This document shows positions 1 through 64,000 of a DNA stretch of 64,000 nt, piece after piece. Positions within the stretch are counted from its first letter, which is position 1. Each line of letters begins with the position of its first letter. Both the position numbers and the translations under genes were made by a program. This stretch comes from Periplaneta americana (Eukaryota > Arthropoda > Insecta > Blattodea > Blattidae). The stretch is from NCBI RefSeq assembly GCF_040183065.1, contig NW_027185499.1:1674001-1738000 (forward strand), given 5' to 3'. The notes beneath the pieces are model-generated. The model did no database searches, had not been told where the DNA came from, and worked only from the letters and a program-made list of their open reading frames with translations.

Positions 1-596
1 ACTTATGTAGAGTTGGGACAGAAAACATTAGCTACTAATAAATCACGCATAAGTGATGGATGTATAAGCAGCCTGTAACTATACATGGGAATTGCTTTGC
101 AGTAGTTATATACACGAAATGCCTTGTTTAAGTGTTGTATAGAGAGAAAAAAATGTCCACCCCTCTAACAGCTGTTTCTATAGATTGTCATTTTATGATG
201 ATGGTTCCCTTGTAACCACAGAAGAACAAACCAAAGAGCACAGAAGAATTAGAATAATGTTGCTGTAGCTGTACTCTTTGACCAAAATATAGTGTGGTAA
301 TCGACCAGGTCCAGTTGTACTGTCGATACTTAGCGTGGCACACTAGCGCTCACTAACCGGATGCAATAGAGAACCACAATTTTATTATTCTATCACCTTT
401 TGTAATGAAGTAATGACGAAACTATGACGTAGCTATGTAACAGTTGTACTGTTATACATGACGTATGTAGTGATTATTAGTAAGGAATTTACATACAACT
501 TATAAACGAGTTATTCATTGTGTAAGTATAAGACAGTTAAACGTCTGTATAAGAGTTTTTATTAGTAAGACATAAATAAAAAAGTCTGCCAGAGAC
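1..596. other. AT-rich non-coding stretch
   Basis: No gene, RNA or repeat boundary could be supported here. The bases are AT-rich with scattered stops in every frame. Confidence 0.5.
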
Positions 597-985
597 AATT
601 CTGAAATGTTATAAAGTCATGGCAATTCCAACTTTGTAATACAGCTCAGAAACATGAACTTAACATTTTGACAACTTCAAAGAATAGAAGTGCAGAAATG
701 AGAACTCCAGAGACCTTTGGTCGGATATACAGTACTTTATATGATCATAAACGGAATGTCGACATCAGGAATGAATTTAACATAACTGCCATCACCGGTA
801 CCATATCAACATACAGAAACAACGGGTATGAACATGTATCACGGACGCCCAATAACAGGCTGCCTCAGAGGCTATTTCACTACAATCCTTTTGGGAAGAG
901 AGACCTTGGACGATCAAAAGTGCAATGAAGAGGCCAGCTTTCGGCCAGCATCCAACATGGACCCTATTCTACAAAAGTATGGTCT
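597..985 (+). pseudogene. LINE reverse transcriptase, 3' end fragment (family D)
   Basis: Reading the plus strand across frame breaks gives the C-terminal tail typical of insect LINE ORF2 proteins: a decayed 'alpxlxYgSEtW' stretch near 625-660, then AEMRTPETFG, LYDHKRN, ISTYRNNGYEHVSRT, RLPQRLFHYNPFGKRDLGR (about 690-920). This segment follows the polymerase fingers and palm and precedes the 3' UTR. The copy is 5'-truncated and frameshifted. The same family reappears at 51720-52930. No target-site duplication was found. Confidence 0.75.
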
Positions 986-990
986 AATAT

Positions 991-2273
991 AGCGTTTCTC
1001 AAACTTTTCTGAAGTGGGGACCACTTTTTTAAGTCAGAACAGTTCTGCAGACCACCTTACTCTTGTTCCCTTCAAAAGCAAATTTATCATTTTTGTAGCA
1101 TATTTTAATACCAGTAATTAAATTTTAAAGTAGAATTAATTAATTAAAATTAACTTATAATTCAATTAAGTTTATATTAGTATTAACTAATTAAGTTAAT
1201 GTTAATAGAAGAAAATTCATTTTTGTTTTTTTTTTTTTTAATAATTCAAGGCTATTAGAGTTTGAATAATCTTTAATTTATTAACTAAAAAAAAATAAAT
1301 AAATGTTGGTACTCACATTAATGAGATGGATGAGCTTGCCAATTCTTGCACAGTTCTATATTTGGACGTCTAGATATTTCATTAATGGCACGAGAATCAT
1401 TGATATTAATATCTTCACACACAGCTTCTGAACTATTAACACTGCCTAAATGAACTGTATCATCACGCTCCTTTCTTTTCAAAGATTGGATCAAAGCCAG
1501 TTTTTCATTATATATAATGGGCACTATTTAACAGAGACATAGACAACTACAAGCGTGTACCACACAAGAAGGATTTCAAACAACTAACTGCTAATGAAAA
1601 AACGAATCGATAATGCACAGAATCTGTTATAAGTTACTTGTGATTGACCACAAAAAAAGATATTTAGAAAAGTATTGTAATTTGAATTTCTGGATCTGAT
1701 TCGCCTGGATTTTAAAATAGGCGGAGTGTAAAATTTCTTATCTGAAAAGAAAACAGAAATAAAAAGAAATAACACAGAAACAAGTAAAGATGCAATTTGG
1801 CACGTTCTATTTTGGTGTACGACGTACAGTACGTGCCCATTTCCCATTTCAATGTGCAGACTGGGTGTCGGCAAAACTATTAAGAAAGTCATAAATACAT
1901 GGAAAGATTCAGTACTTTGGTCCTCTGTTATGAATTCAGGTGGTCCTTGGCTAGGTTACAGGTGCTGTGCCAAATGTGCAGGAAAAGGCGGCGAGAAATC
2001 CCGCGTTCATAGTGCTTTAAATCCCTCTTTTGTTACTGAGAGTAGAGTGGGAAGTTGGTAGACGGGTAGGGTAATAAATTTCATAAAATGTCAGTACTGG
2101 GAGAAAAAGTGAAAGGTGATTGCCATGTGTCATTTCCAAACTCTGAGATTTTCAGCTATAGTGTGATATGGAATTTGTTTGAATTTTATTTTTTCTTCTG
2201 TCTTTTTCGAAGGACCACAAGGGCAGACCTCGAGGACCACAGGTGGTCCGCGGACCATAGTTTGAGAAACGCT
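991..2273. mobile_element. Non-autonomous hAT-type DNA transposon
   Basis: The left end reads AGCGTTTCTCAAAC and the right end is its reverse complement, GTTTGAGAAACGCT (2260-2273). The similarity extends inward (GGGGACCAC near 1016 against GTGGTCCGCGGACC near 2243). The flanks tctaatat (983-990) and gctaataC (2274-2281) share a CTAATA core, as expected of an 8-bp hAT target duplication with the usual TA-centred preference. The interior of about 1.28 kb has only short open frames, none recognisable as transposase, so it is probably mobilised in trans. The TIR sequence resembles hAT ends of the TTCTCAAAC type. Confidence 0.8.
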
Positions 2274-2659
2274 GCTAATACATTACAAGTGTATTGAGCT
2301 GTAACTAATAATTATTAGTCACAAAGATTTCTTGTACATTTGTATTTTATTACTCCATACTTCCAACAGTAGAGTTGTAACTTTATATTCCACAATACTA
2401 TACAAGAACTTTTACTAATAATAATAATGTATTAAACCATACACCATACTAATATGGTGTATAATACAATTTTGTGCTGTACATTACTATGAATCTTCAT
2501 TTGCCACCTCTAACATAAGAGTGCTGAAAGCATCAAGCACACTTCTCACTTCTCCCTATCCACTTTCTAACCCACACTTTTCTTTTCCGTTTCTTATTAT
2601 TTTTTTTATTTTTTCACTTTTATTAAAGGGAGTCGTCAAGCTCTATCTCACTACTTAAT
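2274..2659. other. AT-rich spacer
   Basis: No coding or RNA signal is visible. The stretch contains the short near-palindrome around aatatggtgtata (2448-2462) and poly-T runs (2597-2620) beside the 3' end of the next LINE. Confidence 0.5.
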
Positions 2660-2666
2660 GTTGTTG

Positions 2667-2945
2667 TTATGTAATGCCGGGCTTTGGCAACGAAGCCATT
2701 AGAGTTCTTGCTCTCCAATATTTCTTTGTGGTGGATCCATCAGGTAGAACTTCACAGGTTATGAGATGATCTTCAGTCATTTCTTCTTCTTTGTTGCATA
2801 GAGGGCAATTTGGATTTGTGTAAATTCCTATTTTATTCAAGTGTTTGGCCAAATAATCATGTTCTGTAAGCAGTCTGAATTTTGCTACTGCAGATTTACG
2901 TGGGATTTCTGGAATAATTTCTGGTTTTTTTATTAAATTCTCCAT
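2667..2945 (-). pseudogene. LINE ORF2 C-terminal Cys/His motif (family A)
   Basis: This frame continues the RNase H reading frame after a one-base slip in the A-run at about 2940-2950. It encodes FRLLTEHDYLAKHL followed by NPNCPLCNKEEEMTEDHLI and TCEVL. The spacing C-x2-C-x8-H-x4-C is the C-terminal zinc-knuckle-like motif found at the end of many R1/I/Jockey-group ORF2 proteins, thought to contact the RNA template. It ends a few bases before the 3' UTR. It belongs to the same ancient protein as the next entries. Confidence 0.75.
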
Positions 2946-4351
2946 TTTTTATCTTTGGCTTTGGTACATAGTGCTTGGTTTTGCTTGATTTTATATTTAT
3001 TTTTAATTAGTCTTTTGATGGATGTAAAAGGTAGGCTTGTATTTGTATTCTGAATTAAACTGGATCCTTTTTTGGCAAGAAAGTCAGCAGTTTCATTTCC
3101 AGCAATTCCCCAATGTGCAGGTATCCATTGCAATTGAATTCTTTTCTGTAGTTTTTGAAGTTGTTGGATCATTTTGTGACATTCTTTAATTTGGATCGAC
3201 ATCATTTTATATGAATTTATTGCATATAATGCTGCTTTAGAATCAGAGAGAATGACAGCATTTTGAAATTTATCTATTCTGTATAGTAGGTGTTGGAGTG
3301 AGATATGAATATCCATTATTTCCGCATCAAAATTTGTTGTATGATGTCCTGCTGGTTGATAAAATGAGAATAACGCATACATAATTCCTGATCCTGAGTT
3401 GTTATCGATAGTAGACTCTTCTGTGTAGATATGTAACCATTCTTCTGGTGGGTATCTATTGTTCACAGCTTCTAATGCCAGTGCTTTTAGTACAGGTTTG
3501 GAAGTTTCAGATTTTGTAACTGGTTCTTCTAAATCTATTTGAATGTTAATTGGTTCGAAGGTTAGAGGGTTTTCTCTGCTTAAAATGTTTTCTTTAGATT
3601 TAGGGAGATTCAATTCTGTTTTTATTTCCGTGACTTTGGACAGGAAACTTATTTGTGTTTTCAACTTGGTTGGTTGTAACAGTCTTTTTTCCCATTTTGT
3701 TGTTGTTAACCGTAGCATTTTTTCATGGTGTGTTAGTGCCTGCTCCTCTAGAGTTAGACATATTGGAGGGTTCTGGGTTAGGGCTTGCATTGCCGTGATT
3801 GGGGTTGATTTTGCTGCACCAGTTATTAATCGCAGGGTCTGATTTTGGCATACTTCTAGTCGATTCAGGTTGAAATTATTTGCTGTAATTAATACCTCCG
3901 CATTGTAGAGAAGTATTGGCTTGATGAATGTTTTGTACGTGATGTTCAAAGTCTGCCGATTACTACCCCACTTGGTTCCAGCTAATTCCTTTAAAATTGG
4001 AAGTCTTTTTGTTGATTTGTTTACTACTGCTTCAATATGATTTTTCCAAGATAATTTTGAATCAAAAATTGTCCCTAAATATTTCGTTTCATATGTTTGT
4101 CTCAGGTTTGTTTTCTTGAACTGTAGATTTAGTTTTGGGATTTTTTTCTTCAGACTAAATATTTCAAACGTTGTTTTATCAGTATTTATGGTCATCAAAT
4201 TGTTGTCAGTCCACTTTTCTAATAGGATCAGAGCCTTTTCCATTGAAGTTTTGGATTTGACTATTTGTGGAGAAGATGTCCACTTGACCATGTCATCTGC
4301 AAAAAGAGCTGTCTTTATTTCTGCACTTGAAACAGCTGGGGGGGAGATCAT
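2933..4351 (-). pseudogene. LINE ORF2: RT palm end, thumb and RNase H (family A)
   Basis: The frame opens with ALFADDMVKW, the F-A-D-D polymerase active-site box. It continues with EKWTDNNLMTINTDKT, KYLGTIFDSKLSWKNHI, ILLYNAEVL and a thumb region. An RNase H domain follows in the last third (IYTEESTIDNNSGSGIMY, NFDAEIMDIHISL, AVILSDSKAAL, QLQWIPAHWGIAGNETADFLAKKG). The RNase H catalytic pattern is largely recognisable (E in DAEIMDI, D in LSDSKAAL, and the D of ADFLAKKG), but the usual opening Asp reads as E in YTEES. The frame is joined to the upstream RT by a slip in the G-run at 4337-4344 and to the downstream frame in an A-run. Confidence 0.85.
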
Positions 4352-5382
4352 TGATGTAGATGTTAAACAAGGTTGTACTCAGTACTGCACCTTGTGGGAG
4401 GCCCATTTTTATTTGTCGGAATTTGGAAGTACTGTCATTGTATTTTGTAGCACAGAAACGCTGGGAAAGGAAGTGAGTGATCCAGTTTAGCATGTTGTTT
4501 TGAATGCCTATTTTTGTGAGTTTTTCAAGTAGTTTATACCTCCATACTGAATCGTATGCTTTTTCAAAATCAATGAAAACTGATAGCGTATCTTGATTTT
4601 TGTTGAAAGATTCTTTGACATCTTGGGAGAGCTGAATTGTATTTTCTTTGGTAGATAGGTGTTGTCTGAATCCTGTTTGTGCTGCTGTTAGTATGCTATT
4701 ACTTTCTAAGAACCAATTTAACCTCGCTGAAATCATACGTTCTGCTGTTGTTGCAATGACACTTGTTAAAGAAATTGGTCTGTAATTATTTATATCATCA
4801 CCTGTATTGCCTTTTTTTTAGAATAGGGATAATTATTGCTTTTTTCCACTCTGTAGGTACAGTAGAAGTCCATGATATGTTACATAATTTCAGTAGTGCA
4901 TTTCTTCCCTTTTGTCCAAGGTGTTTCAGAAATTCTGCATGTATTATATCAGATCCAGGAGATTTTTTATCTTTTAACTCATGGATTGCAGAATCTAGTT
5001 CTCTTATGGTGAATTCTTTGCGGAATATATCGTTTGTTTGTTCTTGACACTTCTTAAATTTTTTGAGATCTTTTTTGATCTGCCTTTGCTTCTTTTTAGC
5101 TTCAGGAGAAAGTTTATGTTGAGAGCTATAATGCTTATTAAAGGCTTCGGCAGTAGAGCTGCTGGAAGTGAACGTTTTCCCATTAAATTTGAGTGGTTCT
5201 TTCCTCGTTTCTCTTTGACATGTGATTTTATTTACATATCTGTATATTTTTTTTGCATCTTTTCTATAATCAGCTTTTTCGATAAATTCACTGAATGCAT
5301 TTTTCTTGGCTACATAGATTTCTTTTTTAAACTTTGCTGCCTTTCTTCGCCATTCTTGTGTATCTATTGGGTTGTTGGACAA
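4293..5382 (-). pseudogene. LINE ORF2: reverse transcriptase fingers/palm (family A)
   Basis: There are two frames. The first (5382-4798) carries the linker and RT blocks: ELKDKKSPGSDIIHAEFLKHLG and VPTEWKKAIIIPILKK. It breaks in the T-run at 4809-4816. The second (4736-4293) carries TGFRQHLST, LSVFIDFEKAYDSVWR (palm motif A Asp) and MGLPQGAVLSTTLFNIYINDLP (motif B). Motif C lies in the next frame. The order and spacing match non-LTR RT. Multiple frame breaks show the copy is dead. Confidence 0.85.
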
Positions 5383-5655
5383 TTCTGTTTTTTTCCTTGC
5401 TATGTCCCTTTCTTTTTTTAACTTTGATAGATCTGCATTCCAAAAGGGTTTATAGTTTTTAATTTGTCCTCTTGGAATCCAATTTTTTGCTGCTTCGAGA
5501 ATTATGTTTGAGATTGTATTGTTGAGTTTATCTGTACATACTTCGTATTCAATGGAGTATAATTTTTGTTCGGTCTCTTCTGTAAATTTTGCCCAATTAG
5601 CTTTTCTAAAATTCCAAGAGTATTTTGGTTTTGGTTTGTTATTATTTTGTTTGTT

Positions 5656-6581
5656 CTAATGTATTATGGATGCAATAACTGCTCTATGATCTGATCCTAG
5701 GTCTTCACTGATTTCACGTGTAGTCTTATCTTGCAAATTTGATGATACTAACAGGAGGTCTGGGTTTGTACACTGACCATTATAATGTAAGTATGTAGGA
5801 CAATCGTCGTTCCTGTAAATAAGTTCTAAAGTGCTTGAATTTAATAGATCTTCAATAGTTTTGCCACTAGCATTATAGTCTTTGTATCCCCATTTAGGTG
5901 AATGACCATTAAAATCGCCAATCAAAATCGTTTTTCGGTGTATATTTATTATATCCAGACAAGGGTTGTTATTAGGTGGATTGTATATTCCATATATGGT
6001 GTAATGTGAATTTCCTTTCCAGATTTCAATTTGGATAATTTCTACTTTGTCTTCTTGTTGCATTTCCTTTATAACTTTAAATTTTGATAAAATGTTTATT
6101 CTAACACCTGCAAGAATTCCACTAGCTACTTGACGTGATTTGGGGAGAATATGTTGTTGTTTTCTAATGCCAGGCATTTGACAATAAAGTCATTTGACCT
6201 CTTGCACTCCAATATTTTTCAAAGATATTATCATGACCAGTCAATGAAGCACAGATTTTGAGGTGTTCCGAATCCATTTCTTGGTTTGAGTTGCATTGAG
6301 GAGAATATATATATATTGAATCCAGAAATTTGAAAGTATTTCAGTTGATCTCTTGATACATTTGCTTCTTGTATAATAAATACATCTATCCCTTTTTCCT
6401 CTATGATTGTTTGTAGTTCGGCTTTTTTGCTCTGTGTAAGTCCTCCTGCGTTCCATTGGAGAATTTTAAGGATGTTCTGTAAATGACGTCCTGCAGATGT
6501 CCCCGCCCGGAGATCCGAATGGGGGACTATTTTACCTCCGGAAAACTTATCTGAAGCATTTGCCATTAGGTTAATTAGCAT
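5656..6581 (-). pseudogene. LINE ORF2: APE-type endonuclease (family A)
   Basis: The N-terminal endonuclease nicks target DNA to prime reverse transcription. The first frame (6581-6231) has LKILQWNAGGLTQSKKAEL (N of the QWN motif) and GIDVFIIQEANV (catalytic E). The second (6177-5656) has YGIYNPPNN, TILIGDFNGHSPKWG (D-x-N) and LGSDHRAVIASI (terminal S-D-H), the full set of APE signatures. About 50 bases between them are out of frame and carry stops. The stretch 6180-6300 recurs at 10645-10760 and 59465-59580. Confidence 0.85.
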
Positions 6582-6600
6582 AAGTGTAACCGTTTTTTAA

Positions 6601-8096
6601 GGGGATAGGCTGGTCAATTTTGTAATTTCCACATTTTTACATTTAGAATTGTGAAACTTTCACAGCATGTACTTCATATTCACACAATACCCACAATATA
6701 CTAATAAATTGTTATTAACATTTAATAATTGTTGCAAAGAAAGAAAAATAACATTATGAGGATATATTAATTTTTTTAATAACTCTGGAAGTATTCTAGA
6801 TAAATTCATGAATCTTTTTTTAAAGTTAAGCTGGTATCATGATCTACATTTGTGGGTATTTTTATTTTCCTAGGACGCATTTTACTACTTCAAAATGCTG
6901 CCTAAATGAATTATAATAAAAAATGTTGCACAATTATAAACAAATAATTGATTATCATCCTGATATCATTCAGATTACATTCATCATCCCCCCAAATGCA
7001 GATAATATAATGATGAACATATGCTAAAAATGTCAGCTCTTTATCTCTAATAGTTTCAGAATTATTTAATAGTGAAGTTCATAAATATAGAAAAATATGA
7101 TTATTGAGAAAACTGAAGTGTTTTTTTATACAGTAACTGATTCTTTTTTAAACTTACCGATCTTCTGTTGGCCTAAAATCCTCCAGCACTGTATGTGGTA
7201 CCTTCCTTTTCTGTTTTCTTTTGTTCAACTCTCAGTTTAGCTGATCTGACAATCTGCCTATACTTCTTATATTTTCAGTGGTGCGAGTCATGTACAGCTT
7301 AGTTCTTCTTTCGTCTCTTCTCCTAGCTATATCTATGGTGTTTCTACCTGGTGACAGGCCACTTTCTTTCTGTAGTCGTACAACCGTACAGTATAATCCA
7401 GAATTATATTCTGCCACTGCCTTTCGAACAGCTAATTCAATTCGGTGTCTATGAAGAAATGTAGTCTTAGGACACTTTGACCAAATTATGTTGTATATCG
7501 ACTCGTTTGAATTTTGAGTTCTTCCTTCCACACATCTTCCAAGAAGAGATTCATGTGCTAGTCTACTATAGAGAGGAATAACTGCTTTTAGTACATTTTT
7601 ATTGATTGGTGTATGTATACAGTCACCATGTTTTCCAGGGTTCTCACCCTTTGCAAGCACCCTATTGTAAAAACACCAACTTTCTTCACCTGTTGGACAC
7701 TTTATATGCCGGGGTTCATCATCTGTAGAGGAGCAGTGGTATAATGTAGCATATATATTAGACTTCATAGCCTGCACATTGCCTAGATTTTGGACTATAC
7801 TACTTCTATAGTAACACTGTAACATTTCTATAGTTTTGGATTTCAGACTACCTTTTGTCACCCCACCAAGTGTTATACCCATCTTACTACTTTCTTCAAT
7901 CCAGTACCTAATCTTTTGGCAACACGGTTCACAGTGCAGACATTTATATAGCAGCTGATTTGGCGGGTAAAAAGTCATTGCACACAATTGAGTGTTACAT
8001 CAAAATTTACAGAAAGAATTAGGGTATCCAGATAAAATACAAAAAAATAATTGTATTTTTCATGAAAATTCATCAAAAATTGACCAGCCTATCCCC
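6601..8096 (-). mobile_element. TTAA-flanked DNA transposon, Kolobok-like
   Basis: The element begins GGGGATAGGCTGGTCAATTT and ends with the exact inverse ...TGACCAGCCTATCCCC, an uninterrupted TIR of about 21 bp. TTAA lies on both sides (6597-6600 and 8097-8100). The LINE copy at 62050 shows the unoccupied site at 62173-62190 with a single TTAA, so insertion and target duplication are proven inside the window. TTAA duplication occurs in piggyBac and Kolobok; the encoded protein resembles the latter (next entry). At 1.5 kb it is shorter than an autonomous copy. Confidence 0.85.
7232..7987 (-). CDS. Truncated Kolobok/Mutator-like transposase, C-terminal part
   Basis: A 251-residue frame, open throughout. 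Recognisable blocks are CPTGEESWCFYNRVLAKGE (about residues 99-117), IPLYSRLAHESLLGRCVEG, RTQNSNESIYNIIWSKCPK, AVRKAVAEYNSG and ESGLSPGRNTIDIARRRDERR. From memory these match the C-terminal half of the TTAA-duplicating transposases annotated as 'mutator-like transposase domain' proteins. The N-terminal DNA-binding and first catalytic Asp regions are missing, so the frame cannot encode a complete enzyme. The start is uncertain: the ATG at 7987 may lie inside a longer ancestral frame. The intact frame suggests a relatively young insertion. Confidence 0.65.
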   Translation of the reverse strand: MCAMTFYPPNQLLYKCLHCEPCCQKIRYWIEESSKMGITLGGVTKGSLKSKTIEMLQCYYRSSIVQNLGNVQAMKSNIYATLYHCSSTDDEPRHIKCPTGEESWCFYNRVLAKGENPGKHGDCIHTPINKNVLKAVIPLYSRLAHESLLGRCVEGRTQNSNESIYNIIWSKCPKTTFLHRHRIELAVRKAVAEYNSGLYCTVVRLQKESGLSPGRNTIDIARRRDERRTKLYMTRTTENIRSIGRLSDQLN

Positions 8097-8453
8097 TTAA
8101 GTGGGCACCAATTTTTTGTTTGTAATGGTGGTTACATCACCCACTCACGTAAACCCCCAGTATGACTGGAGGGCCACACCTGTCGTTGGTTAATGGGTCC
8201 ATCGGACCTGGCCGGGAGGAGTTTAGAGTCCACCGACCTTTCTCACAAGCACCACTTGTGGAACATTTCTACGCCGTGGCAGGCCAGCGTAAGAGATGAA
8301 ATAGCATTTCCTCTATTTCTGATGTTGTGGTTATACCACCAATACTCGGTCCCCAGAGCCTCATCTGTAAAAGCAGGTTGCACCACGAGCAGGTTGAGGT
8401 TGGGTTTTGGATAGGAGAGGTTTATGGAATGCACTTCACTGTCCCTTGCAACC

Positions 8454-9061
8454 TAGTTGTTGCTCTAATTGTTTGGGAATGAAACATCAGATTCACTAAT
8501 GTTAAAACAGCAATATTAATAACCAGTTATCTCAGAACATACTAGGTATAGAAATGTGTCAATTTTACAGGATGTTTATGCATTCCTTCTGAGTACACTG
8601 ATTCGTTTTGATGATAAAATATGTAATAGAAAAACAAAATTTTTTACCAACTTCTAAAATTAAAAACTTGCTAACTGAAAAAACTAAATTTTACAGAAGA
8701 AAGCAAGTTTTGGAAAAACGATCACACTTTGACACATTACAATGAAGAGAAATAATCAAATTTTACTAAGAAGCCTTTAACATCATGTAGAGGCCTGCCA
8801 TCAAAATCTCAATTTTGCAGTTAGCAAGTTTTGCAAAAACAGTCCTCAATTAGACATTTTATTTATTCTTAATAAACTATTACAGCAAACTCAATCAAAG
8901 GAATTCCATATCATCACACTGTTACCTGTAAAAATTTCATGCAGACAGATCTAATAGATTCTGAGAAAACGGGTCATTTATGTTGAAAAATGTAGTTTTA
9001 AGTAAATCATGCTTAAAGTAAAAATTTCTATAAAAATTTACCTATTACAGAAAAAAATGTT
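8454..9061. other. Non-coding stretch with a short dispersed repeat
   Basis: The stretch tctaattgtttgggaatg... (8464-8497) recurs almost exactly at 10441-10475, so an unnamed repeat was probably the target of the LINE insertion ending at 8453. The remainder is AT-rich with repeated 'aacttgctaact/gttagcaagtttt' motifs (8662-8840) and no reading frame. Confidence 0.5.
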
Positions 9062-9349
9062 TTACAACCCTTCTGGTTGGTGGTCCTTGTGTTCTTCTCT
9101 ATCCTGCTCACCTAATACTGCCCTCCTTCTCTTGGATCTTGCCTCTTTGGTTGTGTTTGTTACCATTATCTCATTCGCAATGTGTCCAAGTTCTCCATGT
9201 TTTTCGAGGTTATATCCTATTTGAATACCTAGATCCTTCAACGCCTGTATTCTTGCAATGTATCCATCATTAAATGTGAGTACAGCATCTAGTATACTAA
9301 GTTCCAACGTTGACATACCAACAGACACATTTTTGGAACTCAGTGCCAA
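9062..9349 (-). pseudogene. Second Kolobok/Mutator-like transposase C-terminal fragment
   Basis: A 95-residue frame containing LELSILDAVLTFNDGYIARIQALKDLGIQIG, followed by a basic tail (EARSKRRRAVLGEQDREE). The 'V..FNDGY......L..LGI..G' pattern and the Lys/Arg-rich end resemble the region following the NE-x3-IW block in Kolobok-type transposases. No upstream block was found, so only a C-terminal scrap is left. The assignment rests on one motif and is tentative. Confidence 0.45.
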
Positions 9350-9630
9350 ACAACATTATTAAATTATTCATTAGTATTATGAGTTCTTCATCAGAATGGG
9401 CAAAATTTTGAAACACAGGCTTTATGAAGCATTAATTTTACTATAAAACAAGCCAAACCACAGCCTTCTAAGACAATTACTTCCTGAGATAATAATTTTT
9501 TTTTTGAAAAGTGGTAAATTTTTTCTCTAAAACACAAATACACTAATATTTTTAAAAAATATGTTTAAAATAGTAAATATTAGAATATTTTAATAAACCG
9601 AACACCAAATTAAGCAGAATTAATCATACT

Positions 9631-9935
9631 TACTAACTGGCTTTTAAGGAACCCGAAGGTTCATTGCTGCCCTCACATAAGCCCGCTATTGGTCCTTATC
9701 CTGAGCAAGATTAATCCAGTCTTTATCATCATATCCCTCCTCCCTCAAATCCATTTTAATATCTTCCCATCTACGTCTCGGGCTTCCCAAAGGTCTTTTT
9801 CCCTCCGGCCTCCCAACTAACACTCTATATGCATTTCTGGATTTGCCCATATGTGCTACATCCCCTGCCCATCTCAAACGTCTGGATTTAATGTTCCTAA
9901 TTATGTCAGGTGAAGAATACAATGCGTTAAAATGT
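9631..9935 (-). pseudogene. LINE 3' end, RTE-like family B
   Basis: On the minus strand the frame reads YSSPDIIRNIKSRRLRWAGDVAHMG, SRNAYRVLVGRPEGKRPLGSPRRRWEDIKMDL and DWINLAQDKDQ, then runs into the 3' UTR (GGGTTCCTTAAAAGCCAG). This is the C-terminus of ORF2 of the family seen at 28179-30120. One base is missing between WED and IKM. The TAAG tail is degenerate (cttactaactgg, 9629-9640). Confidence 0.85.
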
Positions 9936-10639
9936 TAATTTTTTTTCTCCTTAATTTAATAATTCTGGCCATGGCTTCAACCATTCCCACTTCTAACGTT
10001 TTATATGACAGTATGGTCTCATTCTGAATCTCATGTAAACACTTCCCATCATGGGAGTGAACTATAGCAACTCTCATGAGAGAACTGTCACTGTGTAAAA
10101 GAGGCTTTAATCTATGTAGTGTAAAGTAGGTTCACTTTGTGTTTCTCAATGTACCCTAATTGACAACTCAAGTAGTGTTAGCTACCAGGGATTTCTCAGT
10201 TATTTGTTCTATAGACCATTTACCACAGAAATCCCATGGCAGTGGTCTTCTGGAAAATGATAGGTACAATGTAATAGATTTCCATTGATTTGTGCAATAG
10301 CCATAAGGATTATTGTGTCAATTATGAAACAATTGTGAAATGACAGCACAGGAAAAGAGAATATTCTGGTAAAACTTAATCCGACATCATCATGGTCCTT
10401 ATAAATTTTACTCAGACTTGCCTGTATTGGAAAGTCTGTGCTCTAGTTGTTTGGGAATGAAACATCAGATTCATCTCATCTCCTGAAAAGAAGATTCTGA
10501 AATGTTGTACCTTTCAGCCATAATAATTCCAAGCTATAGGTGTAACTTGGTGCTTAGTATTTTTGAATAGGGATTGGATTTCTGTAACATGTCATATTTT
10601 TATAAGCTTAAGTTAAATTAAACATATTGCCCATTGTGC
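9936..10639. other. Non-coding stretch
   Basis: Apart from the second copy of the short dispersed repeat at 10441-10475, nothing recognisable was seen. Confidence 0.45.
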
Positions 10640-10760
10640 AACTCAAACCAAGAAATGGATTCGGAACACCTCAGAATCTGTGCTTCAGTGGCTAGTCATG
10701 ATAATATCTTTGAAAAATATTGGAGTGCAAGAGGTCAAATGACTTTATTGTCAAACTATA
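10640..10760 (+). repeat. LINE family A endonuclease fragment
   Basis: This plus-strand stretch is the reverse complement of 6180-6300 with few differences (aaccaagaaatggattcgg; ggagtgcaagaggtcaaatg). It is a short, 5'- and 3'-truncated scrap of the endonuclease region. Confidence 0.85.
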
Positions 10761-10771
10761 ACAAACTATTA

Positions 10772-10905
10772 ACATCATGAGCAGGTTTACCTTTTTTGTG
10801 AATTGGTACAATGATTGCTTTTTTCCAAGCTGCAGGAACTGAGGTGTTCCGTGATAAATTGAAAATGGATAAAAGTACAGACTTGTTAGAATATTTGTAA
10901 TATAT
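10772..10905 (-). repeat. LINE family A-like RT fragment
   Basis: The plus-strand stretch around ggtacaatgattgctttttt, caagctgcaggaactga and the following bases parallels 4800-4900 (gggataattattgctttttt, ctctgtaggtacag). That part of family A encodes the EWKKAIIIPI block on the minus strand. It lies in opposite orientation to the fragment immediately to its left. Confidence 0.65.
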
Positions 10906-12239
10906 GTTTTGTATTAGTTCAAGCATTAACATTGAAAAAAATTAAGAATTGAAGTGAATATTTGTAATCACTTGTGGTGCTCCACTACTGTTTTTTAAAT
11001 ATAATGATGCTCATTACCTGTATTGTTATAAAATATATTTTATGGTATGGTAGCATTTAAAATACTTTTCACTGAGCTCCATGGTCACAGACTTTACATG
11101 AATTTCTTTATAGAAGGGTAAAAGATATGAGAGAAGAATAGACATCTTAGCTTCCCTGTAAAAATAACATTTCGGAAGAGTTTAACATATTACTTGACTT
11201 TTTATGCTTCTAAAGCACACATATGTCTTTGTAACTGTGGCATAGTGTCCTTCTCCCTGCCGAGGACATGACAGGATACAGAACATGATGACATAATAAG
11301 TAAGCTCTGAACTGTCTCGGGATTTAACAATAGCAAATAAAACGCTAACGAACTTGTACTAATAATGGCTACTTTAATAACATAAAAGTCAATCTTAAGA
11401 ATATAGAAAGCAGTCCTTAATTTGTGTAACAATTAGGCAAGGTACATCTATCCTCCACCGACCAAGAGGATAATAACAACTTACTAGTAAAGCTAAACAT
11501 AAAACAGTTCCTCCTGGCGATGAGGTAAAACCAATAAAAGAACAAGGGTGACTGCACAATAACTAACGTGGCCTAGAAATAAAGATACATAATAGTGAGA
11601 TAAATAATATCCTGAAATGCCCCTTATATTACTAAACTTGTCTCACGAATGATTACCTGTGGCAGCAAAGACAACTGCTCGAAATGAATCATTTGACGCA
11701 ATCTCTTATCTCAGGTGTAGCAGTCTAATTTTCACATCAATGCAATGTAACGTTGTGACAGTATTAAGTTCAGCTATTGCTCAAGAACAGTGAATATGCA
11801 CCCTCTCAGTACTGATCGATATAAGTGGCGAGAGTAGTGCACAGATAACACTATTTACTAGAATTGTATTAGTGGCACTGCTATTCTCGAAAACGAGAAA
11901 TAATCTGCCTGTTAACATTACACCGACTACTACTAAATACTGCAATTCGTGACTCATACTAAAATACAAATTCCTTCTCTGAAACAATAATAAGTGGAGA
12001 CAGAGGCTGTGATGCAATTTCTTGTTATCAACATTGTATCAACAACATTCACCTTAATCGGCTTAATCACTCGACAGTTCAAATTTTGAATATTGTAAAC
12101 ACATGATTTATTTAAGTTTGAATGCAGGACTATATAGCAATAGATACGAACAGTAGCAGCTGGTGGTCAAAATAATGAGTGTGCTACAATCTCTATATCG
12201 GCCTACTGTATACACTTACATGTATTTATCTTAATTTGA
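10906..12239. other. Non-coding stretch
   Basis: The open frames here (for example 11202-11432 and 11781-12017, minus) are short, hydrophobic and without recognisable motifs. They are compatible with chance. Confidence 0.45.
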
Positions 12240-12780
12240 GACTCGCCTAGTGACGAATTACCCTAGTGTTAAACGTTAAACCCTCCATCTTGGACATTAT
12301 ACTCTTTTCTATTGACAGTATTGTAAGAACAGTGAGCGATCCTGGGACATAGTGTTCCTTAAAAATCATCTTTCTGGCTCAGCAGTGGTCATTGGTGTTG
12401 TACCAAAAATATTTAACAACTTCGTTACTTCACAGAATGGATCCTGTGAATTGTTGGAGGCTATGTATTGTAACAATTGAACAGCTCCATCTATATTTCG
12501 GAAGTCGAGTCTTCCATATAGAACCCCAAGTTGTGTCTTTAATAATCTTTTGTTCAGTACAGTATAGCTGTTGACAGCAACTTCAAGTTCGCGTTCAGGA
12601 AAATTATGCAAAAAATTTGCTGTTTAACAATTTTGTTGAGTCTAGGTAGCTTAAAGACTGGAAACGATGAGTAGTTTCCTGAATTATATGGTCACATACT
12701 TCCTTGGCTTCAATTTTCGGATTCCATTTTCCGTCGCTTGCTGACTGATTCAGGAGGAAACTCAAAAAACTGGTAGATGG
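12240..12780 (-). pseudogene. hAT transposase C-terminal remnant
   Basis: On the minus strand, in changing frames: AKEVCDHIIQETTHRFQSL (about 12700-12640), then FPERELEVAVNSYTVLNK, LLQYIASNN, CEVTKLLNIFGTTPMTTAEPER (12611-12366), then LRNTMS-like, SLTVLTILSIEKSIMSKMEG (about 12350-12270). The 'L...TTPMTTAEPER....L...M....L..L..LSIEK' order is the hAT dimerisation domain at the end of hAT/ZMYM-type transposases. A deletion removes the bases between PER and the LRNTM stretch. It is decayed with no terminal repeats identified. Confidence 0.8.
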
Positions 12781-13239
12781 CAGCAGCAGTCGGACACTTG
12801 ATTACCAAATACATTGTACATAGTTCCGAGTTCTTCCACAAACAAGCATTCTTTCGTTATGCTTTACTTTTGCAATCTCCAAGCTGTGTTGTGCTGAAGC
12901 TGACTACAGCACTTACCCGCGTAAAAATAGCCAATCAGAGCAGTGAATTCAGCTTCGCACATGCGCAATAATTATCTACATTCTCATGTAAGTTCTGAGT
13001 AGCACAACGTACCGCCTGAGGCACCAAAGAACGAAGAGCGAAGACTAAACACTCTATAACGCGTCATGAACATAACCATGGGAAATTGTCAAATGGCAGA
13101 TTACACACTATGGCATTGCAAATACATTATTTAAGCAAAAATTATCATTGTACTGTAGCACATAAGGACGGGCCGCCCCTGGATACGAACTAATTTATTA
13201 GCTATCGGAACACATTACATTAATGATATAAATAAACTG
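12781..13239. other. Non-coding stretch with promoter-like motifs
   Basis: The stretch is less AT-rich than its surroundings. It holds a CCAAT-box context (agccaatcagagc, 12928-12940) and a half NRF-1-like motif (gcacatgcgcaat, 12957-12969). No downstream first exon was recognised, so promoter function is only a possibility. Confidence 0.3.
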
Positions 13240-13244
13240 AAATA

Positions 13245-13662
13245 TTATAACTATACTTGTTTTTTTGAAAGATGGGACATGACAGGAGCGTTGCGATTGG
13301 AAAAACAACTGAATGTCACGTAGCGTGGTAGGCCTGTTGCTCTGGTAACAACGGTTGAGTTGCCAAACTTACCATTCTCACATGGCGAGTGCTTAATAGC
13401 TCTCTTGGCGACATTTATTGTGCACACAATGCTAGCATTGGTACATTTCGTGTTTGATTCTCTGTCGCTTTTTGTATTGTTTTCTTACCTTCGCGTCAAT
13501 TGTCAATGAATGTTTTAACGTCAGTTATCTTAACATCAATTGCTAGCTTCCAACAGCTGGCAGCATGGTAGTCCATATTGGCAACATAGCACTGTAGTTC
13601 CAAGCTCGGCCGCTTAACTGTCATATCCCATCTCTCAAAAAAACAAGTATAGAGCCCTGATG
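13245..13662. mobile_element. Inverted-repeat element (MITE-like)
   Basis: The left arm ctatacttgtttttttgaaa...gatgggacatgacag (13249-13286) is matched inversely by the right arm ctgtcatatcccatctctc...acaagtatag (13617-13651), about 35 bp with a few mismatches. Outside the right arm the sequence continues agccctg, resembling a hAT-like terminus (CAGGGCTCTA reversed). The element is about 0.42 kb and has no coding capacity. The exact left boundary is unclear. Confidence 0.6.
13336..13349. promoter_or_regulatory. RFX X-box-like site
   Basis: GTTGCTCTGGTAAC is an imperfect inverted repeat that fits the X-box consensus bound by RFX factors (GTYRCC-N1-3-RGYAAC), which often marks ciliary gene promoters in animals. 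It lies inside the inverted-repeat element and no adjacent gene was found, so function is uncertain. Confidence 0.35.
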
Positions 13663-14239
13663 TTTGGCAAAATGCCTTTTTTACTGGGTGGAAGTAAATC
13701 ATTATTTCCATAGATATAAATGTGATTTGGAGTAAATCAAAGTGATAGTCAATTTTTATTTTGCCTTTTTAAAGTGATTCTTGCTAACAGATGCCTTTTT
13801 TTTTGTCATTTTAAAGCAATATTTCTTGTTTATTTGCAATTTTCTAATTAATTGTAATGGGTATGAAATTTAAGCATTTGAAACAATGACTAACTTTACT
13901 AACAATAGTAAATAAAAGTAATTTATTTTGGTGCTTAATCTGCTAATAATCGTGCTTTAATAATGTTGGTCTAATGTGAATAATGATCGACAATCCACAT
14001 TTACAAATATAATATAGTCATGTCTTCACGATACCCACAATCAGCTTTATAATTTTAAATATTAAGCTCGTTCTCATAGAAGCTGTCACGTAGCATTTCC
14101 AATTGTTTGCTTTCATATTTTCAAATCTTACTGTTACAATTTTGTGCTACACGTGTTTATTATTGTAGGAAAAGGAAATTTGAGTGAGGAACAGTCAGTT
14201 ATTGTCAGGTGACAGAAGGTATAAGATCTGTTAGCAAGA
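13663..14239. other. Non-coding stretch beside hAT fragment
   Basis: AT-rich, with 'tgcctttttt' runs (13671-13682, 13792-13804) like those after the BED-type fragment (14460-14540) and at 33560. These probably belong to the untranslated parts of one hAT family. Confidence 0.4.
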
Positions 14240-14410
14240 ATGCCTAAAATCAGTAAACCATTGAAAAGCAAACTTCTTGCTTACGTTAGTGAATTTGGTG
14301 CTCATGTGTTTTCAACTAATGGAACAGTTTTGTTGTGTAAGGTTTGTAAAAAGACAGTTAATCATGGAAAAAAGTCTTTTATAAGTCAACATGTGTCACC
14401 TACGAAGTAA
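14240..14410 (+). pseudogene. hAT transposase N-terminus with BED-type zinc finger
   Basis: A 56-codon frame starting at ATG 14240: MPKISKPLKSKLLAYVSEFG, then FSTNGTVLLCKVCKKTV and FISQHVSPTK, stop. The pattern F-x-x-x-G-x-x-L-x-C-x-x-C ... QH is the N-terminal BED-like zinc finger of hAT transposases of the CGGBP1-related type. No continuation is found downstream, so it is a truncated 5' end. It is compatible with the family whose C-terminus sits at 45521-45832. Confidence 0.7.
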
Positions 14411-15239
14411 ATATGCGAGTTATGTTGATATAATTTAAATTTATTGCTAAAATATATTATGCCTTTTTAAAATTCATAATGCCTTTTTCAAAGATTATTG
14501 TGCATCTTTTTACGTTTTATTGCCTTTTTTGCCTGCCTATTTTAACTGTTATAAATTCCTAAATATCCGGGCTCTAGTGAAAGTAATAATTGACATTACA
14601 AGTGTCTCTGGTATCAATATATTAATTTTATTGTTATATTGGTACCAAGTGCAGGAGAGCATGTGATTATATGTGCTGATACAACATTCGTGCTAATAAC
14701 GCTTTGAAGTGGAATGTACATGCCCTCCCTCTTGCTCCGCACAGTCCCTGCAGTGCCTACATACAGATGTCAACAAACGACAGTGCGCTCACTGGACAGC
14801 GATGAAGAAATTTCAAACAACCAATACGAATTAAGTCAGCATATAATCAAACACAGTCAGACTTATAACTTGCACTGTCAAGCATTACTTGCGGACCACA
14901 CCAGCCACTGAATAATATCCACGAGTCCAAGGAAGAGTCACCAAGGCAGCTCCAGCAGACTGAAAACCCGTGTAACACAGGCGAAACTATAGTGCTGTAC
15001 AGCTACACATCTCGTCGACTCGGTGGACAAACAACCACCACTGTTGTCAGACACCAAATTCTTGGCTGCACATCTCAGATCACTCTCCCATGATGCACCA
15101 CCACTCCAGTCGAATGCTGCCCGACAGTCACTTCCAATGGATGATGTCCGAAAAACAGGAGTAGGGATTTTAACTGACAAATTTGAAAAAGCACCCATAG
15201 TAGAAAAATCACACAAGACACTGGCTATCCAACATGCAA
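14411..15239. other. Stretch with two unrecognised open frames
   Basis: Two plus-strand frames, 14714-14911 (65 codons) and 15023-15349 (108 codons), are somewhat less AT-rich than their surroundings. I recognise neither. The second runs into a MITE, so at least its end is not a genuine coding sequence. A decayed element is the likeliest source. Confidence 0.35.
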
Positions 15240-15243
15240 AATT

Positions 15244-15461
15244 CGCGGGTACTCGTGTAAAGGGGGTTAAGTCAAATTATAAGATATGTAAACTTCTCTC
15301 CTTTGGTACTGAACAAAACCCCTTTGTCACAAAATACAGAGCACTGTAACTGCATCTTGGATGGAAGCATGATTTAACAGAAGTAATCATGGAGGGTTCA
15401 AATCTTTACTTATCCCATTTTAGCCAATTCATACTTAATCCCCTTTACACAAGCACCCGCG
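15244..15461. mobile_element. Small MITE with 30-bp terminal inverted repeats
   Basis: The left end cgcgggtactcgtgtaaagg (continuing gggttaagt) matches inversely the right end ...cttaatcccctttacac, aagcacccgcg, with about four mismatches. AATT flanks both sides (15240-15243, 15462-15465) and may be the target duplication or part of the palindromic end. The 218-bp element has no coding capacity. Confidence 0.75.
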
Positions 15462-15765
15462 AATTACTACCCTCATTTGAGGTGCCAATTGATATAATCA
15501 AAAGCAAAGATGATAAGCCACTAGGACTGCCATCTATGTAAAAGAAAGAAAACGAACAGAAATATATGAAAATGAAATACGAGCGAAATAGAAACAAAGT
15601 GGCATTAGAATACATCACATAACATATCATAAATTTAAACTGATGACACTGGTTCCACTTGTTGAATTTAATTTGAAGGACTTCAGTATTCATTAGGAAG
15701 TGGTATGTTATTTCACTTAGAGAACTCAATGGTGATTTCATTGTTAATGGCTAATATGAATTATT

Positions 15766-16175
15766 ACTTACTTACTTATGGCTTTTAAGGAACCCGGAGG
15801 TTCATTGCCACCCTCACATAAGCCCGCCATCAGTCCCTATCCTGAGCAAGATTAATTCAGTCTCTACCATCATATCCCACCTCCCTCAAATCCATTTTAA
15901 TATTATCCTCTCATCTATGTCTCAGCCTCCCCAAAGGTCTTTTTCCCTCCGGCCTTCCAATTAACACTCTATATGAATTTCTGAATTCGCCCATACATGC
16001 TACATGCCCTGTCCATGTGAAACGTCTGGATTTAACGTTCCTAATTATGTCAGGTGCGTTGTATAAGTTTCTCCATTCTCCTGTAACTTCATCCGTCTTA
16101 GCCCAAATGTTTTCCTAAGCACCTTATTCTCAAACACCTTTAACCTCTGCAAATCTAGTACATTACTGTAGGTAC
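15766..16175 (-). pseudogene. LINE 3' end, RTE-like family B
   Basis: A TAAG-type tail (cttacttactta, 15767-15778) is followed on the minus strand by the 3' UTR. The ORF2 C-terminus comes next, covering about 130 codons to roughly 16155 with several substitutions (WAQDRD, RRLGRHRDE-like changes). It is the same family as 28179-30120. Immediately to the right lies an inverted 5' fragment of the same family. Confidence 0.85.
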
Positions 16176-16204
16176 ATTAAGAGAAAACCACAATTTCAAG
16201 TCGC

Positions 16205-16420
16205 ACAGAGTTTGTGAGAGTTTCTGGCGTCTTGTCAGCCCACTCGAGTTATTATGTGGCCTCCAGATGTGGAGGGTAGCTGCGAATATATTGAATAAGC
16301 AGTCGTGGACAGCCGATAAGGAGTGGTCCTCCAGCTAGGAGTGGGGCGAAGGGCTACAACCCATTACTATAAAAAACAGCTTGTTACGAAACCATACAAT
16401 AAGCTTCGGAATATGAATTA
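16205..16420 (+). repeat. LINE family B 5' region fragment
   Basis: Matches 28205-28368 closely (ggcctccagatgtggaggg, gtgaatatattgaataagc-type motif, gaagggct, cagcttgttacgaaacc). This is the 5' untranslated or early region of family B, in the opposite orientation to the neighbouring 3' fragment. It stops at the 'cctcggaat' point. Confidence 0.85.
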
Positions 16421-16849
16421 TTTCTATTGTAAAATACACACTTTTAACCTTTTTTTCTGACATTTCTGTAAATGTTGTGTGTGAACATGTGAGCCAAATC
16501 CCATTCTGTAACTACATTGCATACCAAGGTTAAAAGAGGACAAAGTTATGCAATGTGTTTACCGCATAAACTTTTTAAACCTGCATCAGAGTATGTAACC
16601 TGGAACCTACCAGCATTCTATCAGTTAGGTTGTGGTGCAAACATGGAAGAACGTAGTTACAGCAGCAAGTGTTGTTCTACACATATTCAACTATTATATT
16701 AACACAACAGAGAAATGTAAACATTTTAACATAACAGAATACTGGTTTACTAATAGCTGTAGGTAGGTAAAAGGGGGGAAAAAGTATATTTACTTAAAGT
16801 TACAAAGACTAATTATAAAATCATTACTGTCAATAATATTACCTACAAT
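16421..16849. other. Non-coding stretch
   Basis: No motif recognised; the only open frame (16517-16702) is short and featureless. Confidence 0.45.
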
Positions 16850-17159
16850 CTGATTTACTTCTTCCACCTATCCATTAAGGCAAGTTGTTGTTCTTTCTTT
16901 TCTTATAAACCCAATATACTACATTTTCAACACTGCTGGGGGCAGGCATTACATTATCGTCACAGTCAAATCTCATTAGGTATTTAGTAGTATTGCTGAT
17001 GTCTTCCAGAGCTAACAGAAAAGTTGTTGGGGACTCATTGTTTGCTTTATTTCCCTCGTCCTTTTCTTCTTTTTCAGATGCATCAAATGCTAGATTTCTT
17101 TCTAACATTAATTGTTCCATGATTTGAACTTCACATGTTACATATTTTTCATATGACAC
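16850..17159 (-). pseudogene. Transposase C-terminus, possibly pogo/Tigger-like
   Basis: A 94-codon minus-strand frame: an acidic patch (ASEKEEKDEGNK), then SPTTFLLALEDISNTTKYLMRF, then SVENVVYWVYKKRKNNNLP. A one-base loss after LP would continue MDRWK. The acidic stretch followed by a 'A...L......YL' segment resembles the tail of CENP-B/Tigger-type transposases, but no catalytic block is present. The assignment is weak. Confidence 0.35.
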
Positions 17160-17458
17160 ACTAGCTTCTAATTGATAACATTTGTCTTCTGTCGTGTTAA
17201 TTCTGTTACACTTTCAATCCCGAGAGATCCACTTCCATCCACAGATAACCACTCTACTTATGAGAACAGTTAGACATTATTGAATCTGTGATTGCTTTCC
17301 AAGCCTCTGCAATGAAATGCAGAACATCCAGAACATTTACCTTAATCATGAATCGACTTGTTAGTTGCACACATTGGTTTTCTCACAAGATTCTTGCGGT
17401 AATAATGTTTAAATGACATGATTATATTTTGTTCAGTGTAGAGTAATCAGTAATTATG
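17160..17458. other. Non-coding stretch
   Basis: Nothing recognisable. Confidence 0.4.
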
Positions 17459-17672
17459 TCCACCGCTATGCAGTAATGATTAGCCTGCCTGACCATGAAA
17501 CGAGCAGGCCTGGGTTCAAATTTGGTTGGGACAAGTTACCTGGTTGGAGTTTTTCCATGTTTTCCTTCAACCACTTGAAGCAGAATTGCTGAGTAATTTT
17601 CGGTGTTGGACCTCGGACTCATTTCGCCTTCATTAGCAAAATTTCATTAATCACATTTAATAGCTACAGGTT
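17459..17672 (+). mobile_element. tRNA-derived SINE (family 1)
   Basis: The head (17459-17525) has a degenerate A-box region (gcagtaatgattagcc) and B-box-like gggttcaaatt. It is followed by the body acaagttacctggttgga... ttttcggtgttggacctc... ctcatttcgcc. The body matches, in reverse complement, the SINE at 52310-52558. The copy is diverged and would not be transcribed well. Confidence 0.8.
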
Positions 17673-18769
17673 GACCAGGAGGACATGGTTCCAGGATTCG
17701 CTTGCAGATGGCATCTGTCTGCAGGAGCTGCACATATCCCAGAGATGCCACATGGGTTTCAATCAGCAGACTGCAGTAGACAGAGGGAGTATAGCTCCCT
17801 TGGATAGATAGCGCTGTGGCTAATCGCGGAATGAATGTGTCCTTCTGGTTAAGGATGCAGCAGATTCATGCACGTGAATTGTAAACAGATGCTATTGATC
17901 TGAAGAGGCTGCAGAGGAACATCACAGGGAGGTGGAGGGGGACTCCTGCTCACATGGACTCCATCAGACCTGAATGCTGTGGCTGAATTGATAGGATGGC
18001 ACCAAGCAGTGAATCACGTGCTTGTTGTCTGTTGCACCCATTCATCAATGTAGTCTACTGTTATTGAGTAAAAATGTACAATTTTTCTGAAAGGGCTTTC
18101 TGATATCAGACCTTCTTGTAGACTACTTTGACAAGTACTTTACTATTTATAAAGACCTCCTCTTGTCTTGTCCTAAGCTTGAAAAGATTGTCTGTTTATT
18201 TTTTTCGTTTCAATAGCTGAGGCATCCTTACGCTCAATCATCAGTATACAGCTTTAGAAATTATTCTTTTTTTACTTTTTAAGAAAATGAGGTAGGAAAA
18301 TTTCTCTCTTTTGTTGAAGGAAATCACAAAGCATGCATGGACAATGTCATGTATCCAAGCTTAAGAAGCAAGACCTGAAGCGTTTATACATGTCATTGAA
18401 ACGATTTAAAGCAGTCTTCAAAGAAAGTCTTCTGGTTTTGCTGTGGCCTAACACAGGGTTTAAGCTAGAAAATAAATAATTTTTGCAAAAATCCACAAAT
18501 GAAAAATTATATTTGTGCAAATTGCGAAATGCTTGTGCAATATTATGAATAATTGTGCAGAAAGATAAAATTAATTAAGTATGCAGAAACAAAAAGTTAC
18601 GTTAATTTGTTTATTGGAGTTTTATTACTTTCAATCCATCTTATCACAGTCTAGATACACTTATGCAAGTAAATCATTAGACATTCGTATGTTTAGAATC
18701 AATTACTGCTGAATTTATATCACATTAAAATACGTTATTTTATGGGCACTCTAAACATTGAAATTCTTT
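17673..18769. other. Non-coding stretch
   Basis: 17680-18050 is more GC-rich and repetitive in word content (ctgcaggagctgcacat, gaggctgcagagg) but every frame is closed. It may be an old element. The right part contains acacagggtttaagctag (18450-18467), a possible hAT-like left terminus for the next entry. Confidence 0.4.
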
Positions 18770-19510
18770 ACTGGTAGGCCCTTCAAGATTTATTGTTAGC
18801 AGAGTGCTAACTCTTTTTACTGAAAGACTGTTTCTAATTCCAGTTTTGACAAGATTCATGCAACTAAATCCTTGCTCACAATTTTCGGTATGCCATGGAA
18901 TTATATAAATCAATTAGAAAAAATTGTTCACTTGACTTACATTAATTGCACCAACTCTTTGAAATCAATTCCTGAACATCTATTGCTCAATCCTTTTTTG
19001 AATATTACCCATGCCATTAGCATTTCATTTAAATTCAGATAAGTTCAAACACATTTCTGATTTCATTTTCTCCATTACCATCCTCTTTTCTGAAGTCCAA
19101 TGTGATTGTTGCATTTTTTGCACATAGACATTCAAAGCTTGTTGCGTTTTTAGAAGTAGCAAAATGCGACTGTCACTTAAACCCTGGCCTAACATAATTT
19201 TATATTCTCTTGTAAAAATTTCACAGACTGATTTTAAATTTTCCACTTTGACAGTAAACGAACGAAAGAATTGGAAAATTTTTCCTATAACAGTCTGAAT
19301 GCCAACTGCCAAAATACGAGTATGTACACCAGTTCTGTACAGCATTGTGTATTATACTACTACTCCATTTATATTTGCCCATCCAGTTCTTTTTCATTTC
19401 TAAAATAAATTGTTTTTCTTTTTAAATCACCAAAATTGCTGTTTCTATTGTCTCCTGATATTCCTAATATTTTGTCTGAAATGTTACTCATTTCAACAAT
19501 TTCCATAATG
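18770..19510 (-). pseudogene. hAT transposase remnant, KIAA1586-like group
   Basis: Minus strand, across frames: SDKILGISGDNRNSNFGDLKRK (about 19490-19420), HNAVQ-like, IQTVIGKIFQFFRSFTVKVENLKSVCEIFTREYK (19345-19200), then a decayed middle, then ENCEQGFSCMNLVKTGIRN, SLSVKRVSTLLTINLEGP (about 18890-18775). The order 'GDN..NFGG..RKG', 'HNA', 'L..VC.F...EYK' and 'C-E-x-G-F-S-x-M-N-L-x-K-T-x-x-R-N-x-L' matches hAT transposases related to vertebrate KIAA1586. Stops and shifts show it is inactive. Confidence 0.75.
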
Positions 19511-20194
19511 TGCTAAACCAGAATATCTGAAGTCTCTCTGTGTAAATTATATTGGTGAATTCTAATATTTCATTTTTAATATAAAAGTTTGGAGTTTTGC
19601 AGTACTTAACAATAACTGGCGACATTTTCTTGTCAATGTGGTGTTGTGTACCTCAATTTTCGATGCCCGTGCGTCCTACTTTAAATGGTTCAAACCTACC
19701 CGCGCAAACAACAGTCTCTGTTTTCTCTCTCTAACAAAGCAGGTTGGCTCGCTTTTCGCTCTTATGAGGGAGAAAGCAAAGATCATACGGCGACGAGTAA
19801 CGTTGGCAGTAGAAATACCCCCAGGCACTGTGAAGTAACTACGTGTGGGTTAACACCTTATTGCACCGAGCCCTTCAATTGTATTCGGTATATATGCTAT
19901 GCTGGATACAGATATGGGAAATTCCATTTTCAAACTATATTAACTGGGTTACATACCCCAGTCTGAAAAGCAGGCTACGCCACTGCATACTACAACTTAT
20001 GAATTATTCATAAGCACAATGAAAAAACATTAAACACATTTTATTTAACTAATGATTTGTCATCAGACTTTTTTTTTTGTTAAGTTTATTTATACACGCT
20101 TTAACATTCACGGTCATCTCGCGTGTTTTAGTACCTGTGGGTATATAAGTAAGCCGCTTTTACTATTCCTGTTTCTATTGTTGTGTTGTAGATA
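19511..20194. other. Non-coding stretch
   Basis: Contains a probable transposon right end, gcaggctacgccactg (19970-19985), whose reverse complement CAGTGGCGTAGCC is a common hAT-type terminus. I could not find its left partner. The open frames 19638-19966 are unrecognised. Confidence 0.4.
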
Positions 20195-20408
20195 GTTTCT
20201 GTGTAGGTAACTGACTCAAATTTTCGATTAATGTTTATGATATTGGTGATTGAGGTGATGATGAATCATGGTATGCAAATTTTCAATCCGGCCTTTGTGA
20301 CTAAGTGAAACCATGAAAAACACCAGTCAGATTGGTCGGCCATGGGGTTTGAACCTGGGATCTCCTGAATGCGAGTCTCAAATGCTACTACCTGAGCCAA
20401 CTCATTCG
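20195..20408 (-). mobile_element. tRNA-derived SINE (family 2)
   Basis: On the minus strand the head reads GAGTTGGCTCAGGTAGTAGC (A-box like TGGCTCAGGTAG) and CCCAGGTTCAAACCCC (B-box), an unmistakable pol III promoter pair. The body then reads CATGGTTTCACTTAGTCAC ... TCAATCACCAATATCATAAAC. The body is shared with 51395-51590. Confidence 0.85.
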
Positions 20409-21154
20409 GTAACATCAGACTTGTTCCACAAGTCATCTGATCTTCAGTTCAATGGACGAGCAGCCAACTTTTCTCCCAGCCTTCCAGACTATATCAGACT
20501 TACGTATGTAATCACTAACTATCGACCACTGTAACAGAGGCAGTTGTGACAACATTAAATAAGTGAAGCAGAATAATAATATGCGTAATTTCGTTATTCA
20601 CGACTATTCAAGTCTTTTAAATTCGTTACTTTCGTTACCAATTGCTTAAATAGTTATTTTTAGTTACTTTTGTTAGCAGTAGATGGCCTGTTATTTTTGG
20701 ACCTACCTGAACACAATGGTATTTTTAAGAATGATGAAAACTCTTATCAAAACTTTCTTTGAAAGAAAAGTAAAATCAGGTCATACGTCAGAGTTTAACA
20801 AGTGAAAGAAGCCTGTCCCTGAATGAGAGATCTCCAGGCAAAATTTACCCGTTGCTTGTCGTCGTCTATATTAAAATTCACTTCTATTCATCATCCTTAG
20901 CTATCATTTCACATCGAGGTAATCTTTCAACATATGGCATATAAAGAGCTTCTCTGATAACGTGGCAACAATAGACTACAGAGTACATAAAAAATCTAAG
21001 CTACTGTATACACTAACACTAGCAGTTATATCTTCATATGTGCAGTAGGTTTTGGCACTTTTGATTACCAGCAGTTACAATAACTATCTCTTGAATCAGC
21101 AACTGTTTCATTTTACATTAAATTTCTGTTCATTACGACGTTAAAAATTCATAC
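20409..21154. other. Presumed COG4 intron sequence
   Basis: No further exon could be recognised. A minus-strand open stretch at about 20885-20985 lacks a family match. Confidence 0.4.
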
Positions 21155-21300
21155 CTTCAGCTACAGTCTGTTTCAGAAGATGTTGATCCACTGAAAGAAA
21201 GCCATGTACATGGGCAGCTGCTTCCTCATAATCTTCATTTCGAAGAGCAGTCTGCACTCCGCCACTACACAGCTGAAGATCTGAACTCTGACACCCTGCT
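21155..21300 (-). CDS. COG4: COG4 exon (conserved oligomeric Golgi complex subunit 4)
   Basis: Minus-strand internal exon of 146 bases. It is bounded by ...ttctatag (acceptor, AG at 21302-21301) and CTGAAG|GTATGA (donor GT at 21154-21153). The frame reads [47 protein letters not shown]. The core 'GVQTALR.EDYE.AAAH.HR.L..D' is highly characteristic of the N-terminal third of COG4, a subunit of the COG tethering complex that binds SNAREs and retrograde vesicles at the Golgi. The exon starts in phase 2 and ends in phase 1. The next upstream exon is at 23332. The residues before DLQLC look shorter than in COG4 I remember, so a small deletion or an alternative acceptor is possible. Confidence 0.85.
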
Positions 21301-21689
21301 CTATAGAACACATGTAATTAAAACAATAATGCTTTATAGCATACAGTAATGCAACAGGATATTGTGAAAACCATTAAAAACTACACAATGAAAAATAATC
21401 ATAAGATTTTACAGTATAGTGAGATAGAAGTCGCATTAAAAACTACACAAAATTTTTTCCTTCCCTTTTTAAATTTTCTTTCTCTTCCAACCATTCCATA
21501 TTCCAACCTAACCTTGATGGTTACATTTTATTTTAACCACTCAAAGTAATTCAAGAAATAATGAACAAAATGTACATTAAATATTACTGCCAATATATAG
21601 AAAACTTCGATCTGTGATTATTACAAAAATAGCCCGTTATCACTATTATTTCAAAATGAAAAAAGATCATTAGCCATAATATCCAACTA
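21301..21689. other. Intronic AT-rich stretch
   Basis: Nothing recognisable between the COG4 exon and the LINE. Confidence 0.45.
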
Positions 21690-23010
21690 CTGAAGATAAG
21701 AAAGGAAATATGCTGACCTGCATAAATGAAATTTCAAGATGGAGGGAGCACTTTAGCGAAATGTTAAATTGTTCACCCCCAAACAAGTTTATTAAATATC
21801 AAGCACAAAACAACGACCAAGATACTGAAGGCCCAGACTTGAGGGATATAAATCTGTTAAAAATTTAAAACAATAAACCTTATGAAAGGAAATTATCATA
21901 TATTATTATCCCCATTCATAAAAAAGAGAGATGACAACTTTCAGAATTTTTATCATAGACAACTTTCAGAATTTCTATCACTGTGTAACGAAATATATGA
22001 GAAAGGCAAATGGCCTCAAGATTTCACGGAGACAGTGATGCTGCCAGTACCAAAGAAAAATAATGCCCAAAAATGTAATGAGTTCAGGACTATCAACTTG
22101 ATATCGCACTTGGCAAAGATTCTCCTGAGAATACTAAATCGATGTTTATATTCTAAGAGGAACGAAAGTTGAAAGAGGAAAAATTTGGCTTCAGGAAAGG
22201 AAAAGGTACGAGAAATGTAACTGGACTGCAATCAGCAAGATATATCTGGAAAAAAAAGTAAAGAAACGTATGTAATATCTGTGGTGGTAGAAAAGGCTTT
22301 TAATAAAGTGCACTAGAATAAATTTATGCAAATCGTGATGAAAAGTGGTGTGATTAGGAAAGAGAGGAGGCTATTAAGTGATCCTTATATGAAACAGCGA
22401 GTCAAAGTTAGAATAGGTCAAGAAATGTACAGGGAAGTGCAGTAAGGACAAGAAAGCTCTTCATCACCTTCCTGTTTAACATCTACTTGGAGGATTTAGA
22501 GAAGAATTATTTTCAGAAGGGGTGATAGTAGGAGGAAGAATAAAGTGCATAAGATTTGCTGACGACATGGCGTTGTTAGTAGAAAAAGAAGATGATAATA
22601 AGGAATATGCTAATGGAGCTAAATGAGAGCTGAGAGCAGTATGGGATGAAGTTAACGAAGACCATGTTTACTGGTAGAAAAATAAAGGTGATAAATGTGC
22701 GAATTCGAAATGAGTCAGTAACACGTAGACAGCTTCAGATACTTGGTATAGGAACATGAGCTGTTGCCAGGAAGTCAAAAGGAGAATAGCAATGACAAAG
22801 GAAGTTTCTAATAGAAAAAGGAGCATTTTCTACGAAACTTTGGAAGAAGAACTATGAGACCAGTGAAGAGTTTTGTGTGGAATGTGACTTGTATGAGACA
22901 GCAGACAAAATAAGAAATGAAGCAGTGCTAGAAAGAGTAGGTGAAGAAACAATAATGCTGAAACTGGACAGGAAATTAAAGAGAAATTGGCTACATCACA
23001 CATGCACGCA
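21690..23010 (+). pseudogene. Decayed LINE ORF2, RTE-like family C, inside the COG4 intron
   Basis: Plus-strand order across many frame breaks: ISRWREHFSEMLN (about 21730), LCNEIYEKGKWPQDFTETVM, LPVPKKNNAQKCNEFRTINLISHLAKILLRILNR (21985-22140), KFGFRKGKGTRN (22180), VVEKAFN (22290), KSGVIRKERRLLSDPYMKQRV (22345), TFLFNIYLEDL (22465), GGRIKCIRFADDMALLVE (22530, F-A-D-D box), KIRNEAVLERVGEETIMLKLDRKLKRNWL (22905-22995). The same family has a shortened copy at 32312-33367. The copy lies antisense to COG4 and is dead. Confidence 0.85.
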
Positions 23011-23331
23011 TGCACAGATATGTAATAAAAGGGTTTTAAAACACTCCACATTCATTGACTTCCAATATACACTATTCTCTCTTTGTCCATAGATCTTTCA
23101 GCACTCTCCTACAGATGGGACCTCTCCAGCTCCTTCAGTATTGTCTTCATTTCTTCTCCCTCATCCATATTTAAACTGTTCGATAATCAGCTCTTATCCA
23201 CCTTTCATACCATAGTCATCCCTTATCCATCCTTTATACATCTAAGAAATTCAAATTTTAAATCACTTATAACTTTAATCTCTCTGAATTCGCAAAAAGA
23301 AAATGTATTCTGTTTAAAATCATCACTCATC
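23011..23331. other. Non-coding intronic stretch
   Basis: No feature recognised. The plus-strand open frame that spans it is the antisense of intron and exon and then enters the gypsy fragment, so its N-terminal part is not meaningful. Confidence 0.45.
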
Positions 23332-23420
23332 CTGGCAATATCTAGCCGACGCACTTTAGCACTAACATTCTCTGCCAGAGTTGAAGTAAATGTTACCATC
23401 TCAGCAAGTTTCTGGGCATC
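23332..23420 (-). CDS. COG4: COG4 exon upstream of 21155-21300
   Basis: The minus strand reads HSDAQKLAEMVTFTSTL, AENVSAKVRRLDIAR. 'DA..LA.M(V/I)TFT..LAENVS.KVR.LD.A' is the conserved COG4 stretch directly preceding the segment encoded at 21300, so the two exons are collinear and about 2 kb apart. Joined after GCC AG with the A at 21300 they keep one frame. Two oddities stand out. The base pair after the exon is GA rather than GT (CAG|GATGAGTG), so the donor is non-canonical or mutated. The 5' side merges within a few bases into a gypsy RNase H coding sequence on the other strand, so the exon may be cut. A damaged or duplicated COG4 copy is a real alternative. Confidence 0.75.
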
Positions 23421-25186
23421 AGAATGGACGAGTTCGAGACTGCTCCTATGGACGCTCAGATTCTCTGAATTTAATTTTCAGATTCAGTACAAACCAGGAA
23501 AAAAACATCAGAACGCAGATGCTCTATCTAGAATTCATAAAGTGCCCTTTGTTACGATCGACAAGATGGAATCTCAATCCGTTCGAAATCTACAATTGCC
23601 GAACCGCAATATGCACAATGGTTGAATGACGCAAATCAGTTTAAATTAGATGACAATGGGATTTTGTTTCGAATCCAAAATGACCGTGAACCTTGTTTGG
23701 TAGTACCTATACCATTGAGATTGACTATACTAAAAATATATCATGATTCACCAATCGGTGCACACCAAGGTCAAAGGTGGACCTATGACTTATTAAGTCG
23801 AAGTTTCTATTGGCTAGATATGAGATCAGACGTGGAAAATTATGTTGCAAATTGCATGTCATGTTGGGAAAGAAAAACAGGAAAACATCCTGTAGCCCTC
23901 TTCAGGAGTTCGGTGAAGTGGTGAAACCTTTGAATTAGTTAGCATGAACATCCTTGGTCCATTTCCAAAGACCACTTCCGGAAACGTCTATCTATTGATT
24001 TTCATGGTTGCCTTCACGAAGTGGAGTGAAGCTATTCCGATACCTGACCAATCTGCGGAAACTGTAGGTAGGGAATGTGTCACAAAAATAGTTGCTAGTC
24101 ATGGAACCCCTAAACAAGTATTAACTGATCAAGGCAGAAATTTTGTATCTACATTGTTCAAGGAAGTTTGCAAATTGCTACACATAAAGAAAATACAGAC
24201 AAATCCGTATCATCCTATGGCGAATGGACTAGTTGAACGCAGTCATCAAACGTTCACGGCAATGATGTTTCACTTTGTGCGTTAAGACCAAAGAGATTGG
24301 AATAAGTGGATAGCTATAGTACAGAAGGCGTACAAAATTACACCCCACTCGGTGACCGGGTACTCCCCATTCTTTCTCTTGTATGGCAAGGAAATGCCTC
24401 TGCCATTTCCAGTTGATATGAGTCCGAAATTTCCAAGAGAAAATATAGAATCCGACCCTATAGTTGGCCAAGCCAGGAAACTAGAGACGGCCTACAAAGT
24501 GGTTAGAGAACGGTTAAAGCAAAGTAAGACAACGCAAGCGAGACAGTACAACACGAGGCGAAATGTGAAACTTCAAACATCTGAGCTAGGAGACAAAGTA
24601 TTCATACAAAGCACAGTGTTGAAAAAGGAAGTAACGAAGAAATTAGCTAAACCATGGACAAGCCCAGTTGAGATAGTAGAAATACTAAATGAAGTCAATT
24701 ACCGCATTCGCTACGGAGACGGTAGAACACAAGTAGTTCGTGTAAATAGATTAAAGTTGTGCCGATGTCAGGTTGACGACATTCATCCTACCAAAAATAA
24801 TACGGAAAGTATGTATACGCACTATTGGGAGAATGATGAAGGACCCCTGGGAATGGAATCGAACAGAGAACCCCAAGGTGAAGGAATAATCAGTGAAATG
24901 TCAGGAACGGCGAAAGAAAACGCGTGGGCATCGGAAAATGAGATACCGCTAAGCGAATTAAGAGAAAGAGTATGAAGATTTTGAGTCCGAGGACGAAATC
25001 CCTCTCGCCTCGTGGAAAGTGAGACCAGATGATCCTCCCCAGGCACACAATTCTGCTGAACCAGACCATGAGTTCGACTCTCCTCATAATTCATTTAATG
25101 CTCCCAGTGTGAGTAATGAAACAGCCGAACAGAGGAGCCAACCAACTTCACCTCGCTATGGATTGCGAACTAGAAATATTTACTAA
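23421..25186 (+). pseudogene. Ty3/gypsy polyprotein fragment: RNase H end, integrase, C-terminus
   Basis: 5'-truncated pol. RNase H ends with SRLLLWTLRFSEFNFQIQYK and KKHQNADALSR (to about 23545). The integrase zinc-binding part follows (HDSPIGAHQG ... CMSCWERK, 23735-23880). The core has NILGPFPK, LTDQGRNFVS and NGLVERSHQTF (D at 24130, E at 24232); the usual first Asp of DILGPFP reads Asn. The GPY/F-like tail and C-terminal RYGLRTRNIY end at 25186. Breaks: stop at 23624, frame change near 23920, stop at 24283 after FVR, frame change near 24970. The piece begins abruptly beside a COG4 exon. No envelope gene is present. Confidence 0.85.
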
Positions 25187-25239
25187 CCTATTGGATTACA
25201 GATTATCTAATTATTGTCGCAAAAAAAAGTGATCTAATA

Positions 25240-25277
25240 AAATATGGGGACGAGAATTATACTCTCTGTTCCCCGGA
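25240..25277 (+). other. Polypurine-tract region before candidate 3' LTR
   Basis: The purine-rich aaaatatggggacgagaa (25238-25255) lies just downstream of the pol stop, where a plus-strand priming tract is expected. The sequence then reaches TGTAAC at 25278. Confidence 0.35.
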
Positions 25278-26077
25278 TGTAACAATATTTTCAGCTACTC
25301 AGCCGCAATTCTAGCCAGAGTAAACTGAGGAAGCCTGTGTCATCGGATCTGAACGACCTTCGACGTGATATCGTCCATTCCAAGAAAAACCCTAAGTATA
25401 TTGTATAATGTTAAGTTGGGCATGAAGCTCGCCTGGAGATGCCAAAGTTCAAAATGGGACTTGTAAAATTTACTTCTACTTTTGTAACTTAAAATAACTG
25501 TATCATAAATAATTCTGTTCATCGAGTTAACTGTTATGTAATATGTATATAGATTTCGAAACATTTTGAACAATGACATAATATGTTTCTTAGCTTAGGA
25601 TCAATTTAACATAAGGATATTATTGTCTTGAAGGTTAATATATATGTGTAAATATTCAAATCCAAACGTATCTCAAGTGATGATTTAAAGAAAAGACAGT
25701 TGATGTGAAAATTGAAGTTAGACATTCATAACTAAAACTCTTTCGTGGTTGAGTAAATGATTATCTTAATTTAATCATTGTGCTACTCGAACTTATGTAC
25801 TGTATGTACTCTAGGCTTCGAGAATGCAAGACGTACTGCCGGACGCCGGTGGTGTAACATGAACAGCAGCGTAAGCAACGGGAGCCACGAAGGATAGGTG
25901 ACGTCACTGGCCAGCTGGAACACTATCAGCGCCTAGCATGGGATTCAACCGCATGTGTCAGCAGAAGGAGAATATTGTATGTACGAAAAGGGATCCAACA
26001 CAAAAAACAGAGTTAATACTTGAATGCTTTTAGGATAAACATTTTAGCTTAAGAATGGAGTGAATTACATTGAAAAA

Positions 26078-26078
<1 letters not shown>

Positions 26079-26148
<70 letters not shown>
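26079..26148. repeat. (TG)n microsatellite
   Basis: Thirty-five uninterrupted TG dinucleotides, a candidate for length polymorphism. Confidence 0.97.
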
Positions 26149-26152
<4 letters not shown>

Positions 26153-26706
26153 ATGCATGAGAAGAAAAGAATATATATCGGGGCCAGAAAAAATAAAAGT
26201 GAATGAGTGTGAGAGAGAGAGAAATAATGTTATCTTAATAATATCCCATATTGTGAAATTTTATTGTAACGAAAAAGAAGTATCCAAAATCTATTATTGT
26301 ACCTAGAGTTGATAAGTGTTATAGCTGGCGCCATGCAACGAACCGAACCAACACAAAATCATAGAATACAGTATCTCAAAGTTTAACACGGAAAATCCAA
26401 AACCAATTAGAATACATTAAATGAACGTTATTAATGATTCCGCTCTGCCTATGTAATTCAGCGACCACCAGATTCATAGTATACATGATGTGCATGTGAA
26501 AGCCAATGGCGAAGGAATAAATACCCCTTAAGCCTTTCTGAGCAGAAAGAATCCCTGACACGAGATTAACTCTCTGTAAACTCTCTCTGTTGCTTGTGTG
26601 TGTGAATGTATTCCAGAATCTAATCCACAATCACTAGGCCAGACAACAAGTTCAATGAAAAAGCACATGCCATTGAGGCATCGTCTTTTTGAAATGAAGG
26701 GGCATT

Positions 26707-26901
26707 CAGTGGCGTATACTGGTTAAAGGGTTTGGGCTACCGCTGACCCTATTATTACACAAAATATATCTAACAATTACTTTAATTTTAATTACTATGG
26801 TAAAACTAATAATACAAAATTATTACATTATGTTATATTATAAACTTTTTCTTTTGTAATTTCTTTGGGCTACCGCCGGTAGCCCGCAAAATACGCCCCT
26901 G
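26707..26901. mobile_element. MITE with GGCATT direct repeats
   Basis: The left end CAGTGGCGTATACTGG and the right end inverse (CAGGGGCGTATTTTGC) are hAT-like termini. Inner similarity exists as well: gggctaccgctga at 26731 and gggctaccgccggtagccc at 26869. GGCATT flanks both sides (26701-26706, 26902-26907). The interior is AT-rich and non-coding. Confidence 0.8.
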
Positions 26902-27566
26902 GGCATTGTTATGCCTCAGGGCATAAGAACGCCCTGTAGCATGATTTCCTGTGGGGTGTCAAATCTGAAACAGTCCAGGAACAGTGTCAGCGGAATACAT
27001 GGTCTTTAGCAGAAATGTAATACAATTCCAGCTTGTGAAGTAAATAGATGCTTAGCCAGCGTTAAAGAGTTTCGTCGCGCGAGCGGTAAATCACTGCCTA
27101 CGATAAATGTATTCTTACGCCACGAATTACTGCTGGACTATTCGCAATGGTCCAGTGGAACAAAGCATGCATTTTAATTGGTTAAATTAAATCACGCATT
27201 GTTCGATTTCTTTTCTTACGCGTAATCTCATTAAAGTGACTTATCACTGTATTGCAATCAATCGAATTATTTGTAACAGAGGTTTGATTAAGACGACATC
27301 TTCAAGCACGAATAATCAAAAGGGGTTAAAGCCTATCTCACCTGTCCGATAGCGTGGGTGGTACCCCATTCGGGAGACCGATAAGAGAACATAAAAAGTG
27401 ATGGTGAGAGGATACAGTCGGATGGTGACATGGTCGGGCAGGGATCGAGGACCAAGTCGTAATGGCGTCGGCAGAGACAAGAGATATACTATTGTAAGTA
27501 ACTTGTTATGTATATTTGTATATATTTAATAAATCGAGCATAGTTTCATTCATAACTAATTCAGTC

Positions 27567-28163
27567 TAGAACCTGAGTTCAGTAATCATGTAGTTTTCCT
27601 ATGATATCCTGAGAGTCCCAGCTCTTTCAGTAAAATATTTTCTTTTACATTATACGTGTAATGGTGATGTCAGAAATCCTGATAAGCCTAAGTGTGAGCG
27701 GCAGTCGAACGCAGTAATCATCCGTTCAGCAAGTCATCCGACCTAAGTTGACGGTCGCATAACAATATCATCTCCATTCCACCAATTCATTCGAAGCTGA
27801 GTGACCTCGTTATATAACAGACTTATAAGCTGCCGGAAAAAAAAAAGTTCATACATTTTGTGTTTCCACGGTCGAATGTGGAAAGCTGCACTGTGTACTG
27901 CATTTTCGGCACTGTCCCCCAGAGCATGGAAAGAAAAAATATATGCACATATAATCAATTAACCGAAGTATAATCAAACTCACATCCCCAACACTTGTGT
28001 CCCTTTCCCTACTCCATCTACGCCGTTATCACTAGCTGTGTTAAATTACATTCCAAGCATTCCGAAAAATTTTTAGGCGGCATTTACAAGTCTTTCAGAA
28101 TTTTCGAAACAATTCCAGGGATCTACATGTAATTCACTGATTAGATCATCCAAGTTTCTTGCA
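27567..28163. other. Non-coding stretch
   Basis: No gene or repeat recognised. The minus frame 27743-27958 is unremarkable. Confidence 0.45.
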
Positions 28164-28178
28164 GTATTGTAGGTCTAC

Positions 28179-30120
28179 CGGCATGGCGCGTTCTCAGGTT
28201 GCGGATCGAGGAGACGGCCTCCAGATATGGAGGTTAGTTGTGAATATATTGAATAAGCGGACAGCCGATGAGGGGTGGTCCTCCAGCGGGGGGGTTGGGC
28301 GAAGGGCTAACAACCCATCACCGTAAAAAGCAGCTTGTTACGAAACCTTCAAATAAGCCTCGGAATGGGACTGATTCTCTGGCACGACCACAGCAAAGGA
28401 ATAAGGTTTTGAGATTTGGTACTGGCAAGGATAAACGTGATCAAGGATGAAACTCTCATTCAATCCTGAACAGATAGAAAAACTATTTTGGGCAACTACG
28501 AAATATACATAGGCAAAGTACAAATGATCAGGACGAAATTGAAATACAAACTGCTGAGCCATTTATACCCGAACCCACACTTTCTGAAGTCGAAATTTCG
28601 ATAAAAAATCTGAAAAATTATAAGTCTCCAGGTATCGATAAAATTCCAGCAGAATTAATACAAGAGGGTGGAGGCGCATTATGTAACGAAATTTATAAGC
28701 TTGTACTTGCTATTTGGGAAAAGGAAATTGTACCAGAACAATGGAAGGAGTCCATAATCGTACCTATCAGGGGGACAAGACTAGCTGTAATAACTTTCGA
28801 GGAATATCACTTTTGTTGACGTCGTACAAAATTTTGTCCAATATTCTTTTGAGAAGATTAACTCCATATGTAGATGAAATTATTGGGGATCAGCAGTGTG
28901 GTTTTAGGCGTAATAGATCAACTATTGATAAGATAGTTTGTATTCGACAGATAATGGAGAAAAATGGGAGTATAAGGGTACAGTGCATCAGTTGTTCATA
29001 GATTTCAAAAAGGCATATGACTCGGTTAAGAGAGAAGTTTTATATGATATTCTTATTGAATTCGGTATTCCCAAGAAACTAGTTCGATTAATTAAAATAT
29101 GTCTCAGTGAAACGTACAGCAGAGTCCGTATAGGTCAGATTCTGTCAGATGCGTTTCCAATTCACTATGGGCTGAAGCAAGGATATGCACTATCACCTTT
29201 ACTTTTTAACTTTGCTATAGAGTATGCCAATAGGAAAGTCCAGGATAACAGAGAGGGTTTGGAATTGAACGGATTACATCAGCTGCTTGTCTATGCGGAT
29301 GACGTGAATATGTTAGGAGAAAATCCACAAACGATTAGGGAAAACACGGGAATTTTACTTGAAGCAAGTAAAGAGATAGGTTTGGACGTAAATCCCGAAA
29401 AGACAAAGTAAGTTATATGATTATGTCTCGTGACGAGAATATTGTACGAAATGGAAATATACAAATTGGAAATTTATCCTTTGAAGAGGTGGAAAAATTC
29501 AAATACCTGGGAGCAACAGTAACAAATATAAATGATACTCGGGAGGAAATTAAACACAGAATAAATATGGGAAATGCCTGTTATTATTCGGTTGAAAAGC
29601 TTTTATCATCCAGTCTGTTGTGAAAGAATCTTAAAGTTAGGATTTATAAAACAGTTATATTACCGGTTGTTCTGTATGGTTGTGAAACTTGGACTCTCAC
29701 TTTGAGAGAGGAACATAGGTTAAGGATGTTTGAGAATAAGGTGCTTAGGAAAATATCTAGCGCTAAGAGGGATGAAGTTACAGGAGAATGGAGAAAGTTA
29801 CACAACACAGAACTGCACGCATTGCATTCTTCACCTGATATAATTAGGAACATTAAATCCAGACGTTTAAGATGGGCAGGGCATGTAGCACGTATGGGCG
29901 AATTCAGAAATGCATATAGAGTGTTAGTTGGGAGGCCAGAGGGAAAAAGACCTCTGGGGAGCCCGAGATGTAGATGGGAGGATAATATTAAAATGGATTT
30001 GAGGCAGGTGGGATGTGATGATAGAGGCTGGATTAATCTTGCTCAGGATAGGGACCAATGGCGGGCTTATGTGAGGGTGGAATGAACCTCCGGGTTCCTT
30101 AAAAACCAGTAAGTAAGTAA
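28179..30120 (+). mobile_element. LINE, RTE-like family B, with 15-bp target-site duplication
   Basis: A TSD gtattgtaggtctac (28164-28178) is matched by gtattgtatgtctac (30121-30135), one mismatch. The element has a complete 5' region (28179-28430), RT and C-terminal domain, a short 3' UTR (cctccgggttccttaaaa) and a TAAG tail (30107-30120). The reading changes from the 5' region (ttgagatttggtactgg, 28410) straight to the RT linker (NPEQIEKL, 28450). The endonuclease coding region is therefore deleted, and this copy must have been made by enzymes from another copy. Confidence 0.9.
28455..30085 (+). pseudogene. LINE family B ORF2 (RT and C-terminal domain), frameshifted
   Basis: Blocks in order: NLKNYKSPGIDKIPAELIQEG-like (28600-28660), NNFRGISLLLTSYKILSNIL (28785), [35 protein letters not shown] (28995; palm Asp), [20 protein letters not shown] (29160), [17 protein letters not shown] (29280; Y-A-D-D), FKYLGATVTNINDTREEIKH (29500), YGCETWTLTLREEHRLRMFE (29675), HVARMGEFRNAYRVLVGRPE, GKRPLGSPRCRWEDNIKMDL (to 30085). 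Frame changes fall near 28770, 28980, 29412 and 29625. The RT catalytic Asp residues are all present, so decay is mild. Confidence 0.9.
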
Positions 30121-30135
30121 GTATTGTATGTCTAC

Positions 30136-30569
30136 AGAGACATCTACTTTGCGACAGAGATAATTTTCATAGAAAGTGAACTTTAAATCTTTAATAGCTA
30201 GAATCCACCCATTCAGGAATAAGACTAATTTAATTGCGTCAGTGTACAACATGGGACACTCCACTTTATTTTTGTTCTAAAGAGAGCCAAAATTACGAAA
30301 TTTTTTGCCCTTAAAACTACTCCATCGTCGATTGTAATTTTACCATCTATTATTCCACATTTTCGAAATTTTGTAGGAATAACAGGAGCCCATGCATTTG
30401 GAAGACATCGACGCAGAGAATGACATGCAGCCCATGGAGTGGGACCCTATAACTAAACCATTCGAGCATCAGGTTACATCAGAATACCAGACAAAGATGG
30501 GATACTCAACGGAATTAATGGAATAAACGTTTCACCAACAGGTTTAGACCTTGTGGCTTTCATCTTCTG
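30136..30569. other. Non-coding stretch
   Basis: Nothing recognised beyond the downstream TSD of the LINE. Confidence 0.45.
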
Positions 30570-30872
30570 TACTATACTCCGTTTCTGGAATCTGTAGAGT
30601 ATAGGAACCGAAACAAGTCCTTTGCACAAGTGGTGAGTGGAGGGGGCCAGTCCAATGACCGCTCTGGGGGAAAACATTGATTGAAGACGAGAGTCTAAAA
30701 TGCCACCTCTACCTATCACCTTCTGTCATGCGCATCTTACCCCATAGCGACTGTGAGCCGATGCAGCTCGCAATATACTCCCGCACTGATAGACTCCGCC
30801 CATTTGTTTGTCGTAGGCTCCTCCCAAATGCGTCGATTTACTCCACAGATTTCAGAAATGGAGTGCAGTATA
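30570..30872. mobile_element. Inverted-repeat element with 35-bp arms
   Basis: The left arm ctgtactatactccgtttct, ggaatctgtagagta (30568-30602) is matched inversely by the right arm tactccacagatttcagaaa, tggagtgcagtata (30838-30872), about 85 percent by eye. The 235-bp interior is moderately GC-rich and non-coding (cttgtgg, gaggctcctcccaaatg). Likely a MITE or the remains of a palindromic element; target duplication not clear. Confidence 0.65.
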
Positions 30873-31253
30873 GGTAAAATAATTGAAATAACATGAACTA
30901 TTACTCCAGCAATATTCCTGGTCCACAGTGCAGTGGCAGGGAAGTGAGGGTTTAAGATTATTTACCTCTAGGAATACAAGGCTTTTGATTTGAGAAATAT
31001 TCAAGTTAAGTTATTGCTTGTCCATAACGTCTTGAATGGGCAATTCTCTTAATTCTTAAAATTAATTTATACCGATTTTTTTATAGCTTGTATATTCGAA
31101 TGTGTGGAAATATGTAGATTTTAACGACTACAAAATAGTATGTGTCTTTTGGAGTTTAGGCAACACCAGTTGTTACAAACACAGATCTACGAGTATGTAC
31201 AGATACGGAAAAAATCTGGAGTTTCCTTATTGTATAAGTTTCGCCTACAACAC
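30873..31253. other. Non-coding stretch
   Basis: No feature recognised; possible upstream region for the candidate exon at 31512. Confidence 0.4.
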
Positions 31254-31269
31254 ACTGCGCATGCGCAGT
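31254..31269. promoter_or_regulatory. NRF-1-type palindrome
   Basis: ACTGCGCATGCGCAGT is a perfect 16-bp palindrome containing the NRF-1 (insect ewg) consensus TGCGCATGCGCA. It lies 243 bases upstream of the candidate signal-peptide exon, in a stretch otherwise poor in CpG. Such sites usually mark TATA-less animal promoters. Confidence 0.5.
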
Positions 31270-31511
31270 AAACAAGAACCCCTATATGCTATTTGTGGAC
31301 AGTCGTGTGACATTGTTGCCTAGATACAGGTGGACTCCCATGAAGACTCACTCCATGAAAGAATTTTGAGTAGAATAAGTACTTAGTGCGTATGAGAATG
31401 CGTAATATTTCTTTTTTATTACGATTTTGTTGAGACGGGCTGTTCGCTCTTTGTAACGCCTGTTCAATCTGGTTAACATTTTAGTGTAACTTTAATGGAT
31501 CAGTCGTGGAA

Positions 31512-31575
31512 ATGAAAAGTGCTGTAATTTTAAGTATGCTTTTTATGATGTACACAACAAACACAAACAGCGAGA
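31512..31575 (+). CDS. Candidate first coding exon encoding a signal peptide
   Basis: From ATG 31512 (context tggaaATGA) the frame reads MKSAVILSMLFMMYTTNTNS, then E. That is a Lys near the start, a hydrophobic core of about ten residues and a polar, small-residue end typical of a secretory signal peptide. After one further base comes GTAAGA (donor GT 31576-31577; GAGA|GTAAGA), so the exon would end in phase 1. Possible initiators TCAGTC (31500) and TCAATC (31464) and the NRF-1 palindrome lie upstream. The partner exon is unknown. The repeat gene at 53386 begins in a compatible phase on the same strand, but 21.8 kb away. Without the splice the frame stays open for about 35 more codons. Chance cannot be excluded. 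Confidence 0.4.
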
Positions 31576-32195
31576 GTAAGATTATTCCAGTATTCATATT
31601 AAACAGTGTAACGTACACGAATTTACAACATGAATACTTAATACTAAGACTGGGGAATTCTGCAAAACATAACCTATAGAAAGTGTTGTCTGAGCGGTAG
31701 TTGTGTTTGTGCTGATCATCATGATGACTTGCAATGTTTGGACCTACCTGTCTTTAGTGTCAGTCCAAAGACAAGTGCACAGCACATAAAATAATTTTCA
31801 CATGCAATTTCTCATCCACTCAAATGTGAGCTCTGCTAGACATATTTTCACTCAGGGACACCAAGATTCAAGGGGCTTTCATAGAACAATACAAATTATC
31901 CCAAGCCTACCTGTGTGCCCCCAATCCACACAGCATTTGTTTCAAAATCTCTCTTATCACTGCATAAATTAATAATATTGAAGTGCTAGTTTCTTTAATC
32001 TTCACATAAGTTTAACTTCATCTTGTTCCTGTTTCACATCTAGGTATTGCGCAAACTGAAAATTAATAATTAATGGTATTTGTGAATTTAAAAATGGTGT
32101 CGTTCTAATTATTTTATTCTTAATGTAGCCAGAACATCATGTTTATTTCTTAGTAGATAATAATGTTAATTTCACATATCTAGTATTTCAATGAC
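31576..32195. other. Non-coding stretch
   Basis: No feature recognised. Confidence 0.4.
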
Positions 32196-32310
32196 ATAAC
32201 TTTAATCATAAATCATCCTGGAAGCCTAACTTTCTTGGTATCATGTTCGATAAGGATCTTAGTTGGCCTTTTCACATCGATGACCTTCATAATGCTTTAG
32301 ACTCAATAAG
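32196..32310 (+). repeat. Jockey-type RT scrap
   Basis: The plus frame KPNFLGIMFDKDLSWPFHID, DLHNALDSIRGAK resembles the '(V)KFLG(L)xFDxxLxWxxHI' block located after the active site in Jockey/CR1-type RTs. The fragment is about 100 bases and abuts the next LINE. Confidence 0.6.
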
Positions 32311-32311
32311 G

Positions 32312-33367
32312 GGGGCAAAGACTAATTGGGATTTCCCGGTCTCTGATCGGGTCAAAAACCCTGATGGAACTGATATTTAACCCTTGTGGTGAATTTCGGT
32401 GAAGTCCGGAGGGCCTAATTAGTCAAATCCACTCTCCTCACCTCCACGCTGGGGCCCCCTGGGATCTTTTAAGATGCGAAAGAGAGAGTGGTGTGCGGAA
32501 AGCAATGGGAAGCTTCCGCATTTATTTATCCCAAGAAGAATAGTATTACAAATAACTGCATGATGAGTTTTTCTCCCGTAAAAAATTCCGGACGTAAACT
32601 ATCCCCCCAATCGGATGTCCGGGTGGGGGATACAGGAGAAGGACGATTCATGCCAGAACATGAAAAAGAAGAAAGAAGATTGACGACTGCAACTGGAACA
32701 GGAGCTACTCTGCAGCCAGGTAAGTTGGAAAATTTGAAGAAAGCAATAAGAACAAACAGAGTGGATGTGATGGGAATATCAGGAGGGAGGTGGGAAAATA
32801 GTGGGGAGTTGCAAAAGGAGGCTAGCAATAGCGAAGGAAGCTTTTAATAGAAAAAGGAACATCTTCTGCGGACCTTTGGGAAAAGAACTAAGAAAGATAG
32901 TAAAGTGCTTCGTATGGAGTTTAGCATTTTGTAGAGCAGAAATATGGACATTACGACGAAGTGAAGAGAAGAGAATAAAAGGATTTGAAATGTAGATATG
33001 GAGAAGAATGGAACATGAGAATTGGACAGACAGAATAAGAAATGAAGCTGTGTTGGAAAGAGAGGGTGAAGAAAGAATGATGTTGAAAATGATCAGGAAG
33101 GGGAAAAGGAATTGGTTGGGTCATTGGCTGAGAAGACACTGCCTACTGAAGGATGCAATGGAAGGAAAGGAGAAAGGGAGAAGAGTTGGGGGCAGAAAAA
33201 GATCTGCGATGATAGACGAGAATAAGATATATGGATCATATGAGGAAACAAACAGGCAGGCAGAAAATAGGAAAGATTGGAGAACGCTGGGTTTGCAGTG
33301 GAAAACCTGGACTTGGGAGAACAATGAATGAATGAATGAATGAATGAATGACTGAATGACTGAATGT
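32312..33367 (+). mobile_element. Internally deleted LINE, RTE-like family C
   Basis: The 5' untranslated part (ggtgaagtccggagggccta, ctggggccccctgggatctt) is followed by the start of ORF2 (SFSPVKNSGRKLSPQSDVRV; LQPGKLENLKKAIRTNRVDV, MGISGGRW; 32560-32800). The sequence then jumps at about 32820 to the 3' part (AIAKEAFNRKRNIFCGPLGK; EIWTLRRSEEKR; NEAVLEREGEERMMLKMIRK; KRNWLGHWLRR; 32825-33330). It ends with a GAAT-type tail (33325-33366). The endonuclease end and the whole polymerase are deleted. Family C also occurs at 21690-23010. Confidence 0.85.
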
Positions 33368-34616
33368 ATTTTTTGTTACGGTTAAAGACCGCAGATTATG
33401 TAGGGGAAGCTATTGCATATCTGGCGAGGATAAAGGGATTTTGTGCATTAATCAATGCAATTGCCCACTTTCTACTGTACTATTTCATCTTCAAGTTTTT
33501 TTATTGTAAAAATCGGAGATATGCTTCCCCTTTACCATTTTTGATATCTTCATTCGATTTTGGTATGCCTTTTTTTCTCTTTTGCCTATAATTTTTAGGG
33601 CACTAAATTCAAATGCAGCCTTTTTTAAATATATGTAAAGTTATTTCATTCTTCTTCTATGTTTTCTGAAATTTTGATTTGTTGAAGGTGTTCCTTTATT
33701 CTACATTCATAAAGCCATTGAATACTACTATCTCTCAATAAATCTATTTTAAATATAGACCTAAGCCTATTATTTTCTTGCTTGAAATTTTTATTCTTTC
33801 TTTTATTCCATGGTTATGGTATTCTAATAGGGGATACAACTAAATGATAATCCGTGTCTAATTCTTATATTTCAAAGTGTTTAATATACACAATTGAATG
33901 CTTTGTTGACGTGAAGACACTTCGAGATATACGAGTAGCTTCTAGCCACATAACTTATCCTTTTCATTTGGAAATTTGAGAACTGTAACATAACACTCTC
34001 ACTTATAGCACTCTGGTAATTGCTGGTACACAATGACACAACATTTAGGAGCCATCTGTGAATAAAATAATATGGATAAATTAATTTCATTTTAAATGAA
34101 AGTCTAAACTTCCATCATTTCAGTTCCCTGAATGTATTTTTCTTTTAGGTTATACTGTACCTATACTAGAAGTAACCGTACTATGCGATTCATCTTTTGA
34201 TTCCTTTTCAGACTTCACTTTTATGATTCACTTATTTTTAATAGTTTGGAGACGTACAAGTTACCATACTACTGTCCGTCCGAGTGGTTATTTCGCAGGG
34301 TCGTCCAAACAGGGGAAATCACATAGCAGTTAGGCCTACTTACTTAACCGTGCCCTTTCTTTTAAATTATTTTAAACAGTTGTATAATACTACGTAAATT
34401 TCCAATTCTGTACAGCAAATATTTGCAGAGAAGAGTATCCACTAGTTCTTACAGAGAGGACAGGAGAAACGTTTGGGGCAAACCGGGATGCGACATAAGC
34501 ATTCGGCTGGACAGTAGCTACCCATTTATCCTCTTCGTAGTTACCAATCAGTGTATTACGAAGATTTTAACCAAGAATTACACTTCCTTTTAGATCGACA
34601 AGAAGAAAATGACAAG
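33368..34616. other. Non-coding stretch
   Basis: AT-rich, with 'tgcctttttt' words near 33565-33630 as in the hAT-associated DNA at 13.7 and 14.5 kb. No gene recognised. A pyrimidine tract plus AG (cttccttttag, 34583-34593) precedes the small frame below. Confidence 0.4.
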
Positions 34617-34853
34617 ATGGAAACACCGATGATGGTGGAGGCTTCGAGCAGCGACCAACAGCGGGCATTTAACAACTGGAATGCGGAGTGGGAGAAGAGA
34701 GTCAGGCAGGGGGACCCGCAGAATCTGAAGAATTTGGAGGCTGGACTTCATTATTTCCAATTCGATAGCCGGGAAGGTACAGTAACTGTTTACATCCCGA
34801 AGTATACAATTGCTTTCAGCTATGCACAAGCAGCTCGTGGATACCCAGAGTAG
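34617..34853 (+). CDS. Small hypothetical protein, unrecognised
   Basis: From ATG 34617 (acaagATGG, a good Kozak context) 78 codons run to a TAG. The protein is hydrophilic with Trp and acidic residues first (QQRAFNNWNAEWEKRVRQGD; LKNLEAGLHYFQFDS) and a beta-like end (GTVTVYIPKYTIAFSYAQAA). The frame extends upstream without stop to about 34551 and is preceded by an acceptor-like cttccttttag. Base composition is closer to coding DNA than its surroundings. It could be an exon of a host gene, a lone small protein, or a fragment of an element I do not know. Confidence 0.35.
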   Translation: METPMMVEASSSDQQRAFNNWNAEWEKRVRQGDPQNLKNLEAGLHYFQFDSREGTVTVYIPKYTIAFSYAQAARGYPE

Positions 34854-35262
34854 CGCAATCAGCTAATCGGCCGCCATTGTTATTCCATTTCAACACTCTT
34901 GGGATAGGAATATTTAAAGTAAAGCTCAATTTAGGCAGTGTCCGTGGCCCTTAAAATTAAGAGTAGGTTATTTGATTCTGACTTAGACTATATTATTTCA
35001 TTCCTATACAACTGTAGCATATACGACAAATAGCGAGCGCTGCGCTGGAATTGCAATGACTGATTTGTCGGTTTTCCGGCGCAAAGGATTGTGGTACTCT
35101 GGATATCTACGGACTCTGTGCACAAGTTCAGGAGACTTGAATTCTTATTCCTTTCTTACATTTTGCTTCTCCATTCCATACAGAGTTAAATGATCATTTT
35201 GTATCTTGTATGTGTATTTCAGATCTCTTTTGTTGTAATTCAGAAGTTTTAAAAATGTATTC
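34854..35262. other. Non-coding stretch
   Basis: Nothing recognised. Confidence 0.4.
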
Positions 35263-35592
35263 TCATTCACAAATTTCAAAACCACTATCAAGAAGATCGT
35301 TTCTTAAGAATTTCAGCGCATGTGGCACATCACAAAAAGCCCATATACTTATTTCAGGAACGTTAGTATTCTGAAATTGGGTTTTATTTTGGACACGACC
35401 CAACTTTAACAGAATCCACATATTACACGGCCCCATGTCATTTACGAATCCTCTCGTCCTTAGGCCTATATTCTTCAATTCATATACAGCAGTATGAAGA
35501 ATGGCAGGGGTTACTGCGCTGTCGGATCGTAAAATATTATCTATAAGAATGCGTATCATCATTTCCCACGGGGCGTGAAACGCTTCTGTCAA
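35263..35592 (-). pseudogene. P-element-type transposase core fragment
   Basis: Minus-strand frame: TEAFHAPWEMMIRILID, ILHTAVYELKNIGLRTRGFV, NDMGPCNMWILLKLG, ISIWAFCDVPHALKFLRNDLLDSGF. The 'V..L...GL.V.A.V.DMG..N...W..LG' block and the '(F/I)(A/C)D(V/P)PH.LK..RN..LD.GF' block are hallmarks of P-element and THAP9 transposases. Both expected Asp positions (NDMG; CDVPH) are present. The N-terminal THAP part of what may be the same element is at 38930-39780. Confidence 0.8.
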
Positions 35593-37309
35593 GTACGCTT
35601 TCGTAAGCCACTATCCATGTGAACGCGGTGTAGTAAGCTTGCCGGTGACGTCAAAAGCTCACGATTCGGTCGTGACGGGATCAAACATGTTTGATTTTCA
35701 GTCGTAAGCCGCCTGGCTTTAGTGAAGCAAGATGTCTTGTTAGCTTTGTTTTTAGATTTAGTAAGAGTGATACAATACAATTTTTGGAACTATAGGTATC
35801 AAATAAAACATGTTCTGTACAATCCAACATTGGGCGAGTATCGGGATCGTGATAAACAAGCAGCAGCGGATAAACGAATGTCTGCTACCCTAAATATACC
35901 AACATTTGGACCGAAGGAATTTATAATGAAATTTAAAAACTTGAAAAGTTTTTTGCCAGGAAATGAGGAAAATTTCTGAGAGTGAGAGATCAGAAAAGTC
36001 TACCGATGAGATCTACAAACCTAAAGCTGCCTGGTTAATGAAAATAAACTATTTCAAGTGACATTCTAGTTCTGTTTTGGCAGTTATTGTTTGTTTCATA
36101 CAGTTTTTGTGTCATATTTTGTTATAAGAAGTCGAACTCGCTCAAACAAATCTTCAAATTGTACCTCTGTCATTCTTAACGAATTTTTGAAATCCTCAGG
36201 ATGATTTTTAAGTTCTCCGTCAATAAATCTTCAAGCTCCCAAAGCTTTGCGTTGTAGTGTCCACTGCCTAACCCACCATCTCCTTCTCTTGTGTTTTCTT
36301 CTTTGCAAGAAACGATTTCATTCGCTGAAACTGAACATATAACCCAGCCGTCGGCAATTTTGTACTCGCGATGACATCACTGGACGCAAGCCGCAGTACG
36401 TAAGATGTAATATTAGTCGAGGAGTATAGAGCACTCCGTTCGGATCCCAGTGGCGGACTCTCAACCCAATCATCTGACGTAGACTACACAATATTGTTTT
36501 ATAGATGAACAGATTGTATTGTATTTCACCTTTATGTTTGCTGTGCTACAACAACCTAGGAAAATACTTCACAAATTGGCACTCTTAATACAACTCGTAA
36601 ATTTTCGTCTGCTAGTCACGATCTTTGTTTAGATTTTACAAGTTTTCGTTCAGAAAAAAATTGTTCGGAAATATATCGAATGTAGAGACAAACACAGCGG
36701 CTATGTAGGGTCGCGGCAGGCGACCTATGATAATACTATAGATATTTTCTATGGAGAGCATTTTAAATAATTCTAAGCCAGTCTGGTGTGTTATACAATG
36801 ACAACGTTTAATGTCCTCACTTATTTCCAGCTCTCTTAATATCACGTTAGTCCACCTAGTAGACTTTTTTAAAGTCGTATTTCGAGTCCCGTATGTTACT
36901 AGGCCTATAGATACTAATTACTTTCTGTTCAGATTCGTTTCTTCTATATATTTTCTTCATGCTTGGCATAACTTTTCTCTTATTGTATTTCCTTCGAGTG
37001 TAATGACATCGAGCAAATATTCTTATACAGAGAGATAATTCGTAACTCCGCGGATGAACATTACCATTTATACTGCATCAATATCTGTGTTTTCACCTGA
37101 AACGAGAGATTAGACCACTGTTCATGCATCTTTGATTTTATTTCTCGTTCAGCTAGTGTTTCAATATCCCTTATCCTCCTTTGTAATGTCTGTGTGGATA
37201 ATTTCATACTGTTAAAAACATCATATTATTCGGGACAAATAATGTTAGCAACTTTATTCTGACATGTTTTAATGAATTGTCTTTTATTTTAGCACTTCAA
37301 TGATTTTGC
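35593..37309. other. Non-coding stretch
   Basis: The plus-strand frame 35722-35979 (85 codons, ending EFIMKFKNLKSFLPGNEENF) is unrecognised and may come from an element. 36100-37300 shows no gene. It may separate two halves of one P-element-like copy. Confidence 0.4.
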
Positions 37310-38055
37310 GATTTGTATGTATGTATTGCGAGTAATTTTACGGCTGTCGCCGTCTCCCGCTTCTCAACTTCCAGGTACTCCGGTTTTGACAATCGCCCAT
37401 TTGTAGACCCCTGCAGACCATATCCTCCTGAACCTCCTCGCTCCATTTCTTCATTGGCCTTCCTCTTCTCTTTTTTTCCGGGGGAGTCCAGTTGAAGACC
37501 TTATTAGGCCAGCGGTCGGCTGACATTCTCTGGAGATGCCCATACCATATCAGGCGTTTAGTTTCCACTGATTGTAAGATATCTCCTGATACCTGCATTA
37601 TATTTCGGACATCCTGATTCCTAATGTGGTCCATCCTCGAAACTTGACAACTACGGCGCCAGTAATCCATTTTTAGAGCCAACAATTTCTTCTTCATCCT
37701 GTCTCTCATTTCCCAAGTTTCAGATCCATAGGTACATATACTTTCTATTATAGTTTTATATATACTTGTCTTAGTTTTCCTTGTTACCTTGTCATTCCAG
37801 AGGAGTGTATTTAATTGTCTTATGGCCCGCTTTCCTTGGCCAATCTTATTATTATCTTCATCACTTTTGGCCTGACTGTTGAGGGTAACACCCAAATATT
37901 TGAATGATTCAGAATTTTCTATTTGTGTATCCCCAGTATCTAAATTTACCTTGCTGCGACTACCCACAACCATGTATTTTATTTTCTTGAAATTAATTGA
38001 TAGCCCCCCTTCCTTATTTTGCGATTTCCAAAGCAATAATATAACTTGCATGGAG
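37310..38055 (-). pseudogene. LINE RT C-terminal fragment (family E)
   Basis: Minus frame 38051-37338: GGLSINFKKIKYMVVGSR, SFKYLGVTLNSQAKSDED, ICTYGSETWEMRDRMKKKLL, ALKMDYWRRSCQVSRMDHIR, YGHLQRMSADRWPNKVFNWT and KKRRGRPMKKWSEEVQEDM. These are the post-catalytic region and C-terminal 'HLQRM...RGRP..W' domain of an RTE/CR1-like LINE. The copy is 5'-truncated after the active site. Its 3' end carries an ATAC-type tail (tatgtatgtatt, 37315-37326). The frame is unbroken over 237 codons, so it is fairly recent. Confidence 0.85.
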
Positions 38056-38784
38056 TTCCCTTTGACTCAGTTTGTTCCATCATAATTTAATACTGGAACT
38101 GTTATTTGAATTTAGTTCTTCTATATTTTAATTGCTTGACTCCGTCTAGCCCTACGAAAAGAAAATTATTTTTATACTTATTTTCTACTGCATACATTTC
38201 CGTTTACAATTACATTGGATATGTTCATGCTTACCTATGATTTCGTGATAATCTTATGACGTGTCGTAATGTCGCTAGATGTTTGATTTTTAAGTGTCTA
38301 TTATAATTTTAGAACAGAAGAGGCGTCTACATTGTCACCATATGCACACCTACTGTTCCTCCCATTCTTCCTTAAACACACGTTTCCGAACAGACGTTGA
38401 AGGTTTTGAGAAAGAAACAATCTAATATAATCAGGTATCCACTGATAGATGTCTGTGTACTGGAGTTGTAGGGGAGTTGATTGGAAGGGAGAGAGTGAAG
38501 CAAAGACAGTTTACTGCGCTGCCCCTTCGACAGCACTATTGCTAATGATCACGATGACATTTTCTCCGATCCCTGCCATACATTCTTCAGCAACTAACCA
38601 TGGCTACGTCTCGACTGACTACTTTGTCCTTCCGTGTGAACGGACCACGCTTTCCAGCAAGAAGGAACTGGCGTGGAGCAATCACGATATTTTTAAATTG
38701 ACGCGAGCGTTTCACGCCCCGTGGGTACACAAGCCTGCTGAACAGTCAAATGTATTGTCGTAAGAAATGCTATGCTGCACTTGC

Positions 38785-38785
<1 letters not shown>
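38056..38785. other. Non-coding stretch
   Basis: Mostly featureless. gcgtttcacgccccgtggg at 38702-38720 repeats, on the plus strand, the P-element AFHAPW codons found inverted at 35563-35583, so a small inverted P-element scrap lies here. Confidence 0.45.

Positions 38786-38856
<71 letters not shown>
38786..38856. repeat. (TTA)n microsatellite
   Basis: About 23 uninterrupted TTA/ATT triplets. Confidence 0.97.
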
Positions 38857-38929
38857 GTCTTTTTCCATGTCAATCGTATTATTTATATTATATTTTAAGA
38901 TCTCAAAACTAAAAGAGATCAAACCTACA

Positions 38930-39780
38930 TGCCTTTTATGGTGAAGAGATGCCTTTGTAATGTTCGAGGAGAAGGTAATGGATATTTAAGTTGTCTTTTA
39001 AAATCATAGGCGTTTTAGACAGAGCTCGTAACGTGACTGCTACAGCAACATCTTCGACTTTTTCCCCCTTCAAGTTACTGCTCTTCTAGTTATTAACACG
39101 GATTTTTTTGAGGACTGAAAATGGAGGATAATTTAATACTTTCATTTTCAAAGTCTTAATACGGGCTTCTAAGTGCATATTTTCATGTTTTAATTCCTTC
39201 AAAGTTTCTTCTAGCTCTGTAATTTGGTCCGAAAGCATCTCATTTTCGGATTTCAACCATTTTTTTTTTCAAAATATCAATTTTTTCGTGTCAGAGATAC
39301 TAGGATTAGTGAACACTTATTCATTTCCATTATTAATTGCAGGACAATAATTTTCTCCCGTGTTCGAGACGCTGGAATCCAACACATTTTCTAGGATCTT
39401 TTTGTTATTTCTCCTCTCCATGCGTTGGGTCCGGCGTTCTGAAGGATCATTATTTGATTCGGGATTAGAATTCGGTATAGGCCTATTTAGATGGGGTTCA
39501 GCTCATTCACGTAATATCCATTTATGTTTCAAAGTTGGAAGCTCCGTTTTAAGATCCCTTTCATAATAATTTTCACCAAAATGATAAGATCAGACTGTTG
39601 CGTTTTCTTCATTGAAAGAATCTTCCCTTTTACACAAATATGCCCATCTTTTCCTACGCACATCTTATTTAGGGAATCTGTGGAAAGTGATACTCGCGCG
39701 GGCAGAAATCCTTGTTGTAGGCTGTTTGAGCAGGTAGCAATAGCGCATGCAAAAGGCATTTTTTCTTGTTTTGTTTTCGC
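38930..39780 (-). pseudogene. P-element-type transposase N-terminus with THAP domain
   Basis: On the minus strand, MPFACAIATCSNSLQQG begins at 39759. C-x4-C directly after MP is the start of a THAP zinc finger, although the later C-x2-H pair is degraded. After a decayed stretch comes a leucine-rich coiled coil (LKSENEMLSDQITELEETLK, then ELKHENMHLEARIKTLKMKV; about 39260-39140). The P-element HTH region follows (VAVAVTLRALSKTP, then LRDNLNIHYLLL; about 39050-38950). The THAP, coiled-coil, HTH order matches P-element and THAP9 proteins. Frames change repeatedly. Confidence 0.65.
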
Positions 39781-39795
39781 AATAGCTACTTTCAA

Positions 39796-40102
39796 TAGTA
39801 CGTCATAATGTTAGTCCTTAGAACTAGACCAATTAAATTTATATTTCAGTTATGCAATATACGGTCGTAGGACATATTTTGACTGAGAAAGATAGCATAA
39901 ACATTATTTATATTAACATTTTCCAGAAATTATTATTAAAACAAATGACCTTATGATGAAACTTACTTGTATGTACAGAATGAAGTAGCTCTATTAAACC
40001 TAACACAGAAATATGTACAATCACTATTTACAAACACAAAAAACAAACAATTTTCACTCAAACCCTCAAACTACTGTAAGACTGGTAATCCCCGCCACTT
40101 GG
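39796..40102. other. Non-coding stretch
   Basis: Nothing recognised. Confidence 0.4.
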
Positions 40103-40103
40103 A

Positions 40104-40375
40104 GTGTACAGTACGATTATTTAGTCCTGACAGTCGCCGGAGATGTGCGCCTAGATCAGGCGAATCCATTTAGTTACGCCAAGGGGTGTATGGGTTATTC
40201 ATTCGCTTGCCTTCGAAGCGATCGGGATGTCATGCGTGCGGTGGAGCGGCATGTTTCCAGTACAATTAAGCTGTACTGCATTCCTTTACCGACCGCTCGC
40301 CCTTATCTCTACTCCGGAACTTTTCCCCTCTTTCGCGTCGCTGAGCTGTCAGGACTAAATAAGCGGTCTGTACAA
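40104..40375. mobile_element. Palindromic MITE-like element
   Basis: TTATTTAGTCCTGACAG (40117-40133) is matched perfectly by its inverse at 40346-40362. The similarity extends outward (gtgtacagtacga against cggtctgtacaac). The interior is GC-rich for this window. Its right arm overlaps the 3' end of the mariner-like transposase, so it may be the terminal part of that element. Confidence 0.7.
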
Positions 40376-41448
40376 CGGCTGACGCCAGAGACAGAGTTTG
40401 CTACCGCGCATCCAGTTCATGACATGTACCGTGTTATACTTACAGTGGCATGTACGAACTCTTTTTACCATGTTTGCGGCCACTTTTTTGAGCACGCGTA
40501 CACTGATGTTGTTAATCTCCGTTGTTATGGTACTCTTTAGTTCCTCCAGAGTGTGCGGTCTGTTTTTGTATACCCTTCCTTTAAGATAACCCCACATAAA
40601 GAAATCTGGGGACGTCAAATAGGAGGTCATGGACGCTACAATCCTCGAAAAATGATACGCTCACCCAAAAGCTCGCGCAAAAACTGCATGGTTTCATTAG
40701 ATGTGTGACATATGGCACTGTCCTGCTGGAACCAACAATCACATTCATCACTGTCAAGAAGCGCAATAAACTGTATAATGATATCTATGTACACAACACT
40801 GGGCACTGTAGTTTCAAAGAAAGTGGAGCCCACTATACGACGACGTGAAACGGTACACTACACTCCAATTTCTTTAGAGTGTAAGGGGGTTTCATGGAAC
40901 ACATGTGGATTTTCGGTGGACCAAATTCGAGAGTTTTGACTGTTCATGTAACCACTAAGGTGAAACCACGCCTCACCTGTGAAGAACACACGGTCAAGCT
41001 CTGCAATTCCATGGTTGTCAACTAATGACCGCAACCATGTAAGCTACAGTACACTACGCGATTTTGTTTATTAGGCTCCTTGAATTCTTGAATACTGCGT
41101 ACATGATAAGCACGAAAATGTAACCGCTTCATCGCTCTCTGAGCACTTCCACATGAACTCTAAGAGTGGAGCTCAGAGTCTCCGCGAACGTTTTGAAGGC
41201 GAACGCTCCATCACATTTCTTACCTCAGCCAGTTTAGCAGGAGTTAAAATGGTCGGTCTCCCGGTTCTCTTCTTGTCTGCAACTGATCCACATTCCCTGA
41301 AACTGACGATTACTCTCGTTATGGTCGAATTGTTGGGCACTACCACATCCGGATAATTCCTGCGAAATTCGTCTACAACACGTGTACAAGGACGACTGGA
41401 AAAATAATGTTCAACAACGAAACCTCGTTGCTCTTTGGAAAACGACAT
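40355..41448 (-). pseudogene. Mariner-like (IS630/Tc1/mariner) transposase
   Basis: The N-terminal helix-turn-helix frame (41448-41173) reads MSFSKEQRGFVVEHYFSSRP, NSTITRVIVSFRECGSVADK, GRPTILTPAKLAEV (DUF4817-type start). After a frameshift come AMKRLHFRAYHVRSIQEF and RVFFTGEAWFHLSGYMNSQN, where the first catalytic Asp (FTDEAWF in relatives) is Gly. Then come TVPSVVYIDI, CWFQQDSAICHTSNETMQFL (second Asp intact) and SPDFFMWGYLKGRVYKNRPH (third Asp). Frame breaks near 41170, 40840 and 40630. Inactive. Confidence 0.85.
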
Positions 41449-41711
41449 GTTTGCCGAGCAATAAACAAAGAACTATTGCAAGCGTCAGTGTATACATACA
41501 CATCACAATGACGACAAGGTTTGTTGCTGTAGCAACATGATGCTGTAGCCGATAGCACTTTCCAACTGCATTACTCAATATAGACACCATAATTTTAATG
41601 TGAGCGACTTTTGGAGCGCTCGTATTAGGCAAGACCCATAGGCCTATAATCAATGCTTTTTTCTTAACGTGAAATCCTCTATAATTACTTTCTTCTCGCA
41701 AGATCTGGGAG

Positions 41712-42861
41712 TTATCTTCGGCATGGAGTTCCACCTCCTTGGCCACCAAATATCTTCATTGAGTCATTCCACTTCAAACAGGACAAATATAAAGGAAATT
41801 TAACATTGATGTTTTTTATTTCTGTCAAATTTTTTGTTCGATTGAAGGAACAAAAATAAAATTGAAGGGATACAGGGTTACATACAATCTGTGAAATCAT
41901 ATCTTTGTAATTTCTCAGTCGTAGATTGGCTGTTAATTTCGCAATGTTTCCACCATCAATTAACAACTTTATATTCTCATGATGACCACACACATACAGA
42001 CTGAATGAGTACTACTAGCTCCAGGAAGCACACATTGTTTTGGTCTTAGTTCCGCAAATTTTTAAAAACTAATTTCTATGTCTGAATATTTAACCTTAAA
42101 AGCTCAAAATGTTTCTTTTAAATCTGATAACAATAATCTTTTCTGTTTCTGTACTTTGTGGCCGTCTTCTTTTACAGAAACGAAGTTTTACTTTCTCGCC
42201 ATGATGCGACTTATATCATTATTAGTGTAATGGTCAATTAAGTACTTTTTCCACTATGGATGTGTCTAAAGTTTATCCAATTCTAGATTCTGGATTTGAG
42301 AGAATTCCCCTCTCTGCAGCTAAGTTTTTTGCAACACTGATCATGTGATTAGATGCATCACAGTGTTCCCTAATTTTACTGTATGACCACTCTTCAAATA
42401 TATAGTATTGACAGAAGTCAATAGTGTTTCCGAAACACTCTGGTAGCTTATTAATTATGTCACCGCTACTCTTCTCATCTGGTGTTGTTTCTACTTCCTT
42501 TTTTCTCAACGCGAAAAATCTTTTCCTTATGTGTCTGTTTTATTTTCTGATATTTCTGTTAGGGATAATTCTTCTGTGATAATTTCTTCTTCTTAATTGA
42601 TGTCTCACCCTTGACATCAAACTTTCATTAAAATTATCAATGTCCGTCACTGACACCTCTGACACCTCTGAATTATTTATCAATTTCCGAATTGCCTGTT
42701 GTTTCTTCTTCAATGTTCTGGACACTAGAACCGCCTAAGATATCAACACTGCTGGTTTGAACAGCACTTGATTCACTAATATTTGACATTAACAAAATTT
42801 TCTTACGACAATTTTCACAAATCCTAAGATTGTACGACAACTTAATGTGTTGCATTTTCAA
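41712..42861 (-). pseudogene. Fragments of an unassigned multicopy arthropod protein
   Basis: Minus frames in order: LRICENCRKKILLMSNISES (42861-42673); QQAIRKLINNSEVSEVSVTD (42725-42540); SSGDIINKLPECFG, EEWSYSKIREHCDASNHMIS, VAKNLAAERGILSNPESRIG (42509-42273); CGHHENIKLLIDGGNIAKLT, YKDMISQIVCNP (41993-41850). An N-terminal C-x2-C motif, then a helix-turn-helix-like 'W(S/T)..KI...F..S..M...AK.L..E.GIL..P...G', then a C-x-H-x-N-x-K-L motif is a pattern I recall from multicopy uncharacterised arthropod and cnidarian proteins that are probably transposon-encoded. I cannot name the superfamily. Frame changes indicate decay. Confidence 0.5.
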
Positions 42862-43861
42862 TTTTTAAGCATGTTGGAAGTCACGCACCTTAATTTCCCT
42901 TTCTTAAACCTACGACTATGATTGCTTATTTTGAAAGGATTAAAACACTGATCATGTCTAGGTTCTGTTATTACTCATTGTGATTAGCCTACACACTAAT
43001 TGCACCAACTAAAAACAATAACAGAAACTACGCCACACACACTCGCGGTAATACTATAGTACAGTGTTATTAATGCCCTAACGTTTGAAAATCTCGGAAC
43101 AAACTGAAGAGAATTCATTCCGCCTTGGACCTGGATTAGGTATGGTATTGTATATCCCAGCCAATCTTCTCCAGACATAAACAAATAGGACTGACAGTCG
43201 CCAGTGTGATGTCGCATGCCAGACTTCAGCCAACAGTTAACAGTGTGCCGCTACAAGGGATTAAGAGCGCAACAGAGCTCTATGCGCGTATTTATTTAGT
43301 ATTTTTTTACTCTGTCATTTATTGCTTTTCCACTATGAAATTTTGGTCTACTTACACATAATTAAATGGAGAACATGCTGATAATTTAAAAATGGTATTC
43401 TAAGTTTGCTAACATTATGAACAACAAAATTAACCTATATAATAATTATGGCATAAAGTACTGTGAATACATAAAAATGGAAAGTGATTATACACAGGCT
43501 AAAAGCCTGATATTTAACCTTCCAAATGAAACTAACCTCGATTTCATACGATACACATAATGGGAGAAACGAATGTTTGTATATGCCAATGTGTACAATT
43601 TTTCAATAATTTTGATGCTGTATAGATCTCAAAATAACCAGAACTGGGGCCAAGAAAAATAATATGGGTCTCTTATTTTTACCCTTAGAAAGCATACAAG
43701 AAGTTTCAAACAATTCTAAAAATATGAGATCAAAAATTTGTCCGGTCTGACGTGGAATGACTCCATTGCATATAAAGCCGACACCTTTACATTTATACTT
43801 TGCTCCAAAACATGACGCCCTTCCTTCACACCTTTCACCACTTAACTGTAGAAACGAGCAA
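42862..43861. other. Non-coding stretch
   Basis: Nothing recognised between the preceding fragments and the MULE left end. Confidence 0.4.
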
Positions 43862-44181
43862 GGGGTAAAATTTACAAGCGTCTAGCTGTAGCAAACAGGA
43901 GTCTCAATTTCTGCGTGTCTGATGGGTCGGGAGAGATTGGTCGAGATCGGTCGTCTGCCGTTGTAAGAGCCATCTCGTGTATGTGTATATATACGCGTAT
44001 TAGACTGTGGTCTATATCGTGTAGGCCAATGCCATCATCCTGGCGGCAGCCTTCGAAATCTCATAGAATTGTCTGTGTTTTTTCTGTAATTTGTTAAATT
44101 TGTTTCCCTATTTATTTGTGCTATTTAGATGTGTATTGATATAATGTAACTAGTAATAACCATACTTTTTATGTAAGTTTT

Positions 44182-45110
44182 GTGGTTCCTCAGTTTTCTT
44201 ATAAACGTAATGTACAAACTCATAAGAAAGTAAAGCATGTTGTGAAAGTAAGCAAGTCCTTCAAGTGCGATTATTATGACGCGCAGTTCAATCATGTGAA
44301 GAATCTTAAAAGGCATGAAATTAAAAAAAAAAAAAAAAACATAATATTGTATATAATAGGTTTAAAAGTGACAAAATCTTTAAATGTGAAATGTGTGATG
44401 CTCAGTAATCAAGAAAACAAACTCTGAAATAACACGAAAGTCAGGTGCATCAGTTAGAAGCAGTGACGCGTAAGAATGTATCAAAACATCATTGCTCTCT
44501 TTGTTCATATGAAACAACCAAATATGAATGATTAAAACATTATAATGAAATTCATAATATATCACAACTAAATCAGAAACATTTCTAAACTTAGAAGAAG
44601 TTCATAAATGGAAGAAAAACACAGAAGTGGAGACCAGAGAAAACTTTATATACAGTAAGTTAGAGCGTGTCAGAAAACAGCAAGTAACATTAAGCATCAC
44701 TATTTTTCCTGTTACCACAGTTGAGTATTACATGCCTACGTGAAACAGACAAAGGCATATATACAAATACAGGGCAGCAAAAATTAATGCTTTTTGTCCG
44801 GCCAGTATGAAAATAAGAGAGTTGGAAGTTATAATTTACGGACACACATGTTGGGCATGGAAGTGACCTTGGCCATTTGTTTCTCTCTTCTTCTCAGCGC
44901 CTGGAAACAGCCAGTAAGATAGCTAACAAGATACCATTTGACACCATATTGAATGAGATACGAGACTCTGTCACAGAATCCAGTTTAGAAACAGTACATC
45001 TCTTAACTAAAAAGGACTGTATAATACTGAGAAAGCCTTCAATCTTTCGGAAGAGGGGATGCGTAATGCTGGATACAGGAAGTTACAGAAAGCAGTGATC
45101 AGTGTATTCT
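44182..45110 (+). pseudogene. MULE transposase N-terminal part
   Basis: C2H2-like finger remnants come first: FKCDYYDAQFNHVKNLKRHE (second Cys replaced by Tyr), KCVMLSNQE-type, HHCSLCSYETTKYE...LKHYNEIH (44490-44560). After decayed sequence follow HVGHGSDLGHLFLSSSQRLE, TASKIANKIPFDTILNEIRD, SVTESSLETVHLLTKKDC (44840-45020), the conserved block preceding the catalytic core in insect MULE proteins. There are stops between blocks. The frame is lost after about 45110, where the hAT-bearing insertion starts. Confidence 0.7.
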
Positions 45111-45112
45111 GT

Positions 45113-45981
45113 ATTATAAGTAGGGAAAGGAAGTTCATGTATTTGCATATTTATTCTCTATCATTGTTTGAATATGCTGAAAGATTATCTACATGAATCA
45201 CACATTTCTGAATACAATTATATTACTTTTATTGTGCATTAATGTGCATATTTTGCCTCTATTTATAAAAGCATCATATTTTAACATTTATGCAGGGAAC
45301 CTGCTTATTATGTATGTTTATTTGTCTTTCCCTCATTTTTAAAAGTATGTAACCTTGTAAACACGACTAATTTATGTTTATGAATTTTGAACATAACGAT
45401 GGCGCCCCCATAGGGAGCCTCTTGAGTTAGCAATTAGTATTCCTTTACTGCAGTCTTGAGCAGATTTCGATAGAACAATATCCAGTTTAACATCAGTTCC
45501 AAAAAAATGTAGGAGATAAAGTGAATGAGAAAACAGCAAATATTCTTTCCAAAAACCCTGGATATTATCAACTTAAAGAAATTCAAGATATTCTCGAAGG
45601 AAAAACACCCCAAAAACCAACAAAATGTTCTGTAGAACAGCTCACAGCTTTTGTGCAAGCCCTTCTTACTTCTTGTGACGTAGAACGAAATTTATCGCGC
45701 TACAAAGCTATGCTTAGAGACAACAGGCAAAGAATGACAACAGAAAACATACGACACTGCTTAGTTGTGAACTGTAACAGCATAAATGGAACATTCAGCA
45801 ATGAGGCTAGCATTTCAAAATCCATAGACTAAACGTAAGTTACCTATACCTTATTATTCTGTTAAAATAATCTCAGACTGATAATGAATACTTTGTAGCA
45901 TATTTATCAACAATTTTTACGGCATAATGCATACATATTCTTCACATTTTTAGGGCATGAACTTCCTTTCCCTGATTATAA
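45113..45981. other. 26-bp inverted repeat flanking the hAT fragment inside the MULE
   Basis: ttataagtagggaaaggaag-ttcatg (45114-45139) is repeated in inverse orientation at 45956-45981 (catgaacttc...gattataa) with two or three differences. The right copy is MULE coding sequence (HELPFPDYK). The left copy is therefore either an inverted duplicate of MULE codons or one end of the inserted element. Confidence 0.6.
45470..45832 (+). pseudogene. hAT transposase C-terminal dimerisation fragment
   Basis: Frame 45521-45832: SKNPGYYQLKEIQDILEGKT, KCSVEQLTAFVQALLTSCDV, ERNLSRYKAMLRDNRQRMTT, ENIRHCLVVNCNS. The 'P.(T/S)S..VERSFS.YK..L.DNRR....EN' order is the hAT dimerisation domain of the CGGBP1-related group. 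It lies inside the MULE and is nested, so it is younger than the MULE copy. Confidence 0.8.
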
Positions 45982-47490
45982 GCCACAAGGAACTGCTCCT
46001 GACATGACAGCACATTTTTTGAAAGAAGAAGATTTTGTTCTTATAATACAAAGCCCAGGGAGAAATTTTAAAAACATATGGCTCAGAGAAAGTAATAATT
46101 GAGGGCTTTGCTGGAAGAAAGGCGGGAAGACCTATATGCCCTTCTTCGGAAAAACGGTTTAAAATGTAGTGAATAATTCGCCAATTATAATAGCGGAATT
46201 TTGTTTTGATTGTACTGTACATACCTGCAGGAAAGGGCTGCATGCGTGTATAACATTTTATTCAGGTGCGTTTTAAAATCTTAGATTGCATGTATCTCAT
46301 TTAGCCATATTGACGTATACGCCCTTTTTCCGGCAAGCCCCTCAATTATTGATGGTAGGGCCTACCCATGGTATGGGTGATTATGGATTTCAACTTATCG
46401 CAATAATGACAGTTGATGAAATGAATCAGGGACTTCCAGGGACTTTCTTAATATCTAATAGGACAGATGAAAATGTGCTATCTTTTGTTTTTTAATTGTG
46501 TTAAACAAGAAATTGGTATCCTGGCCACAAAATCTTCATGAGTGACATGAAAGAAGAATTTTATAAAGGTTTACGAAAATGTCCAGCTTTGGCATCAAAT
46601 TTTTTGGATTAGGACTCTAAATTATACCGGGAAGCTAGAAGGCGAATGAAGAACTTCCAAGTGCCTGGGCAATAGATATTACTACAGTGCGAGCGAGAAG
46701 TTTCTCCGCAGTGCTTCTGTAGCCACGGTGCAGCCGAGAATCCACCAGGCAGAGAATTCAAGTGGCAGCACTGGCCGCTAAGCATATGATTGACTGGGGA
46801 TGTGAGGTTGTCAAACCGGAATTAATGGGAAAATGTCAACTTTCTACAAGATTACGTACCAGCTGTCTACAGGATTGCTACAACTAATGGAGCTGCGGAG
46901 GGACTTTTGGATCGCACTGTATAAAGCTTGGGTAACTGTGATGGGCCCTCCCGATATACGCTTGTTTTACACTTGGCACATCGAAAAAGTATGGAGTAAG
47001 AACATTAGGAATAAAATAAACGATTTAACCTAGCAGGCAGTAACATACAAGTATTTACGAGTTCTTCACACAGAAAATGACGAGAACACTTATGCTAAAC
47101 TTTTGGTAGGAATCCTTCAGTATTTAACAGGTGATATTGAATTATCATTATTTTTTTAATATTTTACTACTACTGCATGAAGAACGTAGTGTGTTGGGCC
47201 TGCTGCCGTAGGAAATAATTGTGGTATAGATATTAATATGCACATAGAACGGATGCAACGTAGTGCTCTAAAGCACATATACCTACACTGTAAAAAAAAC
47301 AAGAAGACTAGACAAAGACATATCAACTCTCATAAAATTAACCAGAGATAGACTATTCGACAGACTGACCGTTTTGAACAAAAGAGAAATACAAAAACAA
47401 ATCTGATATGAGCAAGCCAATCCGCAAAGAAGTTCTAAATATTTCTCTGTCACTTTTGCAAAGAAAGGAAACAGATCAATAAAATATATG
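45950..47490 (+). pseudogene. MULE transposase catalytic and C-terminal part
   Basis: Blocks: HELPFPDYKPQGTAPD and HFLKEEDFVLIIQSPG (45955-46070); interruption by a MITE; then THGMGDYGFQLIAIMTVDEM and NQGLPGTFLISNRTDENVL (46368-46480), FMSDMKEEFYKG (46535; second acidic motif), WVTVMGPPDIRLFYTWHIEK and VWSKNIRNKINDLT (46930-47033), KYLRVLHTENDENTYAKLLV (47050), then HIERMQRSALKHIYLHC and the decayed tail (47240-47480). The usual Asp before THG is lost in a frame disruption next to the MITE. About 350 bases (46565-46915) of foreign or degraded sequence split the core again. Confidence 0.75.
46101..46343. mobile_element. MITE inserted in MULE coding sequence
   Basis: The left end gagggctttgctggaagaaa(ggcg) is matched inversely by the right end (cgcc)ctttttccggcaagcccctc. 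AATT abuts both ends (46097-46100 and 46344-46347). Removing the element would bring the MULE codons KTYGSEKVII next to the (D)GTHGMGDYGF block, so the boundaries agree with the protein. Confidence 0.8.
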
Positions 47491-48276
47491 TACAGTTCAT
47501 GTTTCTTTAGTGTTGTTGTTTGTTTGTTATTTAGTAATATTGTATTTGTTAAATTCGTTTCTTCATAAGACAGTTTATTCATTTTATCCTAACATTATCT
47601 ATGGGTGGCAAGATTTATGTACAGTGATGTACAGTTCAGCAGTGTAAAGTGAAAAACTGGTATCTACACATTCATTTGTAGATTGGATTTAAATGGTGAG
47701 TGACCTATATGGTATTTCATAACATACTATTAATGATGTTCTTATATTAATTATTTATGTTGGATTTAATCAATTTTTTGTGGGGATATTCATATTATGT
47801 TAGTACAATATAGGAACCTTACATGCAGGAAACAAGCATCGAACCAAAATCACACATGCGCGACTGATTTCACTCGACCCAACAGTACAATCGTTAATGT
47901 TTTATTGTACAATCATTACTTATTAATTATAAATAAGATACATTTTAGAAGTGTAGGTCTAAAAGCAATTGGCGTACAAATGTATGTAACACTTATTAGA
48001 CCAGTACACCTATTCATTTCAAGAGAAACACAATATCTGAGACTTAGAATAAATCGACGCCTAATGTCAAAGGACACTAACTCCAAAATCACAACTTTAC
48101 AGGGGAGGCAAAAAACAGTTTAATTGTGTACATTTTATTGTTACTGCTTTAATTTAAGAGATATGTTGATAAAATTTAAATCATATATATATCAAATATA
48201 AACCTAAAGACAATACAATACAGTACATATTTTCTAGAAATATTTTAGTATTGTCTTAAAAATTAACACATTTTGG

Positions 48277-50401
48277 AGATAGTGTTCTTTGTTACTAACG
48301 AAGCTTTCAATTTAGTAGACAGTGTTAAAAATAAATGCCAAAATATTGAATTTAAACATTTTAATAAGAAATTATAGCTATTTGACAATGCAAATTAATA
48401 AATTTAATTATTGTGGTGAGCAGCAAATATCAATTTCTTCTTCTTCATAAAGGAATATTACCTAAACTTAGAACATATCAGTAAGATTATAAAAATACCA
48501 GTTAATATTATTTACACAGCATAAAAGCATAATATTATCATTATTAGATCAATTTATACTATTATCTGAAATAATAATTTTAACAGTGCATTTATAAAAT
48601 AATAAAAGAGCAAAGTTATCTTCATTTTTACATTGCATTTTAGAACATCAGTGTTTTTAAATATTGCTAATGTTACTTTAATATACCACAGCTGATGAGG
48701 GTTTGGACGAAAAAGTTATTCAATTAATGATCAATTTATTTAAAAAATAATGAATTCTACAAATTCAGTTCATTTAAAAGTCTGTCTGCACGTAATGAAA
48801 AGAAAACACACACTTAACTCAGAATTTGTGCCCTAAATGACATTGAATAAAATTATAATATGAATATATTATATTATATTTGATTCAGTATTTTATGTTT
48901 TGAATAGTATCAATATCTACACCTCTCATATAAAAATTTGAAATTTCCTCTTAATTTTATAATCACTCATTGCTCTTCATTTTGAGTACTGTATCTTATA
49001 TTACGATTTCCTGTTCTCCATTTTTAAACTATTGTAAAAGAATTGGTAATTTCCTGGTAAAATATTCTGTTTACACAGTTGCAATAGATTTTTAATTTTC
49101 TAATCTTGTATATTTTTAGTGCTCCTTGATGCTTTGGTTTAAGCTGACGATTATCCAGCCTAAATCCAAGTGTAATCTTGCTTTGTACATTGAATTTTTG
49201 GAATTCTTCATCATACCTGTATTTAAATAATAAGTGTTCACTGTTACTTTTCCGATACTGGAACCACACTATATCCAGCCATCTTACAATGTTTCCGTTA
49301 GTGTCAACTTTCTTGTTCTTTATTAATGTCTTCTGAATTTCTCTTACATAATTAAATCACTCTGTTTCACTTCTATTTTTGATACAGCTTAAAGTATAGT
49401 GTATCACCCTGATGGATCAAATATTTCTGTATGTTTGGTTGTTTTTTTTTCAATGTTCGCGTTGACTGTGTCCATTTGTGAATGTCCTGGTTAAAAAAAA
49501 TATGTTCAATTTGAGGTATGTCAAAAACATTCGCAGCGTAGAGGAGCATGGTTGATATAAGCACATTCCTCCACAAGTATCGAACATGAAATAGAACCTT
49601 TTACCATTCTGCAGTTTTTTCATTTGAGCAAAGAGACGTGATGGTACTACTGCAGCTTCCCTTTCTGCAATTATCTCGTTTCATATAAAATTTTGTGCTG
49701 TTCTGTTGGCTACAGCATACACGGTCAAATTATATAGGCCTACAGCTAATCTACGTTTATAAAACACTCATTCCATTTTAAAACTTGGATTGTAGCGCAC
49801 AGCTTCGAAATAAAATTAAAAAAAGTAAAGAACGTTCACTGATGCCATAATTTTGTAATTTTCTTTTACTTGAGCTGCTTCCTTTCTTTCAATGTGGGAC
49901 TGACGAACTGCCTCCGTTTCTATCTTCTTAAGTTCAAACATGTGATCATATTTATAACATTTATTGCATTGATGCTTTCTGGGATTATGAAAAGCTATAT
50001 TAAAATTATTTTTGAAAATATGACGTTAATATGAAAGGTTTTCTGTCTGAACATTAGCATTCCTGAATTTCCCTTCCCCCAACATTTGGGCTCATCATTG
50101 ATCCGGATGCACCGCAACCTTAGGCTTACTGTGCTACCTATGTTTTATCATTTAATACCAATTCATCAACCCTGTTACCTTGATTAAGGTGTACAGTCCA
50201 GATATAGAACGTTTATTACAAACTGTAAACTTCTTACAAACTGAATTGATTTAAGAATGCGTGTTCTATTAATAAAAAAATTATCAAATCTTTAACAATA
50301 AACAGTATGGTGATTGTATTACATTCTTGGTTGTATGTTCTGAGGAAGTGTCACCAATAAAATCTTACAAATGTTAAATAATTTAGAGACAAAGAACACT
50401 A
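48277..50401. mobile_element. Possible nested element with 17-bp perfect inverted ends
   Basis: gagatagtgttctttgt (48276-48292) is inverted exactly as acaaagaacactatctc (50383-50399). Between them the minus-strand frames 49024-49269 and 49373-49576 are unrecognised (LGFRLDNRQLKPKHQGALKI; LYAANVFDIPQIEHIFFNQD). No target duplication is evident. The same word also occurs in other copies nearby (50457-50512, 50633), so the pair could equally be subterminal motifs of the MULE. Confidence 0.35.
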
Positions 50402-50456
50402 TCTCAACTCAGTGTTCTTCTAGTTTATATTTTATTATTGTCAAAGAAAACTAAGT

Positions 50457-50512
50457 CTAGATAGTGTTGTTTGACACTCAGCATCTGTCTAAATTAACAC
50501 AACACTATCTAA
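50457..50512. repeat. Hairpin-forming inverted repeat
   Basis: agatagtgttgt (50459-50470) pairs perfectly with acaacactatct (50500-50511), leaving a 29-base loop. The core word agtgtt(c/g)tttg recurs at 48067, 48278, 50390 and 50633 in both orientations. Confidence 0.75.
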
Positions 50513-51000
50513 AAAAAAAAAAAAAACAAAAAAAAACTATTACTTGTAGAGACATATTACTTTCACACTATTATAAAGGCTACTTTGTACAACATGATAC
50601 TACAAATAATTCAGAAAGTCGATTTTTGGCGATAGTGTCCTTTGACACTAAGCCGTCGAAATGTCAAAGTGTTTTGTAACTAATTCTATAAGTGAAATGA
50701 ATTACTTTATAATCGAAATTGAAACGTTTATCTCTCTTCAATAGCACAGAGCATACAGCTGATCGCGAAGCCCGACCTCTCTATGACGTCACATGGAATG
50801 TTTGAGAGCGACATTTCTATTTGTCTCCGAATCACACATTAGTCGATGGTAGCCAATAAGAACTCGACATACAATATAGCTAGCTACACCTGAAAATTTC
50901 TACTCCTCACAGCGCGACCGATCTCGACCGATCTCATCCGACCCAAATTAGACGTCTCTTGTATGCTACAGATAGACACTTATATAAAATTTAGCTGAGT

Positions 51001-51394
51001 TGCCAATTCCTGAAGTCATTATCACATTGTATTTATGCCACGCGCCTAAGGGTTAAGAAGATAGGGATTTACGAGGGTTTACAATTCCAGGAAGAAAGAC
51101 CGTCATATATTTTGGTGCAAGGTATACCCTCACCATTATTACAATCTAAAAAGCGTCACATTCCAGTACAGTGCCCCGAAAACTTACATAGTGCGAACAC
51201 TGGATGAAAGATTAAGTAACAAAGTTTACTCCGAAGACCGTTTAATTGCACAACTGGACAGTATTGCACAACACAGCATGACCTAATAGTCTATTGTAAT
51301 GTAACGTTTATTGTTATAATTGTAACTAACAATAAAATTACAAAAATGGATAAGCAATAAAGAAAACTGGTAATGTTTTAGGCCCATATTCGAA
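51001..51394. other. Non-coding stretch
   Basis: Nothing recognised. Confidence 0.4.
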
Positions 51395-51590
51395 AAATTC
51401 TGGGTTAAAACTCCGTGCCCAGCCAATTTGACTCATGTTTTTCATGGTTTCCCTCAGTCACGAAGGCATATACTGGATTGGAAATTTGCATATCATGATT
51501 CATAACACCCTTAATCACCAATATCATGAACATTAAAATAAAATCTAAATCAATTACATGAACACAAGCCATTTATAACACACGACAATA
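51395..51590 (+). mobile_element. tRNA-derived SINE (family 2), truncated head
   Basis: The body catggtttccctcagtcacg ... gatattggtgatt-type inverse, 'cttaatcaccaatatcatgaa' region (51445-51530) matches 20215-20320 in reverse complement. The B-box-like gggttaaaactcc (51402-51414) is degraded. Confidence 0.75.
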
Positions 51591-51719
51591 AAAACAGAGT
51601 CAGAACAAAAGTCCATGGCCTACAGATATACCCAAAGATCCTACACACGTGATACGATCATAGATGTTAGTGTGTATGAATAAACTTATCAAAAGAGACG
51701 CCAACTGAGAATAAGTGAA

Positions 51720-52935
51720 ACAGGAGAAGGTGGTTATGGGATTTTTAAGTCAGGTAGGATAAATTTAATTTTAGACAAAATGAATAACACGACCTCAGAA
51801 TGGCTCGAAATTAACATAGGAGTGAAACGGATTTGCGGTGTTTCTCTTTTTCTGTTTATAATGCAAACGAAAAAAATTATTCAGGAATGGAGAGCCATGC
51901 GATATAGAGTTAGAGATAAACAGATATTTAAAAATATGTTAATTAATATTTGTGGATAACCTAGTTTTAATAGCACCTACAGAAAATGATCTACAATACT
52001 CAGTACATTAGTAAAATATCATTGCAAAATATAACATGGAAATAATACAGAAAAAGAAAGTTTCGCCTTCTGGCGAAAATAGCTTGTCCCTAGTAAAATA
52101 TGTTTGGAAGACAAAATTTTAGAAAGAGCAAATGATATTACATATATTGGCTACAAATTAACATTTGATAATTATTTAGAATAATGAGCAAAACTGTAAA
52201 ACACTCCAAGACTATGGAAATGATCAATAGAGTAATGAAACCTTCCCTGGTACAGAAAAGCACTAGAATACGACTTCAACAAACCCTGTACTCAGTTATG
52301 GCAGTTCTTTTTATTTTATTGAGTTATTTTACGACGTTGTATCAACATCTCACGTTACTTAGCGTCTGAATGAAATGGAGGTGATAATCCAGGTGAAATG
52401 AGTCCGGGGCCCAGCACCGAAAGTTACCCAGCATTTGCTCTTATTCCCTTAAGGGAAAACTCCGGAAATACCTCAACCAGGTAACTTGCCCCGATCGGGA
52501 TTCGAACTCGGACCACTTGGTTTCGCGGCCAAACGAGGTGACCGTTACTCCACAGGAATGGACTTATGGTAGTGAGGCAAATATATTAAGGGGAAAGAAC
52601 AGCTAATGAAATAAGATTTATGCGAAGAACAGTATTATATAAAAATGAGACCATAAGTGCAGCGATGAAGTAATGGAAGAACTCGGCCTGTAATCAATAC
52701 TCAATTTCATACAAAATATGAGAACAATTGCATGAGACGTTTGCGATGTATGAGATCCCACAGAATCCCAAAAGCTATGCTTCACTATCTATCTTAGGGG
52801 AAAAGATTTCTGGGAAGCCCCATAAAGAGTTTGAGAGAAAATTACTCTTTATTATGAGATCTAATAGACCACATGACCTAAAACTTGTATGGATGATGAT
52901 GAAGTCAGGTAGATAGATGTCTTTGGAAATGGTTC
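51720..52935 (+). pseudogene. LINE ORF2 remnant (family D), interrupted by a SINE
   Basis: Plus-strand blocks across frames: KKIIQEWRAMRYRVRDK (51870), IFVDNLVLIAPTENDLQYS (51950; degraded active-site box), IIAKYNMEIIQKKK, THILATN-type 'YLGYKLT', TMEMINRVMKPSLVQKSTRI, RLQQTLYSVM (52215-52300), then after the SINE TYGSEANILRGK (52565), DHKCSDEVMEELG (52640), ILNFIQNMRTIA, KPHKEFERKLLF, RSNRPHDLKLVWMMMK (to about 52910). It shares its C-terminal layout with 597-985. It ends with a GATGAT-type run. Confidence 0.8.
52310..52558 (-). mobile_element. tRNA-derived SINE (family 1) inserted in the LINE
   Basis: On the minus strand a pol III head reads GTGGAGTAACGGTCACC (A box) and GAGTTCGAATCCCGATC (B box). 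The body GGGGCAAGTTACCTGG ... CTTTCGGTGCTGGGCCCC ... TTCATTCAGACGCTAAG follows and ends in an AT-rich tail (ttttattttatt, plus). The flanks agttatggcagtt (52292-52304) and acttatggtagtg (52562-52574) are a diverged target duplication. They fall exactly where the LINE motif (S)YGSE is interrupted. Confidence 0.9.
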
Positions 52936-53385
52936 TTGTTGCGCAGTAGTGCAATGGAACAAATGCATAGTGTGATTGTTTTGGTTTTGCCAATCCACAA
53001 TGCATATGCAAGGAATTTCCGCCATCGAGTACAGTTAAGAGAAAAATATTATGTGCTGACAATTAAGATTATTATTGTTTTTACCAAGTATGCTAATTTG
53101 AAGCTTTATGCCATGAAGTCCTGAAAATATGCTGCATAGCATGCTCAATAGTTAATATACACAGGAACGCCTGAAATATGAAAAAAAGGTACAGTTAATT
53201 TTGTATATTCGTTACTACTGTCGTTCAAAACATGTACAAAATGATTTTGTATGACTTGAAAATGGAGAGTAAATTATGCAGTTGAATACGTATCCTCGCC
53301 TTACTACTAGGTCTATGTCATTCACTGAAAGTAAGTGAATGCAGTGACACATGCATAACAATGAAGTTTATTTTGCTTCTTGCAG
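52936..53385. other. Presumed intron 5' of the repeat exon
   Basis: No feature except the pyrimidine tract and AG ending at 53385 (ttttgcttcttgcag). Confidence 0.45.
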
Positions 53386-56300
53386 ACTTACCAGGATACA
53401 TGGAAGACAAGCCAGGTACAATACCACAAACCACGCCAGCTACCATGACAGAACCAATCCCAACTCACATGTTAGATCCCGTGCCACATTCCGTGCCACC
53501 ACCCGTGCCACCTCCCGTGCCACCACACGTGCCATCACCCGTGCCATCACCCGTGCCAGCACCATCATTACAGAACCCACCAGAAGAAGAAGATGACAGG
53601 AGAACGAAGAGTTGCTGCTGGCGTTGTTTAAGGTATTTATTTCTTTGGCTACTTCACATGTTGAATCGCAGGCCAGCACCCATGCCAGCGCCTATGTCAT
53701 CTCTCATGATAGATTCAATGCCAGCTCCCATGCAAGATACCATATCAGTACCTATTCCAGAAACCATGTCAGCTCCCATGCCAGAATCAATCCCAGACCC
53801 CATGCGAGCTTCAATGCAAGATATCATTCCAGCTCCCATGTCAAGTCACATACTAGATCCCGTGCCAGCCCCCATGCCAACTGGAATGCCAGCTCCCACG
53901 CCAAGAGCAATGAGCCTCTGGTCTCGTTTAAGATATAGGTTTCGTGGGCCAGCTCCCATTTCATTTGACATGCCATTTCGCAGGCCAGCCCGCATGCCAT
54001 CTCCCATGCCAGATCGCATGTCACCACCATATTCCAATTGCCTACCAGCAGAAGATAGGCACCGAATAAGGAATGCCTGGTGGTCTTGTTTAAGATATAT
54101 ATTTTTTGGGCCACGTCCCGTACTAGATGACGACGAGACATATTACACGCCGGCACCTATGCCAATTTCTGTGACAGCATCCTTGCCAGATCCCATGCCA
54201 GTACCCAGACCAGCACCAATTCCAGATTATATGCCAGGATCCATGACAGCTCCCATGCCAGATCCAATACCACTACCAGTGCAAGATTCCATATCGGTGC
54301 CTATGCCAGGTCCTATGCCATTACCCATGCCAGCTTCCATGCCAGCAGAAGATAGGCACCGAAGAAGGAATGCCTGGTGGTCTTGTGTAAGATATATATT
54401 TTTTGGGCCACGTCCCGTACTAGATGACGAGACATATTACACGCCGGCAACTATGCCAACTTCTGTCTCAGCATCCTTGTCAGATCCCATGCCAGTACCC
54501 AGACCAGCACCAATTCCAGATGATATGCCTGGACCCATGACAGCTCCCATGCCAGATCCAATACCACTACCAGTGCAAGATTCCATGTCAGCGCCTATGC
54601 CAGGTCCTATGCCATTACCAATGCCAGCTTCCATGCCAGCAGAAGGTAGGCACCGAATAAGGAATGCCTGGTGGTCTTGTTTAAGATATATATTTTTTGG
54701 GCCACGTCCCGTACTAGATGACGAGACATATTACACGCCGGCACCTATGCCAACTTCTGTGACAGCATCCTTGGCAGATACCATGCCAGTACCCAGACCA
54801 GCACCAATTCCAGATGATATGCCTGGACCCATGACAGCTCCCATGCCAGATCCAATACCAGTACCTGTGCAAGATTCCATATCGGTGCCTATGCCAGGTC
54901 CTATGCCATTACCCATGCCAGCTTCCATGCCAGCAGAAGATAGGCACCGAAGAAGGAATGCCTGGTGGTCTTGTTTAAGATATATATTTTTTGGGCCACG
55001 TCCCGTACTAGATGACGAGACACATTACACGCCGGCACCTATGCCAACTTCTGTGACAGCATCCTTGCCAGAGCCCATGCCAGTACCCAGACCAGCACCA
55101 ATTCCAGATGATATGCCTGGACCCATGACAGCTCCCATGCCAGATCCAATACCAGTACCTGTGCAAGATTCCATATCGGTGCCTATGCTAGGTCCTATGC
55201 CATTAGCCATGCCAGCTTCCATGCCAGCAGAAGATAGGCACCGAAGAAGGAATGCCTGGTGGTCTTGTATAAGATATATATTTTTTGGGCCACGTCCCGT
55301 ACTAGATGACGACGAGACATATTACACGCCGGCACCTATGCCAACTTCTGTGACAGCATCCTTGCCAGATCCCATGCCAGTACCCAGACCAGCACCAATT
55401 CCAGATTATATGCCAGGATCCATGACAGCTCCCATGCCAGATCCAATACCACTACCAGTGCAAGATTCCATATCGGTGCCTATGCCAGGTCCTATGCCAT
55501 TACCCATGCCAGCTTCCATGCCAGCAGAAGATAGGCACCGAAGAAGGAATGCCTGGTGGTCTTGTTTAAGATATATATTTTTTGGGCCACGTCCCGTACT
55601 AGACGACGAGACATATTACACGCCGGCAACTATGCCAACTTCTGCGACAGCATCCTTGCCAGATCCTATGCCAGTACCCAGACCAGCACCAATTCCAGAT
55701 GATATGCCTGGACCCATGACAGCTCCCATGCCAGATCCAATACCAGTACCTGTGCAAGATTCCATATCAGTGCCTATGCCAGGTCCTATGCCATTACCCA
55801 TGCCAGCTTCCATGCCAGCCGAAGATAGGCACCGAAGAAGGAATGCCTGGTGGTCTTGTTTAAGATATATATTTTTTGGGCCACGTCCCGTACTAGATGA
55901 CGACGAGACATATTACACGCCGGCTATGCCAACTTCTGTGACAGCATCCTTGCCAGATCCCATGCCAGTACCCAGACCAGCACCAATTCCAGATTATATG
56001 CCAGGATCCATGACAGCTCCCATGCCAGATCCAATACCACTACCAGTGCAAGATTCCATATCAGTGCCTATGCCAGGTCCTATGCCATTACCCATGCCAG
56101 CTTCCATGCCAGCAGAAGATAGGCACCGAAGAAGGAATGCCTGGTGGTCTTGTTTAAGATATATATTTTTTGGGCCACGTCCCGTACTAGATGACGAGAC
56201 ATATTACACGCCGGCAACTATGCCAACTTCTGTGACAGCATCCTTGCCAGATCCCATGCCAGTACCTAGACCAGCACCAATTCCAGATGATATTCCAGGA

Positions 56301-58866
56301 CCCATGACAGCTCCCATGCCAGATCCAATACCAGTACCTGTGCAAGATTCCATATCGGTGCCTATGCCAGGTCCTATGCCATTACCCATGCCAGCTTCGA
56401 TGCCAGCAGAAGATAGGCACCGAAGAAGGAATGCCTGGTGGTCTTGTTTAAGATACATATTTTTTGGGCCACGTCCCGTACTAGATGACGACGAGACATA
56501 TTACACGCCGGCACCTATGCCAACTTCTGTGACAGCATCCTTGCCAGATCCCATGCCAGTACCCAGACCAGCACCAATTCCAGATGATATGCCTGGACCC
56601 ATGACAGCTCCCATGCCAGATCCAATACCAGTACCTGTGCAAGATTCCATATCGGTGCCTATGCCAGGTCCTATGCCATTACCCATGCCAGCTTCCATGC
56701 CAGCAGAAGATAGGCACCGAAGAAGGAATGCCTGGTGGTCTTGTTTAAGATATATATTTTTTGGGCCACGTCCCGTACTAGATGACGAGACATATTACAC
56801 GCCGGCACCTATGCCAACTTCTGTGACAGCATCCTTGCCAGATCCCATGCCAGTACCTAGACCAGCACCAATTCCAGATGATATTCCAGGACCCATGACA
56901 GCTCCCATGCCAGATGCAATATCACTACCAGTGCAAGATTCCATGTCAGCGCCTATGCCAGGTCCTATGCCATTACCCATGCCAGCTTCCATGCCAGCAG
57001 AAGATAGGCACCGAAGTAGGAATGCCTGGTGGTCTTGTTTAAGATATATATTTTTTGGGCCACGTCCCGTACTAGATGACGACGAGACATATTACACGCC
57101 GGCACCTATGCCAACTTCTGTGACAGCATCCTTGCCAGATCCCATGCCAGTACCTAGACCAGCACCAATTCCAGATGATATGCCTGGACCCATGACAGCT
57201 CCCATGCCAGATCCAATACCACTACCAGTGCAAGATTCCATGTCAGCGCCTATGCCAGGTCCTATGCCATTACCCATGCCAGCTTCCATGCCAGCAGAAG
57301 ATAGGCACCGAAGAAGGAATGCCTGGTGGTCTTGTTTAAGATATATATTTTTTGGGCCACGTCCCGTACTAGATGACGACGAGACATATTACACGCCAGC
57401 ACCTACGCCAACTTCTGTGACAGCATCCTTGGCAGATCCCATGCCAGTACCCAGACCAGCACCAATTCCAGATCATATGCCAGGACCCATGACAGCTCCC
57501 ATGCCAGATCCAATACCACTACCAGTGCAAGATTCCATGTCAGCGCCTATGCCAGGATCCATGCTAGACCCCATGCTGGTTCCCATGTCTGATTCCATGG
57601 CGAATTCCTTGTCAGCAACCTATTCAGATCCCATGCCAGTACCCATAGAAGTCCCTATGCCAGCTTCCATGCCACCAACCAAGCCAGACCCCATACAAGC
57701 ACCTATATTAGATCCCATGTCAGATTCCTTGCCATACCCCATTCCAGCTCCAATGGCAACACTCATATCAGATTCAATAACAGCACCCCTGCCAGATCCT
57801 ATACAAGCTTCCATGCCATCACCCATTCCAGATTCCTTGCGAGAACCCATGCTAGCTCCAGTGTCTGATGCCATGCCGGCTCCCATGTCGGATTCCTTGC
57901 CATCACCCATGATAGATGCCTTGTCAGATTCCATCTCGCCAACCAAGCCAGACCCCATACCAGATTCCATGCCTACTTCCATGCCGGATTCCTTGTCATC
58001 ACCCATGCTAGATGCCTTGTCAGATTCCGTGCCACCAACTAAGCCAGACACCATACCGGATCCCATGCCTGCTTCCATGCCGGATTCCTTGGCATCACCC
58101 ATGCTAGATGCCTTGTCAGATTCCATGGCACCAACCAAGCCAGACCTCATACCAGATCCCATGCCGGATTCCTTGCCATCACCCATGCTAGGTGCCTTGT
58201 CAGATTCGATGCCACCAACCAAGCCAGACCCCATACCAGATCCCATGCCTGCTTCCATGCCGGATTCCTTACCATCACTCATGCGAGATGCTTTGCCAGA
58301 ACCCATGCCATCTCCTATACCACCAACTAAGCCAGATCGCATACCAACATCCACATCATTTTCCATGCTTGCTTTCATGCAAGATTCCTTGTCATCACCC
58401 ATGTCAGATGCCTTGCCATCACCCAGGCCATATCCCGTGCCGGCTCCCATGTCACCAACCAAGCAACATCCCATACCAGCACCCATATTAGATTCCATGC
58501 CTGCTTCCATGTCAGATTCCTTGCCATTACCAATATTAGCTCCAATGGTAACACCCAAGCCAACTCCGATACAAGATTCCTTGCCAGTTCCCATGCCAGA
58601 AACCAAGCTAGATCCCATGTCAAATGCCTTGTTAACGCCCATGCTAGATCCCATCCAAAATCCTTTACCAGCGCCTATGCGAGATCCCTTGATAACTCCT
58701 CTGCTAGCATCATCGATGGAAGATCCCATGCCTGAATCCTTGCCAGGTTCCATGCCTGGACCATCATTGGAGCACTTAGCAACGGAAGATGAAGATGAGG
58801 AAACAACAACGACGTGTTGGTCTTGTTTAAGGTATATATTTTGTTTGCTTTGTTGTCGTTTGAGGC
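53386..58866 (+). CDS. Giant Met-Pro-rich tandem-repeat protein exon, family unknown
   Basis: One reading frame stays open for 5.5 kb. An ATG at 53361 would give 1,837 residues, but ttttgcttcttgcag just after it is a strong acceptor (exon from 53386). GAGGC|GTAAGT at 58866/58867 is a near-perfect donor, so the TAG at 58872 probably lies in an intron. The exon is then 5,481 bases, a multiple of three, phase 1-1. Order: Pro/Val-rich start (VPPPVPPPVPPHVPSPVPSP, about 53490-53570), two diverged motif copies (CCWRCLRYLFLWLLHMLNRR; SLWSRLRYRFRGPAP), twelve 98-99-residue units from 54048, a Met-Pro tail with 28-36-residue PTKPDPIPD...SDS repeats (57900-58330), and a final CWSCLRYIFCLLCCRLRR. MP/PM alternation is pervasive. 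There is no known domain, and no signal peptide in the exon itself (MKFILLLA is too short). Single-codon indels between units never break the frame, which argues for coding. Silk-like, cuticle or matrix roles are guesses only. Confidence 0.75.
54048..57560 (+). repeat. Twelve tandem 294/297-bp coding repeats
   Basis: Units start at 54048, 54345, 54639, 54933, 55227, 55524, 55818, 56112, 56406, 56703, 56997 and 57294. Each begins AED(G)RHRRRNAWWSC and carries LRYIFFGPRPVLDD(D)ETYYTP, TSVTASLPDPMPVPRPAPIP, TAPMPDPIP and PGPMPLPMPASMP. The last unit fades after about 57555. Variation is confined to a few positions: an extra Asp in units 1, 5, 7, 9, 11 and 12; PA(T/P)MP; DYMPGS or DDMPGP; LPV or VPV; DSISV or DSMSA. 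Nucleotide identity between units is very high, indicating recent expansion or ongoing homogenisation. Confidence 0.97.
57900..58345 (+). repeat. Second tandem block, about 96-bp units
   Basis: Four to five copies of PTKPDPIPDPMPASMPDSLP, SPMLDALSDSMP with lengths of 32, 32, 28 and 36 residues. They are imperfect and in frame within the same exon. Confidence 0.85.
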
Positions 58867-59464
58867 GTAAGTAGTATAAATATTGTACTTCTAAGAGCCA
58901 TTTTCAGATAGATTGCCCTCCGAGTGTTCCCATGTTTCTCTCCCCACTTGTTCATAGTAAAGCTTCTGTTAGAGTAATAGTAATTTATATATACTCCTTA
59001 ATGTTACCTATCATCAAACCTTTCATTTTATTTGGCGACCTGTTTCTTTATGTTCTAACAATATGTCTGAATATCACGCTCCGTCCCTTGGTTCCACTCA
59101 ATATAGCGATAAATAGACACTTGTGGTCGCATTTTCCATTTAAATATTTTGTTTCCTGATAGGCACATCACGCTTAGAAACGTTTGGACCTGTACATTAT
59201 GAATTAATTATATCTTTATGGCCATACAATAGGAAAGAGATTTACGTTTTTTCTTAGTTCTTTTTTTTTAACCTCAGTCCTAAGAAATCCTTTTTTCTCT
59301 TGCTGTCACTAGAGTGCACTGAAATTAATGTTTGGATGGCAATGGACTTACTGTAAGGTAAGTTCATACATTTGCTTTGTTTTCTTGAATGTAGTTAGTA
59401 ATTATGAATGGCTAGCAGTTTTTAAAATTATGTGATATTTTGTCTGAAACTACATTAACAACTC
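58867..59464. other. Sequence after the repeat exon
   Basis: Begins with GTAAGTAG, a strong splice donor. No clear AATAAA signal was found soon after the in-frame TAG, which favours an intron. The open frame 58932-59159 is hydrophobic and unrecognised. Confidence 0.45.
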
Positions 59465-59580
59465 CCTCAAAATCTGTGCTTCAGTGGCTGACTATGACAA
59501 TATCTTTGAAAAATATTGGAGTGCAGGAGGTCAAGTGATTTTATTGTCAAACGCCTGGTATTAGAAAACAACAGCAACAT
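59465..59580 (+). repeat. LINE family A endonuclease fragment
   Basis: Matches the reverse complement of 6130-6270 (ctgtgcttcagtggct, ggagtgcaggaggtcaagtg, aacgcctggtattagaaaac). A third dispersed copy of the same short segment. Confidence 0.85.
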
Positions 59581-59663
59581 TAAAAACTCCATCCTAGCTT
59601 TCAGTTTAATAAGGAAACATGGTAAAAATTTTGAAATATTTTTTTCTAAACTCAATGTTTTAA

Positions 59664-60197
59664 TATATATTATTTTAATGTACCGAAGTACATATGATAT
59701 TTCCATGCAGATATTCTGCGTCATCATACGATGAAAGAGTAATGGAACGGAGAAAGATTCTCTCCGGCGCCGGGATTTGAACCCGGGTTTTCAGCTCTAC
59801 GTGCTGATGCTTTATCCGCTAAGCCACACCGGATACCCAACCCGGCGTTGGACAGAATCGTCTCAGTTTAAGTTCCAACTCTTGGGTTCCCTCTAGTGGC
59901 CGCCCTCTGCACTACGTCATAGACGTCTATGAACGTAGGACTGAAGTCCACACATGTGCTGAGGTGCACTCGTTATGAGTGACTAGTTGGTAGGGATCCG
60001 ATGGAATAATCGCCGTCTTAAATCACGAAGCATATCATATATATTATTCTAATGTACCGAAGTACATATGATATTTCCATGCAGATATTCTGCATCATAA
60101 TACGATGAAAGAGTAAAGGAATGGAGAAAAATTCTCTCCGGCGCCTGGATTTGAACCCGGGTTTTCAGCTCTACGTGCTGATGCTTTATCCACAAGA
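59664..60197. repeat. Tandem repeat of about 375 bp carrying a tRNA-like gene
   Basis: Unit 1 spans 59664-60038 and unit 2 begins tatatattattctaatgtac at 60039. Both contain ccgaagtacatatgatattt, ccatgcagatattctgc, gatgaaagagtaa and a tRNA-like block. Unit 2 is cut inside the tRNA-like part at about 60193. From memory this resembles an abundant cockroach repeat. Confidence 0.85.
59763..59833 (-). tRNA. tRNA-like sequence, Tyr(GUA)-type anticodon, probably repeat-borne
   Basis: The minus strand folds into a complete cloverleaf: acceptor TCCGGTG/CGCCGGA (one G-U), D stem GCTT/AAGC, anticodon stem TCAGC/GCTGA with loop ACGTAGA (anticodon GTA), T stem CCGGG/CCCGG with loop TTCAAAT. A-box (TGGCTTAGCGGA) and B-box (GGTTCAAATCC) are intact. 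Cautions: position 33 is C instead of the near-universal T, there is no intron as usual for tRNA-Tyr, and the sequence sits inside a tandem repeat with a second partial copy (60138-60193). A SINE head or tRNA pseudogene is more likely than a working gene. Confidence 0.55.
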
Positions 60198-60252
60198 GCT
60201 GAAAACCCGGCGCCGGAGAGAATTTTTCCTCTGTTCCATTACTCTTTCATCG
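60103..60252. repeat. Long imperfect palindrome at the repeat end
   Basis: The arm cgatgaaagagtaaaggaat ... ttttcagctct (60103-60172) is inverted as agagctgaaaacc ... attactctttcatcg (60195-60252), with a 12-base loss in the second arm and a spacer of about 22 bases. This marks an inverted fusion of the repeat unit. Confidence 0.85.
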
Positions 60253-61364
60253 CCAATGTTTTAAGGTAAAATTATGACCACTTAACCAAACCGAACTAAT
60301 TGCCAATAATGCGGGAATATATTCGTATATTTCCCAGCAACTCTCACCACTATCCACCACTTGAAATGGACAGAAGTGAAATTAACTTCGGGCGTCATAT
60401 TTTCTTTTTTTTACGTACAGTTAATGGATTATTCTATAAACATTCAGATTCCTGCTTAATGTTAATTAAATAAAAATAGATAAGCAATGAGAAAATAAAA
60501 CTTTAATACAAAAAGAAAAGCAATAGGAAAATTCATTGCAAATGCTACTTGCGATGTTGAGGAGGGAGGATGGCTTTAATATGGTGGAAAACCATTGAAT
60601 GAAAAATAATGTTTTTGCTGTAAAATACACTTTAATATGTGAGAAATATATATGGCATGAAATTTAATGAGGATATATGCCCTTGTCAACTACTGCAGCG
60701 CTATCTTTAAAACTATGATGCATAGGGTTTTCAAAGAACAAGAATGGTTAAAATGTGGTGGAAAACGAGTGAATTTTTAAAAAGAAAAATTCTTTGTTTA
60801 AAATAATCTTTGAAATTTCAAAATTTCATCGCACAAAATTTAATGCACATTTATATAACCCTTTAGGCTGTCATTTTTAAAGCACAGAGTTTTTAAATTA
60901 CACCAAATTTTAATTGCAATTTCTGGTAACTTTAATTTTTTGCTTCATTCTCATACAAAGAGTGAATATTTTTATATCTTCGAACTATTAATACATGGAT
61001 TTTATTTGAAACACACATTCTTAGATAATTAGGAAACTTTCTGTGAAACAGAGATTTGTTATTTTGTTGAATTTGATAAAATAATATCCTCACATGTTTC
61101 TCTAATGGTATCTCCAAAATTGATTCTTAAGATGTATTCTTTATTTTCACATTTTGAAAACGAATATCAAATTTATGATACAACCATTTTAAAGAATGTT
61201 CTTTTAGGAGTAAAATGACAAAGAGGTTTTGAACTTATCTTAAAAATGGCTCAGATATATTCACTATCGTGACCTACAGTGCCTTGATACTCCCCCCCCC
61301 CCCAACATTTCTGCCCAATTATTTTTACTAAACTCAAATGGGCGACTCCAAAATGAATATAGAT
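60253..61364. other. AT-rich non-coding stretch
   Basis: Nothing recognised apart from a C-run at 61291-61302. Confidence 0.45.
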
Positions 61365-61563
61365 TGTTAGTTGAGAGGCTTGAGAGAAATAGACCTTTGG
61401 GAAGGCCGAGACATAGATTAGAGGATAATATTAAAATGGACTTGAGTGATGTGGGATATGATGGTAGAAATTGGATTATCTTGATGAGGATAGAGGCCAA
61501 TGATGAGCGTATGTGACGGCGGCCATGAATCTCTGGGTTCCTTAAAAGTCATAAGTAAGTAAG
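61365..61563 (+). pseudogene. LINE 3' end, RTE-like family B
   Basis: ERNRPLGRPRHRLEDNIKMDL-type codons (61384-61445), a diverged DLSDVGYDGRNWI stretch, the 3' UTR (tctctgggttccttaaaagt) and a TAAG tail (61551-61563). 5'-truncated. Confidence 0.85.
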
Positions 61564-62037
61564 TAATCTCAAATTTAAGTTGTTGCAGCAATGATATTTA
61601 TATATACAAAAATGAAGAAATTATCATAAAATAGGTAAGAATTCAATTTATACAACATCTCCCCTTAAAAATAAGATTTACATGTATCGGAAATAATCTA
61701 TGAAGGCCAGTGACAGCTTGTGTCTGTCGTGTGCATGGGTGGGTAAGAGTGTGTATCGGTTATGTGAAGATTATAAAACCCGTTCCATTAGTGAATTGAG
61801 GCGTATAGTTGCAAAATCAAAACATAATTTTTCAGTACGAAGGAAAAACGTTTGCAAGGAACTAAGGATTTGCAACCAATTCTCTTTTTCATTATACAAA
61901 TCCATGTTATGTATCTGGCTTTGGAGCATAACAGTGCTATAACAGTTGTAGAATCATATGAAGATATGAAATACAACATTAACTCATTTCGGAAAAAAAG
62001 TGATGTATCTGATTTTGCAACTACACGTCTAAATTAA
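61564..62037. other. Unassigned stretch with two small open frames
   Basis: Frames 61700-61942 and 61852-62037 (plus) are Cys- and basic-rich or neutral and unrecognised. The LINE below has inserted at its right edge. Confidence 0.35.
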
Positions 62038-62049
62038 AGTATTAAATAT

Positions 62050-62531
62050 GTTGTTGTTGTTATCTAATGCCGGGCTTTGGCAACGAAGCCATTAGCGTTC
62101 TTGCTCTCCAATATTTCTCTGTGGTGGATCCATCAGGTAGAACTTCACAGATTAGCATAAGTGTAACCGTTTTTTAAGTGGGCACCAATTTTTTGTTTGT
62201 AATGGTGGTTACATCACCCACTCACGTAAACCCCCAGTATGACTGGAAGGCCACACCTGTCGTTGGTTAATGGGTCCATCGGACCTGGCCGGGAGGAGTT
62301 TTAGAGTCCACCGACCTTTCTCACAAGTACCACTTTTGGAACATTTCTACGCAGTGGCAGGCCAGCGTAAGAGATGAAATAGCATTTCCTCTATTCCTGA
62401 TGGTGTGGTTATACCGCCAATACTCGGTCCCCAGAGCCTCATCTGTAAAAGCAGGTTGCACCACGAGCAGGTTGAGGTTGGGTTTTGGATAGGAGAGGTT
62501 ATGGAATGCACTTCACTGTCCCTTGCAACCC
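62050..62531 (-). mobile_element. Internally deleted LINE family A copy with 12-bp TSD
   Basis: The target duplication agtattaaatat is at 62038-62049 and 62532-62543. The 3' end (62050-62152) equals 2660-2760. The sequence then jumps directly to the 5' region (62153-62531), equivalent to 6574-6600 plus 8097-8453. About 3.8 kb of ORF2 is missing. The copy defines both ends of family A and provides the empty TTAA site for the transposon at 6601-8096. Confidence 0.92.
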
Positions 62532-62532
62532 A

Positions 62533-63839
62533 GTATTAAATATTTAAGCCAGTATAACTGATTCAGTGAGAATATCAATTCAGTTCCAGAGGGAGACGAA
62601 GACAAGAGTCACTACAGAAATTAAAAAATATATTACTATTAAGCACACGTTAGTGAGTAGCTGTTAACCGTTTTCGGAAATCACAGCACACTTAAACTTT
62701 GAGATGAGTGCAGCAAAATTCATTTTTAATAACAATTATTTTCTTTTTATTTTGGTACATTGAAAAGGGTGAACTATCTGATTATGGCTCTTAAGTCGTT
62801 TCATTGTAAAAACAAATAGAAAACAACAATTTATATTAGCAGCAATAGCAGTAGTAGTTGCAATAGTAGTAGTAGTAGCAGCAGCAGCAGCAGTAGTAGT
62901 AGTAGTTGTAATACTCTTTATCTTCTGTCTATCCTATTCCTGATAACTATGCAATACTTGTGTACATTATTCTTGTTTAGAAACACTCTCGGCTACAATC
63001 CAACTAATCCTCTTCTACTGTCATTGCTATCTTCTATTACTATTATCCCTAATTTTTTATCTTCAAGCATATTTATCTCTGACTAAAATTCACTAATTTT
63101 TACGTATCTATATTCTACGTTTTACTGTACTACATTATTTTCCCTATTTTTCACTGACATTTTCTCAGAATTTTACTCTTGCATTCATTCAATGTTACAA
63201 AATTCGAATGTTTGTAGTAACTTCCTTAGTAGTCTTCTTCAATTCACTTATATCTCTTTCTGTTTCATTGGTATATCTTCTCCCTACTTGCACTCACTTT
63301 CATTTATTGTCTACTGCACTTCCCAGATTCTTCCTCTCTGTACTACATAAAACACTCAGTGTTGGTTATTTACCATTTATGACTTATTTTAACTCTCTTT
63401 ACTAATTTCCCTTTCACTGGTTTATTCTATGCGTCTTCTCCTTAACACTTAACTAATTATTCCTAGATCTTTTCCTCAGCTCCACTTCAGTTACACTTAG
63501 CGATCGAATCCTCACATTTCAGTTCTCTAGATTAGCTCGCTCAAATTACACCACTGAAATTTATATTAGAGCAAAGGATTTTAATGAATGACATCTGAAA
63601 AACAGGGATTTTTGAAAAGTAAAAGGACAATTTCTAAGAAAATATATCAATGTTCCCGTTCTACATAGAAACAGATAATAAGTACATTTAAATTTAGTGA
63701 TACCAAGGAAAAACATAGTTTAGGCTCTTTCTCAAGTTCGCACCATTTGTATCAATGTATTTAGAGCCAACTGAAATTAGTTATACATCTTGATTACACA
63801 ACTTTTAACACTGTATCACTTCGGAATATGTATGATAAG
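62533..63839. other. Non-coding stretch
   Basis: Besides the microsatellite, 63000-63540 is pyrimidine-rich on the plus strand without a gene. Confidence 0.45.
62836..62909. repeat. Compound (AGT/AGC)n microsatellite
   Basis: Alternating runs of agt and agc triplets with two interruptions. Confidence 0.93.
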
Positions 63840-64000
63840 AACTTTGTGTTAAATATTAACGTACCTTGTTAACATGTTTCGACCTATTTTCAGTAATCTT
63901 CGGAACTGGTTGTTGTTGGTCTTGGCGCCTCTTGTTTCCTGTGTTGGTGCGTTCGTAGTGTACAGTCAACACACAACTCAATTTCAAAATACATACACTC
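63840..64000. repeat. Probable dispersed-element fragment at window end
   Basis: gttaacatgtttcgacctat and ggttgttgttggtcttggcg resemble a short sequence I remember from abundant insect repeats. The window ends before its boundary. Weak support. Confidence 0.35.

Follow-up and report, generated by a model that had tools for sequence, protein, structure and literature searches.

The 5.5-kb open frame in the window (the whole 64-kb stretch of Periplaneta americana DNA analyzed here) is a member of a multicopy family and not a single gene. We consider it probable that the family consists of spliced genes restricted to one lineage, that interspersed segmental duplications carry it, and that it is under diversifying selection. 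The frame would then be one large exon, symmetric in phase and bearing the repeats, in a host gene family with several exons. The gene would form the core of large interspersed duplications, which have reached at least 32 places in recent time.

The exon and its modules

On the plus strand of the window, the ORF listing gives a stop-to-stop open frame of 1,862 aa at 53286..58874. A splice acceptor (ttttgcttcttgcag, 53371..53385) and a GTAAGT donor (58867..58872) delimit within it an exon of 5,481 bases in phase 1-1 (53386..58866), confirming both the long frame and the symmetric exon described in an earlier note on this DNA. That the exon is spliced on both sides, as was also suggested there, is supported by the two distant paralogs that were read, L060 and L061. 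Both keep the acceptor (with one or two changes), the donor (as AGG(C/T)GTAAGTAGT), and the C-terminal end. In an alternative reading of the donor, without splicing, the frame stops at TAG 58872-58874 (coding ...R K). An unspliced start at ATG 53361 or 53400 was rejected, since neither is conserved. The "MKFILL" ATG is specific to the window, with isoleucine at this position in 10/10 other copies, and the ATG at 53400 is missing from both L060 and L061; a spliced exon is therefore favored.

Most of the exon consists of repeats, and here the counts made earlier from the letters proved accurate. Repeat and motif searches place a plus-strand tandem array at 54045..57564, with a period of 294 (294/297-bp units, 11.9 copies) and 12 unit starts matching PAE[DG]RHR, in keeping with the 12 units of 98 to 99 residues claimed. 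Each unit carries WWSC(L/V/I)RYIFFGPRP followed by a Pro/Met-rich linker. The more general pattern W.[CR][LVIF]R[YW].[FL] (WxCxRYxF type) has 15 matches in the exon protein, the number of motif copies expected, and a second repeat block was indeed found at 57867..58310 (plus strand; periods of 84, 96, and 180 bp). Outside the array lie three further plus-strand features: an N-terminal module around CCWRCLRYLFLWLLHMLNRRP (53583..53666, residues 67 to 94), which shows many replacement changes among copies; a second, diverged motif in the LWSRLRYRF region (53904..53942, residues 174 to 186); and a C-terminal module, PSLEHLATEDEDEETTTTCWSCLRYIFCLLCCRLRRK (58761..58871), partly kept in the distant paralogs. 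The N-terminal module and the diverged motif are both predicted to be helical. A single-sequence structure model of residues 1 to 322 (mean pLDDT, 50) predicts that the first three motifs each form a helix and that the remainder is mostly disordered. In the preferred reading, transcripts of the gene would be joined by splicing to further exons and translated into a string of short tryptophan/cysteine/arginine-aromatic helices beside charged clusters. Joined by disordered Pro/Met linkers, these helices might together bind membranes or partners multivalently.

The linker peptide itself is not the conserved part. L060 and L061 use a different frame to read most of a similar 12-bp DNA repeat, and linker peptides thus differ between families; the linker is therefore best regarded as a spacer.

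No protein homolog was found among 5.8 billion sequences including NCBI nr, which agrees with the earlier failure to recognize a family, as do the lack of a match to solved structures and the lack of an accepted Pfam family. The family thus seems to be unannotated even in its own species, provided that the annotation of this species is in the searched database. Of the proposed lineage-specific, repeat-expanding host protein, the host and repeat-expanding parts stood, while the lineage restriction follows only from the missing protein matches. The Pfam family PF09163 (Form-deh_trans; formate dehydrogenase N, transmembrane) scored above its curated cutoff for the whole protein (E value, 3.5e-10), but no single stretch passes, the best being 18 residues at the first array motif (profile positions 27 to 44 of 44). 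We rejected this membership, taking the score to be built up from many weak matches to a single hydrophobic stretch that recurs along the protein.

Copies and the duplicated block

The C terminus of the exon has 32 close copies in GCF_040183065.1, and 31 of these sit in open frames, which differ in length from 1,064 to 2,485 aa. The copies are interspersed at nonhomologous places: 29 lie on 11 of the contigs C1 to C17, and the other three, including the window's own, lie on C18, C20, and C28, outside the 17 contigs taken as chromosomes. Two copies on different contigs share 99.96% identity across 19.3 kb; otherwise, the copies read diverge by about 0.5 to 4.5% and vary in frame length. Further, more distant family members exist, and giant frames of up to 9,543 aa in the same genome may form a wider superfamily. 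As evidence against a coding role, the earlier note had named the same repeat dispersed as a satellite with broken frames; the dispersal was found, but the frames were long and open in all but one of the close copies.

Haplotigs or misjoined copies could raise the apparent copy number, and the three copies outside C1 to C17, as well as the nearly identical pair, might be read in this way. We regard such an artifact as very improbable, given that the assembly combines HiFi with Hi-C data (PMC12774602), that 29/32 copies lie on C1 to C17, and that copies outside the 99.96% pair differ both in sequence and in frame length.

The duplicated block extends well beyond the exon. For ten other copies, the 20 kb read on and about the exon aligns with the window, and probes derived from the copies on C17 and C2 all match it (12/12) at 96 to 100% identity. 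From these probe matches and alignments, the part of the window that belongs to the block is 3719..64000. At greater distance the copies part ways. The +100-kb probe from C17 adjoins 8/32 copies and the -100-kb probe at least 8/32; both lie beside five copies and neither beside the window's own copy. There is, in other words, a core common to the copies, while the shared flanks reach different distances in different copies.

Blocks of this size might also be a giant transposable or virus-derived element with the gene as cargo. The scatter of copies over many contigs and the 19.3-kb cross-contig pair would suit such an element, as would two Pfam matches to a TNP-like RNase H (35263-35610) and a Mutator-like domain (7232-7999), obtained in a scan of 10 window ORFs besides the exon and both below the curated cutoff. 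However, the extent of the block varies between copies at ±100 kb, and the reverse transcriptase-like and integrase-like frames within the shared block are, by eye, broken. Likewise, three repeat units had no match in IMG/VR, on which ground a viral origin was rejected. We therefore judge a giant element improbable and retain the duplicated host gene as the preferred reading.

Frame maintenance and replacement change

A stop-free 12-bp repeat stays open unaided, and the length of the frame alone is therefore little proof of coding. Indeed, a minisatellite within segmental duplications, in which a 12-bp stop-free unit growing by 12s keeps the frame open while no protein is made, would account for several observations. 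The repeat blocks can be read without stops on both strands and in more than one frame, the minus strand having frames of 97 to 98 aa in many units plus a single frame of 427 aa; the frame, and hence the linker peptide, differs between families; and no annotated protein was found. Nevertheless, we consider this explanation unlikely. No other plus-strand frame of at least 80 aa occurs within 54045-57564, and the splice sites and the C-terminal end are kept. The 31/32 open frames are a stronger coding test than frame length: private mutations in the flanks predict a probability of an intact frame of about 0.35 per copy, or 0.81 counting stops only. With stops only, however, the test weakens, as 31/32 intact frames then have a P value of just 0.0085. 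Pairwise indels point the same way. Among ten copies, indels that are not a multiple of three number 0/54 in the N part and 0/38 in the C part of the ORF, versus 219/265 and 189/328 in the respective flanks. A noncoding satellite predicts frames that decay like their flanks, which these frames do not do.

The pattern of substitution also speaks against a minisatellite and for the gene family. The selection tests covered the exon outside the 3.5-kb array. There, synonymous changes among ten copies (13/442) match the flank rate (177/6863; P = 0.64), whereas nonsynonymous changes (75/1388) run at about twice that rate (P = 2e-7 versus the flank); these P values assume that changes and copies are independent. 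The motif modules carry 17/211 nonsynonymous and 0/53 synonymous changes, and three deep ORF branches are about four to seven times as long as the matching flank branches. Apparently, the exon protein is changing faster than the surrounding DNA. Other figures count against this reading. Compared directly with synonymous changes, a weak test, the excess has a P value of 0.04, and pairwise pN/pS is 2.81 in the N part but only 1.29 in the C part. L060 and L061 differ in the N exon about equally at synonymous and nonsynonymous sites (pS, 0.200; pN, 0.214) and by 0.058 in the upstream intron, a combination that no simple form of selection explains.

Conversion between repeat units or among the 15 motif copies can mimic a replacement excess, and gene conversion could lie behind part of the excess seen here. 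In the preferred reading, an evolutionary conflict of a germline, immune, or selfish kind would diversify both the bead count and the residues that surround the motif and, together with duplication, hold the copy number high.

Comparison with known systems

We found no literature on such a family in the open-licence papers searched. Coding minisatellites and proline-rich repeat proteins consist of low-complexity repeats, and they resemble the cockroach family in that the repeat length varies between copies. The cockroach protein, in contrast, combines charged-aromatic modules with a terminal module that is conserved, and its gene occurs in many copies within duplicated blocks.

A closer parallel is the primate LCR16a/NPIP (morpheus) core duplicon, in which large interspersed blocks surround a shared core and an open frame is kept along with a replacement excess (PMC7419210). 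The cockroach family has interspersed copies, a shared core with differing extents, and a replacement excess with the frame kept, subject to the caveat of conversion. The likeness appears to be one of pattern and not of descent: the host is an insect, and no NPIP match or other sequence relation was found among the 5.8 billion sequences including NCBI nr. Moreover, the cockroach copies spread over 11 of C1 to C17, whereas that source describes human blocks on chromosome 16 (PMC7419210). More tentatively, an insect may have independently evolved a core-duplicon gene, hypervariable and repeat-expanding. Under diversifying selection, such a gene would either drive hundred-kilobase duplications or be carried along by them, reaching dozens of chromosomal sites. 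It would belong to a wider giant-frame superfamily of the same genome and could be a selfish locus or one caught up in germline conflict.

If the gene family is real, the genome of this widely used insect would gain a large family that seems to be unannotated and lies in a region that gene predictors may mask as repeat. The papers found describe interspersed duplications centered on a fast-evolving gene in primates. With an independent case in an insect, one could test which of the two drives the spread, the gene or the architecture of the genome.

The predicted exon and its product

In the window, a frame of 1,862 codons without a stop (53286..58874) contains a predicted exon of 5,481 bases on the plus strand (53386-58866), with splice-type sites at both bounds and phase 1 on each side. 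It comprises an array of 294/297-bp units with 12 unit starts (54045-57564) and a second repeat block with periods of 84, 96, and 180 bp (57867-58310). Its predicted product of 1,829 residues, including 449 prolines and 169 methionines, carries 15 copies of the motif W-x-C/R-x-R-Y/W-x-F/L. Protein-database searches, with targets of 0.55 to 1.75 times the query length, found no homologs, solved structures gave no match, and Pfam gave no family match except the repeat-summed PF09163; the one hit in one of the protein searches, a lungfish RNA-binding protein (E 2.6e-4, 8% of the query), was taken as low complexity. Modelled as a single sequence (mean pLDDT 50), residues 1-322 have helices at 67-94, 174-186, 215-218, and 222-241, three of which cover the first three motifs. 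We read this model as charged-aromatic helices strung on flexible linkers, a string that may bind membranes or partners.

Close copies in mosaic duplicated blocks

The genome searched has 3,231,669,367 bases in 91 contigs, with the window at G000:C18:1674001-1738000; the paper on this American cockroach assembly (PAMFEO1, GCF_040183065.1) gives a size of 3.23 Gb in 91 scaffolds, with 17 at chromosome scale (PMC12774602), and contigs C1-C17 are presumably the chromosomes. A query with the array unit matched at all 150 scored places of 5,254 candidates and was therefore unusable for counting copies. The C-terminal 107 residues (E <= 0.001) gave at least 145 matches among the best 150 of 4,174 candidates, 32 of them with an identity of at least 94%. 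These close copies include 29 on 11 of contigs C1-C17 (C1, 2; C2, 3; C3, 4; C5, 1; C6, 1; C8, 2; C9, 2; C12, 3; C13, 2; C15, 8; C17, 1); the remaining three are single copies on C18 (the window's own), C20, and C28. The other 113 matches among the same best 150 were 32-62% alike, many in long frames and two with an internal stop; they are not a gene count, as some frames were matched more than once and low complexity may have helped certain matches.

All 10 of the 31 other close copies that were read, at 20 kb apiece, aligned with window positions 44-64 kb; the long matching pieces are 95.5-99.4% identical, and the copies differ in repeat number and by some insertions. Homology of the C17 copy extends to 36,019 (99.2%). 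Among 18 further 800-base probes, all 12 from the C17 and C2 copies matched the window at 96-100%, reaching down to 3.7 kb, and four of six from the C5 copy matched (one over 146 bases only), with extra DNA in between. A probe placed 100 kb past the C17 copy on its downstream side matched over its full length in 12 places (all 21 candidates scored): eight lie downstream of one of the 32 copies, on the same strand and at a distance of 90-150 kb, and four are elsewhere. Its upstream counterpart, among the best 40 of 704 candidates, lay 80-105 kb upstream of at least eight of the 32 copies and also matched elsewhere, in part within an older repeat; on the same scoring, both probes occurred beside at least five copies and neither beside the window's. 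A probe taken from 300 kb upstream of the C17 copy matched downstream of six other copies, at a distance of 230-450 kb, which points to rearranged blocks. The varying block extent is more in keeping with mosaic segmental duplication than with a mobile element whose ends are fixed.

Broken reverse transcriptase-like and integrase-like frames, seen by eye, occur at 2933-6596, 23059-24975, and 28478-30085; they are probably older than the spread, since at the probed points of the first two, other copies carry matching sequence. The duplicated block also holds a 72-base tRNA-Tyr (GTA) gene (59762-59833, minus strand); around it are inverted pieces and a direct repeat of 155 bp (59663-59817, 60037-60191). 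In other copies, the sequence at 63816-63969 is followed directly, just past the window end, by its inverted partner, roughly 155 bp long, so that the two form a palindrome. Two copies on different contigs (C2:748000-767999 and C15:150364000-150383999) are 99.96% identical over 19.3 kb; the pair reflects either spread that happened very recently or a duplicate in the assembly.

Distant family members form same-strand clusters of C-terminal matches about 84-98 kb apart (C13:39.645-39.906 Mb, C15:146.184-146.359 Mb, C16:138.233-138.407 Mb, C8:142.869-143.051 Mb, and C12:17.175-17.263 Mb), an arrangement that suggests giant tandem units; on C8, C12, and C13, a close copy follows on the same strand, 0.35-1.1 Mb downstream of the cluster. 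Weakly related matches lie in giant frames at C15:173.356 Mb (9,543 aa), C15:184.400-184.412 Mb (5,753 aa, five matches at an exact 2,880-base spacing), and C9:18.941 Mb (4,757 aa).

Retention of the open frame

The frame is 1,064-2,485 aa long in 31 of the 32 close copies; the sole broken one, at C2:116.92 Mb, is split into shorter frames. From private flank mutations, an intact fraction of 0.35 per copy was expected (P 2e-13 for 31 of 32), or 0.81 from stops alone (P 0.0085), taking copies as independent and flank indel rates as transferable to the exon. Pairwise indels of lengths not divisible by three occurred at 0.91 and 0.85 per kb in the flanks and numbered 0/54 and 0/38 in the ORF parts, which exclude the array, the site of the broken copy's frameshift. 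Mean pairwise difference was 0.66% (5 kb) and 0.58% (4.2 kb) in the flanks and 1.9% (N) and 1.25% (C) in the ORF ends. Across ten copies, leaving out the near-duplicate at C2:0.76 Mb, changes per sites were 75/1,388 nonsynonymous, 13/442 synonymous, and 177/6,863 flank (in the motif modules, 17/211 nonsynonymous and 0/53 synonymous); removing the broken copy gave a similar outcome (69/1398 vs 184/8264). Against a reading by selection count the direct test of replacement versus synonymous change (P 0.04 only), the pairwise pN/pS (2.81 for the N part, only 1.29 for the C part), and the N exon of two distant paralogs, L060 and L061, in which pS is about equal to pN. Gene conversion may have a share in the N-module changes, since some resemble the array motif.

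Both L060 (C18:359200-362700, a 951-aa stop-to-stop frame) and L061 (C16:85517400-85520100, 817 aa) keep the acceptor and its phase, PSLEHLATE, a charged stretch that is basic in L060 and acidic in L061, as in the window, SC-x-R, and AGG(C/T)GTAAGTAGT, and both lack the window's ATG codons. They carry the repeat mostly in the SHARSDV/SHATSHISSHARSE reading, and the Pro/Met-rich linker (PMP) reading of the window is open there as well, over 739 and 328 aa. Since most of their repeat is thus read in another frame, what is conserved across the three sequences is the open frame and the exon ends, not the linker peptide.

Comparison with LCR16a/NPIP

Titles and abstract openings in the open-licence literature yielded no insect or cockroach case of such a family. 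The closest in pattern is the primate core duplicon LCR16a with its NPIP genes, for which one source describes interspersed blocks, a kept frame, replacement excess, four-residue repeats, and a repeat altered by frameshift (PMC7419210). The cockroach family is not NPIP by sequence; it resembles that system, as described there, in its interspersed blocks, kept frame, and replacement excess, and likewise in its four-residue repeats and frameshift-changed repeat.
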